A stretch of DNA of 64,000 nucleotides. Source: Polyangiaceae bacterium (GTDB taxonomy: Bacteria; Myxococcota_A; Polyangia; Polyangiales; Polyangiaceae). The notes beneath the pieces were generated by a model. That model saw nothing but the letters and a program-made list of their open reading frames with translations, was not told the origin of the DNA and ran no database searches. The translations under genes were made by a program, and so were the position numbers. Below are positions 1 to 64,000 of this stretch, piece after piece. The stretch covers positions 372,001 to 436,000 of the forward strand of contig JAHBVX010000002.1 of NCBI GenBank assembly GCA_019637295.1, in the 5' to 3' direction. Position 1 is the first letter of the stretch, and every line of letters starts with the position of its first letter.

Positions 1-606
1 GCGGAGCGACTCGAACTCTCGCGACTGGCGCCCAAGCCCCGGTGGGCGACCTCGACGCTCTGGCTCACCTCGATCGCGCTCACCGCAGCGGTAGGGCTGT
101 CGCTCGCGCAAGCGCCCCTCGGGCCGCGCCTGCTCGGCGTCTGCTTCGCGGCGCTGGCGCTGTGGGAGGTCCGCTTCGACATCGCACGGCGCCTGCTGAG
201 CGTCGACGGACTGCCTCGCTACGCGGCCGTCGGCGTCCTCGCGGGTGCGGGCTGGCTCGGGGTCTCGGGCGCGCTCCTGGCCGCGGGGGGCCTCGCGGCC
301 GCCGGGCCCCACTACGACGCCGTCCTGCACGGCGTCTTCATCGGGTTCGTGCTGTCGATGGTGTTCGTGCACGCACCCATCATCTTGCCCGCGGTGGCGC
401 GCCTCGAGTTGCCCTTCAGCTCGACGATGTACGTCGCCCTCGGGGTTCTGCACGTGGGGTTGAGCGTGCGACTCTTCGGAGACTTCTTGCCCCACGCGGC
501 GCTCCGACGCGTCGGCGGGCTGTCCACTGCCGTCGCGCTGTTGGCGCTTGGCCTGGCGGCACTCTGGTCCAGACGGCGGGTGAGCGAGCGCCGCCCTACG
601 GCGTGA
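1..606 (+). CDS. Multi-pass membrane protein, C-terminal part (5' end outside window)
   Basis: The reading frame is open from the first base and ends in TGA at 604-606, so about 201 C-terminal residues are visible. They hold five or so hydrophobic segments separated by short loops. A conserved-looking stretch reads FVLSMVFVHAPIILPAV, followed by a YVALGVLHVGL segment and an Arg-rich cytoplasmic end. I recall proteins with this SM-F-HAP-I-PAV and LH pattern as uncharacterised membrane proteins found near cytochrome or NnrS-type genes. That recollection is not enough for a function. The His residues in membrane segments could bind heme or metal, which is inference. It converges with the TlpA-like gene, with 2 bp between the stops. 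Confidence 0.75.
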   Translation, partial: AERLELSRLAPKPRWATSTLWLTSIALTAAVGLSLAQAPLGPRLLGVCFAALALWEVRFDIARRLLSVDGLPRYAAVGVLAGAGWLGVSGALLAAGGLAAAGPHYDAVLHGVFIGFVLSMVFVHAPIILPAVARLELPFSSTMYVALGVLHVGLSVRLFGDFLPHAALRRVGGLSTAVALLALGLAALWSRRRVSERRPTA

Positions 607-608
607 CG

Positions 609-1157
609 TCAACGCGCGAGCCAGAGTCGGACGCGATAGGCGAGGCGAGTCGACAGTCCGACACTCACCGACGACACCCGACCATCCGGCGCGATGAAGT
701 AGCTGGTGGGAAATGCGCTCACTCGATACTGGCCGAGCACGCGCTCGTCGGCCAGCAGCACCGGGTACCGAAGCTCACGCTCGGCGACGAACCGGGCGAC
801 GGCCGCGCGATCGTCCGCGTCGGCGACCACGGTGATGAGCGCTTCGTCGGGTCCCAGGCGCGCGTGCACCGCGGAGAGGCCCGCGAGCTCCAGCTTGCAG
901 ACGCCGCACCAGGTGGCCCAGAAGTGGAGCAGGACACGCTTGCCCCGCAGGCTCTCGAGCGACACCGTCGAGCCGCCCAGCGAGGTCAGCTCGAAGCTGG
1001 GTGCCGGCTGGCGCGACAAGTGGTTGCGGGTCTGCCATGCGTTCACGCCCACGAGCACCAGGAGCACGAGCCCCAGCTCGAGTCCGAGCCGGACCAGGCG
1101 TGGCTTCAGCGGGCGCCGCTCGCTCTTGGCTCCGCGGGACTGGGTCTGTGCCGACAC
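609..1157 (-). CDS. TlpA/ResA-like membrane-anchored thioredoxin-fold protein
   Basis: 182 aa with a GTG start. An N-terminal membrane anchor (about residues 24-42, LGLELGLVLLVLVGV) precedes a redoxin domain. That domain carries FWATWCGVCKLEL, so the active site is a WCxxC pair, and it has the cis-proline loop as SAFPTSYFI near the C-terminus. Proteins of the TlpA/ResA/CcmG group face the periplasm and reduce disulfides in cytochrome c maturation or in copper-site assembly. The start lies 1 nt beyond the stop of the upstream 99-aa gene, so the two are probably cotranscribed. The neighbouring His-rich membrane protein fits a respiratory assembly context, but this is inference. Confidence 0.85.
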   Translation of the reverse strand: MSAQTQSRGAKSERRPLKPRLVRLGLELGLVLLVLVGVNAWQTRNHLSRQPAPSFELTSLGGSTVSLESLRGKRVLLHFWATWCGVCKLELAGLSAVHARLGPDEALITVVADADDRAAVARFVAERELRYPVLLADERVLGQYRVSAFPTSYFIAPDGRVSSVSVGLSTRLAYRVRLWLAR

Positions 1158-1158
1158 G

Positions 1159-1458
1159 TCAACGCTTCCTGGCGGTCAGCCACGCGCGCACCGCCTGGCG
1201 AGCCAACATCGGGGCAGTGAGCATGCTACGCGCGAGGGATGCCGCCAGGGCCACGGGGGTCGTGCCGTGCGCCTCGAGGGCGACTCGTTCGCCGCTGTGC
1301 ACATCCTCCATCGCTCCGCGTGCGATGGTGCGCGTCCCATCCGAGCGGATCTCCACGATCATCCGCGCGACCACCGGGGGGTCGTCGGGCGCCGTCGTGA
1401 GCGCCTCGACGGGTCGAGTCTGCTTCGGCTCGAGCTCGACGTCGGGTGGGTCGCTCAT
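1159..1458 (-). CDS. Hypothetical 99-aa protein upstream of the TlpA-like gene
   Basis: No family recognised. The protein starts MSDPPDVELEPKQTRP, has a small mixed central part (VVARMIVEIRSDGTRTIARGAMEDV), and ends in a basic helix (ARQAVRAWLTARKR). There is no signal peptide or membrane segment. It is the first gene of a two-gene unit with the redoxin, separated from it by 1 nt. A TACAGT box ends 8 nt before the ATG and no Shine-Dalgarno is visible, so the mRNA may be leaderless. Confidence 0.65.
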   Translation of the reverse strand: MSDPPDVELEPKQTRPVEALTTAPDDPPVVARMIVEIRSDGTRTIARGAMEDVHSGERVALEAHGTTPVALAASLARSMLTAPMLARQAVRAWLTARKR

Positions 1459-1466
1459 GCTCGACG

Positions 1467-1472
1467 ACTGTA
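1467..1472 (-). promoter_or_regulatory. Candidate -10 box TACAGT, 8 nt before the start of the 99-aa gene
   Basis: On the minus strand TACAGT is followed by 8 nt and then the ATG at 1458. No good -35 hexamer is seen at 16-18 nt. Its value comes from the same arrangement before several other genes in this window. Confidence 0.4.
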
Positions 1473-1488
1473 GCTCACCGCCAGGGAT

Positions 1489-2292
1489 TCAGCGAGCACC
1501 CGGCAAGCTCTGGCGCGGCTTCTTGCCGCGCCACGGGGTGAAGTCAGACCCTTGCTCGAGCGCAGCGTCGCACGGCGGCGGGTGAAAGGGACCCGAGTAC
1601 CGGGGCTCGTTGCCCTGTCGATTGTCGCTGACCAAGATCCGCTCGTGCTCGTCGATGAAATACACCTCGCTCGGACCCCCCGGCACGGCCGGCCAGCCAT
1701 AGGCGACGAATCGTCGCTCCGCAGCCTCGTCGTCGATCGGATCCTTTGGATCCGCGGTGAGGCCGCCGCCGACTCTGGGCAGACAAACGATGAAGAAGTA
1801 CCCGCCGACGTTGGCCGCCGGTCCCAAGGGTGTGTCGTGCAGCGCGCCGTAGCGAGGGTGGAGCGGTGGCGGGTCGAGCACCCGCAGTCCGCGGACGGGT
1901 TGCTTTCCCGCGAGCTCGCCGAGTAGCGCTGCCGAGCCCACGCCGTCCGCATCGGGATCCACGAACGCCTTCTGCCGCAGCACGTCTTGCGCGAACGAGA
2001 TCTCGCGCAGGCGCGACACCGCGGACATGCCCGCAGCGCGATTGCCGCCTTGCACCAGACCCGGCATGGCTTCCTGCACGATGAAGCGAGTGACCGCGAC
2101 GACGGCGATCACGCCCGCCACGACGGTGGGCACGCGCGCCGTCGTCAACCCTCCGGTCACCGCGGCGAGCAGCGCCAGCCCGGCTGCCGGGAGCGCGAGC
2201 TTCGTCCACACGAGCGCAGCGAGCCCGACCAGCGCCGAGCAGAGCGCGAGCCACAGGGCCGTGCGCGAGCGACCGGAGGGAGCAGCAGTCAC
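1489..2292 (-). CDS. Membrane protein with a pseudopilin-like periplasmic domain
   Basis: 267 aa with a GTG start. Residues about 10-70 form two or three hydrophobic segments. The rest has features of the pilin-like domain seen in planctomycete and myxobacterial proteins: an FVDPDADGVGSAALLGELAG stretch, then GGYFFIVCLP, then RRFVAYGWPAVPG, then EVYFIDEHERILV. Such domains usually sit in the periplasm with an N-terminal anchor. Their role is unknown, and I infer only fold similarity. The start overlaps the stop of the upstream coiled-coil gene by 4 bp (GTGA), so the two are translationally coupled. Confidence 0.7.
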   Translation of the reverse strand: MTAAPSGRSRTALWLALCSALVGLAALVWTKLALPAAGLALLAAVTGGLTTARVPTVVAGVIAVVAVTRFIVQEAMPGLVQGGNRAAGMSAVSRLREISFAQDVLRQKAFVDPDADGVGSAALLGELAGKQPVRGLRVLDPPPLHPRYGALHDTPLGPAANVGGYFFIVCLPRVGGGLTADPKDPIDDEAAERRFVAYGWPAVPGGPSEVYFIDEHERILVSDNRQGNEPRYSGPFHPPPCDAALEQGSDFTPWRGKKPRQSLPGAR

Positions 2293-3260
2293 GGCCGGCG
2301 GCGGTGGCGCGCGGCGGGCACCGAGACCGCATCGACGCGCGAGTCATCGCCCGACAGGGAGTAGCCTCCGACCGCGGTGGTGGTAGGCTTCTTCTTCTGC
2401 CCCGCGCTGGGGTCGGGGTCGGCCAGTCGCTCGATCGCCGCGGGAACCTGGGGCGCCGTGCGGCGGGTGTTGCCGCTCGCGTCCATACCCCCGGGCGGGG
2501 AAGGTCGCGAAGCGGTGAGCGCTCGGGCCAGCTCGGCGGGTGGTGGCGGCGCGGTCGCGCGCTGCACGTCGAGGGTCGGTCGATCTCCGCTCGAGACGGC
2601 CTCGAGCGTCGCCGCCGCCGGCTTGACGGGCTTGGCGGGCTCGGTGGGTCGCGTGTTCGCCCCGGCGGCGGGCTGCGGCGAAGCCCCGGCGAGCTCCGCC
2701 CTCAGGGCCATGACCTCGGCCTGGGCGTCATCGCGCTGCCGCTGCAGTCGCCGGATGAGCTCGATGGATCGGGCGCGCTCTTGTTCGAGCTCGGCGAGGC
2801 GCTGCGCGGATGCTTCACCGGCCCTGGTCTTTGGCGGCGCGGTGACGGCGGTCGCCGCGGTGCGAGCGAGCTCTTCCTCGTGCTCCTCGAGCATCGAGGC
2901 GATGAAGTGGTCCTGCTCGGCCATCCAGAACGCGCGCTCCTCGGCGGCCGTGACGAGCTGCCCCTCGAGCTCGGCCACGCGCCGCTCCAGCTCTCGGAGC
3001 TGGTCGAGCTCGCTGCGCAGCTGCGCGAGCTGCTCCGTCAGCCGCGCGTTCTCTTCCAGCGCGCCGGCCAAGCCCAAGTCGGCTTCGCGAATGGCGTGGT
3101 GGAGCGCGGACATGCTCGCTGCAGCTCGGCCGCTCGCGTCGAGCTCTGCGGTGTGGATGGACCCCGGTCGTGGGGGGACGACCGCGGGGGCAACGCCCCC
3201 GAGCCCCGGATGCGTGGTTCCGCTCTCGCGAGCGGCGCCTGCCTGGGGATTGGACGCCAT
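2289..3260 (-). CDS. Coiled-coil protein with Pro/Ala-rich tail
   Basis: 323 aa from the ATG at 3258-3260. The frame is open further upstream, but that part is basic, low-complexity and unlikely to be coding. Residues about 45-175 form a long coiled coil with heptad Leu and many Glu/Arg (ENARLTEQLAQLRSELDQL, ELERRVAELEGQLV), with a second coil around LAELEQERARSIELIRRLQRQR. The last third is Pro/Ala-rich and ends in a basic cluster (AARHRRRP). No signal peptide is present, so it is probably cytoplasmic. It forms a two-gene unit with the downstream membrane protein. A scaffold or filament role is possible, but nothing here proves it. A TACACT box lies 6 nt before the start. Confidence 0.75.
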   Translation of the reverse strand: MASNPQAGAARESGTTHPGLGGVAPAVVPPRPGSIHTAELDASGRAAASMSALHHAIREADLGLAGALEENARLTEQLAQLRSELDQLRELERRVAELEGQLVTAAEERAFWMAEQDHFIASMLEEHEEELARTAATAVTAPPKTRAGEASAQRLAELEQERARSIELIRRLQRQRDDAQAEVMALRAELAGASPQPAAGANTRPTEPAKPVKPAAATLEAVSSGDRPTLDVQRATAPPPPAELARALTASRPSPPGGMDASGNTRRTAPQVPAAIERLADPDPSAGQKKKPTTTAVGGYSLSGDDSRVDAVSVPAARHRRRP

Positions 3261-3266
3261 GGTCTC

Positions 3267-3272
3267 AGTGTA
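3267..3272 (-). promoter_or_regulatory. Candidate -10 box TACACT, 6 nt before the coiled-coil gene
   Basis: The minus strand reads TACACT, six bases, then ATG at 3260. No Shine-Dalgarno fits between them. The -35 region is not recognisable. Confidence 0.4.
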
Positions 3273-3413
3273 AGTCGACTGTCCCGGGAACAGGGAGTGG
3301 TTCTGCCGTGGGCCAGGAATCTGCGGCAATCCTGGGCTCGGGAGGCTCGCACCGGCCGGGATCGGCCGGCGAGCGGACGCCCGGAAGCGTTCCCCGAAGA
3401 CCGCGGCCGCTGC

Positions 3414-3419
3414 TACGAT
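3414..3419 (+). promoter_or_regulatory. Candidate -10 box TACGAT, 8 nt before the hydrolase gene
   Basis: TACGAT is followed by 8 nt and then the ATG at 3428. There is no Shine-Dalgarno. It belongs to the leaderless-type set discussed in the findings and would be the promoter for the whole downstream chemosensory run. Confidence 0.4.
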
Positions 3420-3427
3420 GAGCGCCG

Positions 3428-4273
3428 ATGAGACTCTGGCGAACCGCGGGGCTCGGCGCATGGCTCCTGGCGCTTGCTTGCGACTCGGGTGGGTCCGGCG
3501 AGCCGAAGCCCGCGACGACCGCCAGCGCACCGGTACTGCCCGCGCCGCCCGCGCCGCCGCCACCCACGCCGAAGACGGCCACCACCTTCGCGTCGAAGGA
3601 CGGCGCCGCGCTCTCCGGGGACCTTTACCTCGCTCGGCCCGACGCCCCAGCGGTGCTGCTCGTACATCGGCTCCACGGCGACCGCAGCGAACTGTCGCCG
3701 CTCGCCGAAAGGCTGGCCCGGGCAGAGAAGCGCTATACCGTGCTGTCCTTCGATCTGCGCGGCCACGGTGACAGCAAGGCGCCGGAGAAGGACAAGGCGC
3801 AGCAGCCGCGGCGATTCGTCGCTGACGTGGAAGCAGCGATGGCCCACGTGTCCGAGCGCACCGAGAGCCCTGTGCCACGGCTGGTGCTCGTGGGCTCCTC
3901 CTTCGGCGCGACCCTCGTGAGCCTAGTCGCCTCCCAGGAGCCCAAGGTCAGCGCGCTCGCGCTAATCTCGCCGGGCGGCGCCATCGAGGGCGTGGATCTG
4001 TACACGCCCTACGCGGCGGTGCGCGAGCGGCCAACCTTCTTGGCAGGTGCCGAGGACGACAACGTGACCCGCGACCCACTGGCTGCGCTCGCCAAAATGG
4101 CCAAGCGCGGTACCCACAAGACGTTTGGTGGGAAGGCGCACTCGGCGGGGCATCTCGCAGCGGCCCATGCGTCTCTCTGGGAAGAGCTCGAGCGCTGGCT
4201 CGTCTCGGTATACGACGAACCACCCTCCGCGGTCGCGGCGCAGCCCGACGAGTCGACCCCAGGGAAGCGTTGA
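3428..4273 (+). CDS. Alpha/beta hydrolase lipoprotein
   Basis: 281 aa. The signal sequence ends in a lipobox (LLALAC, Cys at residue 18), followed by a Pro-rich linker (PAPPAPPPPTPK), so the protein is a periplasm-facing lipoprotein. The hydrolase core shows VLLVHRLHGDRSEL (oxyanion region), SFDLRGHGDSKAP, the nucleophile elbow GSSFGAT, an acid in AGAEDDN, and a His in GGKAHSAGH. Serine hydrolase activity on an ester or amide is likely and the substrate is unknown. The stop TGA at 4271-4273 directly abuts the ATG of cheY at 4274, so it probably shares the chemosensory transcript. A link to signalling is only suggested by position. Confidence 0.85.
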   Translation: MRLWRTAGLGAWLLALACDSGGSGEPKPATTASAPVLPAPPAPPPPTPKTATTFASKDGAALSGDLYLARPDAPAVLLVHRLHGDRSELSPLAERLARAEKRYTVLSFDLRGHGDSKAPEKDKAQQPRRFVADVEAAMAHVSERTESPVPRLVLVGSSFGATLVSLVASQEPKVSALALISPGGAIEGVDLYTPYAAVRERPTFLAGAEDDNVTRDPLAALAKMAKRGTHKTFGGKAHSAGHLAAAHASLWEELERWLVSVYDEPPSAVAAQPDESTPGKR

Positions 4274-4657
4274 ATGACGCGCATCTTGCTGGTCGAGGAC
4301 TCGGTGACGATGCGCGGCTTCGTGCGGGGGGCGCTGCTCGCCGGCTCGCCCACCTTGGAGCTGGACATCGTCGAAGCCGAGAACGGCTTCGACGCGCTCA
4401 GGCTCCTTCCGCGAGGCCCGTACGATCTGGTCATCACCGACATCAACATGCCCAACATCAATGGGCTCGAGCTGCTCTCCTTCATTCGCAAGAGCGACCA
4501 GCACCGTGATACGCCGGTGCTCTTGATCTCGACGCAGTCGTCCGACAAGGATCGACGTCGTGCGCTCGAGCTGGGGGCCAACGACTATCTCGCCAAGCCC
4601 TTCACCGCCGTCGCACTTCAAGAGGCGGCGCAGCGACAGCTCGAGCGGGCGCGGTAG
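4274..4657 (+). CDS. cheY: CheY-like single-domain response regulator
   Basis: 127 aa, one receiver domain. The acidic pocket is at E8/D9, the phosphoacceptor Asp is D56 (VITDINMP), the Thr/Ser switch is in LLISTQSS, and the conserved Lys is K108 (YLAKPF). There is no output domain, as in CheY proteins that act by binding a target. It sits directly before cheA, which should phosphorylate it. In myxobacterial Che systems the target may be motility, gene expression or development rather than a flagellar motor, and nothing here decides which. Confidence 0.9.
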   Translation: MTRILLVEDSVTMRGFVRGALLAGSPTLELDIVEAENGFDALRLLPRGPYDLVITDINMPNINGLELLSFIRKSDQHRDTPVLLISTQSSDKDRRRALELGANDYLAKPFTAVALQEAAQRQLERAR

Positions 4658-4664
4658 GCCAAGC

Positions 4665-6731
4665 ATGGACGCGACGGACAAGGCCCGCGAAGAGTTCCAT
4701 GCCGAAGCGCAGGAGATCATCGAGACCTTCGGACGCAACCTGTTGGCGCTCGAGTCCACCCTCAAGTCCGGCGCTGACGACCCCGCGCTGGTGAATGAAG
4801 CGTTTCGGGCCGTTCACACCCTCAAGGGACTGGCGGGCTTGTTTGGTGCCCTGCGCATGGGCGCGCTGTCCCACCGACTCGAGGACGTCCTCGATCACCT
4901 GCGGCTCGGGCGCATGCCGCTGGATGACACCGTCCTCGACGTGCTGTTCTCCGCCGTCGACGCCTACCAGCAGCTGCTGCTGTCCGAGCGGCAGGGGCTG
5001 CAGGAGCCCCTCACGGTAGTCGACGATCTCGTCGAGCGCCTGGGTCAGTTGGCGTCCGGCGCGGGAGCGGCAGGGGATCTGACGGCCGAGTACGAGATTG
5101 ATACCGGCTTGCTCGCCGTCCTCACCGAGTACGAGGAGCACCGCCTGCGCACCAACGTCGAGCAGGGCTTGAGACTGTATCGGCTGCGTGTCCAGTTCGA
5201 GCTCGCCACCATCGACAAGGCCCTCGAGGAGATGAAGACTCGTGCCAAGAAGCACGGCGAGATCATCACCTATCTACCCACCGGCGAGGCGTCGTCGCCC
5301 GATTCGATCGAGCTCGACCTGCTGATGGCCTCCCGGGACGACCTCGCGACCCTGATCGGCACGCTCGGTGCGGACAACGTGGTGATCGAGGAGGTGCCCC
5401 GCCGCGCGTACGGCGCTCACTCGATGCCGCCCGCTCGCTCGATGGTGCCTGAGCCCCCGGGGGCCATCGAGGCAGGGGAGGGCGCGGACGCCGTCGAGGG
5501 TGCAGCGCGGTCCATCGCCCGTACGGTGCGGGTCGACATTCGTAAGCTCGATCATCTGATGAACATCGTCGGCGAGCTGACCATCGTGCGTGGCGTCTTG
5601 GCACGTCTGGCGGAGCGAGTGCGTTCCGACGGCAACCGTGCGCTGGGGACCGAACTCGGGCGGGTGCATCGGAGCTTCGAGCGCAGACTCACCGAGCTGC
5701 AGGGGGCGATCCTCGAGGTGCGGATGGTCCCGCTCGGGCAAGTGTTCGATCGACTCGCGCGCGCGGTTCGCCAGATCAGTCGCGAGGTGGACAAGGAGAT
5801 TCGGCTGGTCATCACCGGCAGCGACACGGAGATCGACAAGCTCATCGTGGAAGAGCTCAGCGATCCCCTGATGCACATGATACGCAACGCCATCGACCAC
5901 GGCATCGAGACTCATTCGGTGAGAGCGAGCGTGGGCAAGCCATCCGCTGGTACCATCGCCCTCAACGCCTATCAGAAGGGCAACCACGTGATGATCGAGG
6001 TCGAGGACGATGGCGCGGGCATCGACGAGTTGGCGCTCGTGGAGCACGCGGTGCGAGCGGGGAAGCTGAGCCCCACCGACGCCTCGGACCTGAGTCGCCC
6101 CGACGTGCTCGGGCTGATCTTCTTGCCGGGCGTGACGACCCGGGACGTCGCTGGCAGCTACAGTGGCCGCGGAGTGGGGATGGATGTCGTCAAGACCAAC
6201 ATCGCCAAGATCGGCGGAGTGATCGACGTCCAGAGTGAGATGGGGATCGGCACGAAGATGACCATCACGCTGCCGATTACCCTGGCGATCGTCAGCGCGC
6301 TGATCATCGAACTCGCCGACCAGACCTTGGCCATCCCCATGGCCGCCGTCTCCGAGGCCATCGTCTTCGAACCGAACCGCGTGCGGATCGTGGACGGTAA
6401 GGAGACACTGTCGCTGCGGGGTGTCACCCTGCCGCTCTGTCGCCTGGAGCGCTTGCTGCAGTTTCCGCCAGCGCGCGAGCCGCGGCGGCGCTTCGTCGTC
6501 GTCGCCAGCATCGCTCAGCGACGTCTCGGACTGCTCGTCGACCATCTCGTGGGTCAACAGGACATCGTCATCAAGCCCCTGGGCTCCACCCTGACACGGG
6601 TGCGCGGCTTCGCCGGAGCCAGCGAGCTCGGGGATCAACGGGTCGCGCTCGTGCTCGACGCCGGGTCCATCCTGGAGGAGGTGCTAGCGCCCACCGAGGT
6701 GGGGCTGTCCGTCGCGGAGGGACATGGCTGA
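4665..6731 (+). CDS. cheA: CheA chemosensory histidine kinase
   Basis: 688 aa from the ATG at 4665; the frame continues upstream into cheY but without cause. P1 HPt domain with phosphorylatable H51 (AVHTLKGLAGLF). A middle region at about 140-270 probably acts as the P2 response-regulator docking part. The P3 dimerisation helix contains DHLMNIVGELTIVRG. The P4 ATPase domain has the N box (MIRNAIDHG), G1 (DDGAGID) and G2 (GRGVGMDVV). A C-terminal P5 CheW-like domain contains ALIIELADQTLAIPMAAVSEAI. All catalytic boxes are intact. No receiver domain is fused, unlike FrzE-type kinases. It overlaps cheW1 by 8 bp. Confidence 0.95.
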   Translation: MDATDKAREEFHAEAQEIIETFGRNLLALESTLKSGADDPALVNEAFRAVHTLKGLAGLFGALRMGALSHRLEDVLDHLRLGRMPLDDTVLDVLFSAVDAYQQLLLSERQGLQEPLTVVDDLVERLGQLASGAGAAGDLTAEYEIDTGLLAVLTEYEEHRLRTNVEQGLRLYRLRVQFELATIDKALEEMKTRAKKHGEIITYLPTGEASSPDSIELDLLMASRDDLATLIGTLGADNVVIEEVPRRAYGAHSMPPARSMVPEPPGAIEAGEGADAVEGAARSIARTVRVDIRKLDHLMNIVGELTIVRGVLARLAERVRSDGNRALGTELGRVHRSFERRLTELQGAILEVRMVPLGQVFDRLARAVRQISREVDKEIRLVITGSDTEIDKLIVEELSDPLMHMIRNAIDHGIETHSVRASVGKPSAGTIALNAYQKGNHVMIEVEDDGAGIDELALVEHAVRAGKLSPTDASDLSRPDVLGLIFLPGVTTRDVAGSYSGRGVGMDVVKTNIAKIGGVIDVQSEMGIGTKMTITLPITLAIVSALIIELADQTLAIPMAAVSEAIVFEPNRVRIVDGKETLSLRGVTLPLCRLERLLQFPPAREPRRRFVVVASIAQRRLGLLVDHLVGQQDIVIKPLGSTLTRVRGFAGASELGDQRVALVLDAGSILEEVLAPTEVGLSVAEGHG

Positions 6732-7224
6732 CGTCGTTCGTCGCGTGCGCAGCCGTGGCCGCTTGGCTCCGAGCCCTGGCTCGCGGGATTTCTTGGTCTT
6801 CACGCTGGCGTCCGAGCCCTACGCCGTCGCGCTCGAAGACATACGCGAGATCCTCGGGCCGCCCCCGATCACGTTCGTTCCCCGGGCACCACGAGAGATC
6901 GTTGGCGTGTGTAGCGTTCGTGGCATGCTGGTGACCGTGATCGATTTGCGCCGCCTGCTCTCCCTGGAGGAGGCCGCCATCGGTCGCCGGACGCGGATCT
7001 TGCTCTCTGCCGTGCTGGAGGAAGAGACGGTGGGGCTCATGGTGGACGAGGTAAAGAACGTGGTGCGCCTGAGCGAAGCGCAGATCGAAGTCGCCGGCAG
7101 TGTGCTCGGTGGTGACGTGTCCGAGCACGTTGCTGCCATCGGGCGCCCGGATCCGGACACTGTGATCGTCGTTCTCGACGTGGCGAGTGTGGTTGGCGGA
7201 AAGGCAGAGGTGCACAAGTGGTGA
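6724..7224 (+). CDS. cheW: CheW scaffold protein, copy 1
   Basis: 166 aa, a single CheW domain. Typical segments are FLVFTLASEPYAVALEDIREIL near the start, then PREIVGVCSVRGMLVTVIDLRRLL, then GLMVDEVKNVVRL. An N-terminal basic stretch of about 20 residues precedes the domain. CheW couples receptors to CheA at the membrane array. The gene overlaps cheA at its start and the second cheW at its end. Two different cheW genes in one operon suggest two receptor sets or one adaptor with a specialised role. That is inference, since no receptor gene is in the window. Confidence 0.93.
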   Translation: MADVVRRVRSRGRLAPSPGSRDFLVFTLASEPYAVALEDIREILGPPPITFVPRAPREIVGVCSVRGMLVTVIDLRRLLSLEEAAIGRRTRILLSAVLEEETVGLMVDEVKNVVRLSEAQIEVAGSVLGGDVSEHVAAIGRPDPDTVIVVLDVASVVGGKAEVHKW

Positions 7225-7712
7225 GCGCTCGTCATCGTCCGGACCCAGACAAGAGCTTGGTAGGGTTCCGCGTTGGAGACGTGCACTACGCCGTGCCCAT
7301 CGGCCACGTGCGCGAGATCGTCAATCCCCTGCCGGTCGTGGGCCTCCCGCACGCGCCCAGGGCGGTGATCGGGGTCGCCGACCATCGCGGGGAGGTCGTG
7401 CCGATCATCGACCTTCGGCAGCGGTTCGGGCTCCCCCCGCATGACGACCCGGAGCGGGCCAAGTGGATCCTCGTGGACGTGAGCGGGCGCGCGATCGGGC
7501 TACGGGTCGACCAAGTGACCGAGGTGTTTGGCACCGGTGGCGGGGAGCTCCGGCCGGCCCCCGAGCTGGGCGGAGGCGACGACACCCGCGGGATCGTGGG
7601 CGTCACGGCTCACGAGGATGGGATGGTCTTCGTGCTGGACGTTCAGAGGTTCGAGCACCTGACCGAGCCGCTGGCGGCTGCGGGAGCACTCGGTGATGGC
7701 CGATCCGACTGA
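7218..7712 (+). CDS. cheW: CheW scaffold protein, copy 2
   Basis: 164 aa with a GTG start overlapping the end of the first cheW. Its domain pattern is KSLVGFRVGDVHYAVPIGHVREIV, APRAVIGVADHRGEVVPIIDLRQRFGL, and IGLRVDQVTEVFG. It is clearly diverged from copy 1, so it is not a recent duplicate. A loop rich in Gly and acidic residues (GGGELRPAPELGGGDD) follows the core. Its stop overlaps the start of the HEAT-repeat gene. Same role in linking receptors to CheA. Confidence 0.92.
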   Translation: MVSARHRPDPDKSLVGFRVGDVHYAVPIGHVREIVNPLPVVGLPHAPRAVIGVADHRGEVVPIIDLRQRFGLPPHDDPERAKWILVDVSGRAIGLRVDQVTEVFGTGGGELRPAPELGGGDDTRGIVGVTAHEDGMVFVLDVQRFEHLTEPLAAAGALGDGRSD

Positions 7713-9816
7713 GGACGGAGCCAGCGTCGACCGCCCCCTGGCCGTCGCCCTACGCGCCTTCGACCCCGAGCTGCGCCGACGCGCGGTAGCCGAGCTCACC
7801 GACGTCGCCGTCGAGACGGTACCGCTGTTGATGCAGGCGCTCGCCGACGAGGACTGGCGCGTGCGCAAGGAAGCTGTCTCCGCGGTGGTCGCGGCGCCGC
7901 CGATCCCCGAGCTCGTCACGGCGCTGATCGGTGCTCTCGAGCCGGGGGACAATGTGGGGCTGCGCAACGCCGCGGTCGACGCGCTGGCAGCACTCGGCCT
8001 CGAGTCGATTCGCGAGCTGTCCGCCGCGATGGTGCACCTCGACGCGGACGGTCGGAAGCTCGCCGTCGATGCCTTGGCTCGCACGGGTCGGGCCGAGGCG
8101 CTGGTGGTGTTGCGCGGGGTGCTCGACGACGGGGACGCGAACGTGCGCATGGCGGCGATCGAGGGGACGAGCGCCATCGGTGTCGCTTGCGCGGACAAGG
8201 CCATCGAACTGCTCGACGGCTGCTTGTCCCGCGCCGAGCCCGTGGAGCGCCTCGCCGCCCTCGCGGGGCTCAATCGCTTGGGAGCGCAGCTCGCCTGGGA
8301 GCAGCTCGAGCCCCTGCTGGGAGATCGAGACCTCACGGAGGAGGTCTGGACCGCGCTGGGTAAGAGCGGCGATGTTCGCGCGCTCGCGCCGCTGGCCGAG
8401 TCCCTGGACGCAGCGATGGGCGGCCGCCGTCACGTCGTCGTCGGCGCGCTCGGCGACTTGCTCTGGGGTGCGGACGAGGCGCTGGCGGCTCGCGGGCGGG
8501 AGCTGTTGGGTCGCGTCTCGGGCGAGGCCGTGCGCGAGGTCGCGTGCCTCGTAGCGAGCGCCGAGCCGCTCGCCTTGCGTCGCGCCGCGCTAGTGGTGCT
8601 CGGTGTCACCGGTACGGGGCTCGGGACACGCACGCTGGTCGACGCGCTGCTCGACGACTCGCTGTGCGCGGACGCCGAGGCATGGCTGAACCTCAGCGAC
8701 CCCACGGTGCGTGACGAGCTGATTCAGCGCCTCGCGTCGGGCGATCCGCGCGAACGCGCGATCGCGGTCGAGGTGCTGGGGCGCAGGCTCACCACCCCGG
8801 CCCAGGACGCGGTCGCGGCCGTGCAGCGCGCGCTCGATGACGAGGACGAGGGGGTCCGAATCGCCGCGCTCGCTGCCCTGACGCGGATCGGGGGTCCAGC
8901 GAGCCTCGAGCGCGTGGCAGCGCTCTTGGACCCGTCGCAGCCGAGCTCCCTCCGACCCGACGCGGAGGCTGCTCTGGCCGCGCTTGCCCAGCGTCACCCC
9001 GAGCAGGCGCTCGAGGTGTTCGCCCGTGGGCTGCCGCCCGCCGCAGGTGCGGTGATCATCGCGTCTTGTCCCCTGACCGCGACGGGCTCGCGCGAAGGCG
9101 ATCGGGCCTACCTAGTCCTGCTGTTGTCGGATCAGGCAGCGTATCACCGTCGGGTTGCGCTCGACGCGCTGGCACGGCTCCCCGCTCCCGGGAGCCTCGA
9201 CGCCATCGTGTTCGCGCTGTCGGATGAGGAGCTCGACGTGCGACAAGCCGCGGTTCGCGCCCTGGGACGACTGGCGGAGGGCGCCGCCGCCCCGGTGGCC
9301 GTCAGCCGCTTGCTCGAGCTTGCCCAACCGGACGCGGAGGCGGAGCTGTGCACCTTGGCCCTGGCTGCCCTGGCCAAGGTGAGGGATCCACGCGCCCTGC
9401 CGGCGTTGCGCGCGGCCGCTCGCGCGCCGCGTGCGGCCATTGCCGTGGCCGCGGTGGAGGCGCTGCCGACCCTCGCCGATCCACGCCGCCTCGACCCCTT
9501 GGTCGAGGCCTTGTCCCACCCGGAGCCGGAGGTCGCCAAAGCGGCGCTCCACGGGCTCGCCTCGCAGCGTGACGCCCGCGCCCGCGCGCACATCGGTGCA
9601 TGCTTGGATCACGAAGCCTGGGACGTGCGTCGTCTCGCCGCGGACCTGATCGCGCAGGATGGCGATCCTGCCACGATGGACCTGCTGCGCTCCAAGCTCG
9701 GCTCGGAGACCGAGCCGCTCGTACGCGAAGCGTTGACCCGAGCGCTCGAGTCCAACGAGCAGGTCGGGGGGGTCCGACGGACGCGACCGCCACCGGGACC
9801 AGGGCCTGGGCGATGA
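7696..9816 (+). CDS. HEAT-repeat protein of the chemosensory operon
   Basis: 706 aa from the ATG at 7696 (a GTG lies 3 nt earlier). Almost the whole length is made of HEAT / PBS-lyase type helical repeats of about 30-35 residues. Examples are DEDWRVRKEAVSAV, DGDANVRMAAIEG, DEDEGVRIAALAAL, DEELDVRQAAVRAL and HEAWDVRRLAADLI. These superhelices bind proteins and have no catalytic site. HEAT-like proteins inside che operons are known from Myxococcus xanthus, where Cpc7 of the Che7 system binds the pathway's output enzyme. This one may therefore link CheA/CheY to a target, which is inference. It overlaps cheW2 and, by an ATGA junction, cheR. Confidence 0.88.
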   Translation: MADPTEDGASVDRPLAVALRAFDPELRRRAVAELTDVAVETVPLLMQALADEDWRVRKEAVSAVVAAPPIPELVTALIGALEPGDNVGLRNAAVDALAALGLESIRELSAAMVHLDADGRKLAVDALARTGRAEALVVLRGVLDDGDANVRMAAIEGTSAIGVACADKAIELLDGCLSRAEPVERLAALAGLNRLGAQLAWEQLEPLLGDRDLTEEVWTALGKSGDVRALAPLAESLDAAMGGRRHVVVGALGDLLWGADEALAARGRELLGRVSGEAVREVACLVASAEPLALRRAALVVLGVTGTGLGTRTLVDALLDDSLCADAEAWLNLSDPTVRDELIQRLASGDPRERAIAVEVLGRRLTTPAQDAVAAVQRALDDEDEGVRIAALAALTRIGGPASLERVAALLDPSQPSSLRPDAEAALAALAQRHPEQALEVFARGLPPAAGAVIIASCPLTATGSREGDRAYLVLLLSDQAAYHRRVALDALARLPAPGSLDAIVFALSDEELDVRQAAVRALGRLAEGAAAPVAVSRLLELAQPDAEAELCTLALAALAKVRDPRALPALRAAARAPRAAIAVAAVEALPTLADPRRLDPLVEALSHPEPEVAKAALHGLASQRDARARAHIGACLDHEAWDVRRLAADLIAQDGDPATMDLLRSKLGSETEPLVREALTRALESNEQVGGVRRTRPPPGPGPGR

Positions 9817-10682
9817 GCAGCGCCCGTTCGCTCGGTCCGCGCGCCCGACTACGCTCTGACGAGTTCAGGCTCTTGCGAGATCTGGTGAACGATCACGCGG
9901 GGCTGACCTTCGACGAGTCTGCGCTGTACGTGTTCGAGCGACGTCTGGCGGAGCGGGTGGCCCAGTTGGACTTGCGTGGCTTCGACGAGTACTACAAATT
10001 CCTGCGCTTCAACGTGCGCGGTCTGGCCGAGCTGGAAGAAGCCATCGACGCCATCACCACCAAGGAGACCTACTTCTTCCGGCAGGACTACCAGCTGCGG
10101 GCGTTCTGTGACGAGGTCGTCCCGCGCATCGCGCAGGCTCAGAAGGATAGTCGCCGACTGACCGTGTGGAGCGCCGGCTGCTCCAGCGGTGAAGAGGCCT
10201 ACACCCTGGCGATACTCCTCTTGGAGCACCCCCTGTTGGCTGGCTTCGACATCAAGGTCATCGGCAGCGACCTCAGCCGCAGCTCGATCGCCTTCGCGCG
10301 TCGGGGAGTCTATCGCGAGAGCTCCTTCCGGACGACGCCTGAGGAGCTCAGGCGGCGCTACTTCGAGGCCGACGGGACGGGGCACCGGGTGGTGGACTCC
10401 GTGCGGCGCTTGTGCCACTTCGGCAACCTGAACCTGCTCGATGGGCAGCGCGCGGCCGTCGTCGGTAGGGTCGACGCGGTATTCTGTCGTAACGTGCTGA
10501 TCTATTTCGACGTACGCTCCCGGCGGAAGGTGATCGACAATCTCCACCAACGCCTGCTGCCCGGTGGGTTTCTGCTGCTTGGACACTCCGAGTCGCTGAT
10601 CAACGTCACCACGGCATTCGAGCTGGTGCACCTGCGGGAAGACCTCGTGTACCGAAAGCCAGCGCTGGGGGCGCAGACATGA
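9813..10682 (+). CDS. cheR: CheR protein-glutamate methyltransferase
   Basis: 289 aa from the ATG at 9813, which overlaps the HEAT gene stop by 4 bp. An N-terminal helical CheR domain (EFRLLRDLVNDHAGLTF) is followed by the SAM-binding domain with WSAGCSSGEEAYTLAI and, near the end, VDAVFCRNVLIYFD. The TKETYFFRQ segment is the usual CheR signature. There are no C-terminal TPR repeats. CheR methylates Glu residues on receptors for adaptation. Its presence implies methylatable receptors encoded elsewhere. Confidence 0.95.
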   Translation: MSSARSLGPRARLRSDEFRLLRDLVNDHAGLTFDESALYVFERRLAERVAQLDLRGFDEYYKFLRFNVRGLAELEEAIDAITTKETYFFRQDYQLRAFCDEVVPRIAQAQKDSRRLTVWSAGCSSGEEAYTLAILLLEHPLLAGFDIKVIGSDLSRSSIAFARRGVYRESSFRTTPEELRRRYFEADGTGHRVVDSVRRLCHFGNLNLLDGQRAAVVGRVDAVFCRNVLIYFDVRSRRKVIDNLHQRLLPGGFLLLGHSESLINVTTAFELVHLREDLVYRKPALGAQT

Positions 10683-11740
10683 CCGCCGGCGCGGAGCGAA
10701 TCCGCGTGCTGGTCGTGGATGACTCGGCCGTCAATCGCCGGTCCATCGCGGATGCGCTGTCCCAGAGTCCGGAGGTCGAGATCGTGGGCAAGGCGGCGGA
10801 CGGTGAGGAGGCGCTGCGTCTGGCTCTGCTGCTCAAGCCTGACGTGCTCACCCTCGATCTCGAGATGCCGCGCATGGACGGCTTCACGTTCCTTCGCATC
10901 TTGATGAGCCGGCAGCCCACCCCCGTGGTCGTGGTCTCCAGCTACAGCCAGAAGGAGAACGTGTTCAAGGCGCTCGAGCTCGGGGCGCTCGACTTCGTCG
11001 CCAAGCCGGACCGTCAGCACACCATCGACCTCTCGGGTATTCGCGACGAGCTGCTGGCCAAGGTGTTGATGGTCCGCGGGCTGCGCGCCAGCGCGCTCGC
11101 CATGCGGCCGCGGATGGAGTCGATCTCGGGCGTGCACAACCTTTCCGCGCCCAGCCCGCGCGAACGGACCAGCCCAGAGCGGGTCATCGCCATCGCTGCC
11201 TCCACCGGCGGACCTACCGCTCTGCTCGAGGTGTTTCGCCGTCTACCCGATCAGTTCAGCCACGCGGTGCTGGTCGCCCAGCACATGCCGGACAAGTTCA
11301 CCAGGACGTTCGCGGCTCGTTTGGACCGCGGCGCTCGCGTCGCCGTGTCCGAGGCCGCGGACGGCGACGGTGTCTGCGCTGGGTTTGCCTACGTCTGCCC
11401 GGGAAGGCATTGCATGGAGCTCGGGCGTGACTCGGCGGGTGCCTTGCGTCTCGGAGTGGTCGCCCCCGGCCCGAGCGATCGCTACGTCCCGAGCGCGGAT
11501 CGGCTGTTCGCGAGCTTGGCCCGCTCGGTCGGCCCCAAGGCCGTGGCGGTGATCTTGACGGGCATGGGTGACGACGGCGCCGAGGGGGCCGCGGCGGTGC
11601 TGGCGGCGGGTGGGCTCGTGGTGGCCGAGAGCGAGCAGAGCGCGGTCGTGTACGGCATGCCCGGCGCCGCCGTGCGACGAGGCGTGGTCTCCCGCTCCCT
11701 CGGCATCACCCAGATCGCCGACTTCCTGTCCAACCTGTGA
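10679..11740 (+). CDS. cheB: CheB methylesterase/deamidase response regulator
   Basis: 353 aa. The receiver domain has phosphoacceptor D60 (LTLDLEMPRMDG) and Lys in VAKPD. A linker of about 40 residues follows, then the methylesterase domain with catalytic S175 (IAASTGGPT), H202 (VAQHMPDKFT) and D299 (TGMGDDGAEG). It removes methyl groups from receptors when phosphorylated by CheA. Together with CheR it shows that the system adapts. An ATGA overlap joins it to cheR. Confidence 0.95.
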   Translation: MTAGAERIRVLVVDDSAVNRRSIADALSQSPEVEIVGKAADGEEALRLALLLKPDVLTLDLEMPRMDGFTFLRILMSRQPTPVVVVSSYSQKENVFKALELGALDFVAKPDRQHTIDLSGIRDELLAKVLMVRGLRASALAMRPRMESISGVHNLSAPSPRERTSPERVIAIAASTGGPTALLEVFRRLPDQFSHAVLVAQHMPDKFTRTFAARLDRGARVAVSEAADGDGVCAGFAYVCPGRHCMELGRDSAGALRLGVVAPGPSDRYVPSADRLFASLARSVGPKAVAVILTGMGDDGAEGAAAVLAAGGLVVAESEQSAVVYGMPGAAVRRGVVSRSLGITQIADFLSNL

Positions 11741-11755
11741 GTCGAGGAATAGCCG

Positions 11756-13276
11756 GTGACGCCCAGCGGTTGGCCCCGACGGAGCATGTGGATCCGCCGA
11801 AGTAGTCTGGGCCGCTCGGGATGGTCACGTAGCGTCATCGTCCTGGGCCTCTTGGCACTACCGGCGTTCGGCGTCGGATGTGCGCGCACGGCGAAGACCG
11901 AGCCGACCGGCAAGCCCGAGCCGAGCGGCGAACCCTCGATGGTTGCCTCACCGCCGCCGGTCGCACCGCCGCTCATCCTGCCGAGTCCGGCGCTCGCGCG
12001 CGCCGGGACCGGCGCCTCCATTGCGGATGTCGTCGAGAAGGTCCTGCCGTCGGTCGTGAGCGTTTGGTCGTCTCGGGCAACGCGGTCGTTGCCGAGCCCG
12101 TTCCCGTTCGGACCGGAGGCCCCATCGAATCGTCGTCAAGGTCTCGGTTCGGGGGTCGTGGTCGGGGCGGGGTTGGTGGTGACCAACCACCATGTGGTCG
12201 CTGACGCCGACGAAATACGCTTGGCCACCAGCGACCAGCGAGAGCTCACGGCCAAGGTCGTCGGCCGGGATCCCAAGAGCGACCTCGCGGTGCTGCGTGT
12301 GGAGGGGGATGCCGCCGGCTTGGTGCCCATCGAGTTCGGAGACTCGTCCCGGTTGCGGCTGGGGGACGTCGTGCTCGCCATCGGCAATCCGTTCGGTGTC
12401 GGGCAGACGGTGACCATGGGCATCGTGTCCGCCAAGGGGCGCGCGAACGTGGGCATCGTGGACTACGAAGACTTCATCCAGACGGACGCCGCCATCAATC
12501 CCGGCAACTCCGGAGGCGCGCTCGTTGACATGGAGGGCCGCTTGGTCGGCATCAACACGGCCATCCTGTCCCGCTCCGGCGGGAACGTCGGCATCGGCTT
12601 CGCCATTCCATCCGCGATGGCGCGCCCCATCATCGACAGCCTGGTCTCCCAAGGGCGCGTGGTACGCGGGTATCTGGGCGTCACGATTCAAGACGTGGAC
12701 GCAGAGCTGTCCAAGGCGCTCGGGCTCGGCGGCAAGAAGGGAGTGCTCATCGCCGACGTGGAGCCGAACGGTCCTGCCAAGCGCGCGGGTATCGAACGCG
12801 GGGACGTCGTGCTGAGCATCGACGGCATGCCGGTCGACTCGACGGGCCGACTGCGCAACCTGGTCGCACAGTCCGGCGCGAAGAAGAAGGTCACCGTCGT
12901 GCTGCTGCGCAAGTCTCAGCAGCGCACGCTCGAGGTCCCCCTGGCCGAGTTGCCGCAGAGCCTCGGCCCAAGCGCGCGCGGGCCCAGCGCCGCGCCGGAG
13001 TCGCTCGACGGCCTCACGCTCGAGCCGCTCACCGCTGCGAACCGCAAGCGCTTCCAGCTCGGCTCACTGAGTCGGGGCGTCGTGGTCGTCGCGGCCGAGC
13101 CGGGCAGCAGCGCCGCTCGCGCGGGCCTGCGACCGGGGGACGTCATCCTGGAGGTCGACCGTCAGGCCGTCGACCGCCTCGAGCGTTTTCGTGAGCTGTA
13201 TGCGAAGTCCAAGGAGCGGGTGCTGCTGCTCGTGCTGCGCCAGGGCAAGACCAGCTTCGTGGTGGTGAAGAAGTAG
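11756..13276 (+). CDS. HtrA/DegP-type serine protease with two PDZ domains
   Basis: 506 aa with a GTG start; GAGGA lies about 7 nt upstream and the gene follows cheB by 15 bp, so it may be read with the che operon. An N-terminal hydrophobic segment ends in a possible lipobox (LPAFGVGC, C42), followed by a Pro-rich linker. The trypsin-like domain has H146 (VTNHHVV), D176 (KSDLAVL) and S252 (NPGNSGGALV). PDZ1 is at about 300-395 and PDZ2 at about 410-505. HtrA proteins degrade or refold damaged envelope proteins. The lipoprotein anchor is less usual than the transmembrane anchor of DegS and would need checking. Confidence 0.92.
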   Translation: MTPSGWPRRSMWIRRSSLGRSGWSRSVIVLGLLALPAFGVGCARTAKTEPTGKPEPSGEPSMVASPPPVAPPLILPSPALARAGTGASIADVVEKVLPSVVSVWSSRATRSLPSPFPFGPEAPSNRRQGLGSGVVVGAGLVVTNHHVVADADEIRLATSDQRELTAKVVGRDPKSDLAVLRVEGDAAGLVPIEFGDSSRLRLGDVVLAIGNPFGVGQTVTMGIVSAKGRANVGIVDYEDFIQTDAAINPGNSGGALVDMEGRLVGINTAILSRSGGNVGIGFAIPSAMARPIIDSLVSQGRVVRGYLGVTIQDVDAELSKALGLGGKKGVLIADVEPNGPAKRAGIERGDVVLSIDGMPVDSTGRLRNLVAQSGAKKKVTVVLLRKSQQRTLEVPLAELPQSLGPSARGPSAAPESLDGLTLEPLTAANRKRFQLGSLSRGVVVVAAEPGSSAARAGLRPGDVILEVDRQAVDRLERFRELYAKSKERVLLLVLRQGKTSFVVVKK

Positions 13277-13277
13277 G

Positions 13278-14669
13278 TCAGACCATGTGCTCGGGCCTCA
13301 CCCAGCGGTCGAAGTCCTCCGCGCTGACTGCGCCGCTGTCGGTCGCGGCTTGTCGCAAGGTCACCTGCGTCTCGTACGCGCGCTTGGCGATGGCCGCCGC
13401 TCGATCGTAGCCGATGTGAGGCACGAGAGCCGTCACCAGCATCAATGATCGCTCCAAGTGCTCTTGGATGCGCCCCTCGTCGAGAGACAGTGACTCGATG
13501 CACCGCTGCCGAAAGCTATGGCAGCCATCAGTGAGCAGCGTCGTGCTCTCCAGGAACGTGAAGGCCAGGAGCGGCTTCATGACGTTCAGTTGAAGCTGCC
13601 CGCTCGCTCCCGCTATGCCCACGGTTACGTCGTTGCCCAGCACCCGCGCCGCCACCATGCACAGGCTCTCGGCCTGAGTCGGGTTGACCTTCCCCGGCAT
13701 GATCGAGCTGCCAGGTTCGTTCGCTCGCAACCTCAGCTCCCCCAATCCGCCCCGGGGCCCCGAGGCGAGCAAGCGGACGTCGTTGGCGACCTTCATCAGC
13801 GTGGTCGCGAGCGCGCGGAGCGCGCCGTGCCCGTGCACGATGCCGCCGTGCATCGCGATGGCATCGAACTTGTTCGTCGCCGGACAGAGGGGCAGGCCCG
13901 TCTCACGCGCCAGCGCGGCGACGGCGCGCTCCGAGAGCTCGGCGTGCGCCGAGAGGCCCGTTCCGACCGCCGTTGCGCCGAGGGCCAGCACGCCGAGCTG
14001 CTCGGTGCTGCGCTCGAGGCACAGCGCGTCGCGCTCGAGGGCTGCCGCCCAGGCGCCAAGCTCCTGCCGAACGGTCAGCGGCGTGGCATCCATCAAGTGA
14101 GTGCGGCCGAGCTTGACGACGGCTCCCAGCTGGTCGGCCTGCTGCTCGATCGCCCGCGCTAGCGCGCGCACGCTCGGCAGGACGCCCCGCAAGACCGCGT
14201 CGCAGGCCGCGATGCTCATCGCGGTGGGGAAGACATCGTTCGACGACTGCCCACGGTTCACATGGTCGTTGGGGTGTACGCACCGACCGTCACCTCGGCT
14301 GCCGCCGAGCAGTTCGCTGGCGCGGTTGGCGAGCACCTCGTTGACGTTCATGTTGGTCTGAGTGCCGCTTCCGGTTTGCCAGACCGAGAGGGGGAACTCA
14401 TCCTCGTGCCGTCCGTCCAGCACCTCGTCTGCCGCGCGCACGATCGCGTCAGCGAGCTCCGGGGCGAGCTCACCGAGCTCGGCGTTCGTCAGCGCGACGA
14501 CCTTCTTCACCCGCACCAAGGCCTGCACGAGCGCCCGGGGCATACGCTGCTCGCCGATGCGAAACTGGCGTAGACTGCGCTCGGTCTGTGCTCCCCACAG
14601 CCGCTCGGGCGCCACCTCGATCTCGCCCAGTGCGTCTCGTTCGACTCGCCCCTTGCTGCTGCTCATCAT
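13278..14669 (-). CDS. fumC: Class II fumarate hydratase
   Basis: 463 aa starting at the first of two adjacent ATGs, with AGGAAG just upstream on the coding strand; a GTG 36 nt earlier is less likely. It converts fumarate and malate in the citric acid cycle. Signatures are SVWQTGSGTQTNMNVNEV, HPNDHVNRGQSSNDVFPTAM, the active-site loop GSSIMPGKVNPTQAES, and a C-terminal FumC domain (GYDRAAAIAKRAY). Length is normal for the aspartase/fumarase superfamily. It converges with htrA (1 bp between stops) and diverges from the MltD-type gene. Confidence 0.95.
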   Translation of the reverse strand: MMSSSKGRVERDALGEIEVAPERLWGAQTERSLRQFRIGEQRMPRALVQALVRVKKVVALTNAELGELAPELADAIVRAADEVLDGRHEDEFPLSVWQTGSGTQTNMNVNEVLANRASELLGGSRGDGRCVHPNDHVNRGQSSNDVFPTAMSIAACDAVLRGVLPSVRALARAIEQQADQLGAVVKLGRTHLMDATPLTVRQELGAWAAALERDALCLERSTEQLGVLALGATAVGTGLSAHAELSERAVAALARETGLPLCPATNKFDAIAMHGGIVHGHGALRALATTLMKVANDVRLLASGPRGGLGELRLRANEPGSSIMPGKVNPTQAESLCMVAARVLGNDVTVGIAGASGQLQLNVMKPLLAFTFLESTTLLTDGCHSFRQRCIESLSLDEGRIQEHLERSLMLVTALVPHIGYDRAAAIAKRAYETQVTLRQAATDSGAVSAEDFDRWVRPEHMV

Positions 14670-14771
14670 CTTCCTGCTCTCGGGCAGGCCGCGCCGGACC
14701 GGCACCGGCCTCAGTCACCCCTCCGCCGGGCGGCTGCCGAAATCAAGATAGCAGGACAATTCCCTGGGCAT

Positions 14772-14800
14772 TTGACCGGAGGCGGCCAGACCGGTACAAA
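14772..14800 (+). promoter_or_regulatory. Sigma-70 type promoter for the transglycosylase gene
   Basis: TTGACC (14772-14777), a 17-nt spacer, and TACAAA (14795-14800). Only 9 nt separate the -10 box from the ATG at 14810, and no Shine-Dalgarno is present, so a leaderless or near-leaderless transcript is expected. Confidence 0.65.
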
Positions 14801-14809
14801 ACTGGCTCC

Positions 14810-17008
14810 ATGCGGAGGCTACGGACGGCGAGTCTGATTTGGGGGATCGCGCTCGCCGCGCCCGGCGCGCTCGCCCAAGGAGCGGGCGATGTGAAGCCGT
14901 CCGGCGACACGGCGCCAGCAGCGCCGAAGGCCGACGACGCGGGCGACGCCGCCGGACGCAAGCCGGGCGTCGGACCCGGCGCCGGGGCGGGCGCTCGTCA
15001 CGTGGAGACCCCGCCGAAGGTGGCGCCGCCAGCCGCCACTGCGCCGGTCGAGACCTCCGCGTCCGCGGCGCCCGCCGCTCCCCCCAAGTCGGACAACGGC
15101 CACCGCAAGGGCCGCGCTCCCAAGCGGCCCGCCACTACCTTGCCCGCCGGCAGTGAACGACCCAAGGCAAACGACAGCGTGCGCCGCGCCATCGCCCAAG
15201 GCCCGACCCTCGACGATGCTCGCGCAGGCACCAACGATCCGGAGTTGCGCGCCCTGCGCGAGGCGGATCGCGTCTTGTTCCCGCGTCCGGTCGTGGGGCT
15301 CACGCCGGGCTTCAGCTGGGACGTGGGGGGCGGCAAAGACGTCGTCGCGACGGGACTGCCGCCGACCCGCGCCCTGCCCCCCGCGGCGAGCGCCGAGGAA
15401 CCCGCGCGCACCGCCGAGTGGCTGCGCACGCTGACGATGCCGAACCTGCCCGTTCGGCTCGAGCCCAGCGTCGTGGCGTACCTGAAGTTTTATCGCGACA
15501 ACACCCGCGGGCGAGCCATCGCGCGGACCTGGGCCAAGAAGAGCGGACGCTTCACGTCGGCGCTCAAGGCCGAGCTGGCCGCGGCGGGACTACCCACGGA
15601 CTTGGTGTGGCTGAGCCTGATCGAGAGCGGACACAACCCAGAGATATTCTCGCCCGTCGGTGCGGCCGGACTGTGGCAGTTCATGCCGGCCACCGGCCAG
15701 ATGTACGGGCTCGTCGTCGATCGCTGGGTGGACGAGCGGCTCGATCCCAAGCGCAGCACCGAGGCCGCCATCGGCTACCTCTCGGATCTGCATCGCCGCT
15801 TCGGAACCTGGGAGCTGGCGATGGCCGCCTACAACATGGGTCACGGTGGACTGTCGCGCTCGATCCAGAAGTTCAACACCAACGACTTCTGGGAACTCTC
15901 CAAGCTCGAGGCCGGGATCCCTTGGGAGACGGCGCTCTACGTGCCCAAGATCGCCGCCATCGCCATCGTGATGAACAACCAGCGAGCGTTCGGCATCGCG
16001 GACGTGACGCCCGACGCGCCGGAGGCCTTCGAGACGGTGTTGGTCGACTCGGCGACCCCACTGTCGCAGGTGGCCCAGGCTGCGGGGGTGGCTCCCGCCA
16101 CCCTCGAGCGGCTCAATCCGCAGCTCCTGGCCGCGCGCGTTCCGCCGACCAAGCCGGGCGAGAGCCGCAAGCGCTGGCGGGTGCGGGTCCCGGGGGGCAG
16201 CGGGGTGGCCACGACCGAGCGACTGGCCAGCAGCAGCGCGGCCGAGCCCACGCTACTTCCCCATGTCGTTCGCGCGGGCGAGACGGTCGAGTCCATCGCC
16301 CAGACTCGGGCCGTGCGCCAGGCCGAGCTCGTGGCCGTCAATCGACTCAGCTCGTCCGAGGCGCTCACCCCAGGGACGGTGCTGTTGGTGCCTTCTCGCG
16401 GCAAACACAGCCTGACGGAGCCGAGCGCACCCGAGGTGGTGGTCGTCCCCGCCCGGCACATCATTCTGCCGGATCGAGAGCGAGTCTTCGTCGTGCTCCG
16501 CTCCGGCGACGCACTTGGCACGATTGCGCGCGCCCTCGGCGTCAGCGTGGCCGAGCTCGCACACTGGAACGCGCTCGACGAGCGAGCGCGCCTGGTGGCG
16601 GGCATGACGCTGCAGGCGTTCGTGGAGCGCGGGGCATCGTTCGATGCGGTGCGCGTGATCCGAGAGCGCGAGACGCGGGTGCTGGTCGCCGGTAGTCCCG
16701 AGTTCATCGACCACTTCGAGTCACAGAACGGCAAGCAGCGCCTCACCGTGACCGCTCGCGCCGGCGAGACCCTCGCCGCCGTCGGACGCCGCTACGGACT
16801 GTCGAGTGGCTGGATGGAGCGCATCAACCGCAAGGACCGCAACGCCAAGCTCGCCGCGGGCGATCCGGTCATCGTGTACGTGAAGCGACCGCAGGCCGTC
16901 GCCGTCAAGGCGCCGGAGCCCGAGCCCGGCGAGAGCACCGACGACGCGACCGACGAGCCCGCGGGCGATTCGAGTGAAGCTGCGGTCGAATCCAGCCCCG
17001 GGGGCTGA
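14810..17008 (+). CDS. MltD-type lytic transglycosylase with LysM domains
   Basis: 732 aa. The start is placed at 14810 because a good signal peptide begins there (LIWGIALAAPGALAQG). A Pro/Ala-rich linker runs to about residue 120. The SLT domain has the catalytic Glu E272 (LSLIESGHNPEIFSPVGAAG), then GLWQFMPATGQMYGL and MAAYNMGHGGL. Three LysM-like modules follow, at roughly 510-560, 590-640 and 670-715, and would bind peptidoglycan. The enzyme cleaves glycan strands between MurNAc and GlcNAc in the periplasm or at the outer membrane. It has no lipobox, unlike E. coli MltD. A perfect-spacing promoter lies just before the start. Confidence 0.92.
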   Translation: MRRLRTASLIWGIALAAPGALAQGAGDVKPSGDTAPAAPKADDAGDAAGRKPGVGPGAGAGARHVETPPKVAPPAATAPVETSASAAPAAPPKSDNGHRKGRAPKRPATTLPAGSERPKANDSVRRAIAQGPTLDDARAGTNDPELRALREADRVLFPRPVVGLTPGFSWDVGGGKDVVATGLPPTRALPPAASAEEPARTAEWLRTLTMPNLPVRLEPSVVAYLKFYRDNTRGRAIARTWAKKSGRFTSALKAELAAAGLPTDLVWLSLIESGHNPEIFSPVGAAGLWQFMPATGQMYGLVVDRWVDERLDPKRSTEAAIGYLSDLHRRFGTWELAMAAYNMGHGGLSRSIQKFNTNDFWELSKLEAGIPWETALYVPKIAAIAIVMNNQRAFGIADVTPDAPEAFETVLVDSATPLSQVAQAAGVAPATLERLNPQLLAARVPPTKPGESRKRWRVRVPGGSGVATTERLASSSAAEPTLLPHVVRAGETVESIAQTRAVRQAELVAVNRLSSSEALTPGTVLLVPSRGKHSLTEPSAPEVVVVPARHIILPDRERVFVVLRSGDALGTIARALGVSVAELAHWNALDERARLVAGMTLQAFVERGASFDAVRVIRERETRVLVAGSPEFIDHFESQNGKQRLTVTARAGETLAAVGRRYGLSSGWMERINRKDRNAKLAAGDPVIVYVKRPQAVAVKAPEPEPGESTDDATDEPAGDSSEAAVESSPGG

Positions 17009-17347
17009 GCCCCGGGGGCCCGGTCGAAATTACAGCGGGTTTCCAATGCATGGAACAGCAGCGGCGCGGGGTTGGGGTCCCCGCGTGCTGCGACCGCCGG
17101 TCCTCTCGCTGCGCCGGGCGGCCTCGTCGCTGCGCTCCTCACCCTACTTCAGTAGGCCTCCGGTGCTCGCTCCTCGGGCGTCCGTCTCGCTTCGGTCTCG
17201 CCGGTCTCGCGACACACCAATTTCGGCCGGGCCCCCAGGCTCGACTTGGGCAGTCTTGGCACGAGGGTCGCAGGTCGCCTCCGCACCTGACCTGTCAGAA
17301 GCGCGAAGAAGTCGCGGAATGCGCGGGCAGAAAGCGCCAAGTCCAGC
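17009..17347 (+). other. Intergenic region with no gene recognised
   Basis: 339 bp between the stops of the transglycosylase and the porin gene. It opens with a GC-rich run in which GCCCCGGGGGC occurs twice around the stop (about 16996-17022) and can fold back on itself. The rest is high-GC, has several short frames in all directions, and shows no credible gene, promoter or T-rich terminator. Pyrimidine-rich stretches near 17100-17190 could be part of a dispersed repeat, which cannot be tested here. Confidence 0.5.
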
Positions 17348-18946
17348 CTAGGGGTCTTGCGCGTCGAACGCCTCGTCGAACCCGCCGTCGTCCGACTCCC
17401 GCTCCGTCGCGGCCTTCGGCCTCGGCTTGGGTCTTGGCTTCGGCTCGGGAGCGCTGGGCGTGGTCCCGGGACTGGCCGGATCCGAGGGCGGCGGCTCGAA
17501 CTGATAGACGAGGCCCAGGCCGAGCACGTTGGCGGTCGCGGTGTAGGTTCCGGCGTTGATGGTGTGCGGTTGGGAGGTGGGGTTGGCCAGCACGGGGTTG
17601 ACCTGACGGACCCGTGCCTCGCGCGTGCCGACCTCCACCGCGGACGTGAAGACCCGCGCCATGACGGCGTCGAAGCGCCAATTGCCAATGTGCAGGCTGC
17701 CGCCGATGGATGCGACGACCTTGTCCAGATCGATGGTCGCCGCCGACAGGTACTCGGGCGGGATCGCGCTGCGCTCAGCCATCAGCCCCGCCCGGGTCAC
17801 GAGTCGATAGCTTCCGAGCTCGAACCCGAGCTCGCCGCCCAGCCGCGCCGAGTAGCTGTCGCGAAACCCGCGCTCGATGCTCACGTCGCTGATGTAGTAC
17901 CGCTCAGGGAAGCCCGCGACGTTGACCAGCGCGATGTCGTCCGGCTCGACACGGATCTCGTCGTGCATGCTCCAGGCCTCGTAGCCCACTCCGCCCTCGA
18001 CGCGCAGGGCGCTGGTCGGTCTGACCTCCACCCCGGCACGCAGCGTCCAGGGCAGCTTGAACTTCACCGTGGCGGAGTCGCCGCTCACGCTGGCGTTGTC
18101 GAAGGCCGCGGCGCTGGCCAAGCGGACATCCTGCTTTGCGCTCGCGTTCACCCAGTAAGGCAAGTGAAAGGACAGCCCCAGACGCAAGAGCTCATCCGGC
18201 GCGTAGATCGCGCCCAGGATGCCGGAAGGCGCGAAGATCGGCCCCACCCGCAGGCGCGCATAGGTGTCGTAGTCCGGTTGCTCCGGCGCGCAAATGAAGC
18301 GGTCCGGCACGCAAGCGCTGAAGTAGACGCTGGTCTGGAAGAAGCCCGTGAGCATCTCGACGCCGGCGCCCAGCGCGAAGTCCGAGCCCGGCTCGTGCCA
18401 GGCTACGTAGGCGCCGGGGATGGCCAGGGCAGAGCCGTCCAGAGAGATGATTGAGTAGCGCTGCGGAGCGGGGCCACCGCGCACCTGCTCGGGAAAGCTG
18501 GTGATCGCCGAGTAGGGCGCCCACAGCGCCAGCCCGTAGGTCAGCGCGCGGGAGCCAGCCTGGAACGCGTAAGCGATGGTCGGGATGGGCAACACCGGCG
18601 TCGTGCCATCCACGCTCGGAAACGTCTGCTCCCACTCCTGCCCGGTGGGTTGCCCCGTGTTCGGATCCACTTGCCGGAGCAGGGCCTTGCGCTGATACGT
18701 CGCGGAGTACTGCAGCCAGGATGCGTCCACCAGCAGCTGAGTGCCGGCGAACGCGAGCCCAGCCGGATTGTAGGCGACCGCACCGGCGTCGTCCGCGCCG
18801 GCGATGAACGCTCCCCCACGCCCGAGGGGGCGCACGCCGCGGTCAGTGAAGTACAGCCCGCCGGCGCTGGCGGATTGGGGCGCGCACAGCACGCCGAGCA
18901 CCGCGCCCGCCAACAGGCGACGCCAGAAGCGGAGAGAGGAGTTCAT
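17348..18946 (-). CDS. FadL/OmpP1-family outer-membrane protein with a C-terminal extension
   Basis: 532 aa. The signal peptide runs to SASA before GGLYFTDRG. The FadL family N-terminus is clear: RPLGRGGAFIAGADDAGAVAYNPAGL. Alternating-strand sequence follows to a probable last beta strand ending GLGLVYQF. These barrels carry hydrophobic compounds across the outer membrane. After the barrel the chain goes on for about 50 residues, with a KPRPKPRPK run and an acidic end. That is odd, because barrel proteins normally finish at the terminal aromatic residue. A TTG in-frame 15 nt upstream is an unlikely alternative start. It lies 22 bp downstream of the 1290-aa lipoprotein gene and is probably in the same operon. 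Confidence 0.88.
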   Translation of the reverse strand: MNSSLRFWRRLLAGAVLGVLCAPQSASAGGLYFTDRGVRPLGRGGAFIAGADDAGAVAYNPAGLAFAGTQLLVDASWLQYSATYQRKALLRQVDPNTGQPTGQEWEQTFPSVDGTTPVLPIPTIAYAFQAGSRALTYGLALWAPYSAITSFPEQVRGGPAPQRYSIISLDGSALAIPGAYVAWHEPGSDFALGAGVEMLTGFFQTSVYFSACVPDRFICAPEQPDYDTYARLRVGPIFAPSGILGAIYAPDELLRLGLSFHLPYWVNASAKQDVRLASAAAFDNASVSGDSATVKFKLPWTLRAGVEVRPTSALRVEGGVGYEAWSMHDEIRVEPDDIALVNVAGFPERYYISDVSIERGFRDSYSARLGGELGFELGSYRLVTRAGLMAERSAIPPEYLSAATIDLDKVVASIGGSLHIGNWRFDAVMARVFTSAVEVGTREARVRQVNPVLANPTSQPHTINAGTYTATANVLGLGLVYQFEPPPSDPASPGTTPSAPEPKPRPKPRPKAATERESDDGGFDEAFDAQDP

Positions 18947-18968
18947 GGAGGCTGGCGCCAAAGACGAG

Positions 18969-21900
18969 TCACTTGCCGTTGCGGTGACGCATGATTTCGT
19001 ACAGTTGCTCCATACCCCGCGTGGGGCTGGTCATGAAGTCCCGAAGTGTACCGAACACCGCTTCGAGGTCATCCGGCGACAGTGGCTCCTCCCGCGGCGC
19101 GTCTGCGTCGATGCGATTGACCTCGGCGATGGTGTCGATGAAGACCTCTATCGGCGTCTGACTGGTCGGATCCGTCGCGACGATGGGGCTCACCAGGTTT
19201 TGCAGGATGCGGTCCATCACGCGATAGGGATCGTACCTGTTGGGCACGGGCTGACCCTCGGCGTTCACCTCGCGGGTGAGGGCGTCCATCAACTCGAGCA
19301 CCCGGTCCGCCGTGCCCGGAGCCCCCTTGCCGCCCAGGGAGGCAGACTTGGGCGCGACCGCGACGGCGATGGCGTTGTAAATCAGCGGCATGTTCAGGTC
19401 GTCGCCGAGGATTTGCATCATGTCGTTGGCCGAGGTCAGCGTGCCGTGCAACGCGTCGTGGCTGCTGGCTTGCTGCATCAAATAGCGCAGGTGCTTCTGC
19501 AGCGCGGCGCGAGTCGCCGGGTCCTCGTTGATCTGGTCGACCAACGTCATGGTGGTGGCGAAGGGCGCGCCGGAGAAGGTGTCCGCGGCCTTCTGGCCGA
19601 GATCCAGCGTGGCCCACTTGCAGGCGGTTGGGCTGGTCTCCCGGTCCGGGCAGTTGGCGTTCAGCTGCACCCTGAGCACATCGAGCAGGATGGGAATGCT
19701 GCGGACGAACGCCCGATTGTCGAAGCTGGCGTTCACACCCTCGCCGCTGACCGACAGGAATCGGTCCACCAGCTGCGAGCGGGCGCGCTTCCAGCGCACG
19801 CGTCGTTCGGTGTCACCCAAGCGCTCGTCGATGCGCGCCAGCGCATCGGCGAACAGCCCGAAGGGGGTCAGCTGCGTCTCGATCTTGCCGTTCGCCCAAC
19901 GCGTCGTGGTCTTGCCTTGGCGATCCCGGACGCCGACGCTCTTGGAGTGATCCGGGTCGAACAGGGCCACCGTCATCTCGTTCAGGATGTCGAGGCCATT
20001 CATGCTTTGCCCGGTGCGCGGACTCTGGACGTTCATGCCATCGAGCACGCCGACGAGCTCACCCACGGCCGGGATTAGGTCGGTCACGAAGGCTTCGGAC
20101 AGAATCGGCTCGTAGCGGGACACGCCGCTGCCGTTGCAGTACTTGGGATTGAACGCGGGGTTGACCTTGTGCACGGCGCGGTCGGCGTCGGTCAGATACT
20201 TTTGCCAGGGGCGGGCAGCGAAGTCCCCGTTCGAGTTGCACTCGGAGCCGTGGGCCTGGCTGGCCCAGTGCCGATAGAAGACCTCGATCTTGTCGAGGAA
20301 CAGCTGGGCGGCCCCGTTGTCGTCGAAGGCCTTCAAGAGGGGCCGCATGGCCTTGTAGAACTCGTACTTCTCCCAGGTGAAGATGGTGCCGCGGTTGCGC
20401 AGCCGCATCAGGTCCTTCGGATCGCCCGCCTCGCCGTTGTGCGCCCACTTCACGCTCGGCGAGCAGTCCGAGAGCCACAGGGTGCCGAGCTGGCCGTTGG
20501 GATCCTGAACCGGGCGCTCGGGGCAGGTCGAGGGGCTGATGGCCTCGACCAGCCGCGAGACGAACTTGTTCGTGTCGTCGTTCTTGCTCGCGTAGTTGGG
20601 ATCCCTATCCGGCATCGCGCCGCCGAAGAACGGGTCGAACTTGGGGCTCTCGGCGCCAAAGAACACGAGGCGATCGAGCGCTTGCGGCGTGGGCGACAGC
20701 CCCATGCCGGTGATGCCGCTCGAGGTCTGGAACAGGTCGTCCGGGTTGGTGAAGATCCCCGCCGCGCTCATCATGCCGTTCAAGAAGTCGGGGCGGACCT
20801 CGAGCTTGGCCTTGCCCAGGATGGAGTGCAGGTAGAAGACGCCCATGTTCTTGAACACGAACAGCTCGCATTCCTTGTAGCCGGCGCCGAACGGGTAGGT
20901 GATGGGGAGCCCAAGCTTGATGCGGACCTTCGCGTCCGGCTTGTTGCAGGCGTTCACGTCGTTGACGTCGTGAATGATCTGCAAGATGCGGTGAAACTGG
21001 CTGCGGTTGTCGCCGGCATCCGGCTGGTTCGGATCCGGCGCCACGCTCGGATCCGCCGTGCCGCCAGTGGTCAGGTTCAGCGGAGGGCCGTTGAGGTTGT
21101 TCGTGTCGTAGTGAAGCAGATCCTTGTAGCGGGTGTAGTTGCCGTAGGCCGGTCCGATGTAGGCCTGCACGTCCGGGTGCCGCAGGCTGCGCAGCAAGTC
21201 CCGCGTCAGGCTAGGGTTCTTGCTCATGCGCGCCAGGATCTCGGCCATTTCGTCCCAGAGGGTCACGCCCGGATCGAGCGCGATGTCGGGTCGCTGATTG
21301 GCGATCTCGCGCACGCGCAGCGCCGCGCCGATCACCCGCGCCATGACCTGCTCGTGGTCCCGGAACAAGCGCTTGACCAGCTCGAGGTGCATGTCGCTGT
21401 TCTTGTGCGCGAGCACCCAGCCCGTCGCGTGGAGCAACTCGACGATGGGCGAGTTCTGCGCGTCGAAGCTCGGGTACAGCCCGCCCTCGGCCCAGCTAGC
21501 CTGAACCTGGATGGGGTCACCGTACAGCACGAAAGCGCCCGATAGCAGGTCGGCCAGCGCCTCGTTGTTCTCCTCGGGAGCGAGCAGCTTCTCCAGATCA
21601 CGCAGCGTGGCGGCGGTGAACGTCTCGCTGGTGTCGATGTAGCCGTAGAGCGGCGCTCCCCCCGAGCCGACGGCGCGACCGAACGGGTCCGGCGGCAGCT
21701 GGCGGGGGATGCCGGGGACCAGAAACGGTGTATCCACCGGCGCTGGTGTGCCTCCGATCGTCACGAACCGTCCGAGCGCGTCTACGTCGGCGAAGCCGTC
21801 ACCATCCCCGTCGAAGAACGGCGCGGGCACGGTACCCGGCGTGCCGGGAACGTTGGACGCTGGGATGGCATAGCCCCGCACGTCGCGTCCCACCAGGTAG

Positions 21901-22841
21901 CGCGGCTGGCTGCCGGCGCTCGCGAACAGTGGATCCGTGGCCAGCATGACGGCCTGGGCGATCTCCATGTTCGTGCGCGGTCGCGCCGGAAACGCGGCAT
22001 CGAACGCGGTCGGGAACGCCAGCGGCGCCTGCGGGCTGGTGTCCAGCTCGAACTGGGTCATACCGAGCACGTTCTGGAACGCGACGCGCATCGGTCCGCC
22101 AGCGCCGAGTCGGGGCGTGAAGGTCTGGGCCAGGTGACGCAGCTCGGGATAGGCCAGCGCAGGCCTCAGCGCGCCCAGCGTGACGCGCAGCGGTCGGTAG
22201 CCCAGTCGCCCCGAGAGTCGCGAGAGGGCTTGCCGGGCGGCGAGCGCGCGTGCCGGATCCGTGACGCCGCTGATGGGATCGTCTCCCGGTCCAGCGAGCG
22301 CAGCGAAGAGACGACCCGTCGCGCGCGTGACGCTGGGCATCAGCGGTTCCTTGGCGGCACCGTCGTCGATGGGGTTGCTGTCGTAGAGCGGGACGACGCG
22401 CTTCAGGAACTGATCGAGCGCATCATGGCCGCTGATCGTCTTGCCGGGCTGTTGAGGATCCGGCAACGGCTGGTCGCTGAACGTCGCGTTGAAGGCGGCG
22501 ATCAGCTCCGAGCGTCGCCTTGCCATCGCGTGCACCTTGGCTACCGCGATGCGGCGTGTGAGCGCCGCTCCGCCCGCGACCGGTGGCAGCAAGGACTCGT
22601 CTACCGTGCTGCCATAGTTGCCGAGCGCGTCGCGGTGACAGACGGGCCGGTACGACGCGCCGCTCAGATCTTCTCGCAATGCGCTCGCCCCAACCCGATC
22701 GCACAGCGCCGAGAACAGATCGTCTCCCAGGGTCGCGGTCGGCTCGGTCTTGATTCGCTTGTCGTCGAAGTCGCTGGCGCAGGACACGCTCAGCGCGAGC
22801 GCGAGACCACCGAGGACCACCGACTTCGCTCGATACCGCAT
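18969..22841 (-). CDS. Very large putative lipoprotein (1290 aa), function unknown
   Basis: I do not recognise the family. The signal sequence ends in a lipobox-like LALSVSC (C21). The body is soluble, rich in Pro, Asp and Asn, with few Cys after the N-terminal part. One segment (FFDGDGDGFADVDALGRF) looks like a calcium-binding DxDxDG loop of the EF-hand or thrombospondin-3 kind. Several stretches read like helical bundles (for example LADLLSGAFVLYGD and LVKRLFRDHEQVMARVIGAAL). It is the first gene of a unit with the FadL-like porin, so it may be the surface or periplasmic partner of that transporter. This is inference from position. A TAATCT box lies 6 nt before the ATG. Confidence 0.8.
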   Translation of the reverse strand: MRYRAKSVVLGGLALALSVSCASDFDDKRIKTEPTATLGDDLFSALCDRVGASALREDLSGASYRPVCHRDALGNYGSTVDESLLPPVAGGAALTRRIAVAKVHAMARRRSELIAAFNATFSDQPLPDPQQPGKTISGHDALDQFLKRVVPLYDSNPIDDGAAKEPLMPSVTRATGRLFAALAGPGDDPISGVTDPARALAARQALSRLSGRLGYRPLRVTLGALRPALAYPELRHLAQTFTPRLGAGGPMRVAFQNVLGMTQFELDTSPQAPLAFPTAFDAAFPARPRTNMEIAQAVMLATDPLFASAGSQPRYLVGRDVRGYAIPASNVPGTPGTVPAPFFDGDGDGFADVDALGRFVTIGGTPAPVDTPFLVPGIPRQLPPDPFGRAVGSGGAPLYGYIDTSETFTAATLRDLEKLLAPEENNEALADLLSGAFVLYGDPIQVQASWAEGGLYPSFDAQNSPIVELLHATGWVLAHKNSDMHLELVKRLFRDHEQVMARVIGAALRVREIANQRPDIALDPGVTLWDEMAEILARMSKNPSLTRDLLRSLRHPDVQAYIGPAYGNYTRYKDLLHYDTNNLNGPPLNLTTGGTADPSVAPDPNQPDAGDNRSQFHRILQIIHDVNDVNACNKPDAKVRIKLGLPITYPFGAGYKECELFVFKNMGVFYLHSILGKAKLEVRPDFLNGMMSAAGIFTNPDDLFQTSSGITGMGLSPTPQALDRLVFFGAESPKFDPFFGGAMPDRDPNYASKNDDTNKFVSRLVEAISPSTCPERPVQDPNGQLGTLWLSDCSPSVKWAHNGEAGDPKDLMRLRNRGTIFTWEKYEFYKAMRPLLKAFDDNGAAQLFLDKIEVFYRHWASQAHGSECNSNGDFAARPWQKYLTDADRAVHKVNPAFNPKYCNGSGVSRYEPILSEAFVTDLIPAVGELVGVLDGMNVQSPRTGQSMNGLDILNEMTVALFDPDHSKSVGVRDRQGKTTTRWANGKIETQLTPFGLFADALARIDERLGDTERRVRWKRARSQLVDRFLSVSGEGVNASFDNRAFVRSIPILLDVLRVQLNANCPDRETSPTACKWATLDLGQKAADTFSGAPFATTMTLVDQINEDPATRAALQKHLRYLMQQASSHDALHGTLTSANDMMQILGDDLNMPLIYNAIAVAVAPKSASLGGKGAPGTADRVLELMDALTREVNAEGQPVPNRYDPYRVMDRILQNLVSPIVATDPTSQTPIEVFIDTIAEVNRIDADAPREEPLSPDDLEAVFGTLRDFMTSPTRGMEQLYEIMRHRNGK

Positions 22842-22847
22842 GCTCGG

Positions 22848-22853
22848 AGATTA
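22848..22853 (-). promoter_or_regulatory. Candidate -10 box TAATCT, 6 nt before the 1290-aa lipoprotein gene
   Basis: Minus-strand TAATCT, six bases, then ATG at 22841. No Shine-Dalgarno and no strong -35. It lies about 40 bp from the oppositely directed box for glmU. Confidence 0.4.
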
Positions 22854-22892
22854 GCCCGTGCGCGGCGATCGGGACACCGTGACGCGTTGCGT

Positions 22893-22898
22893 TACGCT
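22893..22898 (+). promoter_or_regulatory. Candidate -10 box TACGCT upstream of glmU
   Basis: TACGCT ends 5 nt before an in-frame ATG at 22904, which would give GlmU 13 extra residues, and 44 nt before the ATG at 22943. It may therefore serve either a leaderless or a short-leader mRNA. Confidence 0.35.
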
Positions 22899-22942
22899 CG
22901 CCCATGGAACGTCGGGCCCAATTCGTGCGATGCGTTGGCCCC

Positions 22943-24334
22943 ATGGTCGACCTCTCCGCCGTCGTCCTCGCCGCGGGCGAGGGCAAACGCATGAAGAGCG
23001 CCACGAGCAAGGTGCTGCACCGAGCCTGCGGGCGCCCTCTGGTCTACTACCCGGTGCGCGCCGCGTTCGACGCGGGCGCTACCCGGGTGGTGTGTGTGCT
23101 GTCGCCGCGCAATCGGCAGGCTGCCGAGCGCGAGCTCGAGCACGCCTTTGGTGCGGACCGCGTCAGCATCGCCGTGCAAGATCCCCCGCTCGGCACCGGG
23201 CACGCGGCCAAGATTGGCCTCGAGCAGGTACAGACCTCGCAAGTGCTGCTGCTGTGTGGCGATACGCCGCTGTTGAGTGCGGCTCATCTCGCGGACCTGT
23301 TCGGTCGCCTCGACGGCGCGGAGCTCGTCCTGACGACCACGATGCTGGATGACCCAACGGGCTACGGCCGCGTGCTGCGAGGCGCTGACGGGCGTGTGTC
23401 TGCGGTGCGTGAGCACAAGGACTTGGCGAGCGACCACGAGCGCGCGGTTCGCGAGATCAACGCGGGCGTGTACGCGGCCAAGACGGACTTTCTGCGGGCT
23501 GCGCTAGCCAGCTTGAAGAACGACAATGCGCAAGGTGAATACTACCTGACCGATGTGGTCGAGGAAGCGGCGCGAGTCGGCGCCGCCGATGCGGTGCTCG
23601 GACCGGCGCGGGATCTGCTCGGCGTCAACGACCGCGCCCAGCTCGCTCGGGCCGAAGCGCTGCTGTTCGAGCGCATCGCAGAGCGCTGGGCGCGAGGCGG
23701 GGCTAGCGTGCAATGCGGCGCCTTCATCGACGAGACCGCCGTCGTCGAGCCGGACGCGGTGATCTGCGCGGCTGCTGCGCTGCGGGGCCGGACCGTCGTG
23801 CGCGCCGGCGCGTTGGTGGATACCGGCGCGGTGATCACCGACTCGGAGATCGGTCCCGGCGCGCGGGTCCTGCCCTACTCGGTCATCACCGACAGCCAGG
23901 TCGCGGCGCGCGCACAGATCGGGCCTTTTGCTCACCTGCGTCCCGGCAGCGTGATCGAGGACGAGGCCCACGTCGGCAACTTCGTCGAGACCAAGAAGAC
24001 CCGCCTGGGGCGGGGCGCCAAGGCCAACCACCTCGCGTACCTCGGCGACGGCGAGGTGGGGGAGAGGGCCAACATCGGCGCGGGGACCATCTTCTGCAAC
24101 TACGACGGGTTCCGGAAGCACCAAACCGTCATCGGCGCGGGCGCCTTCATCGGCAGCGACAGTCAGCTCGTCGCGCCGGTCAACATCGGAGAGGGCGCGT
24201 ACGTCGCGACCGGGACCACCGTCACCCGGGACGTGCCGGCCGACGCCTTGGCCATCGGGAGGACGAAGCAGGAGAACAAGGCGGGGTATGCCAGCCGCTT
24301 GCGCGCGCGCCTGTCCGCCCCAAAAAAGGTGTGA
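22943..24334 (+). CDS. glmU: Bifunctional GlmU: UDP-GlcNAc pyrophosphorylase / GlcN-1-P acetyltransferase
   Basis: 463 aa from the ATG at 22943; an in-frame ATG at 22904 is possible. The uridyltransferase domain begins with VVLAAGEGKRMKSATSKVLH and has GTGHAA and LLCGDTPLL. The C-terminal left-handed beta-helix has hexapeptide repeats, NFVETKKTRLGRGAKANHL, GAGTIFCNYDGF with the acetyl-CoA site region, and SDSQLVAPVNIGEGAYV. It makes UDP-N-acetylglucosamine for peptidoglycan and LPS. Length and all motifs are normal. It stands alone, divergent from the 1290-aa lipoprotein gene. Confidence 0.96.
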   Translation: MVDLSAVVLAAGEGKRMKSATSKVLHRACGRPLVYYPVRAAFDAGATRVVCVLSPRNRQAAERELEHAFGADRVSIAVQDPPLGTGHAAKIGLEQVQTSQVLLLCGDTPLLSAAHLADLFGRLDGAELVLTTTMLDDPTGYGRVLRGADGRVSAVREHKDLASDHERAVREINAGVYAAKTDFLRAALASLKNDNAQGEYYLTDVVEEAARVGAADAVLGPARDLLGVNDRAQLARAEALLFERIAERWARGGASVQCGAFIDETAVVEPDAVICAAAALRGRTVVRAGALVDTGAVITDSEIGPGARVLPYSVITDSQVAARAQIGPFAHLRPGSVIEDEAHVGNFVETKKTRLGRGAKANHLAYLGDGEVGERANIGAGTIFCNYDGFRKHQTVIGAGAFIGSDSQLVAPVNIGEGAYVATGTTVTRDVPADALAIGRTKQENKAGYASRLRARLSAPKKV

Positions 24335-24404
24335 GTCGCGCCGGCGGAGCCGGGCGCTCGACTTCCGTCCCGCCCGGGTCCAGACTCCCGCGGGAGGTAC
24401 GCGA

Positions 24405-25406
24405 ATGATGCAGCGCTGGCGGGGACGGGTATTCGGGGCGATGACGGTGGCGCTCGGCGCTCTTGGCTGTGGTTCCCAGGATGGTGACGAGCCCCAGAAG
24501 AAGCCCATCACCGACGTGAACTTGCCGGATCCCGGGCCGCTCGGCTTTCAGCTCACGACCGGCGAGTTCGCCGTGGATCCGGGAGCGGAGCAGCAGAACT
24601 GCTACTTCTTCGAGGTGCCGTTCGATCACGAGGTGTTCGTCAATCGCATCACCCTCGCGCAGACCAGCGGCTCGCACCACATGAACGTCTTTCGCGTCCG
24701 CACGGTGCTTGGCCTCGGCGGCGAGCCCGGGGAGGTCGTCAGTGGTGGCGAGTGCTGGAAGAGCCCGAACTGGGCGGACTGGCCGCTCGTCAGCAACTCC
24801 CAGACCTCCGGTATCGAAGACTGGCAGATGCCCGAGGGGGTCGCCCTGCGCTTCGCGCCGCGCGAGCGGCTCATGCTGCAGTCACACTACGTGAACGCGA
24901 CGACGCAGCAGACCCCCGGCAAGGCCAAGGTGGTCGTCAACTTCGAGGGGGTCGAGCCGGCGAGCGTCACGGACGAGCTCGGCACCCTGTTCGCGACCAA
25001 TCAAGAGATCGAGATTTGTCCCGGAGAGACGTCGCGCACCTTCGAGGCGAGCTGCAAGGGCCTGGCCAAGGAGGGGCCCGTCACCATCACCGCGGCCAAC
25101 GGCCATTTCCACAGCCGGGGCAAGCGCTTCACGATGAGCCAATGGGATCCCATCAGCGGCACCGGCGCGATGTTCTACGAGAGCCTGTCCTGGGACGAGC
25201 CGCCCTTCGAGAAGAACTTGAAGGTCCAGGTTCCGGCCGGCGCGGGCATCTCCTGGTCCTGCGAGTACGCGGTGAAGGCCACGGAGTGCGGCGATCCGAA
25301 CAACGAATGCTGCTTCACCTTCGGCGGCTTCGTCGAGTACCAGGAGCACTGCAACTCCTTCGTCTACTACTACCCAAAGGCCCAGACGGACATCAACTGC
25401 TTCTGA
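24405..25406 (+). CDS. PHM-like copper monooxygenase lipoprotein 1, with altered CuB ligand
   Basis: 333 aa. The start is supported by GGGAGG about 8 nt upstream. The lipobox is LGALGC (C22). The copper type II ascorbate-dependent monooxygenase pattern of peptidylglycine hydroxylase is visible in order: H91/H92 (SGSHHMN) and H161 (LQSHYVN) for CuA, and H234/H236 (NGHFHSRG) for CuB. The CuB Met of the family lies in an E-M-C motif; here the matching place reads NNECCF, so the ligand is C302 rather than Met. The second homologue in this window keeps Met. Activity is therefore uncertain. Many Cys at the C-terminal end suggest disulfides. A GC hairpin follows the stop at once. Confidence 0.8.
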   Translation: MMQRWRGRVFGAMTVALGALGCGSQDGDEPQKKPITDVNLPDPGPLGFQLTTGEFAVDPGAEQQNCYFFEVPFDHEVFVNRITLAQTSGSHHMNVFRVRTVLGLGGEPGEVVSGGECWKSPNWADWPLVSNSQTSGIEDWQMPEGVALRFAPRERLMLQSHYVNATTQQTPGKAKVVVNFEGVEPASVTDELGTLFATNQEIEICPGETSRTFEASCKGLAKEGPVTITAANGHFHSRGKRFTMSQWDPISGTGAMFYESLSWDEPPFEKNLKVQVPAGAGISWSCEYAVKATECGDPNNECCFTFGGFVEYQEHCNSFVYYYPKAQTDINCF

Positions 25407-25421
25407 CGGCGCTGCGCGCCG
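25407..25421 (+). terminator. GC hairpin directly after the copper monooxygenase stop
   Basis: CGGCGC, loop TGC, GCGCCG is a perfect 6-bp stem beginning on the first base after TGA. No T tract follows. It lies between two convergent genes 30 bp apart and could act on both. Confidence 0.45.
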
Positions 25422-25436
25422 CGCCGCTTCCGCGTC

Positions 25437-26072
25437 TCACGGACCACACTTGCCCAGCACGTAGTTCGCCAGGCACTCGCACTCGCATAGCGCCAGTGCG
25501 TCGGCGCCAACGCAGCTCGGGGCTACGAGCACCTCGGCCGAGCCAGCGCCAGTGCGGTGCGGCAGCTCCGTGACGATCACCTCCAAGAGCCAGCTCTCAC
25601 CCACCACGTCCCTGGCGTCGTAGTCCGGGCACACGGGGATGTGCGCCACGTCGGTCACGGAGCCCGCGCGGGGCTCCCACTGCTCGTCGCCTACGAGCTC
25701 GAACAGCGCCGTACGAGCCTCCTCCGCGTGGATCGCGTGGGTGTCGGGATCCCGCAGGCGAGCGCGGAGCTCCGCGCGCGCGGTGCGCAGGCCGGTGACC
25801 CGAGCGCTCGCGTGGAGCACGTGTCCGCCTTGCGGCGCGCTCACCAACGACACCGAGTCGCCAGCCGCGAGCAGGCGGAGCGAGCCAGTGCTCTGCTCGA
25901 AGTTGCCAGCGCGTACCTCGAGCTTCGCGTCGGGTGGTATCGGCTGGGGCTCTGTCGGCTCCACGCCGCAGGCCAGGATCCCGGCGGCGAGCAGCAGCGC
26001 GCACGCCGCCCGCGCGTCAGTGCGGGGCTGGATCGGCGTCGGCGTCCACGTCTGGCGGGGGACTCGAGTCAT
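25437..26072 (-). CDS. Putative lipoprotein with Cys-rich C-terminus
   Basis: 211 aa. The N-terminus is basic, then LLLAAGILAC gives a lipobox at about residue 35. The middle is beta-rich sequence without a known motif (LRLLAAGDSVSLVSAPQGGHVL, RTARAELRARL). The end contains CECECLANYVLGKCG, a cluster of four Cys that could bind metal or form disulfides. The 5' end overlaps the 3' end of ribA by 56 nt on the same strand, in another frame, so the start is fixed by the only upstream ATG and is less certain than the body. No function can be assigned. Confidence 0.65.
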   Translation of the reverse strand: MTRVPRQTWTPTPIQPRTDARAACALLLAAGILACGVEPTEPQPIPPDAKLEVRAGNFEQSTGSLRLLAAGDSVSLVSAPQGGHVLHASARVTGLRTARAELRARLRDPDTHAIHAEEARTALFELVGDEQWEPRAGSVTDVAHIPVCPDYDARDVVGESWLLEVIVTELPHRTGAGSAEVLVAPSCVGADALALCECECLANYVLGKCGP

Positions 26073-26736
26073 GAGTCGGCTTGGCGTGGAACATACCGCT
26101 CGGCAGCTCGTGCTGCATCCGCCGCCGCTTCACCTCGAGGTACGGCGCGCTGAAGGGATTGGCGGCCACGAGCGTCGGGATGCGTTTCTCGACGCTCACC
26201 CCCAGGCGCCTCATGGCGTCCACCTTGTCTGGGTTGTTGGTCATCAGCTCGATGCTCGTCACCCCGAGCTGCCTGAGCATCTCTGCGGCCAAATCGTACT
26301 GGCGCGCGTCCACTGGCAGGTGCAGCAGCTCGTTGGCTTCGATGGTGTCCGCGCCCTGAGCCTGCAGCGCGTACGCACGGATCTTGTTGGCTAGACCGAT
26401 GCCGCGGCCCTCCTGGCGCAAGTAGAGGATCACGCCTCGCCCGCGGCGCGCGATCTCCGCCATGGCCCGCTCGAGCTGACCGCGACAGTCACACTTCAAG
26501 CTGCCGAACACCTCGCTGGTCAGGCACTCGGAGTGGACACGCGCGACGACGGGCTCCCCCGCGTCCACCCGACCCATGACCAGCGCCAAGTGCTCGTTGC
26601 TGAGCCCGTGCAACGCCGGCTGGTTCGAGCGGAACACATGCAGTTCGAAGGTGCCGTGGGCGGTCGGCAGCGGTGCGCTCGCCACGCGCTCCAGCCGAGC
26701 GAGACCCGGCGCGGCGGGCTGTAGGTGTTGGGTCAT
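26017..26736 (-). CDS. ribA: GTP cyclohydrolase II
   Basis: 239 aa from the ATG at 26736, chosen because GAGGA lies about 6 nt upstream; a GTG 48 nt earlier has none. It opens GTP to the first intermediate of riboflavin synthesis. The zinc site is C-x10-C-x-C in SECLTSEVFGSLKCDCRGQL. The catalytic region has LRQEGRGIGLANKIRAYALQ and the substrate-binding TNNPDKV. Most GTP cyclohydrolase II enzymes end soon after the core. This one has a tail of about 30 residues ending in Pro/Asp/Ala. It is not fused to RibB. ribF lies nearby but on the other strand. Confidence 0.94.
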   Translation of the reverse strand: MTQHLQPAAPGLARLERVASAPLPTAHGTFELHVFRSNQPALHGLSNEHLALVMGRVDAGEPVVARVHSECLTSEVFGSLKCDCRGQLERAMAEIARRGRGVILYLRQEGRGIGLANKIRAYALQAQGADTIEANELLHLPVDARQYDLAAEMLRQLGVTSIELMTNNPDKVDAMRRLGVSVEKRIPTLVAANPFSAPYLEVKRRRMQHELPSGMFHAKPTHDSSPPPDVDADADPAPH

Positions 26737-26860
26737 TTGCTGTTCCTCGGCAAGGCTTGCGTGATCCGCGCCAGTCTTCTCCACGTCACGGCAGGGAGGG
26801 GCATTTCAGAAGCCGGGACTTCGACCCGAGTGCACAAGATGGTGCGCGCCGGCAGGGAGG

Positions 26861-27907
26861 TCAAGCTCCGCGCCCGGCGTGGCGCTCCGGGGCCGCGCGG
26901 CAGAGCGTGAGCAGCGCATGCTCTAGCACCGCCTTGGGCAGCCGCCTGGAACCGCCTTTCAGCGCTGCATCGACCCCGGCCAGGGTCAGCAGCCAGCGCT
27001 CGAGATCCGCGCGCGGCGTGCGCCGCACCTGAGCCTGAAGATCCCGCGCCTTGAACGGCTTGGCGCCGGCCCGCCTGGCGGCGTCCTCGGCGCTCGCCCC
27101 CTGCGCCAGGGCGGCCTCGAAGCGCAGTAGCTGCCGTGCGTTCCAGGCCAGGACACCCACCAGCCGCAGGCCGCGGTCCTGGGGATCGTACACGTCGTTC
27201 AGCAAGGCCAGCGCCCGCCCGGCATCACGCTGCCCCACGGCGTCCACGAGCTCCCACACAGTCGCCGGTCGCACCCGAACGATGCACGCGGCCACCGCCT
27301 CCTCGTCGACGGCTCGCCCCGGCCCCACGTACAAGCACACCCGCTCTACCGCGTCGCTCACCGCGGACAGCTCGGGGCCCGCCAGCTCGGCCACCAGCTC
27401 GGCCACGTCGCGGCTCATCTCGTTGCCGCGCTCGGATGCGGCGCGGGCGATCCAGCGAGGCAGCTCGCCCCGCGAGAGCGCGTCGCACACGACGAGGCAA
27501 CCGAGCTTGCTCGCCTGGGTGTACAGGCGCCGACGCTTGTCGAGCTTGGCCGCGGCGAGCACGAGCACCGTCGACGGCGCCGGAGCCTGGACATAGTCCG
27601 CGAGCAGGTCGAACGCATCGCCGTTCTTGCCTTTGGCGCCCCCCTCCCAACTCTCGATGCCCTTGACCACGAGCACTCTCCGCTTGGAGAACATCGGCAA
27701 TGTGCGCGCGGCGGAGAGCACGGACTCGATCTTGGTGTCGGCGGCGCTGATGCGCTCATCGTTCAGGCCCATGGTGTCGGACGCGCGCGCCGCTTCGGCC
27801 AGCGCCGCTACGACGCGCGCCGCGAGATACTGCTCTTCTCCTGCGACCAGGTACACGGGACGCAGTGAACCGGCTCGAGCCTCGTTCAGCGCGTCTTCGG
27901 GTGTCAT
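26861..27907 (-). CDS. holA: DNA polymerase III delta subunit
   Basis: 348 aa from the ATG at 27907. The N-terminal part reads PVYLVAGEEQYLAARVVAALAEAA, the usual HolA opening with its E-E at the start of the ATPase-like fold. It continues LPMFSKRRVLVVKGIESW (the clamp-binding region) and TVLVLAAAKLDKRRRLY, and the collar region holds VWELVDAVGQRDAGRALALLNDV. The subunit opens the beta clamp as part of the clamp loader. Length is normal. It stands divergent to ribF. A TAACGC sequence lies 7 nt before the start and no Shine-Dalgarno is seen. Confidence 0.9.
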   Translation of the reverse strand: MTPEDALNEARAGSLRPVYLVAGEEQYLAARVVAALAEAARASDTMGLNDERISAADTKIESVLSAARTLPMFSKRRVLVVKGIESWEGGAKGKNGDAFDLLADYVQAPAPSTVLVLAAAKLDKRRRLYTQASKLGCLVVCDALSRGELPRWIARAASERGNEMSRDVAELVAELAGPELSAVSDAVERVCLYVGPGRAVDEEAVAACIVRVRPATVWELVDAVGQRDAGRALALLNDVYDPQDRGLRLVGVLAWNARQLLRFEAALAQGASAEDAARRAGAKPFKARDLQAQVRRTPRADLERWLLTLAGVDAALKGGSRRLPKAVLEHALLTLCRAAPERHAGRGA

Positions 27908-28049
27908 GCCGAGAGCGTTAGAGCAACTTCCGCGGCGATGGAACCTGCGCCGCGGCGGAGCGACGAATCGGCTTCCGCAGCGGGCACCGATTGTAGTACT
28001 ACCCCGGCGCCGGTGCGGCCGCTTCGACCACGGCCCTCGGCCCGCTGCC

Positions 28050-29030
28050 ATGTCGATTGAGCCAGAGCAGGTGCCCGGAGCGTCGGCGTTCTCGCCGGCC
28101 GCGGGCGGGACGCTGGTGGCGATCGGAAACTTCGATGGTGTCCACCGCGGACACGCGGGGGTGCTGGCCGAGGCCGTCAGCGAAGCCAGAGGGCGACGGC
28201 TGCAGGCGGTCCTGCTCACCTTTCATCCGCACCCGCGCGTGGTGCTCGGTCGCGCTGCGCCCGAGGCGCTGACGCCTCTCGAGCGCAAGCTCGAGCTGCT
28301 CCGGCGACTTCAGCCCGAGCTTCACGTCGTCGTCGAGCCGTTCACGCCGCAGCTGGCCCAGTTCAGCGCGCAGCAGTTCGCCGAGCTCATCCTGGTGGAG
28401 CAGCTCGCCGCGAAGGTCGTGGTGGTGGGAGACAACTTTCGCTTCGGACGCGGACGCGCCGGGGATCTCGCCGGGCTGCGCACCCTGGGGGCGCGCCTCG
28501 GGTTCGAAGCGCACGCGCACGAGTTGATCGGCGACGAACTGGGGGAGTTCTCCTCCACGCGCATCCGGCGAGCGGTGGCGCTCGGGGACGTCTCGGCCGC
28601 GTGGCGCTTGCTCGGCCGTCCACACGCGCTCAGCGGCGAGGTCGTGCCGGGTGATCGGCGGGGTCGAACCCTCGGCACGCCCACGGCCAACCTGGCCCCC
28701 GTGGAGGAGGCGACGCCAGCGCTCGGCGTGTACTCGTGCCTGGTCGACCGCCTGGACCCGAGCCCCATCGCGCTGGGGGTGGGCGTGGTGAACGTTGGCG
28801 TCCGTCCTACCGTGGGCGCCGGCTTCAGCGTCGAGGTGCACCTGCTCGACTTCGACGCCGACCTGTATGGCGCCCGGCTGCGCGTCCATCTGCTCGAGCG
28901 GCTGCGCGAGGAGCGGCGCTTTGCCGGCGTCGAGGCGCTGAAGGAGCAGATCGAGCTGGACGTCGCCGCGGCGCGGCTGAGCGCCGAGCGGCTGGCGCTC
29001 GTGCCCGGCGGCGACGGCGCCTGGTTCTGA
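28050..29030 (+). CDS. ribF: Bifunctional riboflavin kinase / FMN adenylyltransferase
   Basis: 326 aa from the ATG at 28050; the longer upstream frame overlaps holA and is not coding. The N-terminal adenylyltransferase domain has the nucleotide-binding GNFDGVHRGHAGVL, HPHPRVVLG and FRFGRGRAGD, plus STRIRRAV. The C-terminal kinase domain begins at RPHALSGEVVPGDRRGRTLGTPTANL, which contains the flavokinase G-x-P-T-A-N motif, and continues GVVNVGVRPTV. It makes FMN and FAD. The window has several flavoenzymes that need them. Confidence 0.95.
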   Translation: MSIEPEQVPGASAFSPAAGGTLVAIGNFDGVHRGHAGVLAEAVSEARGRRLQAVLLTFHPHPRVVLGRAAPEALTPLERKLELLRRLQPELHVVVEPFTPQLAQFSAQQFAELILVEQLAAKVVVVGDNFRFGRGRAGDLAGLRTLGARLGFEAHAHELIGDELGEFSSTRIRRAVALGDVSAAWRLLGRPHALSGEVVPGDRRGRTLGTPTANLAPVEEATPALGVYSCLVDRLDPSPIALGVGVVNVGVRPTVGAGFSVEVHLLDFDADLYGARLRVHLLERLREERRFAGVEALKEQIELDVAAARLSAERLALVPGGDGAWF

Positions 29031-29046
29031 GCGGCAAAGCCCCGTC

Positions 29047-29074
29047 TTGTGGCCCGAATCGGGCCTGGTACAGT
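29047..29074 (+). promoter_or_regulatory. Candidate promoter, -10 box 7 nt before a GTG start
   Basis: TTGTGG (29047-29052), 16-nt spacer, TACAGT (29069-29074), 7 nt, then GTG at 29082. No Shine-Dalgarno is present. The transcript would begin at or next to the start codon. Confidence 0.5.
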
Positions 29075-29081
29075 CCAGCCC

Positions 29082-30065
29082 GTGGAACGCAGTGTGCTCG
29101 AGGGAATGAGTCGGCCCGAGCTCGTCAAGCGCGCTGGCGCGCTCGGGATCGAGCGCCCGGACGTGATGACTCGTGTCGAGCTGATGGACGAGATCCTTCG
29201 CCGCGTGATCACGGACGCCGAGGCGCGGCGCAAGACCCGAGGCTGGCTCGGGGTCGCTCGCGATTTGGTGGCCAGCTTGATCGAGCAAGGCTTTCATCTT
29301 CCCGACGCCGCAGCGCTCGTGCGGCGCGCGGCCCTGAGCGGCGTCAAGGTCAATCACCAGCCGCCGGTGGCCACGGTGACTCTGGCCGAGATCTACGCGA
29401 CGCAGGGCCATGTCAAGCGGGCGCTCGCGATGCTCGACGAGGTACTGGCGCGGGAGTCCGACCACCAGGCCGCGCGCCAGCTGCGCGACCGGTTGCTCCA
29501 GGGCAGCCCCGGCTCTGGCGTCGAGCCCACCGGGGACGAGCCGGAGGCTGACGCGGCGGAGGTCGAGGAGGTCGAGGCGAGCGACGACGACGCGCTCGAT
29601 GACGCCCCCGCGACAGGAGCTGCCGGCGTGCCCGAGCGGACGGCCGAGGTCGACGGGCCGGCTGAGCACGAGGCGTCGCGCGACGTGGTCGTGTTCGAAC
29701 CGGCGCGGGATCTCGTCGCGCTGCGTCGCTGCGAGCCTGCCCTGGTCCGAGTGTACTGGGAGGTGCGGGGTAGTCACTTCGCGCGTGGAGACGTGGTGCT
29801 GCGAGTCGTCTCGTTCGTCCCCGGCTGGGGCGGCGCGGAGCGGGTCGTGGTCGATCGGCCCGTCTCTCGCGGCGTCGGCATGGCGGTGGTCGAGGTCGCC
29901 CCCGGCGCCGTCGTGCGCGCCGCCGTCGGTGTGTCGTCGGCGACGGGGTTTTCGGCCCTTGCGGTGGCCGTGGAGTTGACGAACGACGGAGCCGCCGAGC
30001 GCCCCGGCCCAAGCCCCGACGCCAGCGCGCTCGAGCGGGCCGCCGCGCGCCTGATGCAGCCCTGA
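29082..30065 (+). CDS. DUF4912-like protein with a Rho-N/SAP-like N-terminal motif
   Basis: 327 aa from the GTG at 29082; a GTG at 29049 lies within the promoter. The N-terminus (MSRPELVKRAGALGIERPDVMTRVELMDEILR) resembles the small Rho N-terminal or SAP helix-turn-helix. A helical part with a TPR-like stretch follows (TLAEIYATQGHVKRALAMLDEVL). An acidic linker of about 55 residues rich in Asp/Glu leads to a domain with ALVRVYWEVRGSHF, matching DUF4912, which often ends in RVYWE. Proteins combining these parts are known but uncharacterised. The N-terminal motif hints at nucleic-acid binding, which is inference. Confidence 0.72.
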   Translation: MERSVLEGMSRPELVKRAGALGIERPDVMTRVELMDEILRRVITDAEARRKTRGWLGVARDLVASLIEQGFHLPDAAALVRRAALSGVKVNHQPPVATVTLAEIYATQGHVKRALAMLDEVLARESDHQAARQLRDRLLQGSPGSGVEPTGDEPEADAAEVEEVEASDDDALDDAPATGAAGVPERTAEVDGPAEHEASRDVVVFEPARDLVALRRCEPALVRVYWEVRGSHFARGDVVLRVVSFVPGWGGAERVVVDRPVSRGVGMAVVEVAPGAVVRAAVGVSSATGFSALAVAVELTNDGAAERPGPSPDASALERAAARLMQP

Positions 30066-30110
30066 GCGCGACACGGCCGCGAGCCGCCGCCGGTCGACTC
30101 GGCTGCACGC

Positions 30111-30848
30111 GTGTGTCATGGTGCCTTCGCCTTGAGCGAAAATCGTGACGTGCTCGGCATTCGTGGGCTGGAGGTGCAGTGCGTGGTCGGCGTGTACCCA
30201 CGCGAGCGCGACACGCTGCAGCCCCTCACGGTGGACGTGGAGCTCGTGCTCGACACCCAGGCGGCGGCGGAGAGCGGCAAGCTCTCCCGCTCCCTCGACT
30301 ACGACGCCGTGGCGCGGCAAGTCGAGGCGGTGTTGGTGGGCTGTCGCTTTCGGCTGCTGGAGACCGCCGCGCACGCGCTGTGCTCGCTGCTCTTGGCGCC
30401 GCCCGCTCCAGGCGAACGACGCGCGTCGGCGCGCAGCGTCGCGATCAAGCTCCAGAAGCCGGAGGCGCTCGCCGGTCGCGCCGTAGCCGGGCTGACCGTT
30501 CAGCGAGACGCGAGCTGGCTTGCCGTCGCGCGGGCGTCGGCGCCGTTCGGTGCGGTCGAGGTGTTGCTCGACACGCGCGAGGCTGGCGTCTATCGCCTGG
30601 TGATCGACGCGGGCCGACAGGCTCGATTGCCGAGCTTGCCGCGCGGCGCCGGCGCCGCCTTCTCGCTGTCCGACGGTCTGTCCCTGGACAGTCGCGGTTT
30701 TCGCGCCCGCTCACTCGAGCGGCTCGACGGCAACCGTCCTCACGTCGTGCAGAACACCAGCCGCGGCGCGCGGACGCTCTTGCTCGTCACCTGCCAGCAG
30801 CAGCGCGTGCTCGAGGGCGTACAGGCCGAGCGCCGAACCGCCGGGTGA
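30111..30848 (+). CDS. folB: Dihydroneopterin aldolase fused to an extra C-terminal domain
   Basis: 245 aa from a GTG at 30111; a GTG at 30150 gives a more usual FolB start and no ribosome site decides. Residues about 14-125 are a FolB domain: LGIRGLEVQCVVGVYPRERDTLQPLTVDVEL with the active Glu, a LDYDAVARQVEAVL helix, and SVAIKLQKPEAL with the catalytic Lys. It forms 6-hydroxymethyl-dihydropterin in folate synthesis. FolB alone is about 120 residues. The remaining 120 look like a beta-rich, cupin-type fold (VEVLLDTREAGVYRLVIDAG, then GNRPHVVQNTSRGARTLLLVTC). I know of no standard FolB with this tail. Confidence 0.82.
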   Translation: MCHGAFALSENRDVLGIRGLEVQCVVGVYPRERDTLQPLTVDVELVLDTQAAAESGKLSRSLDYDAVARQVEAVLVGCRFRLLETAAHALCSLLLAPPAPGERRASARSVAIKLQKPEALAGRAVAGLTVQRDASWLAVARASAPFGAVEVLLDTREAGVYRLVIDAGRQARLPSLPRGAGAAFSLSDGLSLDSRGFRARSLERLDGNRPHVVQNTSRGARTLLLVTCQQQRVLEGVQAERRTAG

Positions 30849-30854
30849 ACGCTA

Positions 30855-30871
30855 CCCCGGTCGCACCGGGG
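30855..30871 (+). terminator. Hairpin after the folB gene
   Basis: CCCCGGT, loop CGC, ACCGGGG: a perfect 7-bp stem 7 bp beyond the stop codon. No T tract follows, so its role as terminator is tentative. Confidence 0.45.
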
Positions 30872-30911
30872 CCAAGATGTAGGTCCATGTCATCCATGTC
30901 GCACAACGTCC

Positions 30912-31027
30912 TTCCATTCTGAGGCCCGCGGTCGATTGGGTATTTCCATTCGGGAGCGTTTGGGGAATGCTCCGGTGCGAGAGAGGGGTCATGGACGTGG
31001 CACGAACGGCGGCGATAAATTCCATTC
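30912..31027 (+). repeat. Three copies of TTCCATTC around the start of the sigma-like gene
   Basis: TTCCATTC occurs at 30912-30919, 30944-30951 and 31020-31027, the last inside the coding start. Just before, TCCATGTC is repeated in tandem (30881-30898 region). In sequence this GC-rich such AT-containing repeats are notable and could be protein-binding sites. Confidence 0.4.
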
Positions 31028-31488
31028 CATCCGAGTCCTCGGGCAGCGGGCTCTCCCGTGAACAGCGGCGCTCCCGCCGCAAGCGAACGGTTCGGGCTCG
31101 TACCATCAGCGTGGGGCGGGTGAGCCGTGGCGAACTGCACGAGCTCAAGCGACAGAACGCTCGCCTGCTCGAGGCGCCACCTCGGTCCCGGGGGGAGTGC
31201 CAGCAGGGGCCACGCCCCTGCCCGCACGTCTCCTGCCGGCACCACCTCTACCTCGACGTCTCCCCGCGGACCGGAGCGATCAAGCTGAATTTCCCCGATC
31301 TGGAGGTGTGGGAGCTGCCCGACTCGTGCGCCCTGGACGTGGCTGACCAGGGGGGCATCACGCTGGAGGACGTGGGCGCCATCATGAACCTGACCCGGGA
31401 GCGGATTCGCCAGGTCGAGCTCTCGGCCCTGTCCCGGCTCGAGAGCCTGCGCGACATGCGCGAGCTGCGTGAGCTGGTCTGCGAGTGA
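30991..31488 (+). CDS. Orphan sigma-70 region 4-like DNA-binding protein with a Cys/His motif
   Basis: 165 aa from the ATG at 30991, which has GAGAGGGG just upstream; an ATG at 30967 is possible. The last 60 residues hold a clear sigma-70 region 4.2 helix-turn-helix ([24 protein letters not shown]), yet regions 2 and 3 are absent. Before it lies [14 protein letters not shown] and then [23 protein letters not shown], a Cys/His group that could bind a metal. The N-terminus is basic ([17 protein letters not shown]). Similar stand-alone proteins exist in Myxococcota and relatives, to my recollection, without a defined role. It probably touches RNA polymerase or DNA as a regulator. Confidence 0.78.
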
Positions 31489-31532
31489 GCCTTCGTGCCC
31501 CGCGGCGACGCCGGACGTGGCACGATGTGGTC

Positions 31533-32717
31533 ATGCGTAAGCTCACCCTGCTGCTCGCCGCCACCTGGACCCTGGGCTGTGGAGCCGAGCCGAGCGAGCC
31601 CCAGGGCGGTGGCCTCTCGGCCGAGTGCGTGCAGCTATTGCCCAACTGCCTCGAGAACCAGCAGACCTGCGAGCACCCGGCGGCCGGTCCCCGTTGTGTG
31701 CCTTGCCCGGCCGCGCGCTACCCGGAGGACGACGGCAGCTGCGTGCTCATACCTGGGCAGAAGCTGAGTCACGACTTCCCCGAGCTGACCACGCCGCCCG
31801 GCGAAGAGTCCTTGGGGCTGTGTCGCAGTTGGACGCTGAGCAACGACGCGGAGCTGTGGATCAACGCCGTCGAGCTCGAGCAGACCGAGTCATCCCACCA
31901 CTCCAACTGGACGTTCGTGCCGGACGATCAGTTCACGGGCCCCGACGGCGTCTGGCCGTGCAAGGAGCGCAACTACGACCAGTTGACCGGAGCGCTGGCG
32001 GGCGGAGTGATCTACGCCCAGTCCACGCAGGCCGTACGCGAAGTACAGAAGTTTCCGGCGGGAGTCGTCGTCCGCATCCCACCCCGGTCTCGTATCATCA
32101 GCGACATCCATGTCTTGAACACGACACCGAAGGAAGCGAAAGGTCATGCCAAGCTGTCGCTGTACGCGATCGATCTGGCAGACGTAACGGTGAAGCTCGC
32201 GCCGTTTCACGTCACCTATGACGGTCTGGAGATCCCGCCCACGGCCACGTCGCGATTCACCGGAGAGTGCGCCATCGACGAGCAGTTCGAGAGTATCGCC
32301 GGCCGGTCGCTCGACATGAAGGTGTACTACGTGTTGCCTCACACCCACGCGCTGGGTTCGCGCTTCTTCCTCGAGCACCTCGGTGGCTCACGGGATGGCG
32401 AAACGGTGATCGACGTGCGCGGGTTCAACGGCGAGGCGCGAGGTCGCCGCTACGATCCACCCGTCGACATGACGGGTGCGGTCGGCTTGCGGTTCGGCTG
32501 CGAGTTCGACAACCCGCGCAGCGTCCCGGTGGGTTGGGGGTTCGACGATCAGGAGATGTGCGAAGCCCTCGGATTCGCCGAGTCACCCGTCGCGTTCGAG
32601 TCGCGTGTGTCGGCGGCCCATCCCGGGCCGAATGACGGCGCGGTGCAGACCTTCTCCGCGCCGTGTCAGAGCATCGTCTTCCCGTGGGATCAGTCGAAGG
32701 TCGGCGGATCCCCCTGA
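31533..32717 (+). CDS. PHM-like copper monooxygenase lipoprotein 2
   Basis: 394 aa from the ATG at 31533. The lipobox is TWTLGC (C16). A small Cys-rich part follows (about residues 32-70, six Cys, EGF-like spacing). The copper ligands of the peptidylglycine monooxygenase family are all present in order: H122/H123 (SSHHSNW), H193 (SDIHVLN), H270/H272 (LPHTHALG) and M342 in the E-M-C motif ([10 protein letters not shown]). An active copper hydroxylase at the cell surface or periplasm is plausible and its substrate is unknown. Its paralogue near 24.4 kb lacks the Met. The gene stands alone between the sigma-like gene and the kinase gene. Confidence 0.8.
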
Positions 32718-32805
32718 CCTCGCGGCCGGCAGGCTGGCCATCGCGGGGACGCCGCTAAATCCGCTGGCAATTCCGTGTGGTTGGAAAGGGACCCGCTCGC
32801 GATGG

Positions 32806-32811
32806 TAGCAT
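32806..32811 (+). promoter_or_regulatory. Candidate -10 box TAGCAT upstream of the Ser/Thr kinase
   Basis: TAGCAT with TTGGAA 19 nt upstream (32781-32786). This unit would have a leader of about 67 nt to the GTG at 32885, unlike the leaderless-type starts elsewhere. Confidence 0.35.
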
Positions 32812-32884
32812 TGGGAGTCACCGTGTCCCGCGCCACCCGAGCCGACCTTCGATCTGCCTGGTGCCCCCGTGTGCGGAGGTCCGA

Positions 32885-34792
32885 GTGAGCGGCGGCCCGC
32901 CTCCGAAGCCTCCGCCCAAGCCCGGCGCGTCGCTGCCCGGGCGCGCGCCCCCGGCGAAGCCCCTCGCGCCCCCAGCGCGACGTGAGTTGCCGAGCGCGAG
33001 TGCTGTCGCGGACGTTCAGGAAGCCCCGACGCCCCCGGAGCCCGTGCGTTCGGCCACCCACTCGCGGATGCGATCCCCCGAGGAGCACGACGAACCCACG
33101 AGCGACATCATCCCGCTGCTCAGCATTCCCCCGCCGGGTCGCGACGTGGACAAGTACATCGGGTGCACCATCGACGGGCGCTACGTCGTGCAATCGGTGC
33201 TGGGCGAGGGTGGGATGGGCGTGGTCTACCGCTGCCGGCGGCGGGTGTTCGAGAAGACCGTCGCCGTGAAGATCCTGCGCTCGGACATGGCCAAGAGCAG
33301 CGAGGCGACGGAGCGCTTCATGACCGAAGCCAAGGCCGCGTCCGCCATCGGCAACGACCACATCGTCGACGTCTTCGACTTCGGCGAGCTACCCGACGGC
33401 TCCACCTACTTCGCGATGGAATACCTCGAGGGCCCCACCGTCGCGGACCTGATCGAGACTGGCGAGCTGGTCGGCAGTCGCCGGGTGCTGAGCATTGGCC
33501 GCCAACTCGCCGAGGGTCTGCTCGCTGCCCACCGTGGCGGGATCGTGCATCGCGACCTCAAGCCCGACAACATCTTCGTCATCGATCGCGAGGGCCGAGA
33601 GTTCGTCAAGATTGTCGACTTCGGCATCGCCAAGGTGGCCGGCCTCGGCAACAAGCTCACCCGTGCCGGAGCCATCTTCGGTACGCCGCATTACATGTCG
33701 CCCGAACAGGCGCGCGGCAAGCCCGTCGATCACCGCACCGACGTCTACTCTCTGGGTATCATCCTGTACGAGATGATCGCCGGACAGCCGCCCTTCGACG
33801 CGGACAACCCGCTCAGCATCCTGTCGATGCATCTGCACGATCCGCCGCTACCCCCGAGCGCCCTCGACGACCCGCCGGAGGTTCCCCCGGGGCTCGAGCG
33901 GGTGATCCTGAAATGTCTGGCCAAGACGCCCACGGACCGCTTCGAAAGCATGAAGGAGCTCGGCGATGCTCTCGCTGCGATCGAGCGGGGAGATTCCGTG
34001 GACGAGATCGTGGTCCCCATCAGCGTGGTGCCACCGCGCGAGTCACCCGTCCCGCTCAGTCAGCTGCAGCCGCACCTCGACGCCCAGCCCGAGTCTCAGG
34101 TGCCCGCGGCGCCGGCGCTGCCCAGCTTCGAGGTCCCGGTCGATCTCGCCCCGGCTCGCGTCTCGCTGCCCGAGGCCGGGCCGAGCTCCGCCCGCTCGGA
34201 CCGGCTCTCGAGGCTCGAGCTCGCGGTCGAGTCGGCGCTCGAGGACGCGAAGGTCGCCGAGGAGTGGCAGGCGGCGCAGGCCCGTGCGCGCTGGCCGTAC
34301 CTGCTCTTGGGGGTGGTCGTGCTCGGCGCGGCAGGCGTCGCGTTCGCGCTGCTCGGCTCCGGCCGTTCCGTGGCCATGCTCGGTGAGCCCGTGCAAGCCG
34401 CCCGCCCGCTGATCGCGAAGGAACACCCGGGTCTCGGCGCCGCCACCACTGCCCAGAAGAAGACGATCCCGGTGGCGCTGGTGCTCTCCCCCATCGACGC
34501 GCGAGTCTTCCGCGGTAGCGCCGATCTCGGAAGGATGCCGGTGACCGTGGACGTGCCAGTGGGGGAGACCCTGGTCGTCTACGTTCGGCGCGACGGCTAC
34601 TACCCGCGCAAGGTCACCCTCGACGGCAGCAAGTCCCGGCAGCAAGTCCGCCTGGCCCCGATCCTGGGGGGCCGCGCGCCGGCGCCGGACGAGGCCGGCT
34701 CGGAGACCGAGGAGGGAAGCCCAGCGCCCCCCGCCAAGCCTGCCGCCTCGGCCCCGTCACCCGCGCCGCCTCAGCCCGACGTGGAGGAGTGA
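32885..34792 (+). CDS. Ser/Thr protein kinase with transmembrane segment and PEGA domain
   Basis: 635 aa. The GTG at 32885 is chosen because a full GGAGGT sits 4 nt before it. A Pro-rich N-terminal segment precedes the kinase domain (about residues 95-360), which has the glycine loop LGEGGMGVVYR, VAVKIL, the catalytic HRDLKPDN, DFGIAK and the APE-equivalent MSPEQARG. A linker leads to one membrane helix (YLLLGVVVLGAAGVAFALL, about residues 475-495). The outer part is a PEGA domain (VFRGSADLGRMPVTVDVPVGE), as in many myxobacterial kinases. It probably senses the cell envelope. The 3' end overlaps the asparaginase gene by 22 bp, tail to tail. Confidence 0.93.
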   Translation: MSGGPPPKPPPKPGASLPGRAPPAKPLAPPARRELPSASAVADVQEAPTPPEPVRSATHSRMRSPEEHDEPTSDIIPLLSIPPPGRDVDKYIGCTIDGRYVVQSVLGEGGMGVVYRCRRRVFEKTVAVKILRSDMAKSSEATERFMTEAKAASAIGNDHIVDVFDFGELPDGSTYFAMEYLEGPTVADLIETGELVGSRRVLSIGRQLAEGLLAAHRGGIVHRDLKPDNIFVIDREGREFVKIVDFGIAKVAGLGNKLTRAGAIFGTPHYMSPEQARGKPVDHRTDVYSLGIILYEMIAGQPPFDADNPLSILSMHLHDPPLPPSALDDPPEVPPGLERVILKCLAKTPTDRFESMKELGDALAAIERGDSVDEIVVPISVVPPRESPVPLSQLQPHLDAQPESQVPAAPALPSFEVPVDLAPARVSLPEAGPSSARSDRLSRLELAVESALEDAKVAEEWQAAQARARWPYLLLGVVVLGAAGVAFALLGSGRSVAMLGEPVQAARPLIAKEHPGLGAATTAQKKTIPVALVLSPIDARVFRGSADLGRMPVTVDVPVGETLVVYVRRDGYYPRKVTLDGSKSRQQVRLAPILGGRAPAPDEAGSETEEGSPAPPAKPAASAPSPAPPQPDVEE

Positions 34793-35307
34793 ACACGCCG
34801 GAAGGTGCCTCCCGCTCGATCCTTGCGTACCCCCGGAAAGCGTAGGGCTCTGCCATGCATTACGACGTAGACTCCCGGCTGCAGCAGGCGAGCAGCGATG
34901 AGCGACTCAGTCACGTTCTGTAGGGCGTCGGTGTCCCGAAACTCGAAGGGCCGAAACGCGCCGGTCATGAGCACTGGGCTGGTGAGCTCGCCGAGTTCGG
35001 AGACCAGCACCTCGCCGGTCTCCGACAGGGTGTCCGTGCCGTGGATCACGAGCACGGCGTCGTGGTTCGGCAGCGCGCTCTGCACGGCGGCCACGATAGC
35101 GGAGCGATCCCGGGCGTCCATGTCGAGAGAGTCCTTGCTGAGCACGGGCACATGCGTGACCTGCAGCTCAGGCAGGCGCAAGTTCGCGAGCAGTTCGTCG
35201 AGGACGGAGCGTACGTTGCGCAGGCTGCCGTCGGTCTCGTCGTAGGTCTTGTCGATCGTACCCCCTGTCGTGAGAATGGCGATGCGAAACCCAGAATCAG
35301 AAGCCAT
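34771..35307 (-). CDS. Single-domain L-asparaginase-like protein
   Basis: 178 aa against about 330 for type I/II asparaginases. It has the two N-domain catalytic motifs, TTGGTIDKTYDE with the nucleophilic Thr and VIHGTDTLSETG with the second Thr and Asp. It lacks the whole C-terminal domain that completes the active site in the normal enzyme. A family of such one-domain proteins exists, so this need not be a broken gene. No signal peptide. It overlaps the kinase gene by 22 bp at its 3' end. Its start codon overlaps the start codon of the divergent lipoprotein gene. The function of the one-domain form is not established. Confidence 0.8.
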   Translation of the reverse strand: MASDSGFRIAILTTGGTIDKTYDETDGSLRNVRSVLDELLANLRLPELQVTHVPVLSKDSLDMDARDRSAIVAAVQSALPNHDAVLVIHGTDTLSETGEVLVSELGELTSPVLMTGAFRPFEFRDTDALQNVTESLIAARLLQPGVYVVMHGRALRFPGVRKDRAGGTFRRVHSSTSG

Positions 35308-37312
35308 GCTGCGTCCATATCAGAAAGTCGTCGCGCGTCACCCCTGGCTCTTGGCGGTGATGCTCGCGCTCCCCGCCTGCGGCGACGGCGAGTCGGAGCG
35401 CGTCATCGACGCGAAGCCCGAGGTGGCCTGGCCCACGCTGACCTGCGATCCGATTGCGCCGGCATATTGCCTCCACCCCTACCCATCGAACGTGTTCACC
35501 ACGGACGATCCCACACAGGTAACCGGTCGGCGCCTGGCGCTCGACCCAGCGGCGATCCCGCAGCCCATCAGCGGGAAGCTGGCGACCGCGGAGCCCATGA
35601 ACACGCGGGACGGCTTCTCCCCCGGGGGTCCCATCTTGGTGCATCTGCCTGGCGCCACGGGTGATGGCCTGCCGCCGCCCGACGATCTCGCGCGCTCCCT
35701 CGAGGCCGACAGCCTCACGGTCCTGCTCGACGCGGAGACGGGGGAGCGCGTCGCTCACTTCGCCGAGCTCGACCTGTCACGTCCGGACGACGAGACGCGC
35801 ACGTTGATCGTGCGTCCCGTGGTTCGGCTCGAAGACGCCCGGCGATACATCGTCGCGCTGCGCGGCATCAGCGATGGCAAGCAGGCTCTGGCGCCGAGCG
35901 ACGGGTTTCGCGCGCTGCGTGACAAGCGGCCTTCGAATGAGTCCAGCGTCAACGCACGCCGCGGCTTGTACGAGGACATCTTCCTGAGGCTCGCCGCTGC
36001 CGGCGTGCAGCGCAAGGACCTCCAGCTCGCCTGGGACTTCACCACGTCGAGTCGGCAGAATACCACCGAGCGACTGCTTCACATGCGCGATGAGGCCTAT
36101 CAGCTCGTCGGTGAGAAAGGGTCAGAGTACGAGATCGATCTGGTCGACACGTCGTTCGAGACCGAGCACATCGCGTTCCGCATCGAAGGCCGTATGAAGG
36201 CGCCGCTGTACCTGCAGGAGAACGCTCCCGGTGCGCTGATCGTGCTCGGCGACGATGGGCTGCCCGAGCCCAATAAGGCCACCCCGACCTACGACGTTCC
36301 GTTCGAGCTCATCATCCCGAAGAGCGCGCTCACCAAGCCGGCTTCGCTGTTGCTCTACGGCCACGGGCTCAATGGCTCCCGCGATCAGATCCGTGCCGGC
36401 CATTTCGCACGCTTCATGAACGAGTACGGCTACGCGATGTTCGCGGTGGACCTCGTGGGCATGAGCAGCGCCGACCCCCTCTTCATCGCGGAGGTCCTGA
36501 CCAGCGGCCAGATCCAACGCCTCGCCGGCATGTACGATCGCATGCACCAGGGAGCGCTCAACTACCTGCTGCTCATGAAGATGATGCGCGGGCGCTTTGC
36601 CGAGGACCCGACCTACGGCAAGTACCTCGATCCGACGGAGCGCTATTATCACGGCATCAGCCAGGGCGGCATCTTTGGTGGCGTGTACATGGCGGTGAGC
36701 CCAGACGTGTCCCGAGGTGTCCTCGGCGTCATGGGCCAGCCCTACGCCTTCTTGCTCAACCGCAGCGTGGACTTCTCGGTCTTCTTCGTGCTGATCACTA
36801 CGACCTTTCCCGATGCGCGTGACCAGCAGATGCTCGTCGCGCTCGCCCAGTCGCTGTGGGACAGGGTCGAGCCGAACGGATACACCAAGTACATCGAGAA
36901 CGACCCGCTCCCGGGGGCCGAGGGTCATTCAGTGCTGATGCGCGCAGCCGTGGGGGATCATCAGGTGCACACCATGGGCGCTCACATCATGGCGCGCGCC
37001 GTTGGGGCTACCCATCTCGACACGGGCGTCCGCCCGGTGTGGGGGCTCGAGGCCAAGAAGGGCCCGTTCACTGGCAGCGCGTACGTCGAGTACGAGTTCG
37101 GGCTCCCGCCGGAGCCGACCTGTAACAAGCCCTTTACCCACTGCGAAGACCCACACGGGAAGATCCGAGACCTGCCTGCGGCGGAGAAGCAGATGGACCA
37201 GTTCCTGCGCACAGGCGTGGCCGAGAACTTCTGCCCCGGCGCGGTCTGCAGCTACCCCGAGCTCGGCGGCTGCAAGCCGGGCCAGAACTACTTCGACGTG
37301 TGCCTCCCGTGA
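35306..37312 (+). CDS. Lipase-like alpha/beta hydrolase lipoprotein
   Basis: 668 aa from the ATG at 35306, which gives the best signal peptide (HPWLLAVMLALPAC, lipobox Cys at residue 26). ATGs up to 30 nt earlier are possible. The N-terminal half resembles the bacterial virulence-factor lipase N-terminal domain. The hydrolase part has LLLYGHGLNGSRDQIRAG (oxyanion region), the nucleophile elbow HGISQGGIFGG, and a late His in GDHQVHTMG. Several Cys in the last 70 residues probably pair. Surface lipoprotein hydrolases of this type are common in myxobacteria. The stop overlaps the start of the six-repeat gene by GTGA, so the two are translationally coupled. Confidence 0.82.
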   Translation: MLRPYQKVVARHPWLLAVMLALPACGDGESERVIDAKPEVAWPTLTCDPIAPAYCLHPYPSNVFTTDDPTQVTGRRLALDPAAIPQPISGKLATAEPMNTRDGFSPGGPILVHLPGATGDGLPPPDDLARSLEADSLTVLLDAETGERVAHFAELDLSRPDDETRTLIVRPVVRLEDARRYIVALRGISDGKQALAPSDGFRALRDKRPSNESSVNARRGLYEDIFLRLAAAGVQRKDLQLAWDFTTSSRQNTTERLLHMRDEAYQLVGEKGSEYEIDLVDTSFETEHIAFRIEGRMKAPLYLQENAPGALIVLGDDGLPEPNKATPTYDVPFELIIPKSALTKPASLLLYGHGLNGSRDQIRAGHFARFMNEYGYAMFAVDLVGMSSADPLFIAEVLTSGQIQRLAGMYDRMHQGALNYLLLMKMMRGRFAEDPTYGKYLDPTERYYHGISQGGIFGGVYMAVSPDVSRGVLGVMGQPYAFLLNRSVDFSVFFVLITTTFPDARDQQMLVALAQSLWDRVEPNGYTKYIENDPLPGAEGHSVLMRAAVGDHQVHTMGAHIMARAVGATHLDTGVRPVWGLEAKKGPFTGSAYVEYEFGLPPEPTCNKPFTHCEDPHGKIRDLPAAEKQMDQFLRTGVAENFCPGAVCSYPELGGCKPGQNYFDVCLP

Positions 37313-37953
37313 GACGCCTCGTCTCGTCGGTGCTCATCTCCGCCGCCTCGGTCGCCTGTCAGGCGGCGGCGCCCCCAGCTACCGGCGTGGCGACACGCCC
37401 TGCCGAGACAGCGCCGCCGCGCGTCGCCGTGCCCCCTGCGTCCCCCATCGACCCCGGACTGGCCACGACGCAGGCCACGCCGGGGACGCCGCCCCGCGAG
37501 GTGGACGTCGAGCCTGGCACGGCGCTGCTCGGCGCGACGCCGATGGCGGGTCGCTGCGAGTTCTCCGACTGCCTGAAGAACGGCTGGACCGCCCGCGTGG
37601 CCGCTGGGGAGCTCCGCGCGCGCTGCCAGTTCTCGGACTGCGCCAAGAACGGCTGGACCACCCGGCTGGCGGATGGCACCGAGGCACGTACACGCTGCGA
37701 GTTCTCGGACTGCGCCAGGAACGGGTGGACCACGACCTACTCGACCGGCGGACAGGCGCGCACCCGCTGCGAGTTCTCGGACTGCTTCAAGAACGGCTGG
37801 ACGACCACCTTGCCCGAGACCGGCGATGTACGTACGCGCTGCGAGTTCTCGGACTGCGCCAAGAACGGGTGGTCCACGGTCCTGGAGGGGGGCGCGCTCC
37901 GTTGCCGCTGCGAGTTCTCGGACTGCACCAAGCACGGGGCTACCTGCTCCTGA
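37309..37953 (+). CDS. Lipoprotein with six tandem C-x4-C repeats, unrecognised family
   Basis: 214 aa from the GTG at 37309; a GTG 9 nt earlier is possible. The signal ends in a lipobox (SAASVAC, C17). A Pro/Ala-rich linker of about 60 residues leads to six repeats. Their first Cys fall at 83, 106, 130, 154, 178 and 201, a period of 23-24 residues. Consensus: R-C-E-F-S-D-C-x-K-N-G-W-T-T, then about ten variable residues. Each repeat has the pair C-x4-C, and the first five keep the Trp. The last is cut short and adds an extra Cys. The invariant FSDC and NGW core argues for metal binding or a disulfide-rich fold. I recognise no named family. It is coupled to the upstream hydrolase gene. Confidence 0.85.
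   Translation: MRRLVSSVLISAASVACQAAAPPATGVATRPAETAPPRVAVPPASPIDPGLATTQATPGTPPREVDVEPGTALLGATPMAGRCEFSDCLKNGWTARVAAGELRARCQFSDCAKNGWTTRLADGTEARTRCEFSDCARNGWTTTYSTGGQARTRCEFSDCFKNGWTTTLPETGDVRTRCEFSDCAKNGWSTVLEGGALRCRCEFSDCTKHGATCS
37552..37950 (+). repeat. In-frame tandem DNA repeats of about 69-72 bp
   Basis: Six units, each starting with a CGCTGC(G/C)AGTTCTC(G/C)GACTGC core, encode the Cys repeats of the lipoprotein. The core is nearly identical in DNA while the 30 or so bases between cores vary, so selection on the protein is more likely than very recent duplication. Confidence 0.85.
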
Positions 37954-38250
37954 GCCCACCCGAGCGTAACCGTGTGACGCGTCACCCGAGACGCGTCACA
38001 CCCCGCACCTACATCGTCCTACGGGGGCAGCCGGGCGTTCCTTCCCCTCGACCCCCGAGCAGGCCCCGGCGGGTAATCGGCCACAACCTGTGGCTTTCGC
38101 CCCACGGCGGCCGGCGAGGAGACCGCCAGAAGCCCGACCCGGGGGTTGGCCCGACCCTTGCTCTAAGGAAAAATACAACCGGCACTGTCACGAACGGGAA
38201 CCGAGCCGCGTTGGGAGTGTCAGCCGAAGACGTTCAGCAGGAGAGAAGCC
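37954..38250 (+). other. Intergenic region with nested palindrome and AT-rich promoter region
   Basis: 297 bp between the repeat lipoprotein and the secreted-protein gene. It contains the inverted repeat at 37972-38001, then GC-rich sequence with no gene, then an AT-rich stretch (TAAGGAAAAATACAAC at about 38164-38179) preceded by TTGGCC and TTGCTC, which is the likely promoter. AGGAGA at 38239-38244 is the ribosome site for the next gene. Confidence 0.55.
37972..38001 (+). promoter_or_regulatory. Perfect 11-bp inverted repeat whose arms are themselves palindromic
   Basis: GTGTGACGCGT, 8-nt loop, ACGCGTCACAC. Each arm with its border also reads as GACGCGTC, a perfect palindrome. With no T tract it could be a terminator for the repeat lipoprotein or a double operator for a dimeric regulator. 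Confidence 0.5.
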
Positions 38251-38925
38251 ATGACGAAGCGCAGTGTGATGAGTATCGTGTTCGCCGGTTTGGGTGCCCT
38301 GATGGTTGCGACGACTGCTCCTGCGGAGGCTGAGGCCTGCGGCGGCGCGTGGTTCCCCGAGGTCGAGGTGGACTTCCGCCCGATGGCGATCGCGATGGCG
38401 GAGAAGCAACTCGACCAGGGCAAGGTCGCTCAGGCTGCTGCAACCGTGATTCGCACGATGCCTCACGTCGGACAGCTGAACGCCAAGCGCAGCAAGATCG
38501 TCGAGCGCGGTCAGCGCGTCCTGGCGGTCGCGGTGGCGCGTACGAATGGCAAGCTCGAGCTCGGACAGGAGGTCCCCGCCTACGCCCGCGCTCACTGGGC
38601 CGGCAAGACGGAGAAGGACCGACAAGCCAACCTCACCTTCGCGGTCAACGCTCTGCGCAAGGTGAACGAGATCAAGAAGGACGACCCGGCCGCCCAGACG
38701 GAGCTCGCCGAGGCGCTGGCGCGGGTCGACGCCCACAAGTCCGAAGCGCGCGACATGCTGGAGAAGCTCGCCAAGAAGGACCTGATCGCCACGCCCGAAG
38801 GCTACGCCGTGCTCGCCGAGCTGCGCGCCAAGGCTGGCGACGAGAGCGGCAAGAAGCTCGCGCTCAAGCGCTGCGAAGCGATGGCGCCGGGCGCGACCGT
38901 GTGCCAGACCACCGCTCGAGGGTGA
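38251..38925 (+). CDS. Secreted helical protein, function unknown
   Basis: 224 aa with a strong ribosome site (AGGAGA, 6 nt before the ATG). A signal peptide (VFAGLGALMVATTAPAEAEA) is cut before ACGGAWFPEVEVDFRP. The mature part is helical and Lys/Ala/Glu-rich with a TPR-like look (AIAMAEKQLDQGKVAQAAATVIRTMP, and TPEGYAVLAELRAKAGDESGKKLALKRC). Three Cys are kept in the mature protein. No family name can be given. It is followed after 3 bp by a multiheme cytochrome gene, so both may act in the periplasm in one process. Confidence 0.72.
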   Translation: MTKRSVMSIVFAGLGALMVATTAPAEAEACGGAWFPEVEVDFRPMAIAMAEKQLDQGKVAQAAATVIRTMPHVGQLNAKRSKIVERGQRVLAVAVARTNGKLELGQEVPAYARAHWAGKTEKDRQANLTFAVNALRKVNEIKKDDPAAQTELAEALARVDAHKSEARDMLEKLAKKDLIATPEGYAVLAELRAKAGDESGKKLALKRCEAMAPGATVCQTTARG

Positions 38926-38928
38926 CGC

Positions 38929-40203
38929 ATGAGACGTGCAGCGGCGACGACCTTCGCACTTCTCTCGCTGGTCGTCGTCGCTGCTTGTGACAAGAAGGAT
39001 GCTCCTCCCAGCGCCGGGAGCGGCGCTAGCGCCGCCCCGGAGCCCACTGCCGCGCCGAGCGCCGCCCCCGTTGCCTGGGCGGCGGCGCTTTCCGGGAGTG
39101 CGGAACGAGGAGCCAAGCTGGTCGAGAAGCACGAGTGCAATCGCTGCCACGACGGCACCGGGCTCGAACGCGCGAAGTTCGAGCTTCACTGCTTCGGGTG
39201 TCACGAGGACATCATCCGTGGCAAGTTCAAGATCGCGGACAAGGTCAAGCTCGCGAAGTGGAAAGCGCACGTGCGCGACATCCAGTTCGCGCCGTCTCTC
39301 GAGGGAGCCGGGGCTCGCTTCGAGCCAGCCTGGCTGACGGCTTTCCTCTACGAGCCAGCGGACCTTCGTCCCAACATGGTCGCGAGCATGCCGCGCCTCG
39401 GCCTATCCAAGCAGGACGCGGCGGACATCGCCGCTCACCTGACCCGCGGCCACCGGGACGAGAAGCTGTCCCTCGAGAGCGCCAGCGCCGAGCGGGGGCG
39501 CGCGGTGCTCGAGACGCGCGGCTGCGGGAGCTGCCATTTGATGACCGGTGTGGCCGCGTTCCCCGCCGTCCCGCCCAGCGCGCCGGGCGAGCGGACCGCC
39601 GCCATCGAGCTTGCGCCGGATCTGCGCTTCACGCGCGAGCGCCTGTCCGCCGCCGCGGTCGTGAGGTGGCTACGCGACCCCGCGGCCATGAAGCCTGGCA
39701 CGCTGATGCCCAACCTGGGGCTCAGCGATCAGGAAGCGAAGGACGCCGCCAAGTACTTGCTCACCGCCGAGCTCGCGGCAGCGCCTCGCTACGTCGCGCC
39801 GAAGAAGCTGGCGCTGCTCGAGCGCAAGGTGGGTTTCGAGGAGGTTCAGGAGCGTGTGCTCGGGAAGATCTGTGCCCATTGCCACGGCAATCCCGACGTG
39901 GCGGGCGGCGATGGGGGCCCCGGCAATACCGGGGGCTTCGGCTTCGCGCCCCGGCGGCTCGATCTGAGCAAGTACTCCGGGGTCGCGAGCGGCTATGTGG
40001 GCGCCGACGGCGAGCGCCACAGCGTGTTTCTCCCGCTCGCCGACGGGACGCCGCGGCTGGTGGCGGCTCTGTACGCGCGGCACGACGAGCAGGCGGGCAA
40101 GCCGCGTCCCGACGTGCGCGGGATGCCGCTCGGGATGCCAGCCCTGCCTATCGAGGACATCCAGCTGGTGGAGAGCTGGGTGGCGCAGGGCCGGCCTCGC
40201 TAG
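38929..40203 (+). CDS. Tetraheme c-type cytochrome lipoprotein
   Basis: 424 aa. The lipobox is LVVVAAC (C20), followed by a Pro/Ala/Ser linker. Four CxxCH heme sites are visible: CNRCH (C70), CFGCH (C88), CGSCH (middle) and CAHCH (C-terminal third). Met-rich loops such as RPNMVASMPRLGL and KPGTLMPNLGL are typical sixth-ligand segments of class I cytochromes c. It should carry electrons on the periplasmic side. The gene follows the secreted-protein gene by 3 bp and converges with the FGE-like gene with 7 bp between the stops. The electron donor and acceptor are unknown. Confidence 0.88.
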   Translation: MRRAAATTFALLSLVVVAACDKKDAPPSAGSGASAAPEPTAAPSAAPVAWAAALSGSAERGAKLVEKHECNRCHDGTGLERAKFELHCFGCHEDIIRGKFKIADKVKLAKWKAHVRDIQFAPSLEGAGARFEPAWLTAFLYEPADLRPNMVASMPRLGLSKQDAADIAAHLTRGHRDEKLSLESASAERGRAVLETRGCGSCHLMTGVAAFPAVPPSAPGERTAAIELAPDLRFTRERLSAAAVVRWLRDPAAMKPGTLMPNLGLSDQEAKDAAKYLLTAELAAAPRYVAPKKLALLERKVGFEEVQERVLGKICAHCHGNPDVAGGDGGPGNTGGFGFAPRRLDLSKYSGVASGYVGADGERHSVFLPLADGTPRLVAALYARHDEQAGKPRPDVRGMPLGMPALPIEDIQLVESWVAQGRPR

Positions 40204-40210
40204 CCCGGTC

Positions 40211-41164
40211 TCAGTGGGCGCCGGCGCCTCCGTCCGTCGTCGCCGCGTCGTGGCAGCAGCGGAAGCCCGCCTCATAGCCGTAGTCGAACTCCTTGTGGAA
40301 CGTCACCGTGGGGCGGCAGCGATTGCGCACCGGCCCCCACCAGCCCCCTTTCAGGCCGCTGCGGTGGGGGTGCACCTTGCCCGGCAGCTCCACCCACTCG
40401 TTCACGTTGCCGTTCATGTCGATCACGCCCGCCCAGGACGCGCAGGTGTGCGTCGAGCCGATGGCGTGCCGCTGGTCGAGGCGGGCGAGCTCCGTGCGAC
40501 AGAACTCGTTGCCTGGGCACTGCTCGTAGGTGCGCATTTGTCGCGATTGGTCCGGCTGCCGGTAGGGCTTGTCGATGTTGCACTTCGTCGGATCGCGTTC
40601 GTGACCGTAAACGTGCGGCAGCATCTCTGGCCCTTCGCACGCGAAGTTGAACTCGTCCTCCGTGCACAGGCGCTTGCCCCGCTTCTGGCAAAGCTCCCGC
40701 GCCTGGATCCAGGAGGTGAGCACCCAAGGCATCTCACCGGGCTGGTTCGGGTACTCGTAGCGGTCCATGCAGAACGAGAGCGTCACGCGCTCCTTGCTCA
40801 TGCAGCGTGACGGTGCGTAGCGCAGGCAGCGCTCACTCACCGTGGAGTCGCCCTTGCGCGCCTTGTACTCGGGGTGGTGCTCCTCGCAGTTCTGGATCAC
40901 CGCCGGGCAGTACTCACCCTCGACTCGCACCATGCCCGCCGGGCAGCCCTCGGTGCGCGCGGGAGGCAGGGACGAGGCCGCGCTCCCGGCGTCCGCCGGG
41001 CGGGCGTCGGGGACCGAGTCCGCAGCCTCGACCGCGGGGCCGGCGGCGACGGCATCCGACCCTGCGTCCGGGGTCGGCGTGGCGGTCTGCTCGGGCTTGG
41101 GCTTGCACGAGCAGAGCACGAGGGCGACCAGCGCGACCCACGCCCGACTTTGAACGCGGCGCAT
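40211..41164 (-). CDS. Lipoprotein with a formylglycine-generating enzyme (SUMF1)-like domain
   Basis: 317 aa. The lipobox is VALVLCSC, followed by an Ala/Asp-rich linker. From about residue 75 the FGE-sulfatase fold is seen: GMVRVEGEYCP, FCMDRYEYPNQPG, TSWIQARELCQKRGKRLCTEDEFNFAC, IDMNGNVNEWVE, GGWWGPVRNRC and a final GFRCC. Typical SUMF1 catalytic Cys placement was not verified. Many bacterial members of the fold are not oxidases but bind ligands or act as kinase-linked sensors. It has its own promoter region opposite the acyl-CoA dehydrogenase gene (TAGTCC, 6 nt before the ATG). Confidence 0.82.
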   Translation of the reverse strand: MRRVQSRAWVALVALVLCSCKPKPEQTATPTPDAGSDAVAAGPAVEAADSVPDARPADAGSAASSLPPARTEGCPAGMVRVEGEYCPAVIQNCEEHHPEYKARKGDSTVSERCLRYAPSRCMSKERVTLSFCMDRYEYPNQPGEMPWVLTSWIQARELCQKRGKRLCTEDEFNFACEGPEMLPHVYGHERDPTKCNIDKPYRQPDQSRQMRTYEQCPGNEFCRTELARLDQRHAIGSTHTCASWAGVIDMNGNVNEWVELPGKVHPHRSGLKGGWWGPVRNRCRPTVTFHKEFDYGYEAGFRCCHDAATTDGGAGAH

Positions 41165-41291
41165 GAGCCCGGACTAGCTCACTTCGACGTCGGAACAAAA
41201 CGAGAACCGACGATCTGCGCCCACGCAACGAGAGCCTGAGTCGGCTTTGTGGACGGCGCTCGCCCAGGGTAGAAGGGTCTGAGGAGGAATC

Positions 41292-43034
41292 ATGGTCGAC
41301 ACCAGCGTCAGCTTCATGCGCTCGCTCTGCATGGGCGTCATCGAGGAGCAAATCGTCCTGCCGTTTCCGCGGGTGCAAGACGAGCAGCGCGAGACGCTGC
41401 GCACCGTGATCGAATCGATCCGTCAACTGCTTGGCTCGAAGGAGACGGACTTCGCCGCCTGGGACAGGGCGGGCGAGATGCCAAAGGAGTTCATCGAGCA
41501 ACTCAAGGAGTTCGGCTTGTTCGGCCTGATCGTCCCCGAAGAGTATGGCGGTCTAGGCTTCAAGAGCACCGCCTACTCGCGCACGCTGCAGGAGGTGGCC
41601 AAGTACGATGCGTCGGTTGCCGTCACGATTGGAGCGCACAGCTCCATCGGCATGCGGGGGCTGGTGCTGTTCGGCACCGACGAGCAGAAGCAGCGCTTTC
41701 TCCCGAGGCTCGCGACGGGCGAGATGATCGCGGCGTTCTGCCTCACCGAGCCCGGCGCGGGCTCGGACGCTGCAGCCATCAAGACGCGAGCGGAGAAGGA
41801 TGGCGATGATTGGGTTCTCACGGGCAACAAGCTGTGGATAACCAATGGCGGGATCGCTGACTTCTTCACTGTCTTCGCGCGTACGGGTGACGAGAGCGGC
41901 AAGGTGCACATGACGGCGTTCATCGTGACCCGCGACATGGAGGGCGTCTCCGTGGGGCCGCACGAGCACAAGATGGGGTTGCGCGCCAGCTCGACCACGA
42001 CGCTGCACCTCGACTCCGTCCGCGTACCCGAGCAGAACGTGCTCGGTCCGCTGAACAAGGGCTTCAAGGTCGCCATGCAGATCTTGAACAACGGTCGCAC
42101 CGGCCTGGGGGGCGGCGCCATTGGCGGCATGAAGCGGCTGATCGAGATGAGCACGCAGTACGCGAATCAGCGACAGACCTTCGGCAAGCCGATCTCCGAG
42201 TATGGCTCGATCAAGCTCAAGGTCGGGCAGATGGTGGTGAACTGCTACGCCACGGAAGCCGTCGTGGACATGGTGGCCATGCTCATCGACCAGGGCTACG
42301 AGGAGTACGCGGTCGAGGCAGCGATTAGCAAGGTCTTCGCCAGCGAGGCGTTGTGGCAGGCGGCGGACGAAGCGCTGCAGATCGCCGGTGGCAACGGCTA
42401 CATGTGCGAGTATCCCTACGAGCGGATCCTGAGAGACGCACGGATCAACCGCATCTTCGAGGGAACCAACGAGATCCTGCGGCTGTTCATCGCGCTCACC
42501 GCGATGAACGACGTGGGCAGTCAGCTGCAGGAGTTGTCGAGCACCGTCAAGGGCATCTTCGATGATCCAATCAAGGGCTTCGGTGTCATGCGCCAGTATG
42601 CGATGAAGCACGCGACTCTGGTGACGGGCTATCCCCGCGCCAAGAGTCGGTTCACCCTCGTGGATCCACTCCTGCGAGAACACGCGGCGGTCTTCGAAGA
42701 CGCGACCCGACACCTCGCCGCAGCCGTGGATCGAATCTTGCGCAAGCACGGTCGCAACATCATCGGCAAGCAGCTCGCGTCGCGTCGCCTCGCGAACATC
42801 ATGATCGATCTGTTCGTGCTGGCTTGTGTGCTGTCGCGGGTCAACTCGTCCCTGGCCGAGCGGGGGGCGGAGGGAGCGCAGCGCGAGCTGGACATCCTCA
42901 AGGTCTTTGCCAACCAGGTGCAGCGTAGGGTCCGCCACGCCTTCAGCCTGATAGACATCAACGACGACGAGCTGATCAAGGGCGTCGCGGACTACGCGTT
43001 CGAGCAGGAGCGGTTCGTGTGGGACAACATCTGA
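41292..43034 (+). CDS. Acyl-CoA dehydrogenase (VLCAD/ACAD9-like)
   Basis: 580 aa with GGAGGAA about 5 nt before the ATG. The core has FCLTEPGAGSDAAAIKT and WITNGG for FAD and substrate binding, KMGLRASSTT, and the catalytic base region EYPYERILRDARINRIFEGTNEI, in the VLCAD-type arrangement. The extra C-terminal domain of about 160 residues is also a feature of the very-long-chain group. It carries out the first step of fatty acid beta-oxidation, passing electrons to ETF. No other beta-oxidation gene is next to it. Confidence 0.93.
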   Translation: MVDTSVSFMRSLCMGVIEEQIVLPFPRVQDEQRETLRTVIESIRQLLGSKETDFAAWDRAGEMPKEFIEQLKEFGLFGLIVPEEYGGLGFKSTAYSRTLQEVAKYDASVAVTIGAHSSIGMRGLVLFGTDEQKQRFLPRLATGEMIAAFCLTEPGAGSDAAAIKTRAEKDGDDWVLTGNKLWITNGGIADFFTVFARTGDESGKVHMTAFIVTRDMEGVSVGPHEHKMGLRASSTTTLHLDSVRVPEQNVLGPLNKGFKVAMQILNNGRTGLGGGAIGGMKRLIEMSTQYANQRQTFGKPISEYGSIKLKVGQMVVNCYATEAVVDMVAMLIDQGYEEYAVEAAISKVFASEALWQAADEALQIAGGNGYMCEYPYERILRDARINRIFEGTNEILRLFIALTAMNDVGSQLQELSSTVKGIFDDPIKGFGVMRQYAMKHATLVTGYPRAKSRFTLVDPLLREHAAVFEDATRHLAAAVDRILRKHGRNIIGKQLASRRLANIMIDLFVLACVLSRVNSSLAERGAEGAQRELDILKVFANQVQRRVRHAFSLIDINDDELIKGVADYAFEQERFVWDNI

Positions 43035-43036
43035 CA

Positions 43037-43068
43037 CCCGGAATTGGCGCTATATTTGCGCGTCCGGG
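43037..43068 (+). terminator. Two-part hairpin after the acyl-CoA dehydrogenase stop
   Basis: CCCGGA pairs with TCCGGG, and inside it GCGC pairs with GCGC around a TATATTT loop. It starts 3 bp after the stop. There is no T tract, so it may stabilise the 3' end rather than terminate. Confidence 0.5.
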
Positions 43069-43144
43069 CCAGTGAGTCTGGCTTTGTCCGGGCGCGGCCG
43101 CGGCAGATGAACTAGGCTACGGCGCAGCCCGAAACGGTGACCTC

Positions 43145-43633
43145 ATGGCGGACGATCCCAAGAAGAGCTCGGCACAAGAGAACCTGGACGAAATCCCCAT
43201 CGCCAAGACCAAGCCCACGACGATCATCGCGGTGGTCGGCGTGGTGGTGGTGCTCGGCGGTGTGGTCGGTGTCAAGGCCCTGAGCGGCGGCAAGAAGAAG
43301 GCCGCGCCGGTGGCGGAGAGCACCGCCCAGGCCGACGATCCGCTCGCCGGCATGTCACCCGAAGAGCGCAAGCGTCACCTGGAGATCACGCGCAAGAGCC
43401 TCGAGAACTGGCAGGCCGCGGAGACCGTGAAGGAGGCCGAGCGCAAGGCGGCCGCCGAAGAGGCCAAGCGCAAGGCCGAAGAGGAAGAGCGCGCCAAGAC
43501 CGCGGCCGCTGCCCCCGCCGGCGGCGGGGGTCCGGCGCCCGCCGCTCCAGTCAACAAGGCCGCTGCGAAGAAGCAGTCGTCGGCGCTCGACGATCTGGCC
43601 TCTGACATCACCGGCAAGCTCGGCGGGAAGTAG
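43145..43633 (+). CDS. TolA-like membrane-anchored coiled-coil protein
   Basis: 162 aa. A short cytoplasmic head (MADDPKKSSAQENLDEIPIAKTKP) is followed by one membrane helix (TTIIAVVGVVVVLGGVVGV, residues about 25-43). The outer part has a charged coiled coil (ETVKEAERKAAAEEAKRKAEEEERA), a Gly/Pro/Ala linker, and a short amphipathic end (SALDDLASDITGKLGGK). The layout recalls TolA, but the D3 domain is absent and the coil is short. No function is claimed. A hairpin with eight Ts follows the gene. Confidence 0.72.
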   Translation: MADDPKKSSAQENLDEIPIAKTKPTTIIAVVGVVVVLGGVVGVKALSGGKKKAAPVAESTAQADDPLAGMSPEERKRHLEITRKSLENWQAAETVKEAERKAAAEEAKRKAEEEERAKTAAAAPAGGGGPAPAAPVNKAAAKKQSSALDDLASDITGKLGGK

Positions 43634-43634
43634 C

Positions 43635-43657
43635 GCCCGTCGGGCCGTCTTTTTTTT
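43635..43657 (+). terminator. Intrinsic terminator with T8 tract
   Basis: GCCCG-T-CGGGC (43635-43645), which can also form a stem with the upstream GGCGGG, followed by eight Ts at 43650-43657. It is the clearest Rho-independent terminator in the window. Confidence 0.7.
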
Positions 43658-43700
43658 CGCGCCCGGTTCGTCGAGCGCTGGGCAGGCGGCCCAGAGTGAT

Positions 43701-43706
43701 TATCCT
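43701..43706 (+). promoter_or_regulatory. Candidate -10 box TATCCT, 8 nt before a GTG start
   Basis: TATCCT, 8 nt, GTG at 43715; TGATTAT overlaps it as a second choice. GGAG lies only 2 nt before the GTG, too close for normal ribosome binding. Confidence 0.35.
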
Positions 43707-43714
43707 TCGGAGCT

Positions 43715-44632
43715 GTGAGGCGCTCTTCTTCCGCCCCGCCGCCTCCCGAAGCGAAGCAGTTTCGGGTGAGGCACTTCGCGGGCGCTGCCGCCCACGCCGG
43801 CACGCTCGAGCACCTGCGCGTGGCGCACCTGACGGACCTGCACGTGGGGAGGGTCACCCCCTTCAAGGTGCAGCAGGCTGCCGTCCAGCTGACGAACGCC
43901 GCCAAGCCGGATCTGATCGCCATCACCGGCGACTTCGTGTGTCACAGTCAGCTCTACCTGGACCAGCTCACGGAGGTAGTGCGCGGCTTCGAGGCACCGG
44001 TCGTGTGCGTGCTCGGCAATCACGACTACTGGTCCGGCGCGACCGAGGTGCAGCGGGCGTTGGCCCGCGCCGGGGCCGCGGTGCTCATGAACCAGAACAC
44101 GACCATCGAGGTGCGCGGACAGCGGCTGCAGCTCGTGGGGTTGGATGACGCCTATACGGGTCACGCGGACCGCGCTGCGGCGATCCGGGGCCTCGACCCG
44201 AAGCTGCCCATGCTCGGGCTGTCTCACATCGCTGAAGAGGCGGACGGCCTGTGGGCTGCGGGCGTGCCGCTCGTCCTCAGCGGGCACACTCACGCCGGTC
44301 AGGTCACTCTCGCCAGACTGCACGAGCTCGCCATCGGCAAGATGGCAGGACACCGCTACGTGCACGGGCTGTACGGCGCGCGCGCGTCGGGCGGTGCGGT
44401 CTACGTGGGCGCCGGTGTTGGCGCGTCCGTCATGCCGCTGCGGGTGGGCGAGCGAGGTCGCCGCGAGATCACCGTGTTCGAACTGGGCAAGCAGCCCGGA
44501 ACGATCCCGGAACACCACCAAGAGCAGCCGCCGGGGCCCGGGCGCAAGCCATCGCCGAGAGTGCAGTACGAGCGCGCCGCGAAGGTGGTGGCTCGCGAGC
44601 GCCGGCGGGCCCGGCGCGGTGAGCGCAGCTGA
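43715..44632 (+). CDS. Calcineurin-like metallophosphoesterase
   Basis: 305 aa with a GTG start. All metal-binding motifs of the family are present: HLTDLHVGR, ITGDFV, LGNHDYWSG, LSHIAEEA and SGHTHAGQ. The core is of the YkuE/YaeI type, though the N-terminal twin-arginine signal or membrane helix of that type is missing. The C-terminal 60 residues are basic and probably disordered (KVVARERRRARRGERS). It is a cytoplasmic phosphodiesterase of unknown substrate. It converges with the DHOD-like gene with 7 bp between the stops. Confidence 0.88.
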   Translation: MRRSSSAPPPPEAKQFRVRHFAGAAAHAGTLEHLRVAHLTDLHVGRVTPFKVQQAAVQLTNAAKPDLIAITGDFVCHSQLYLDQLTEVVRGFEAPVVCVLGNHDYWSGATEVQRALARAGAAVLMNQNTTIEVRGQRLQLVGLDDAYTGHADRAAAIRGLDPKLPMLGLSHIAEEADGLWAAGVPLVLSGHTHAGQVTLARLHELAIGKMAGHRYVHGLYGARASGGAVYVGAGVGASVMPLRVGERGRREITVFELGKQPGTIPEHHQEQPPGPGRKPSPRVQYERAAKVVARERRRARRGERS

Positions 44633-44639
44633 ACTCCGC

Positions 44640-45641
44640 TCAAGCAGGGGCGATGGGGTCGCGGTAGCTGGCCAGGACTCGCTGATAGCCCTGGCGCTCG
44701 AAGGCGCGCGGGTCCGGGCAGCGTGAGACGCTCATGCTGCCCCGCAGCGCCGCGAGCGAGGGGTACTCGTGTCGCTCGAGGAAGCTACGCAGTTCGGCGA
44801 GCAGGTCGCCGAATCGGCTCGGACCGTGGCGCAGCACGGCGGACACGACCTGGACGACGTGCGCGCCGGCCATCAACGCCTTGACGGCGTCTAGTCCGGT
44901 GTGGACGCCGCCGCTGCACGCCAGGGAGCCGCTCAGTCGGGGGGAGAGCAACGCGAGCCACCTCAGACGGAGCGGCAGCTCGGCGGACGTGGACAGCTCG
45001 AGCTGATGGCTGACCTCCAGCTCCTCGGCGTCGATGTCAGGCTGGTACAGCCGGTTGAAGAGCACGAAGCCGTTCGCTCCGGCTTCCTCCAGACGCACCA
45101 AGAGGTTACCCAGGCTGGTGAAGAACGGCGAGAGCTTCACGGTGACCGGGATCGTGATGCTCGCCTTCACCTGCAGCACCATCTGCAGCACCTCGGCCTC
45201 GATGTTCTCCGCCGTGCGCTCGGGATCGCTGCCGAGCTGGTAGACGTTGAGCTCGAGGGCGTCCGCGCCGGCCTGCTGGCATTCGACGGCGTAGCGGAGC
45301 CAGCCGGAGGCCGTGGTTCCGTTCAAGGAGGCGATGATCGGAACACCGGTCGCGCGCTTCAGACGCGCGATGTGAGCCAGGTACTGGTCGGGGCCGAAGA
45401 CGGCGTCCGCCGGCTCCGGCAGCACGCTCTTGGCCTCTGCGAAGTGGAAGTCGTCAGAGGCGCGGCGAAGGTGCTGCGCCTCCGCGGTGAGCTGCTCCTC
45501 GAACAGCGAGCGGAGCACGATCGCCGCGGCGCCGGCGTCGACCGCGCGCTGCGCCACCTCCTGCCGATCACCAATTGGCGAGGCGCCCACGATGAGGGGG
45601 CCCTTCAGCTCGAGCCCGAGATACGACGTTGCCAGATCCAT
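44640..45641 (-). CDS. Dihydroorotate dehydrogenase-like flavoprotein
   Basis: 333 aa with GGGAG 9 nt before the ATG. It has the FMN-barrel pattern of the DHOD family: MDLATSYLGLELKGPLIVGAS, ELNVYQLG, IPVTVKLSPFFTSL, and a C-terminal SGGVHTGLDAVKALMAGAHVVQVVSAVLRHG phosphate-binding region. The subgroup often lies next to pyruvate:ferredoxin oxidoreductase genes, as here, 21 bp after nifJ. It is probably not the pyrimidine enzyme but a ferredoxin-linked relative. This is inference from context. Confidence 0.85.
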   Translation of the reverse strand: MDLATSYLGLELKGPLIVGASPIGDRQEVAQRAVDAGAAAIVLRSLFEEQLTAEAQHLRRASDDFHFAEAKSVLPEPADAVFGPDQYLAHIARLKRATGVPIIASLNGTTASGWLRYAVECQQAGADALELNVYQLGSDPERTAENIEAEVLQMVLQVKASITIPVTVKLSPFFTSLGNLLVRLEEAGANGFVLFNRLYQPDIDAEELEVSHQLELSTSAELPLRLRWLALLSPRLSGSLACSGGVHTGLDAVKALMAGAHVVQVVSAVLRHGPSRFGDLLAELRSFLERHEYPSLAALRGSMSVSRCPDPRAFERQGYQRVLASYRDPIAPA

Positions 45642-45662
45642 CGACGTTGCTCCCAGTTGCGG

Positions 45663-49193
<3,531 letters not shown>

Positions 49194-49195
49194 GA

Positions 49196-49657
49196 TCAGC
49201 TCGCCTCTCCGTCGGGGAGCTTCACGCTGAGGACTGCGCAGGGAGCGGTGCGCACGACGCGCTCGGCCACGCTGCCCATCAGCACGCGACGCAGGCCCGT
49301 CCGACCGTGCGAGCCCATCACGATCATGTCGTACGCTCCTTGCTCGGCCAGCGTGACGATCAGCTCGTCAGGGCGGCCGACCTCCACGCGCGTCGCCACG
49401 GGCACCGTCGAGGGGCGAGCAACGGAGGCCACGAACTCCGTCATCTGGCGCAGCGCTTCCTTGCGCCCGATCTCTCCGAGGGTGCGGGGGGCGCCGGTCC
49501 CGACCTCGGACAGCAGAGTCTCGAGGGGAACCACGGTGGACGGTTCCCAGACGAAGAGCACGTCGACCTTGGTGCCGGTCCGCTCGGCAATCACCACCGC
49601 TAGAGCGAGGGCCTGACGCGACGCAGCAGAGAAGTCCGTAGGGACGAGGAGAGACAT
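49196..49657 (-). CDS. uspA: Universal stress protein, copy next to nifJ
   Basis: 153 aa from the ATG at 49657, with GGAG 7 nt upstream. A single Usp domain: LLVPTDFSAASRQALALAVVIAE at the start and the ATP-binding signature IVMGSHGRTGLRRVLMGSVAERVVRTAPCAVLSV at the end (G-2x-G-9x-G-S pattern). It lies between the REC-PAS kinase gene and nifJ. Usp proteins of this type help cells survive stress or low oxygen, though their partners vary. Two more copies lie upstream in the same direction. Confidence 0.92.
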   Translation of the reverse strand: MSLLVPTDFSAASRQALALAVVIAERTGTKVDVLFVWEPSTVVPLETLLSEVGTGAPRTLGEIGRKEALRQMTEFVASVARPSTVPVATRVEVGRPDELIVTLAEQGAYDMIVMGSHGRTGLRRVLMGSVAERVVRTAPCAVLSVKLPDGEAS

Positions 49658-49670
49658 GTCGCGCTCCAAT

Positions 49671-49684
49671 GCACGGCGCGTGCC
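49671..49684 (-). promoter_or_regulatory. Weak sigma-54-like element before uspA
   Basis: The minus strand reads GGCACGCGCCGTGC, which has the GG-N10-GC spacing. It is very close to the ATG (TSS would fall near 49659) and is also a palindrome, so it may be something else. Confidence 0.25.
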
Positions 49685-49694
49685 TCGAGCGCCG

Positions 49695-49702
49695 TTGCGC
49701 AA
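49695..49702. promoter_or_regulatory. Palindrome TTGCGCAA upstream of uspA
   Basis: Perfect 8-bp palindrome, about 38 bp before the uspA start codon. A longer copy lies 72 bp further upstream. Confidence 0.4.
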
Positions 49703-49765
49703 TTCTTCCTCGAAAATGTGCGAGCGCCGCGCGTCCTGCGCTGCGGTGCGGCGCCGGGCGAAGAG

Positions 49766-49775
49766 TTTGCGCAAA
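49766..49775. promoter_or_regulatory. Palindrome TTTGCGCAAA upstream of uspA
   Basis: Perfect 10-bp palindrome between the REC-PAS kinase stop (49778) and uspA. It resembles the TTTGC/GCAAA palindromes upstream of the CBS genes near 54.9-55.0 kb. Confidence 0.45.
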
Positions 49776-49777
49776 GC

Positions 49778-51187
49778 TCAGGTGGTAGTCTGCGGCAGCC
49801 GGATGCTGAAGCAGGTGCGCCCGGGACGCGACTCGAAGCCGACGGTGCCGCCATGTTCCTCGATGATGCGGTGCACGATGGCCAGCCCGAGGCCGGTGCC
49901 CGAGGTCTTGGTGGTGTAGAAGGCGTCGAACACCGGTGCGTCCTCGGGGATCCCCGGGCCGTCGTCCTCGATTTCCACCGACGCGAAGCCCTCCTCATCG
50001 GCCGGGCGGGTGCGGATGACGATGGTGCCGCCTCCGCTGCTTGCCTCTATGGCGTTGCGGACCAGGTTCAGGAGCACCTGCCGCAGGCGCTCGGTGTCGA
50101 CGTCGACGCGGACCGGCGCCAAGAGATCGAGAGTCAAGGCGCAGCCTTCCGCGGCGACCTCGGGCTCGAGTTGCACCACGACGCTGCCCACCAGCTCGTC
50201 GAGCGGCGCTGCGTTCACACTCATGGGGCTTGGCCGAGCGAAGGCGAGGAAGTCGTTCACCAGCCGCCCGAGGCGACGGATCTCGTCGTCCACGATGGCG
50301 ATCACCGGCAGGAGTGCCTCGGGGGCAACGTTGCCCTTGTCGATGCGCCGCCGTAACACCTGAAGCTGGAGACTCGCCGAGTTGAGCGGATTACGCACCT
50401 CGTGGGCTAGTCCCGCGGCTAGCGTGCCCACCGCAGCCAGCCGCTCCGCGCGGAGGGTGCGACGCATCATGGAGCGCTCCTCGGTGACGTCCATGCCGAG
50501 CGCGTAGGTGACGGCGCCGGAGCCACCAGGGAGCTCGGCGAGCTGCCAGCGCACCAAGCGGTGGCCGCCCCCCGGCAGCTCGAGCTTGCGATCCCCGCCT
50601 TGGCCCACCAGGTCGCGGCCCGGGAGCCCGAGCATTTCGCCGCGAGCGCGCCCGGTCGCTGCCTCCAGCTGCTGGTTCCAGAGCGCGATTCGACCCTCGG
50701 CGTCGAGCGCCAGCACGAACGCCGGCACCGCCTCGACGAGCTCGCGGTGGCGGCGCTCGGACTCCTCGAGCTCGAAGCGCAACGCCTCGCGCTCCCGAAC
50801 CAGCAAGGCCCGAGCGAGTGCCGCGCTCGTCGTCTGCACCAAGTCCGCGGGCGCGAAGGGCTTGGTCACATAGGCGAACGCACCGTGGCGGACGGCTCGC
50901 GCCGCGCTCTCGACCGTGGCGTCTCCCGTGATGATCAACACTTCGCAGTGTTGGCAGCTGCGCTGGATCTCTTGAACCAACTCCAAGCCGTCCGCGTCTG
51001 GCAGGTGCAGGTCGACGAAGGCAACGTCGAGCTTGGCGTGAAGCTCGAGGCAGTGGGCCCGAGCCTCGGCTGCGTTGGCGGCGGTCAGCGTGCGGATCGA
51101 GTACCCAGGGATCGTCGCCAAGATCTCGCATAAGTTCTCGGCCAAGTCGGCGTTGTCGTCGACGATCAGCGCGGTCGCGAGCTTCAT
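49778..51187 (-). CDS. Hybrid sensor: receiver-PAS-histidine kinase
   Basis: 469 aa. The receiver domain (1-120) has D59 (VAFVDLHLPDADG) and K109 (YVTKPF). A coil joins it to a PAS domain (about 145-240, AVPAFVLALDAEGRIALWNQQLEAATG). The kinase core has the phosphorylatable H262 (LAAGLAHEVRNPLNS), the N box LLNLVRNAIEAS, G1 DDGPGIP and G2 TGLGLAIVHRI. With its N-terminal receiver it can take phosphate from another kinase. Its start overlaps the stop of the double-receiver gene (ATGA), so these act as one relay with the globin kinase upstream. Confidence 0.93.
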   Translation of the reverse strand: MKLATALIVDDNADLAENLCEILATIPGYSIRTLTAANAAEARAHCLELHAKLDVAFVDLHLPDADGLELVQEIQRSCQHCEVLIITGDATVESAARAVRHGAFAYVTKPFAPADLVQTTSAALARALLVREREALRFELEESERRHRELVEAVPAFVLALDAEGRIALWNQQLEAATGRARGEMLGLPGRDLVGQGGDRKLELPGGGHRLVRWQLAELPGGSGAVTYALGMDVTEERSMMRRTLRAERLAAVGTLAAGLAHEVRNPLNSASLQLQVLRRRIDKGNVAPEALLPVIAIVDDEIRRLGRLVNDFLAFARPSPMSVNAAPLDELVGSVVVQLEPEVAAEGCALTLDLLAPVRVDVDTERLRQVLLNLVRNAIEASSGGGTIVIRTRPADEEGFASVEIEDDGPGIPEDAPVFDAFYTTKTSGTGLGLAIVHRIIEEHGGTVGFESRPGRTCFSIRLPQTTT

Positions 51188-51906
51188 GTCGAGTCGACTA
51201 CCTCCTGGACGCGGCTGACGAGGGCGTCGACGTCGAAGGGCTTGTCGATGCAGGTCATGTCGGGCTCGCGCGCCTCGTCGCGCAGTCGCTCGAGCTCTTC
51301 GGAGAACGCAGAGACGAAGACGACATGCAGGCCAGCGTTTCTAGCCTTCAGCTTCTTGGCGATGTCCACCCCCGCCGCGTCAGGCAGGCGCAGATCGACG
51401 ACCGCCACCCGGTGCAGGCGTCGGTCGGCGAGGGCCGCCTTGCCTGTGGCCGTCACGTCTGCCTCGAATCCGTGCAGGCGTAGCGCTTCAGCGATGTTAT
51501 CGGCGAGCGCCTCGTTGTCCTCGACAATCAGCACGCGTCGGTGTTGGAGCGCGAGTTCCGCGAGCAGCGCGGCGAGCCGCTTGGGCTCGAGGGGCTTGGC
51601 TAGGACCTCGAGCGCGCCCGCTTCTTCCGCGCGGGCGCGCGCCCGCGCGTCGATGAAGCCGCTCAGCACCACGGCAGGGACGCTCACATGCCGGCGTCTC
51701 GCCTCGGTCAGCAACTCCACGCCATCCAGCCGCGGCAGGCGATAGTCCGTGAGGATGGCGTCCACTGGGGTGGTGGCGAGCAGCTCGAGCGCGGCCACGC
51801 CGTCTGCGGCCACCACCGCCTGGTGGCCGAGGGCGTCGACCAGCTCCGCGAGGTTGTCCGCGAGGTCATGGTCGTCCTCCACGATCAAGACACGCAGCGA
51901 TGCCAT
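51184..51906 (-). CDS. Double-receiver response regulator without output domain
   Basis: 240 aa made of two receiver domains. Domain 1 has D54 (AILTDYRLPRLDG) and Lys in VLAKPLEP. Domain 2 has D171 (VAVVDLRLPDAAG) and Lys in CIDKPFD. Both phosphate pockets look intact and no DNA-binding or enzymatic output is present. Such proteins pass phosphate on or serve as a sink. It sits between two histidine kinase genes, with 9 bp to the upstream one and an ATGA overlap to the downstream one. Confidence 0.92.
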   Translation of the reverse strand: MASLRVLIVEDDHDLADNLAELVDALGHQAVVAADGVAALELLATTPVDAILTDYRLPRLDGVELLTEARRRHVSVPAVVLSGFIDARARARAEEAGALEVLAKPLEPKRLAALLAELALQHRRVLIVEDNEALADNIAEALRLHGFEADVTATGKAALADRRLHRVAVVDLRLPDAAGVDIAKKLKARNAGLHVVFVSAFSEELERLRDEAREPDMTCIDKPFDVDALVSRVQEVVDST

Positions 51907-51915
51907 GCTGAGCCC

Positions 51916-53142
51916 TCAGCGTAGCGCAGGAGCCGCGGGCTCGGCAGCCTCAACGACGCTCCCGGCGCGCGTCGGGAGCCAGACGCGGAAGACGGCGCCT
52001 GGACCGCCGTCCGCCACGCCGATCTCGCCGCCGTGGGCGCTGACGATCCGTCGGCACAGGGCCAGCCCGAGCCCAGTCCCTCGCGCTTTTGTGGTGTACA
52101 GCGCGTCGAAGATGCGGTCACGCAGATCGGCGGGCACACCGGGACCCTCGTCGCGCACCACGATCTCGGTGCCGTCCCCGGTGTCTCGGGCCTCGATCCA
52201 GAGCTTGCCGGTCGCGTTCTGCGCCTGGGCTCCGTTGACCAGCAAGTTCGACAAGACGTGGGCCAGGTCCAGCGGGTCTGCGTGGGCGCTGATGCCCTGC
52301 GGTAGCGTCACGAGCACCTCGATCTCGTCCCCGAGCGCCGCCAGCCCGAGCGCGTGCTCGACCACCTCGCCGAGGTCGCACACCTGGAGTGTGGGCCGCG
52401 TGTCGCGCGCGAGCTCCAGCAGGTTCGTGATGATCTTCGCGCAGTTCTTCACCTGCTGCTCGACCCGGGAGGCGTGCTTCTCCACGCCGGGATCCGAGTA
52501 GCCGCCCTGCTCGAATCGCGCGCGCATCAGGTACATGGACGACTCGATGATGCCGAGCGGGTTGCGCAGCTCGTGGCCAATGCTGGCGGCGAGCTGTCCA
52601 ATGGTAGCCAGGCGCTCACTGGCGCGCACCCGCGCGTTCAGGTCCTCGCGATAGGCGTCGAGCATGATCGCGAGCTCGATGTCCAGGATGCGGCCAACCG
52701 CCAGCGCGGTGGGTTCCGCGCGGGCAGGCGCTACATGGCGGAACGCAAGCTCGAGCAAGCGAGACCGGATGCGGTTCATGGCCGTGAACATGTACTGCTG
52801 AGGCAGCCCGATGCGGACGTGGACCCGTCCGATGCGCGCGTGCTGCTCGAGGTAGCGGGCGTCGTACGGGCCCTCGAGCACGCTGCCCATCCAGACGGTG
52901 AGCGTGTGCTTCAGCCGCTCGACCTGAGCGCTGCCCCCGGTGAACACGGCGCGTGCGTCGGGGTGCGCGGCGATGGCGGCGTAGAAATCCTCCGAAATAG
53001 CGGTGAAGAACGGCTGCGCGATGGGCAGTAGCTCGCGCAGCAACTCTTGGTCCCGCTCGGTGAACTCGACGTAGGCTCGGAGACTGTCGAGCCACGCCAG
53101 CCCGACGTCGCCTCCAGGACGGCGCTGTGCGCGCTCGGTCAC
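51916..53142 (-). CDS. Globin-coupled histidine kinase (heme oxygen sensor)
   Basis: 408 aa from the GTG at 53142, whose GTGA overlaps the stop of the upstream usp gene; a GTG 36 nt earlier is less likely. Residues 10-165 are a sensor globin of the globin-coupled sensor type: Y24 as likely distal residue (LRAYVEFTERD), FFTAISEDFYAAIAAHPDA, HTLTVWMGSVLEGPYDARY, and the proximal heme ligand H108 (IGRVHVRIGLPQQYM). The kinase core has H190 (LAASIGHELRNPLGI), N box VLSNLLVNGAQA, G1 RDEGPGVP and G2 GTGLGLALCRRI. It should bind oxygen or another gas through heme and set kinase activity. No membrane segment, so it is cytoplasmic. Confidence 0.9.
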   Translation of the reverse strand: MTERAQRRPGGDVGLAWLDSLRAYVEFTERDQELLRELLPIAQPFFTAISEDFYAAIAAHPDARAVFTGGSAQVERLKHTLTVWMGSVLEGPYDARYLEQHARIGRVHVRIGLPQQYMFTAMNRIRSRLLELAFRHVAPARAEPTALAVGRILDIELAIMLDAYREDLNARVRASERLATIGQLAASIGHELRNPLGIIESSMYLMRARFEQGGYSDPGVEKHASRVEQQVKNCAKIITNLLELARDTRPTLQVCDLGEVVEHALGLAALGDEIEVLVTLPQGISAHADPLDLAHVLSNLLVNGAQAQNATGKLWIEARDTGDGTEIVVRDEGPGVPADLRDRIFDALYTTKARGTGLGLALCRRIVSAHGGEIGVADGGPGAVFRVWLPTRAGSVVEAAEPAAPALR

Positions 53143-53600
53143 GATCCGGTTGACTCGCGGACCGTCAACACCGGGCACTGCGAGCGACGGACGACCTTCT
53201 CTGCCACGCTGCCGAGCAGCAAGTGCGCAAACCCAGTCCGGCCGTGCGTGCCGACGGCGATCATGTCGTAGCCGTCGCGGTCGGCGACGTCGACGATGAC
53301 CTTGGCTGCGTCGCCTTGTTCGACGAAGGCCTTGTCGATGGGCAAGCCCTCCTCCCGCGCGGCCTCGACGAACTCGCGGAGCCCTCGTTCGGCGTGTTCG
53401 CGCGCGAGCTGAGACAGAGTCTGACTGTTGCCGGCGACGCCGACCATCGCCTCGGGTGCGATGAACGCCGGCGCTTCCCAGACATGGATGACGTCCAGGG
53501 TGGCGCCGAAGCTCTTGGCCAACGTGGCGGCGCGATCGAGCGCCGCGCGAGAACAGGTGGAGAAGTCCACGGGTACGAGAATACGTCGTAGTTGCTGCAT
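53139..53600 (-). CDS. Universal stress protein, upstream copy A
   Basis: 153 aa with AAGGAG about 7 nt before the ATG. Usp domain: ILVPVDFSTCSRAALDRAATLAKSFGA at the start and MIAVGTHGRTGFAHLLLGSVAEKVVRRSQCPVLTV with the ATP-binding glycines at the end. It lies 21 bp after the next usp gene and overlaps the globin kinase start by 4 bp. The order usp-usp-sensor suggests a common stress transcript. Confidence 0.92.
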   Translation of the reverse strand: MQQLRRILVPVDFSTCSRAALDRAATLAKSFGATLDVIHVWEAPAFIAPEAMVGVAGNSQTLSQLAREHAERGLREFVEAAREEGLPIDKAFVEQGDAAKVIVDVADRDGYDMIAVGTHGRTGFAHLLLGSVAEKVVRRSQCPVLTVRESTGS

Positions 53601-53621
53601 GTCATGCTCCTTGGCTCGGGA

Positions 53622-54098
53622 TCATAGGCTATCGGCGCGCCCCGTGGGATCGGCACGCGGGCTGGGGACCACCAATACTGGACACGGGGCGCTGCGCACG
53701 CAGCGCTCGGCCACGCTGCCGAGCAGCCAGCGGCCCGGGGCGCCCCGCCCATGGGTACCCATGACGACCAGATCGTGTCCGTCGCGCTCGGCGATGGACA
53801 CGATGGCGCTCACCGGGTCGGCATGGACGACCTTCACGGTGGCGGCATCCGGCGCGACATCCTCCGCCACCAGGAACTCCTGCAGCTCGGTCTTGGCCTG
53901 CTCCTCCGCCAGTTGCCACAGAGGGCGGGGTCCCGTGCCCATCCAGACCAAGAGAGAGGGCTGAATGTAGTGCGGCACATGGTAGGCGAACACGATGGTC
54001 AGCTCGGCGTTCAACGAACGAGCCAGACCCAGGGCGGTCTGCAGCGCGTTTCGCGAGCAGGGCGAGAAGTCGACCGGGCACAGGATCTTGAACGCCAT
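53622..54098 (-). CDS. Universal stress protein, upstream copy B
   Basis: 158 aa from the ATG at 54098; an ATG 27 nt earlier is also possible. Usp domain with ILCPVDFSPCSRNALQTALGLARSL and LVVMGTHGRGAPGRWLLGSVAERCVRSAPCPVLVV. The HVPHYIQPSLLVWMG insert is its own feature compared with the two other copies. It lies 30 bp after the CBS gene and 21 bp before the next usp gene. Confidence 0.9.
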   Translation of the reverse strand: MAFKILCPVDFSPCSRNALQTALGLARSLNAELTIVFAYHVPHYIQPSLLVWMGTGPRPLWQLAEEQAKTELQEFLVAEDVAPDAATVKVVHADPVSAIVSIAERDGHDLVVMGTHGRGAPGRWLLGSVAERCVRSAPCPVLVVPSPRADPTGRADSL

Positions 54099-54128
54099 GA
54101 TGGTTCTCTCGCTTGCAGGTTGCATGCC

Positions 54129-54866
54129 TCACTCGCGCTCTCGCGCGAGTGGGACCAGGTAGCCGTACCGACGTGCCATCCAGCGAAGCACGTCGAGCGC
54201 CGAGAGTACACCCACGACCTCGCCGCCGGTCTCCGAAACCACGACGATCCGGTGTACCCCCTCGTGCGCCATCAGCGCTGCGGCCGTGCTCAGGCGCTCG
54301 GAGTACCGCAGACAAAACGTCAGGGGCATCATGATTTCGGCGACCGTCTTGGAGCAGCTGCGAAGCTCGTGGAATCCGGGTCCGAGATCGACCTCGTACT
54401 CGCCCACGCGCAGGGGGCGGCCGGCGGTCACCTCCGTGTCGCCGTGCTCGGTATGCTCGCGCAGGAGATCCGTCTTCGTCACCACGCCGATGGGGCGCCC
54501 GTCTGCGTCGATCACCGGTGCGCCGCTGATGTTGCGCTCGATGAACAGCAGCGCCAGCGTGTCCAGAGTGGTGTCGGGCCGCACGCAGATGACCCTGTCG
54601 CTCATCAGCGATGAAATCGGCGGGTCCTCCCAGTCGTCCCCGGGGCCCTCCGGCTGAACCTCGAGCGGCGGTGACTCGCCGCGGCAGACGAGGAACGTGT
54701 GCCGATCCGAGCTGTCGACGTGCATGCCCTCACACCGCGTGCAGCGCAGGCACTCGTCGACATCCACCAGCGCCTGGCGCTCGAGGCAGTACACCGCGAG
54801 TCGCTCCTGCTCGCCGCCGACGTGGGTGACCCGTCGCACGCGGATGGGAAGGTGACGTTGGATCAT
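54129..54866 (-). CDS. CBS-domain protein with Cys-rich N-terminus
   Basis: 245 aa from the ATG at 54866. Residues about 25-65 contain CLERQALVDVDECLRCTRCEGMHVD and FLVCRGE, a Cys group that could bind a metal or sense redox state. Two CBS motifs follow: SSLMSDRVICVRPDTTLDTLALLFIERNISGAPVIDADGRPIGVVTKTDLL, and later AEIMMPLTFCLRYSERLSTAAALMAHEGVHRIVVV. CBS pairs bind adenine nucleotides and report energy state. It is the first gene of the run leading to the usp, sensor and nifJ genes. No sigma-54 site is found on this strand. Confidence 0.85.
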   Translation of the reverse strand: MIQRHLPIRVRRVTHVGGEQERLAVYCLERQALVDVDECLRCTRCEGMHVDSSDRHTFLVCRGESPPLEVQPEGPGDDWEDPPISSLMSDRVICVRPDTTLDTLALLFIERNISGAPVIDADGRPIGVVTKTDLLREHTEHGDTEVTAGRPLRVGEYEVDLGPGFHELRSCSKTVAEIMMPLTFCLRYSERLSTAAALMAHEGVHRIVVVSETGGEVVGVLSALDVLRWMARRYGYLVPLARERE

Positions 54867-54922
54867 GGTGCCCTGCTCCTCGGGACTGCGCCGCCAGGAT
54901 TGCCGCTCCAGATGCGCGCGCT

Positions 54923-54933
54923 GCAAACTTTGC
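54923..54933. promoter_or_regulatory. Palindrome GCAAA-C-TTTGC, candidate enhancer site
   Basis: Perfect 5+1+5 palindrome in the divergent region between the two CBS genes. Its centre lies about 121 bp upstream of the expected start of the sigma-54 transcript, a usual place for an enhancer-binding protein. Confidence 0.45.
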
Positions 54934-54990
54934 GGCGGTTCTGCGGCGCGGCAGAGAAATTGCTCGGAAGACGTTGGCTTGCGGTCGCCA

Positions 54991-55002
54991 TTTGCCGGCA
55001 AA
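54991..55002. promoter_or_regulatory. Palindrome TTTGCCGGCAAA
   Basis: Perfect 12-bp palindrome about 52 bp upstream of the expected start of the sigma-54 transcript. It has the same half-site as the palindromes near uspA and at 54923. Confidence 0.45.
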
Positions 55003-55023
55003 CACTGCAATCCTCACACCAGA

Positions 55024-55038
55024 GGCACGGCGGTTGCA
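55024..55038 (+). promoter_or_regulatory. Sigma-54 (-24/-12) promoter of the short CBS gene
   Basis: GGCACGGCGGTTGCA matches the consensus GGCACG-N4-TTGCA, with GG and GC exactly 10 nt apart. It predicts a transcript start near 55049, upstream of GAGGAG (55051-55056) and the ATG at 55065. Confidence 0.8.
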
Positions 55039-55064
55039 CTCGCTGGGCCCGAGAGGAGACCGAA

Positions 55065-55475
55065 ATGGTCGTCGCAGAAATCATGACAAAGGATCCCATG
55101 ACGGTGGACGCGGCCGCGCGCATCCGGGACGTCATCAGCTCCCTGTTCGAGCTGGATGTTCGCCACATTCCCGTCGTCGAAGGCAGGGAGCTGGTCGGCA
55201 TCATCAGCGACCGCGATCTGCGCGGCTTCTTGGCACCCGCGCTGGTCGAGCTGGAGAAGCCGTCGGACGTCGCGGCGAAGCTCAACCAGCCCATCTCGAC
55301 GGTGATGTCCTCGGACGTGCTCAGCGTCGATCCCGAGACCGAACTCTCCGAAGTCGTCGAGCTGATGCTCGACCACAAGGTTGGCGCCATCCCGGTCGTC
55401 GATCCGGACTCGTCCGAGCTCGTCGGGATCGTGAGCTACATGGACGTACTTCGGGCTGCCCAAGACTCGTTCTGA
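55065..55475 (+). CDS. Two-CBS-domain protein under sigma-54 control
   Basis: 136 aa, just one CBS pair: AEIMTKDPMTVDAAARIRDVISSLFELDVRHIPVV with SDRDL, then STVMSSDVLSVDPETELSEVVELMLDHKVGAIPVV with SYMDVL. The start has GAGGAG 8 nt upstream. Such small CBS proteins bind AMP or ATP and act on partners. It is the only plus-strand gene in the redox island and has a -24/-12 promoter, so an activator with an AAA+ domain encoded elsewhere must turn it on. Its 3' end overlaps the hydrogenase protease gene by 40 bp, tail to tail. Confidence 0.9.
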   Translation: MVVAEIMTKDPMTVDAAARIRDVISSLFELDVRHIPVVEGRELVGIISDRDLRGFLAPALVELEKPSDVAAKLNQPISTVMSSDVLSVDPETELSEVVELMLDHKVGAIPVVDPDSSELVGIVSYMDVLRAAQDSF

Positions 55476-55924
55476 ACGAGCTGTCGAACGAGAGCTGCGG
55501 CGCGCTTGGCTCCGAGTTGCGCCGCGGCGGAGGGCGCTGCGCCGATCCGGAAGTCGCCCTCGACGCCCACGCCCACGACGACCACTTGCTCCGGCAGCTG
55601 TCCCACCCTCGCGAGGAGCGCGAGCGCCGACGTGAGCGAAATCCCATGCGTGGACGCGCCGGCAGCACGTTCGGCCAGCTCGCTCAGGGCGAAGGCCGTG
55701 GCCTCTCCGAGCTCGCCACCCACGAGCGCATCGACGAGCACCACCCGGCTCGCGCCGTCGAGCGCGGTGAGCAGCTCAGCCGAGCTGCGCACCTTGAGCA
55801 GCACCACTCCGCCGAGGGTTCCCTCCAGCGCGTCCAGGGTCAATGCGCCCACGCCGTCGTCTCCAGCGCTCGGGTCCCCGAGGCCGACCACGACGGTCGC
55901 CCTGGCGCGCGGATCGGCGCTCAC
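55436..55924 (-). CDS. [NiFe]-hydrogenase maturation protease
   Basis: 162 aa from the GTG at 55924 that overlaps the large-subunit stop (GTGA). It has the HycI/HyaD/FrxA-type opening VVVGLGDPSAGDDGVG with the metal-binding Asp, then VVLVDALVGGE with a second acidic residue, and ASTHGISLTSALAL with the His. It cuts the C-terminal tail of the large subunit after the nickel-iron site is built. Being the last gene of the hydrogenase operon fits that role. Confidence 0.9.
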   Translation of the reverse strand: MSADPRARATVVVGLGDPSAGDDGVGALTLDALEGTLGGVVLLKVRSSAELLTALDGASRVVLVDALVGGELGEATAFALSELAERAAGASTHGISLTSALALLARVGQLPEQVVVVGVGVEGDFRIGAAPSAAAQLGAKRAAALVRQLVQNESWAARSTSM

Positions 55925-57213
55925 TGCCGCTCTATCCGCAGCTCGAGGAAGTGCGTCGAGCACGAGATGCAGGGGTCGTAGTTGCGGATGGCGTGCTCGG
56001 CCAGCACGCGCGCTTCGGCTTCGGGCAAGCGCGCTAGCTCGGGCGCGAGCACGCGCAGGTCGTCCTCGATGCTCTTTTGATTCTGCGACGTGGGCGGCAC
56101 GATCTTGGCGCTCTTCAGGCTGCCGCTGTCGTCCAGCTCATAGCGGTGGAAGAGCAGTCCACGCGGGGCCTCCGTCGCCGCGCGACCAACCCCGGCGGCC
56201 AACGGTACCGCCACTGCGCAGGCCGCGGGCGGTTCGTAGCGCGCGCACAGCGCGGCGGCCTCGTCCGCGGCCTGGATCACCTCCACGGCCCGCGCCAGGA
56301 TGGACCGGAAGGGATTGTCGCAGGGCAACTTCAATCCGCTCCGCTTCAGGGCGTCCCGTGCAGCCGGCCGCAAGTGGTCCTGATTGAGCGACAAGCGCGC
56401 GAGCGGCCCGCACACGTACCCGCCCCGCTCGCGAATGACCGAGTGCAGCGCCGTCGAGCGCGAGACCTGCTGCTCCTCGAACACGTCCTCGTACTCCGTC
56501 ACCGCGATGTCCAGGCCTCGGCTCGACACCACCCGTCCCTCGCAGTAGGGGTAGTCGGTCTCGTGCCGGAGCGCGACCAGCTCGTGGTCCGTCGACAGAC
56601 TGGGGTACTCGAAGCTAGCGAGCCAGTCGATGCAGCTTGCCATCTCGTCCCGAAGCCAGGCCAGCTCCGGCGCGAGGCTGCGGACGGCCTCGCGCTCTGG
56701 CGCCCGAAAGAAGCCGCCGACCTTGACGTTGATGGGGTGGATCTCGCGACCACCCACCGCGGTGACCAGCGCGTTGCCGGCCTTCTTCATGCGCAGCGCT
56801 GCACGGACCCGCTCCGGGTGGTCCCCGGCCATGGCGAGCGCGTCGCTGTAGCCCAGGAAGTCCGGGGCGTGGAGGAAGAAGATGTGCAGCAAGTGGCTCT
56901 CCAGCCACTCGCCCGCGTAGAGCAAGCGCCTGAGGCTGCGGATTTCGTCGCTGACGGTGATGCCCAGCGCGTCCTCGACGGCGCCGCAGGCGCTCATCTG
57001 GTAGGCGACCGGGCAGATACCACAGATGCGTGCGGTGATGTCCGGGGTCTCGAGCGCGGAGCGCCCCCGCAGGAAACCTTCGAAGAAGCGCGGGGGCTCG
57101 AAGATGCGAAGCTCGACGCTCTCGGCGACGTCTCCACGGAGCACGATGTGCAGCGAGCCTTCACCCTCCACGCGAGTGAGCAGTTCGACGGATAGGGTGC
57201 GAGTGGTGGTCAA
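55921..57213 (-). CDS. [NiFe]-hydrogenase large (alpha) subunit, group 3b-like
   Basis: 430 aa. The TTG at 57213 is the start supported by GGAG about 8 nt upstream; the upstream frame is filler inside the small-subunit gene. The L1 motif is ITARICGICPVAYQMS and the L2 motif is DPCISCSTHFLEL, giving four Cys for the Ni-Fe site. After the His the tail FLELRIERQ should be removed by the protease. Together with the diaphorase and Fe-S subunits it fits the cytoplasmic bidirectional NADP-linked group 3b enzymes. Subgroup is inferred from gene order and motifs. Confidence 0.93.
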   Translation of the reverse strand: MTTTRTLSVELLTRVEGEGSLHIVLRGDVAESVELRIFEPPRFFEGFLRGRSALETPDITARICGICPVAYQMSACGAVEDALGITVSDEIRSLRRLLYAGEWLESHLLHIFFLHAPDFLGYSDALAMAGDHPERVRAALRMKKAGNALVTAVGGREIHPINVKVGGFFRAPEREAVRSLAPELAWLRDEMASCIDWLASFEYPSLSTDHELVALRHETDYPYCEGRVVSSRGLDIAVTEYEDVFEEQQVSRSTALHSVIRERGGYVCGPLARLSLNQDHLRPAARDALKRSGLKLPCDNPFRSILARAVEVIQAADEAAALCARYEPPAACAVAVPLAAGVGRAATEAPRGLLFHRYELDDSGSLKSAKIVPPTSQNQKSIEDDLRVLAPELARLPEAEARVLAEHAIRNYDPCISCSTHFLELRIERQ

Positions 57214-57218
57214 GGTCG

Positions 57219-58016
57219 CTACTCCACGACGGGAAGGCGGACTCGATGCTCGTCCCCGAACGCGGGGGCGCCAACATTGAAGGTTCCGTACAGTCGCGCC
57301 ACGTCCGTGTCGGTCGCGCCCACGGATGCCAGTACCGGTGCCAGCGCCTGAACGCGAGGTGTGTCGCTGGGGCCGAAGCAACCGAAGCAGCCGCGTGAAA
57401 AACGGGGACAGAGCGCGCCGCAGCCCGTCTGCGTGACGGGGCCTAGACACGGCGTGCCGTGCGCCACGGTGACGCACACGACGCCTCGGCGCTTGCACTC
57501 GAGACACACCGAGTGACGCGGCAGTCGGGGAGCGCGGCCGTGAAGTGCGGCGATCAACACCTCGAGTAGCTGGGATTTGTCGACGGGGCAGCCGCGCAGC
57601 TCGTAGTCGACCGGGATGTGCTCGGCCACCCCAGAAGACGTCGCGAGGGAGTCGAGGTACTCGGGGTGAGCGTAGACGCTCCGCGCCAGCTCCGGGTAGG
57701 ACTGGAAGTTGCGAAGGGCCTGAATGCCTCCGCTGGTAGCGCAGGCGCCGATGGTGATCAGCAGCCTCGACTCTCGCCGCAGGGCTGCCAAGCGCTCGCG
57801 GTCCGCCGCGGTCGTCACCGAGCCCTCGACGAGCGTCACGTCGTAGGGCCCCTTCAGCAGCCGGCTCGACGCCTCCGGGAAGTACGCGATGTCGAGCGCG
57901 CCGGCGACGGCCAGCAGCTCGTCCTCGCAGTCGAGCAGGCTGAGCTGACAGCCATCGCAGGACGCGAGCTTGATCACGGCCAGCTTGGGCTTGGGCTTGG
58001 GTTTGGGCGTGGGCAT
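57219..58016 (-). CDS. [NiFe]-hydrogenase small (delta) subunit
   Basis: 265 aa from the ATG at 58016 (a GTG lies 3 nt earlier); TGATG joins it to the upstream reductase gene. It has the proximal-cluster motif [22 protein letters not shown] and [13 protein letters not shown]-terminal half carries many Cys ([31 protein letters not shown]) for further 4Fe-4S clusters. No twin-arginine signal, so the enzyme is cytoplasmic. The N-terminus has a KPKPKPK stretch not usual for the family. It passes electrons between the Ni-Fe site and the flavin subunit. Confidence 0.93.
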
Positions 58017-58831
58017 CACAACTCGCGGATGGTCATCAGGCGGCTGACTCTAGGATAGCGGAACACGGGGCCATCCCGGCAGATCAGGTAGGGTCCCAGC
58101 TGGCAGTGCCCGCAGGTGCCCACGCCGCACTTCATGTTGCGCTCGAGCGTGACCCAGACGTCTTCGGCGGCCACGCCGAGGCGCTCCAGTTCGCGAGCGG
58201 CGAAGCGCATCATGATCTCCGGCCCGCACAAGAACGCGACGGTGCTCGGCGGATCGACCACGAGCTCCGGGAGCAGCTTGGTGACGACGCCGACCGGGCC
58301 CTGCCAGCCTTCCGTGGCTCGATCCACCGTCACGCCCACGGTCGCGCCTTGGGCGCGAAAGCGCTCTAGCTCGCGGGCAAAGAGCAGGTCGTCCGCCGAG
58401 CGAGCACCGAAGGCGAGCGCGACGCGACGCACCCGCTTGGGTCGAGCGAGCGCCGCATACAGCGCCGGTCGGAGCGGCGCCAGCCCGATCCCGCCCGCGA
58501 CGAGCAACAGGTCTTGTCCGTGGGCTCGCTCCACCGGCCACGGTGAGCCAAACGGTCCGCGGACGTAGAGCTCGTCCCCGCTGCGGAGCGCGCTCAGGTG
58601 ACGGGTGACCTCGCCCACGACGCGGATGGTGTGGACGAGGCGCCCAGGCCGCCTGGGGCTGCCGCTGATCGAGATCGCGCACTCGCCGACGCCGGGTACG
58701 TGCAGCATGTTGAACTGCCCGGCCGAGAACGCGAAGCCCTCCGGAGCCTCCGCTTCCAGGGTGAAGGTGTCGTGGCTCTCCTGAGTGCGTCGGAGGACTC
58801 GGAGCGCATGGGGCACCAGAGGGTGAGTCAT
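58016..58831 (-). CDS. Hydrogenase gamma subunit: FAD/NAD(P)-binding reductase with Fe-S site
   Basis: 271 aa from the ATG at 58831 (ATGA overlap with the cNMP-binding gene). The FAD part has [22 protein letters not shown] and [10 protein letters not shown]. The NAD(P) part has [17 protein letters not shown] and [12 protein letters not shown]-terminal C-x4-C-x2-C motif ([11 protein letters not shown], with a further Cys in YLICRDG) holds a 2Fe-2S cluster. It is the HydG type of subunit and exchanges electrons with NAD(P)H. Confidence 0.93.
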
Positions 58832-59289
58832 CGGCCGAGCACGTCGAGTTGAGCAAGACGAGCTCGCTCGAGCCGATTGTGCACCCGCTCGAGCAGCCGC
58901 ATGGCGATGCGGAAGCCAAAGGAGTGATCCGAGGCGAGCTTGCCTCGCAGGCAAGCTCCGTCCACGGCGAAGGCCAGCACGGAGTCGAGGGCTCGCAGAT
59001 CGAGGTGCCAGGCGTGAGGAGGGAAGAGCACGTTCCAGCCGAGCACGTCGCCCGCGCCGACGGTCTCGACCCGCGAGACGCGCCCGGGCCGCTGCACCTC
59101 GAGCGCCACCGAGCCCGAGCGGATCAGAAACAGCGAGCTGGCGGGATCGCCCTCGCGAGCCAGGAAGGCGCCTGACGCCGTGCGCTGGTTCTTGGCGCAG
59201 CCGGCCAGGAAGGCCACGTCTTCCTCGCGCAGCCCTTGGCACAGGGGATGCTCGCCCAAGGAGCGGCTGAGGTCGGACAGTTCGGTCAT
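58828..59289 (-). CDS. Cyclic nucleotide-binding domain protein of the hydrogenase operon
   Basis: 153 aa from the ATG at 59289 (ATGA overlap with the Fe-S subunit gene). It is a CNB domain: GAFLAREGDPASSLFLIRSGSVALEV and GAGDVLGWNVLFPP. It ends in a helix with no helix-turn-helix DNA-binding domain. The usual R-x-A phosphate-binding motif of cAMP sites is not clear (VLGWNVL). A CNB gene at this place is also found in the hyh operon of Mycobacterium smegmatis, so it is probably a fixed part of this hydrogenase type. Its ligand is unknown. Confidence 0.87.
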   Translation of the reverse strand: MTELSDLSRSLGEHPLCQGLREEDVAFLAGCAKNQRTASGAFLAREGDPASSLFLIRSGSVALEVQRPGRVSRVETVGAGDVLGWNVLFPPHAWHLDLRALDSVLAFAVDGACLRGKLASDHSFGFRIAMRLLERVHNRLERARLAQLDVLGR

Positions 59290-60428
59290 GGGTCGGTCTC
59301 CAGGCTGACGTCGTCGCGCAGGCGGGCGACTTCTCGGGTCAGGTCGATGGCTGCGGGGCACCACGTGATGCAGCGGCCGCAGCCCACGCAGCCGGAGCGG
59401 CCAAACTGATCGATCCACGTCGCGAGCTTGTGCGTGAGCCACTGGCGATAGCGTGCGGCGACGTCGTTGCGAACCGGGTGGCCGTGGACGGCGGAGTAGT
59501 CCGCCGAGAAGCACGAGTCGTGCTGCCGCGTCCGCTCGTGGCTCTCGCCGTCGAGGGACGACTTGTCTACGATGTCCACACAGAAACAGGTGGGGCACAC
59601 CGCGGTGCAGTTCGTACACGCCAGGCAGCGGGAGCCCACGTCCTGCCAGTGCGGGTGCTCGAGTCTGGAGAGCAACATCTCCCGCAGGCCTTGGGTGTCG
59701 AGCTGACGCTCCATCCCGCGGCTGGTGCGAAGCGCGATGCCTGCGGCCGCGCCTTGATCCTGTTCGCTGGCGGTCGAGAGGCCGAGCTCGGTCGCGATCT
59801 CGAGCGCCTCGGCGCTGCCGATCTCGACCAAGAATCGGTGGGGCCCGTCAAGCAGCTCGGTGAGCGAGAGATCAAACCCCCGGGTTGGCCGGGGGCCGGT
59901 CCCGAAGGACGTGCAAAAGCAGGAGGAACGACTCTCGCTGCAGCTGACGGCCACGATGAAGGCCGCCTCGCGCCGTGCGACGTAGAACGGGTCGGCGTGC
60001 GCACCTTCGGCCAGGATCTCGTCTTGGGTCTCGATGGCGGCGAGATCGCAGCCCCGGGCGCCGACGAGCGCCACCTTGGAGGTGTCGACGGGCTCCGGAG
60101 AGAACCGCACGCGGTCGCCGTCTCGGCGCGCACGGAACAGGCGCTGCACGGGGACGAGGAACGTGCGCTTGAAGCTGTCCGGCCCGACGACGAACCCGAA
60201 CACCGCGTCGTCGTTGCGGCGCCGGAGGCGATAGCGGCCTGGGGCGTGTTCGTCCGTGTAGCCCACGGGCAGGTCCGCGCTGCTCTTCACCGTGTCGAGC
60301 ACGATCACCCCGTCGCGTACCCTGGGGCCGATGACGCGATAGCCTCGGGCGCGCAGCCGCTCGAACAAGTCGTCCAGCCGCGCTCGCGGCAGCACGAAAG
60401 GTGGCGACAGGGTGCGAATCGAGGACAT
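59286..60428 (-). CDS. Hydrogenase beta subunit: 4Fe-4S electron-transfer protein
   Basis: 380 aa. Its N-terminal two thirds match the HydB/AsrA-type fold (VALVGARGCDLAAIETQDEIL, AVSCSESRSSCFCTSFG). The C-terminal third has two ferredoxin-type clusters, CLACTNCTAVCPTCFC and CVGCGRCITWCPAAI. It hands electrons between the flavin subunit and a partner such as ferredoxin. It stands 9 bp after the glutaredoxin-like gene. Subunit order beta-(CNB)-gamma-delta-alpha is that of group 3b operons. Confidence 0.92.
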   Translation of the reverse strand: MSSIRTLSPPFVLPRARLDDLFERLRARGYRVIGPRVRDGVIVLDTVKSSADLPVGYTDEHAPGRYRLRRRNDDAVFGFVVGPDSFKRTFLVPVQRLFRARRDGDRVRFSPEPVDTSKVALVGARGCDLAAIETQDEILAEGAHADPFYVARREAAFIVAVSCSESRSSCFCTSFGTGPRPTRGFDLSLTELLDGPHRFLVEIGSAEALEIATELGLSTASEQDQGAAAGIALRTSRGMERQLDTQGLREMLLSRLEHPHWQDVGSRCLACTNCTAVCPTCFCVDIVDKSSLDGESHERTRQHDSCFSADYSAVHGHPVRNDVAARYRQWLTHKLATWIDQFGRSGCVGCGRCITWCPAAIDLTREVARLRDDVSLETDP

Positions 60429-60437
60429 CTCGCGACG

Positions 60438-60806
60438 TCACTCGGTCAGCAGGCGCTCGAGCTCGCCGCTCTGAATGAGGCGCTCGAGCTCGGACGCGCC
60501 ACCGATCAGCGCGCCCTTGACGAACACCATCGGGAAGGTTGGCCAGCCGGTCCACATCTTCAGAGCAGTGCGCCTGCGCCAAGCGCCGAAGTAGCTGCCA
60601 TACTCCAGGTACAGATGCTCAATCCCGCGGGCGTCGAGCAGCTTTCGGGCGCGCCTCGGGTGGGGATTCTGGCTCATGCCGACTACCACGACGTCGTTCT
60701 TCGAAATCGCGCCTTGAACTTCTTCCACGATGTCCCGGTGGTGGCTACTGACCTTGTCCCGAATGGCGTCGTGCAGGTGGGCTTCGTCCAGGATGGGGCG
60801 TGACAT
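60438..60806 (-). CDS. Glutaredoxin-fold protein lacking the active-site cysteine
   Basis: 122 aa from the ATG at 60806. It follows monothiol glutaredoxins along most of its length: VVVVGMSQNPHPRRARKLLDARGI, LEYGSYFGAWRRRTALKMW, the cis-Pro loop GWPTFPMVFVKGALIGGASEL. At the place of the CGFS active site it reads NPHPRR, and the protein holds no Cys at all. So it cannot do normal thiol exchange or bind a 2Fe-2S cluster the usual way. As the first gene of the hydrogenase operon it may be a scaffold or a redox-blind adaptor. That is inference. Confidence 0.83.
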   Translation of the reverse strand: MSRPILDEAHLHDAIRDKVSSHHRDIVEEVQGAISKNDVVVVGMSQNPHPRRARKLLDARGIEHLYLEYGSYFGAWRRRTALKMWTGWPTFPMVFVKGALIGGASELERLIQSGELERLLTE

Positions 60807-60815
60807 TGCTCGGCG

Positions 60816-60843
60816 GGTGTAACGCATCGCCAGCACGTGTCAA
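60816..60843 (-). promoter_or_regulatory. Sigma-70 type promoter of the hydrogenase operon
   Basis: On the minus strand, perfect TTGACA (60838-60843), 16-nt spacer, TACACC (60816-60821), then 9 nt to the ATG at 60806. The transcript would begin within 2-4 nt of the start codon. Confidence 0.65.
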
Positions 60844-60849
60844 CGAGAG

Positions 60850-62634
60850 TCAGGGCGGGCTGCCCTTTTCGTCGGCTACCCAGCGCTGCAGGTACCGGGT
60901 CTCGAGCTGCTTGAAGGCGCGCTGGGTCATGTCGCCGTAGACCTGCGTTTCCAGCGCGCCATCGGCGGGCTTTCCCTCGTAGCCCTCCAGCACCGAGCGA
61001 GCCACGTTCTCCGCCGCCGTGAACTTCGTGGTCAGGGGTTGGTCGTCACCGGGCACGACGAAGGATGTGCGAAAGAAGACGAGCAGACCCACCAGCACGG
61101 CCCTGGGGTTGCGATTGGCGAAGGCTCCGCCCGACCACTCCACGCGGTAGTGCACGAGCAAGGTCGGCGACTCGAGCTCGAGCGCGCTCGCTGCTTCGGG
61201 CGTCAACGTGGGCCCCGACTCGAAGGTCAAGAGCTCCCTGGGAAAGACCGCGGAAAGACGGCGGGCGAGCGCGGCGGCGAGCTCGTTCTCCCGCGGCTCG
61301 AGCCGCTCCGGCCCGAAGTACCGCGTCACGTAGGCCGTCGTTCCGTTGAACATCGGGTTCTGGCGGATGGCGCCGTCGGCGCGAGACAGCGTGGTCGAGG
61401 GTTCTCGGACCAGGCGAACGTGCGCCGCAGGTCCGCGATAGCCGGCGCCCTCTCGCCGGGTACCGACCTTCTCCGAGTAGCGAGTGAGTCGCTCCGCGAA
61501 TGAGCGCACCGACTCGGCGTCTCCGGGGATGGACCGCGCTACCCGGGCGAGGGCGGACTCGTACAACTGAGCGCGCGCGTCGTCCCAGGGCTTGCCGATG
61601 CCGTGATCCGGATACTTCTCTGCGTAGCCAAGCAGCGCGTCGAAGGTCTGGGCGGCGCGTACCTGCTCGAACTCGCGCACGAGCGCGACCCGGCGCGCGT
61701 GCTCGACCTCTTGCAGGATCTCCTGGTGCGGGCTTCTCTCGCGAAAAGCGTCGATGGCGTCTACCGTGCCCTCGGCGATCGCTGCGGATAGTTGCGCACG
61801 CGGCAGCGCGACTCGAGCTATTTGCTCGCGGTGACGCTGGCCCCGCTCCAGGTAACGCTCGTAGGTCGGCACGTCGTTCTTCGCCGTCACGTAGGCCAAC
61901 ATGCGGTCGTCGCTCAGCCGGTTGCGGAGCACGAACACGCCCGCGCCGAGCAGCAGACCGAGAGCCGCGGCCACGACGCGCGGGCGAGCCTCCCAGACCG
62001 CGGCGTCGCGAGCCAAGGGGACCGTGGGCGCCAACGGGCTCAGCATCGTGGGCGCTTCCAGCGGATCCTGTTCGAACCGCTCGGCGTCCGTCAGGGCGGA
62101 GGCAGCGCGTTGCCGGAGTCCGTCGACGCGGGCGACGGCCTCCGGCACCCGCGCCGGGTCGGAGACGGGCAGCTCGATCGTCCCGCGGGGCAGCTCGAGT
62201 CGCACCGACGCGCCAGAGCCAGGCGCCACGGCCGTGACCTCCCCCAGCGCATGGACCACGAGCCGCGGCTCGCGCGCATCGACCACGTTGGCGGGGAAGA
62301 GGTAGATGCCCGGCGCGAAGGGCAGCGCGCCGACTCGCGCGCGCCAGGCGAGCACATGCAGCACGCCGCCCACTGCGACTGCCGCCAGGCCGACGTGTGC
62401 CGCGGTGGCAGGGATGGGGTGCAACGCGAGCGCGCTGGACAGATCACCGAGCCCGATGAGGAACAGCGCCAGCCATGCCCCGGCTGCGAGCGCGCTGATC
62501 AACAGGCCGAGCAGGTGCCGCCGATTCGGACCCGGTCGCAGCAGCACGGGCTCGGGCACTCCGCGTCCAACGAGCGAGTCGACCAGACGATCCTGCTGCG
62601 GCCGGGGCAGGCTGTAGAAGTCCAGGGCTCGCAT
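60850..62634 (-). CDS. Membrane protein with large helical domain, function unknown
   Basis: 594 aa from the ATG at 62634; the frame is open upstream but the start fits the edge of the divergent esterase gene. Two membrane segments lie at about 45-70 and 75-100 (LLGLLISALAAGAWLALFLIGL, PATAAHVGLAAVAVGGVLHVLAW). A third is at about 215-235 (VVAAALGLLLGAGVFVL). A beta-rich domain sits between, and after the third segment follows a domain with helical repeats (PTYERYLERGQRHREQIARVAL, TFDALLGYAEKYPDHGIG). I recognise no family. The FERQ-type regularities hint at TPR-like packing. Confidence 0.7.
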   Translation of the reverse strand: MRALDFYSLPRPQQDRLVDSLVGRGVPEPVLLRPGPNRRHLLGLLISALAAGAWLALFLIGLGDLSSALALHPIPATAAHVGLAAVAVGGVLHVLAWRARVGALPFAPGIYLFPANVVDAREPRLVVHALGEVTAVAPGSGASVRLELPRGTIELPVSDPARVPEAVARVDGLRQRAASALTDAERFEQDPLEAPTMLSPLAPTVPLARDAAVWEARPRVVAAALGLLLGAGVFVLRNRLSDDRMLAYVTAKNDVPTYERYLERGQRHREQIARVALPRAQLSAAIAEGTVDAIDAFRERSPHQEILQEVEHARRVALVREFEQVRAAQTFDALLGYAEKYPDHGIGKPWDDARAQLYESALARVARSIPGDAESVRSFAERLTRYSEKVGTRREGAGYRGPAAHVRLVREPSTTLSRADGAIRQNPMFNGTTAYVTRYFGPERLEPRENELAAALARRLSAVFPRELLTFESGPTLTPEAASALELESPTLLVHYRVEWSGGAFANRNPRAVLVGLLVFFRTSFVVPGDDQPLTTKFTAAENVARSVLEGYEGKPADGALETQVYGDMTQRAFKQLETRYLQRWVADEKGSPP

Positions 62635-62663
62635 GGGGCGGCCTTGGATGATACAAGAGGATC
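62635..62663. promoter_or_regulatory. Short divergent promoter region with TGATAC/GTATCA core
   Basis: Only 29 bp separate the two divergent reading frames as first possible starts. The core GATGATACAAG carries TATCAT for the minus gene, 13 nt from its ATG, and GATACA for the plus gene, so the two promoters must overlap. Confidence 0.35.
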
Positions 62664-62678
62664 GTGCCCTGGGTAGCG

Positions 62679-63467
62679 GTGAAGCGGCTCGGCGCTTTTG
62701 CGGCCCTGACTCTGTGTTTCGGCGGCGTCGCGCGCGCTGACGACGCCGCGACGCCCGAGCCGCCGGGAGATGCCGGCTGGTGCTACGACGGGGATGGCAT
62801 CGAGTCGCTTGCTCCGGACATGTGCCACTTCTCACCTCAGTTGCCGAGCGGCGCATCGCCCGACACGCTCGTGGTGTTCTTGCATGGCGTCACCAAGGTT
62901 GGAACGAACTGGCAACACTCGGGACAGCGCGCGATCGTCCGCGCTGCCCGAGCCCATGGCTTCTCCGTGATCATGCCGCGGGGACCGCTGGGTGCCGGGT
63001 CGGAGCGCTTCGCGGATCACTACAACTGGCCTACCTCGGTCCGCGGCCAGACGGAGCTGGAGGCAGGGGTGCTCGAGAAATGGAGTGACGCACGGGGGGC
63101 GCTCGAGGAGCGCAACGGACAGCCGTTTCGCCAGCAGTTCGTGTTCGGCTTCTCTGCCGGCGCCTACTACGGCGCATCGCTCTTGCTTCGTGGCCGCGTC
63201 CCGGTCCAAGGCTACGCAGTGTTCGCCGGGGGCGGTGCGCCCGCGGGCGTCGAGCGATGGGCGCGAGGGACACAGCCCAAAGTTCCGATCTACGTCGGCT
63301 ATGGACGCAAGGACCGCGCGTGGCGCGATCCGGAGCGACTCGGTCACGCGCTGGCTCGAATGCGTTGGCCGGCCCGAGTGGTGATGCGTCCGCGCGTGGG
63401 TCACTCGATGACCGACGCGCAGGTGCGGGAGGCGATCGAGTTCCTACGCAAGCACTCGCAGCGCTGA
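62679..63467 (+). CDS. Secreted esterase-like alpha/beta hydrolase
   Basis: 262 aa from a GTG at 62679, chosen because a signal peptide starts there (MKRLGAFAALTLCFGGVARA). A GTG at 62664 with AGAGGA just upstream is the alternative. The core has LVVFLHGVTKVGTNW (oxyanion region), the nucleophile elbow FGFSAGAYYGASL, IYVGYGRKDRAW with the likely Asp, and a final His in PRVGHSMTDAQV. It is similar to phospholipase/carboxylesterase and polyhydroxybutyrate-depolymerase-like enzymes. It has a shared 29-44 bp region with the divergent membrane protein gene. Confidence 0.83.
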   Translation: MKRLGAFAALTLCFGGVARADDAATPEPPGDAGWCYDGDGIESLAPDMCHFSPQLPSGASPDTLVVFLHGVTKVGTNWQHSGQRAIVRAARAHGFSVIMPRGPLGAGSERFADHYNWPTSVRGQTELEAGVLEKWSDARGALEERNGQPFRQQFVFGFSAGAYYGASLLLRGRVPVQGYAVFAGGGAPAGVERWARGTQPKVPIYVGYGRKDRAWRDPERLGHALARMRWPARVVMRPRVGHSMTDAQVREAIEFLRKHSQR

Positions 63468-63481
63468 GGGCGGGTCAGCGG

Positions 63482-64000
63482 TCAGTCGATGTTGACTGTC
63501 ACCGCGAGCGGGCGCTTCTCGATCAGGCACTTGTCATCGGTGCACACCGAGAAGGACAGGGTCCCGCTGACGGTTCCTTTGCCCTTCTGGGTAGCCGAAA
63601 AAGGCACACTCATCGTCGACGTCTTCTCCGCGATGGACATGCTGCGCACTACCGCGGTCGGATAGCTCACGCCGCTGCCTGGCGCGTCCAGCGTGAACTT
63701 GTACGGGTACTTCAGGTTGCATTTGAAGGGCGCCTTGGCGCTGAGCACGATGGTGGCGCTCGCGGTCTCGCCTTGCCTCACGGGGCTCGGCGCCTGGATC
63801 GACAACGCGAAGCTGTCGGCCGCGTGGGAAGAGCCGCGCACGGTGGAGACCTTGCGCGGCGGCGGCTCCGGCTCCTGCTCGGCGGTGGCCGGCGCCTCCG
63901 CTGTCGCCGTCGCTGTTGCGGTAGGCTTGAGCGCTGCGACCTTGGGCGCCGCCGTGGCGGCGGGGGCGTGGGTCACGACGGGCGCAACCTCCGGCGGCGG
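63482..64000 (-). CDS. Secreted beta-sandwich protein, C-terminal part (5' end outside window)
   Basis: The frame is open through the window edge, so at least 173 residues are seen. A Pro/Ala/Thr-rich linker (TATATATAEAPATAEQEPEPPP) leads to a beta-sandwich domain: DSFALSIQAPSPVRQGETASATIVLSAKAPFKCNLKYPYKF, GTLSFSVCTDDKCLIEKRPLAVTVNID. The final C-x4-C with -PLAVTVN looks like the N-terminal thiol domain of DsbD or related thiol:disulfide proteins. A link to disulfide exchange is inference. It converges with the esterase-like gene, 14 bp apart. Confidence 0.6.
   Translation of the reverse strand, partial: PPPEVAPVVTHAPAATAAPKVAALKPTATATATAEAPATAEQEPEPPPRKVSTVRGSSHAADSFALSIQAPSPVRQGETASATIVLSAKAPFKCNLKYPYKFTLDAPGSGVSYPTAVVRSMSIAEKTSTMSVPFSATQKGKGTVSGTLSFSVCTDDKCLIEKRPLAVTVNID

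Follow-up and report, generated by a model that had tools for sequence, protein, structure and literature searches.

What drives the short gene for a two-CBS-domain protein that stands back to back with a longer CBS-domain gene in this myxobacterial genome, and which regulator acts on it? The 198 bp between the two genes (54867-55064) lie in the window, that is, the whole 64,000-nucleotide stretch analysed here, C12:372001-436000 of a 7.65-Mb genome that we call G000; other genomes, contigs and loci carry similar handles. The original prediction proposed a sigma-54 promoter in this gap, two TTTGC/GCAAA palindromes upstream of it and further ones before a usp gene at 49.7 kb, and one enhancer-binding regulator for the whole island, encoded outside the window. 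We consider it likely (probability roughly 0.8) that the region is a sigma-54 promoter of the short CBS gene belonging to a low-oxygen circuit of the NmpR type, with the activator predicted to sit at a site that we call S1 (Table 1).

Table 1. Promoter elements, operator-like sites and genes of the island, in window coordinates (strand "." where none applies; scores are those of the operator matrix).
Feature	Position	Strand	Remarks
Dihydroorotate dehydrogenase-like protein	44640..45641	-	in G022, a DHO_dh-family gene has operators and a -24/-12 element upstream
Pyruvate:ferredoxin (flavodoxin) oxidoreductase (PFOR)	45663..49193	-	TIGR02176, over cut-off
Universal stress protein (uspA of the original prediction)	49196..49660	-	
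Possible -24/-12-like element AGGCACGCGCCGTGCA	49670..49685	-	12 bases before the usp ATG; 2 mismatches from consensus
Weak operator-like site GCGCAATTCTTCCTC	49697..49711	.	overlaps TTGCGCAA; score 8.6
Operator-like site GCGAAGAGTTTGCGC	49758..49772	.	overlaps TTTGCGCAAA; score 11.3; core not intact
Hybrid REC-PAS-HisKA-HATPase kinase, NmpS-like	49778..51187	-	relative in G007 directly before NmpR-like gene
Double receiver protein, NmpT-like	51184..51906	-	Response_reg in 2 stretches, no other family
Protoglobin histidine kinase, NmpU/AfGcHK-like	51916..53178	-	Protoglobin 6.7e-34, HisKA, HATPase_c; open frame, start unsettled
Universal stress protein	53139..53600	-	
Universal stress protein	53622..54098	-	
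Longer CBS-domain protein (CBS-long)	54129..54866	-	divergent neighbour, head of minus-strand gene run
Operator S1 CTGCAAACTTTGCGG	54921..54935	.	contains GCAAACTTTGC; score 9.7; GCA-N5-TGC core intact; 3 mismatches to GCGCA-N5-TGCGC
Weak possible tandem partner of S1, GCAGAGAAATTGCTC	54951..54965	.	exactly 30 bp on; score 6.1; core not intact
Second palindrome TTTGCCGGCAAA	54991..55002	.	about 52 bp upstream of inferred start; genome-unique, not conserved, out of operator register
Second GCA-N5-TGC core CGGCAAACACTGCAA, uncertain	54996..55010	.	overlaps half of TTTGCCGGCAAA; score 3.3
Weak divergent -24/-12-like element TGGTGTGAGGATTGCA, tentative	55006..55021	-	faces CBS-long; 3 mismatches in G000 and G001, 2 in G014
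-24/-12 (sigma-54) element AGGCACGGCGGTTGCA	55023..55038	+	AGGCACG-GCGG-TTGCA; sole pattern match in window
Short protein with two CBS domains, 136 aa	55065..55475	+	target gene

The -24/-12 element, AGGCACGGCGGTTGCA, departs from TGGCACG-N4-TTGCW at one base, the first of its -24 box, which is A rather than T, and its GG and GC are exactly 10 bases apart, as a sigma-54 promoter demands. Its core, GGCACG-N4-TTGCA (55024-55038), is the sole exact GGCACG-N4-TTGCW on either strand of the window. We infer that transcription starts at about 55049; an AGGAG and then the ATG (55065) come after it. In the whole of G000 the same pattern occurs 31 times against 6 for the reversed control pattern, and the genome holds one RpoN gene; the element is therefore beyond chance. 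A search of 59 genomes returned CBS orthologues in G001, of the genus of G000 (77% identity), and in G014 (64%); the next matches were in G022 (57%) and G007 (52%). In the two closest relatives the gene is preceded by a -24/-12 element in a conserved block (CGGCATGGGCGTTGCA in G001, GGGCATGCGCGTTGCA in G014); no such element stands directly before the CBS gene of G022 or G007, and in G007 it sits before the usp gene that precedes the CBS gene. Among 30 CBS loci examined, most of them distant, an element with at most two mismatches lies within 260 bp in eight, the window's own included; a separate CBS scan of contigs (eight loci, best identity 52%) was left out of the footprinting. Letters, placement, genome-wide enrichment and the elements of G001 and G014 thus agree that the short CBS gene has a sigma-54 promoter, as originally proposed.

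The promoters of an NtrC-type regulator gene in G000, G001, G007, G010 and G014 share a 15-mer, RCGCAA-N3-TTGCGY, often doubled, with copies often 29-31 bp apart, and followed by GGCACG-N4-NTGCA. This unit was derived before the papers on NmpR were consulted, and it is the same as the GCGCA-N5-TGCGC published for that regulator of Myxococcus xanthus. According to PMC11841059 and PMC6211767, NmpR sites stand before sigma-54 boxes and are 14-15 nt apart at five of seven bound promoters, and the core GCA-N5-TGC is present at all NmpR-bound sites. Our scoring matrix was built from seven regulator-promoter sites and from none of the CBS promoters.

In the CBS promoter of G000 this matrix picks out S1, and the matching promoters have GCGCAAGTTTTGCGC (G001) and ACGCACTCATTGCGC (G014) as the S1-type operator. 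S1 has three mismatches to GCGCA-N5-TGCGC, one more than the M. xanthus site search tolerated per site (PMC11841059), whereas the sites before the CBS genes of G001 and G014 stay within two. Start-to-start pairing at 29-30 bp is present at G001, G014 and G007; in the CBS promoter of G000 the 30-bp partner of S1 is degraded, and a second core lies 75 bp away. A score of at least 9.7 is reached by 1.4% of 1277 window tiles of 198 bp. Because scores above 9 occur upstream of exact -24/-12 sites in 2 of 30 stretches (30 of the 31 sites) and in 2 of 60 control stretches, S1 alone is not decisive. Two GCA-N5-TGC cores, as in this promoter, were matched in 37 of 2000 shuffles; pooled over the CBS (or usp-CBS) promoters of four genomes, stretches that were picked after the operators were known, nine cores stand against 0.71 expected, a count that none of 2000 shuffles matched. 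It is this recurrence across four genomes that lends S1 its weight.

As a genome-wide marker the single operator GCGCAA-N3-TTGCGC was dropped: hits and controls in five genomes (30/34, 99/79, 52/53, 106/94 and 32/34) differ by little or no excess. The combination TTGCG-N36-66-GGCACG-N5-TGCW was found at 51 places in eight genomes versus 34 in the control, with 6 versus 1 in G000 (two of the 6 being one promoter); operator plus -24/-12 pattern gave no excess in G010, G022 and G032.

A candidate for the regulator emerged from the matching island of G007, where an NtrC-type activator gene lies between the hybrid kinase and usp. Its relative in G000, C21:410145-411545, has 73% identity (the next G000 matches have 48-50%) and encodes an NtrC-type response regulator with REC, sigma-54 AAA+ and HTH_8 domains; operators of the same type and a -24/-12 element precede it. 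Since this gene carries the same operators and promoter element and its partner proteins, judged by domain content, are encoded in the window, the proposal of one sigma-54 regulator encoded elsewhere finds support, with binding by the C21 product predicted from the motif. The gene is unlinked to the U-T-S genes in G000, while in G007 it directly follows the hybrid kinase. It lies past a cbb3 oxidase gene, in which a single frame spans ccoN and ccoO, at a distance of about 6 kb, and the short reading frame just before the regulator gene looks CcoS-like; a matrix scan at a score of at least 8 found no site just before ccoN in G000. G014 has a full regulator relative elsewhere; in its island, G014:C92:14384-15667 (L071) encodes an activator-like protein of NtrC type that shares the recognition helix but has an AAA+ domain without the GAFTGA loop, and yet an operator-like site and AGGCACGCTGGATGCA stand before this gene.

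Among 30 activator loci of G000, only the C21 regulator has two sites above 10 (one of them a training string); L082 has a single site of 16.3, and the remaining 28 reach at most 8.5 (in four, the upstream region was not reached). The site of L082 (G000:C25:254779, an NtrC-type gene), ACGCAACTATTGCGG, is strong and lies near the frame opening. All 98 family genomes searched for the regulator gave a match, and the best 30 loci were taken: five from the training genomes, 11 new relatives (65-82% identity, outside the matrix) and 14 less similar proteins (59-63%). Eight of the 11 new relatives have an operator of at least 10, one of them marginally (L225, 10.5), and seven also have a -24/-12 element with at most two mismatches; the operator is missing in three. 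These 11 are not independent, two being of the genus of G014 and genera g22, g33 and g3 contributing two each; in both g33 and g3 one relative has the operator and one lacks it. None of the 14 less similar proteins has an operator of at least 10 and one has such a -24/-12 element: L239 (62%), with two sites at most one mismatch from the published consensus in addition, which counts against the NmpR reading.

Two other proteins had come into question as the regulator. C12:449531, the activator gene closest to the CBS gene at a distance of about 22 kb, was passed over because the island activator of G007 has its closest relative on C21, and the product of 58828-59619, in the hydrogenase gene run, has only a cyclic-nucleotide-binding domain, with no DNA-binding domain detected. 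The reach first ascribed to the regulator, the whole island, finds no support: no operator core was found in the 264 bp before the hydrogenase gene run, and the matrix gives no score of 7 or more from 54936 to 64000.

The palindromes fared differently from the promoter element, although the letters and distances given for both were all correct. GCAAACTTTGC (GCAAA-C-TTTGC, 54923-54933) is centred about 121 bp upstream of the inferred start, and before the usp gene at 49.7 kb TTTGCGCAAA lies at 49766-49775 and TTGCGCAA at 49695-49702, the latter recurring at 42738, far from uspA. The genome-wide search that had been named as a refuting test found no enrichment of the palindromes as written: TTTGC-N0-8-GCAAA gave 6 versus 6 in the control (two of the 6 within the window's island) and GCAA-N1-5-TTTGC 37 versus 39, and both orientations were dropped as the site. 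TTTGCCGGCAAA is not supported as a regulator site: TTTGC-N0-6-GCAAA was not found ahead of the CBS gene in either G001 or G014, and TTTGCCGGCAAA does not keep the operator register. The TTTGC half-site, in either orientation, yields to RCGCAA-N3-TTGCGY, which is the unit that recurs. The idea of an enhancer-type site upstream holds for GCAAACTTTGC, as part of this larger unit.

How far could other explanations account for these observations? Chance yields some matches to GGCACG-N4-TTGCW (6 per genome in the control), and with a -24 box opening on A the element might be a chance match, the CBS gene being transcribed from a promoter of the ordinary kind. We regard this as very improbable, given the fivefold enrichment of the pattern in the genome, the elements at the matching place in two relatives and the right distance of AGGCACGGCGGTTGCA from the AGGAG motif and the ATG. 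Somewhat less remote, yet still unlikely, is a genuine sigma-54 promoter driven by a different NtrC-type activator, perhaps via TTTGCCGGCAAA, with S1 a coincidence: the genome holds 44 strong matches to Sigma54_activat, S1 is imperfect and of modest score, and TTTGCCGGCAAA is a perfect palindrome with a single occurrence in the whole genome. What speaks for an NmpR-type activator instead is that the S1-type operator, and not the TTTGC palindrome, recurs ahead of the CBS genes of G001 and G014, and that the operator of the NmpR-like gene is found at related CBS or usp promoters of other genomes.

A further possibility would add to the NmpR reading rather than replace it. Beside the forward box of G000, G001 and G014 stands TGCAA-N7-ACCA, which on the opposite strand reads TGGT-N7-TTGCA with GG-N10-GC, pointing toward CBS-long in all three aligned genomes. 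The minus- and plus-strand elements might form one two-way promoter under NmpR control, from which CBS-long, the two usp genes, the nmpU-T-S-like genes, the third usp gene and PFOR are transcribed as well; the nmpU operon of M. xanthus is reported to be NmpR-dependent. We hold this tentatively, with the balance somewhat against it: the minus-strand element has three mismatches in G000 and G001 (two in G014), the two elements almost touch, the operators would fall downstream of the minus-strand start, and a single long minus-strand transcript is deduced from gene direction only.

Elsewhere in the window the operator-like sites near the 49.7-kb usp gene are weak, and none has an intact core. The top operator score of the window, 18.9, belongs to GCGCTATATTTGCGC at 43047-43061, before the gene at 43145, and no -24/-12 element with at most two mismatches was found alongside. 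On contig C160 of G001 (L067, L068) the hydrogenase proteins of the window are unmatched, and instead, not far from the CBS gene, there is a cytochrome d1 (nitrite reductase-like) gene; ACGAAATAGTTGCGC (score 14.4, core not intact) precedes it, together with GGCAC-N5-TTGC seen by eye (three mismatches).

Thirty loci taken from the eight-genome pattern places were scored for further candidate targets at a cut-off of 9.5. An operator of at least 9.5 lies upstream in 11, two of which are the G000 regulator itself (a training locus). Seven of the remaining nine precede usp (G014, G001, G007), CBS (the window, G010), DHOD-like (G022) or hydrogenase-type genes, the last a frame in G014 followed by a Fer4_22 gene that resembles the hydrogenase beta-type subunit gene of the window; we take this frame to be ACP-like. 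Of the last two, one stands before an acyl-CoA dehydrogenase gene in G000, the other before a GAF-activator gene in G010. Among the 19 lower-scoring loci, which include L208 (a locus of which another match was taken), no first frame falls into the usp, CBS, DHOD or hydrogenase Pfam families (11 match no family), so that 7/9 stands against 0/19 (Fisher 3e-5), or 5/7 against 0/19 (3e-4) without the window and G007. At G000:C12:131758-131839 (L200), ACGCAATCGTTGCGC and GGCACGCCCGTTGCA precede an acyl-CoA dehydrogenase family gene, a possible further target.

Independently of the operator, an ATG lies exactly 12-13 bases after GGCACG-N4-TTGCW in 13 of 30 G000 loci (L002-L031), with at most two in controls at any offset. 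At offsets of 11-14 bases it is found at 17 of 34 matches in G077 and 10 of 21 in four other genomes (G020, G021, G032, G048), and many of the frames opening there look exported or lipoprotein-like by eye. With this spacing, transcription from sigma-54 would be expected to begin right at the start codon, which suggests leaderless sigma-54 transcripts; we found no published account of leaderless sigma-54 promoters in myxobacteria.

The circuit can be pictured by analogy with Myxococcus. PMC11841059 and PMC6211767 describe NmpRSTU of M. xanthus as the protoglobin kinase NmpU, the dual receiver NmpT, the hybrid kinase NmpS and the NtrC-like NmpR. Among the targets are the CBS gene with which the nmpR operon starts, the nmpU operon, a usp gene and genes of the cbb3 oxidase. 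In G000 the protoglobin kinase, whose sequence matches the globin-coupled histidine kinase of PDB 5ohe (E 1.4e-34), would read oxygen; as oxygen falls, the hybrid kinase would become active and phosphorylate the C21 regulator, which would bind S1 and, once phosphorylated, switch on RNA polymerase-sigma-54 at the CBS promoter and at its own. Binding, the direction of the phosphorelay and the oxygen response are, like the transcript start, what we infer.

From domains, gene order and motif, the two systems are alike in U-T-S order and domain make-up, in the NtrC-like regulator and its site motif, in sites placed before sigma-54 boxes, and in targets, among which M. xanthus has a CBS gene transcribed divergently as well as genes of the system itself. 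They differ in that the regulator gene of G000 is unlinked to U-T-S and lies near cco genes, that S1 is more degenerate, that usp genes and PFOR share one gene run, and that in relatives the candidate targets extend to hydrogenase-type, cytochrome d1 and DHOD-like genes. AfGcHK of Anaeromyxobacter sp. Fw109-5 (PDB 5ohe) is likewise a globin-coupled histidine kinase whose partner is a double receiver protein, in another organism and with regulated genes described as unknown (PMC8697598). PMC11841059 also mentions usp genes in a hypoxia-induced dormancy regulon. In its low-oxygen response with usp proteins, the present circuit would work like that regulon without being a member of it. We take the regulon to be DosR of mycobacteria, a low-oxygen response with CBS proteins; to our knowledge, DosR is not a sigma-54 activator.

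It is possible, if rather doubtful on present indications, that the NmpR-type sigma-54 circuit of this myxobacterial family serves a broad low-oxygen and anaerobic programme, taking in usp, CBS, pyruvate:ferredoxin oxidoreductase, [NiFe] hydrogenase, nitrite reductase and cbb3-linked genes, and relies on sigma-54 promoters that work in both directions and, for some targets, on transcripts starting at or beside the start codon. What had been an orphan promoter becomes a testable circuit, with sensor, relay, regulator, operator and promoter named in one genome. If the reading is true, a regulon studied in Myxococcus reaches another myxobacterial family, and the control of stress and anaerobic energy genes by oxygen through sigma-54 may extend more widely than the single species in which it was worked out.
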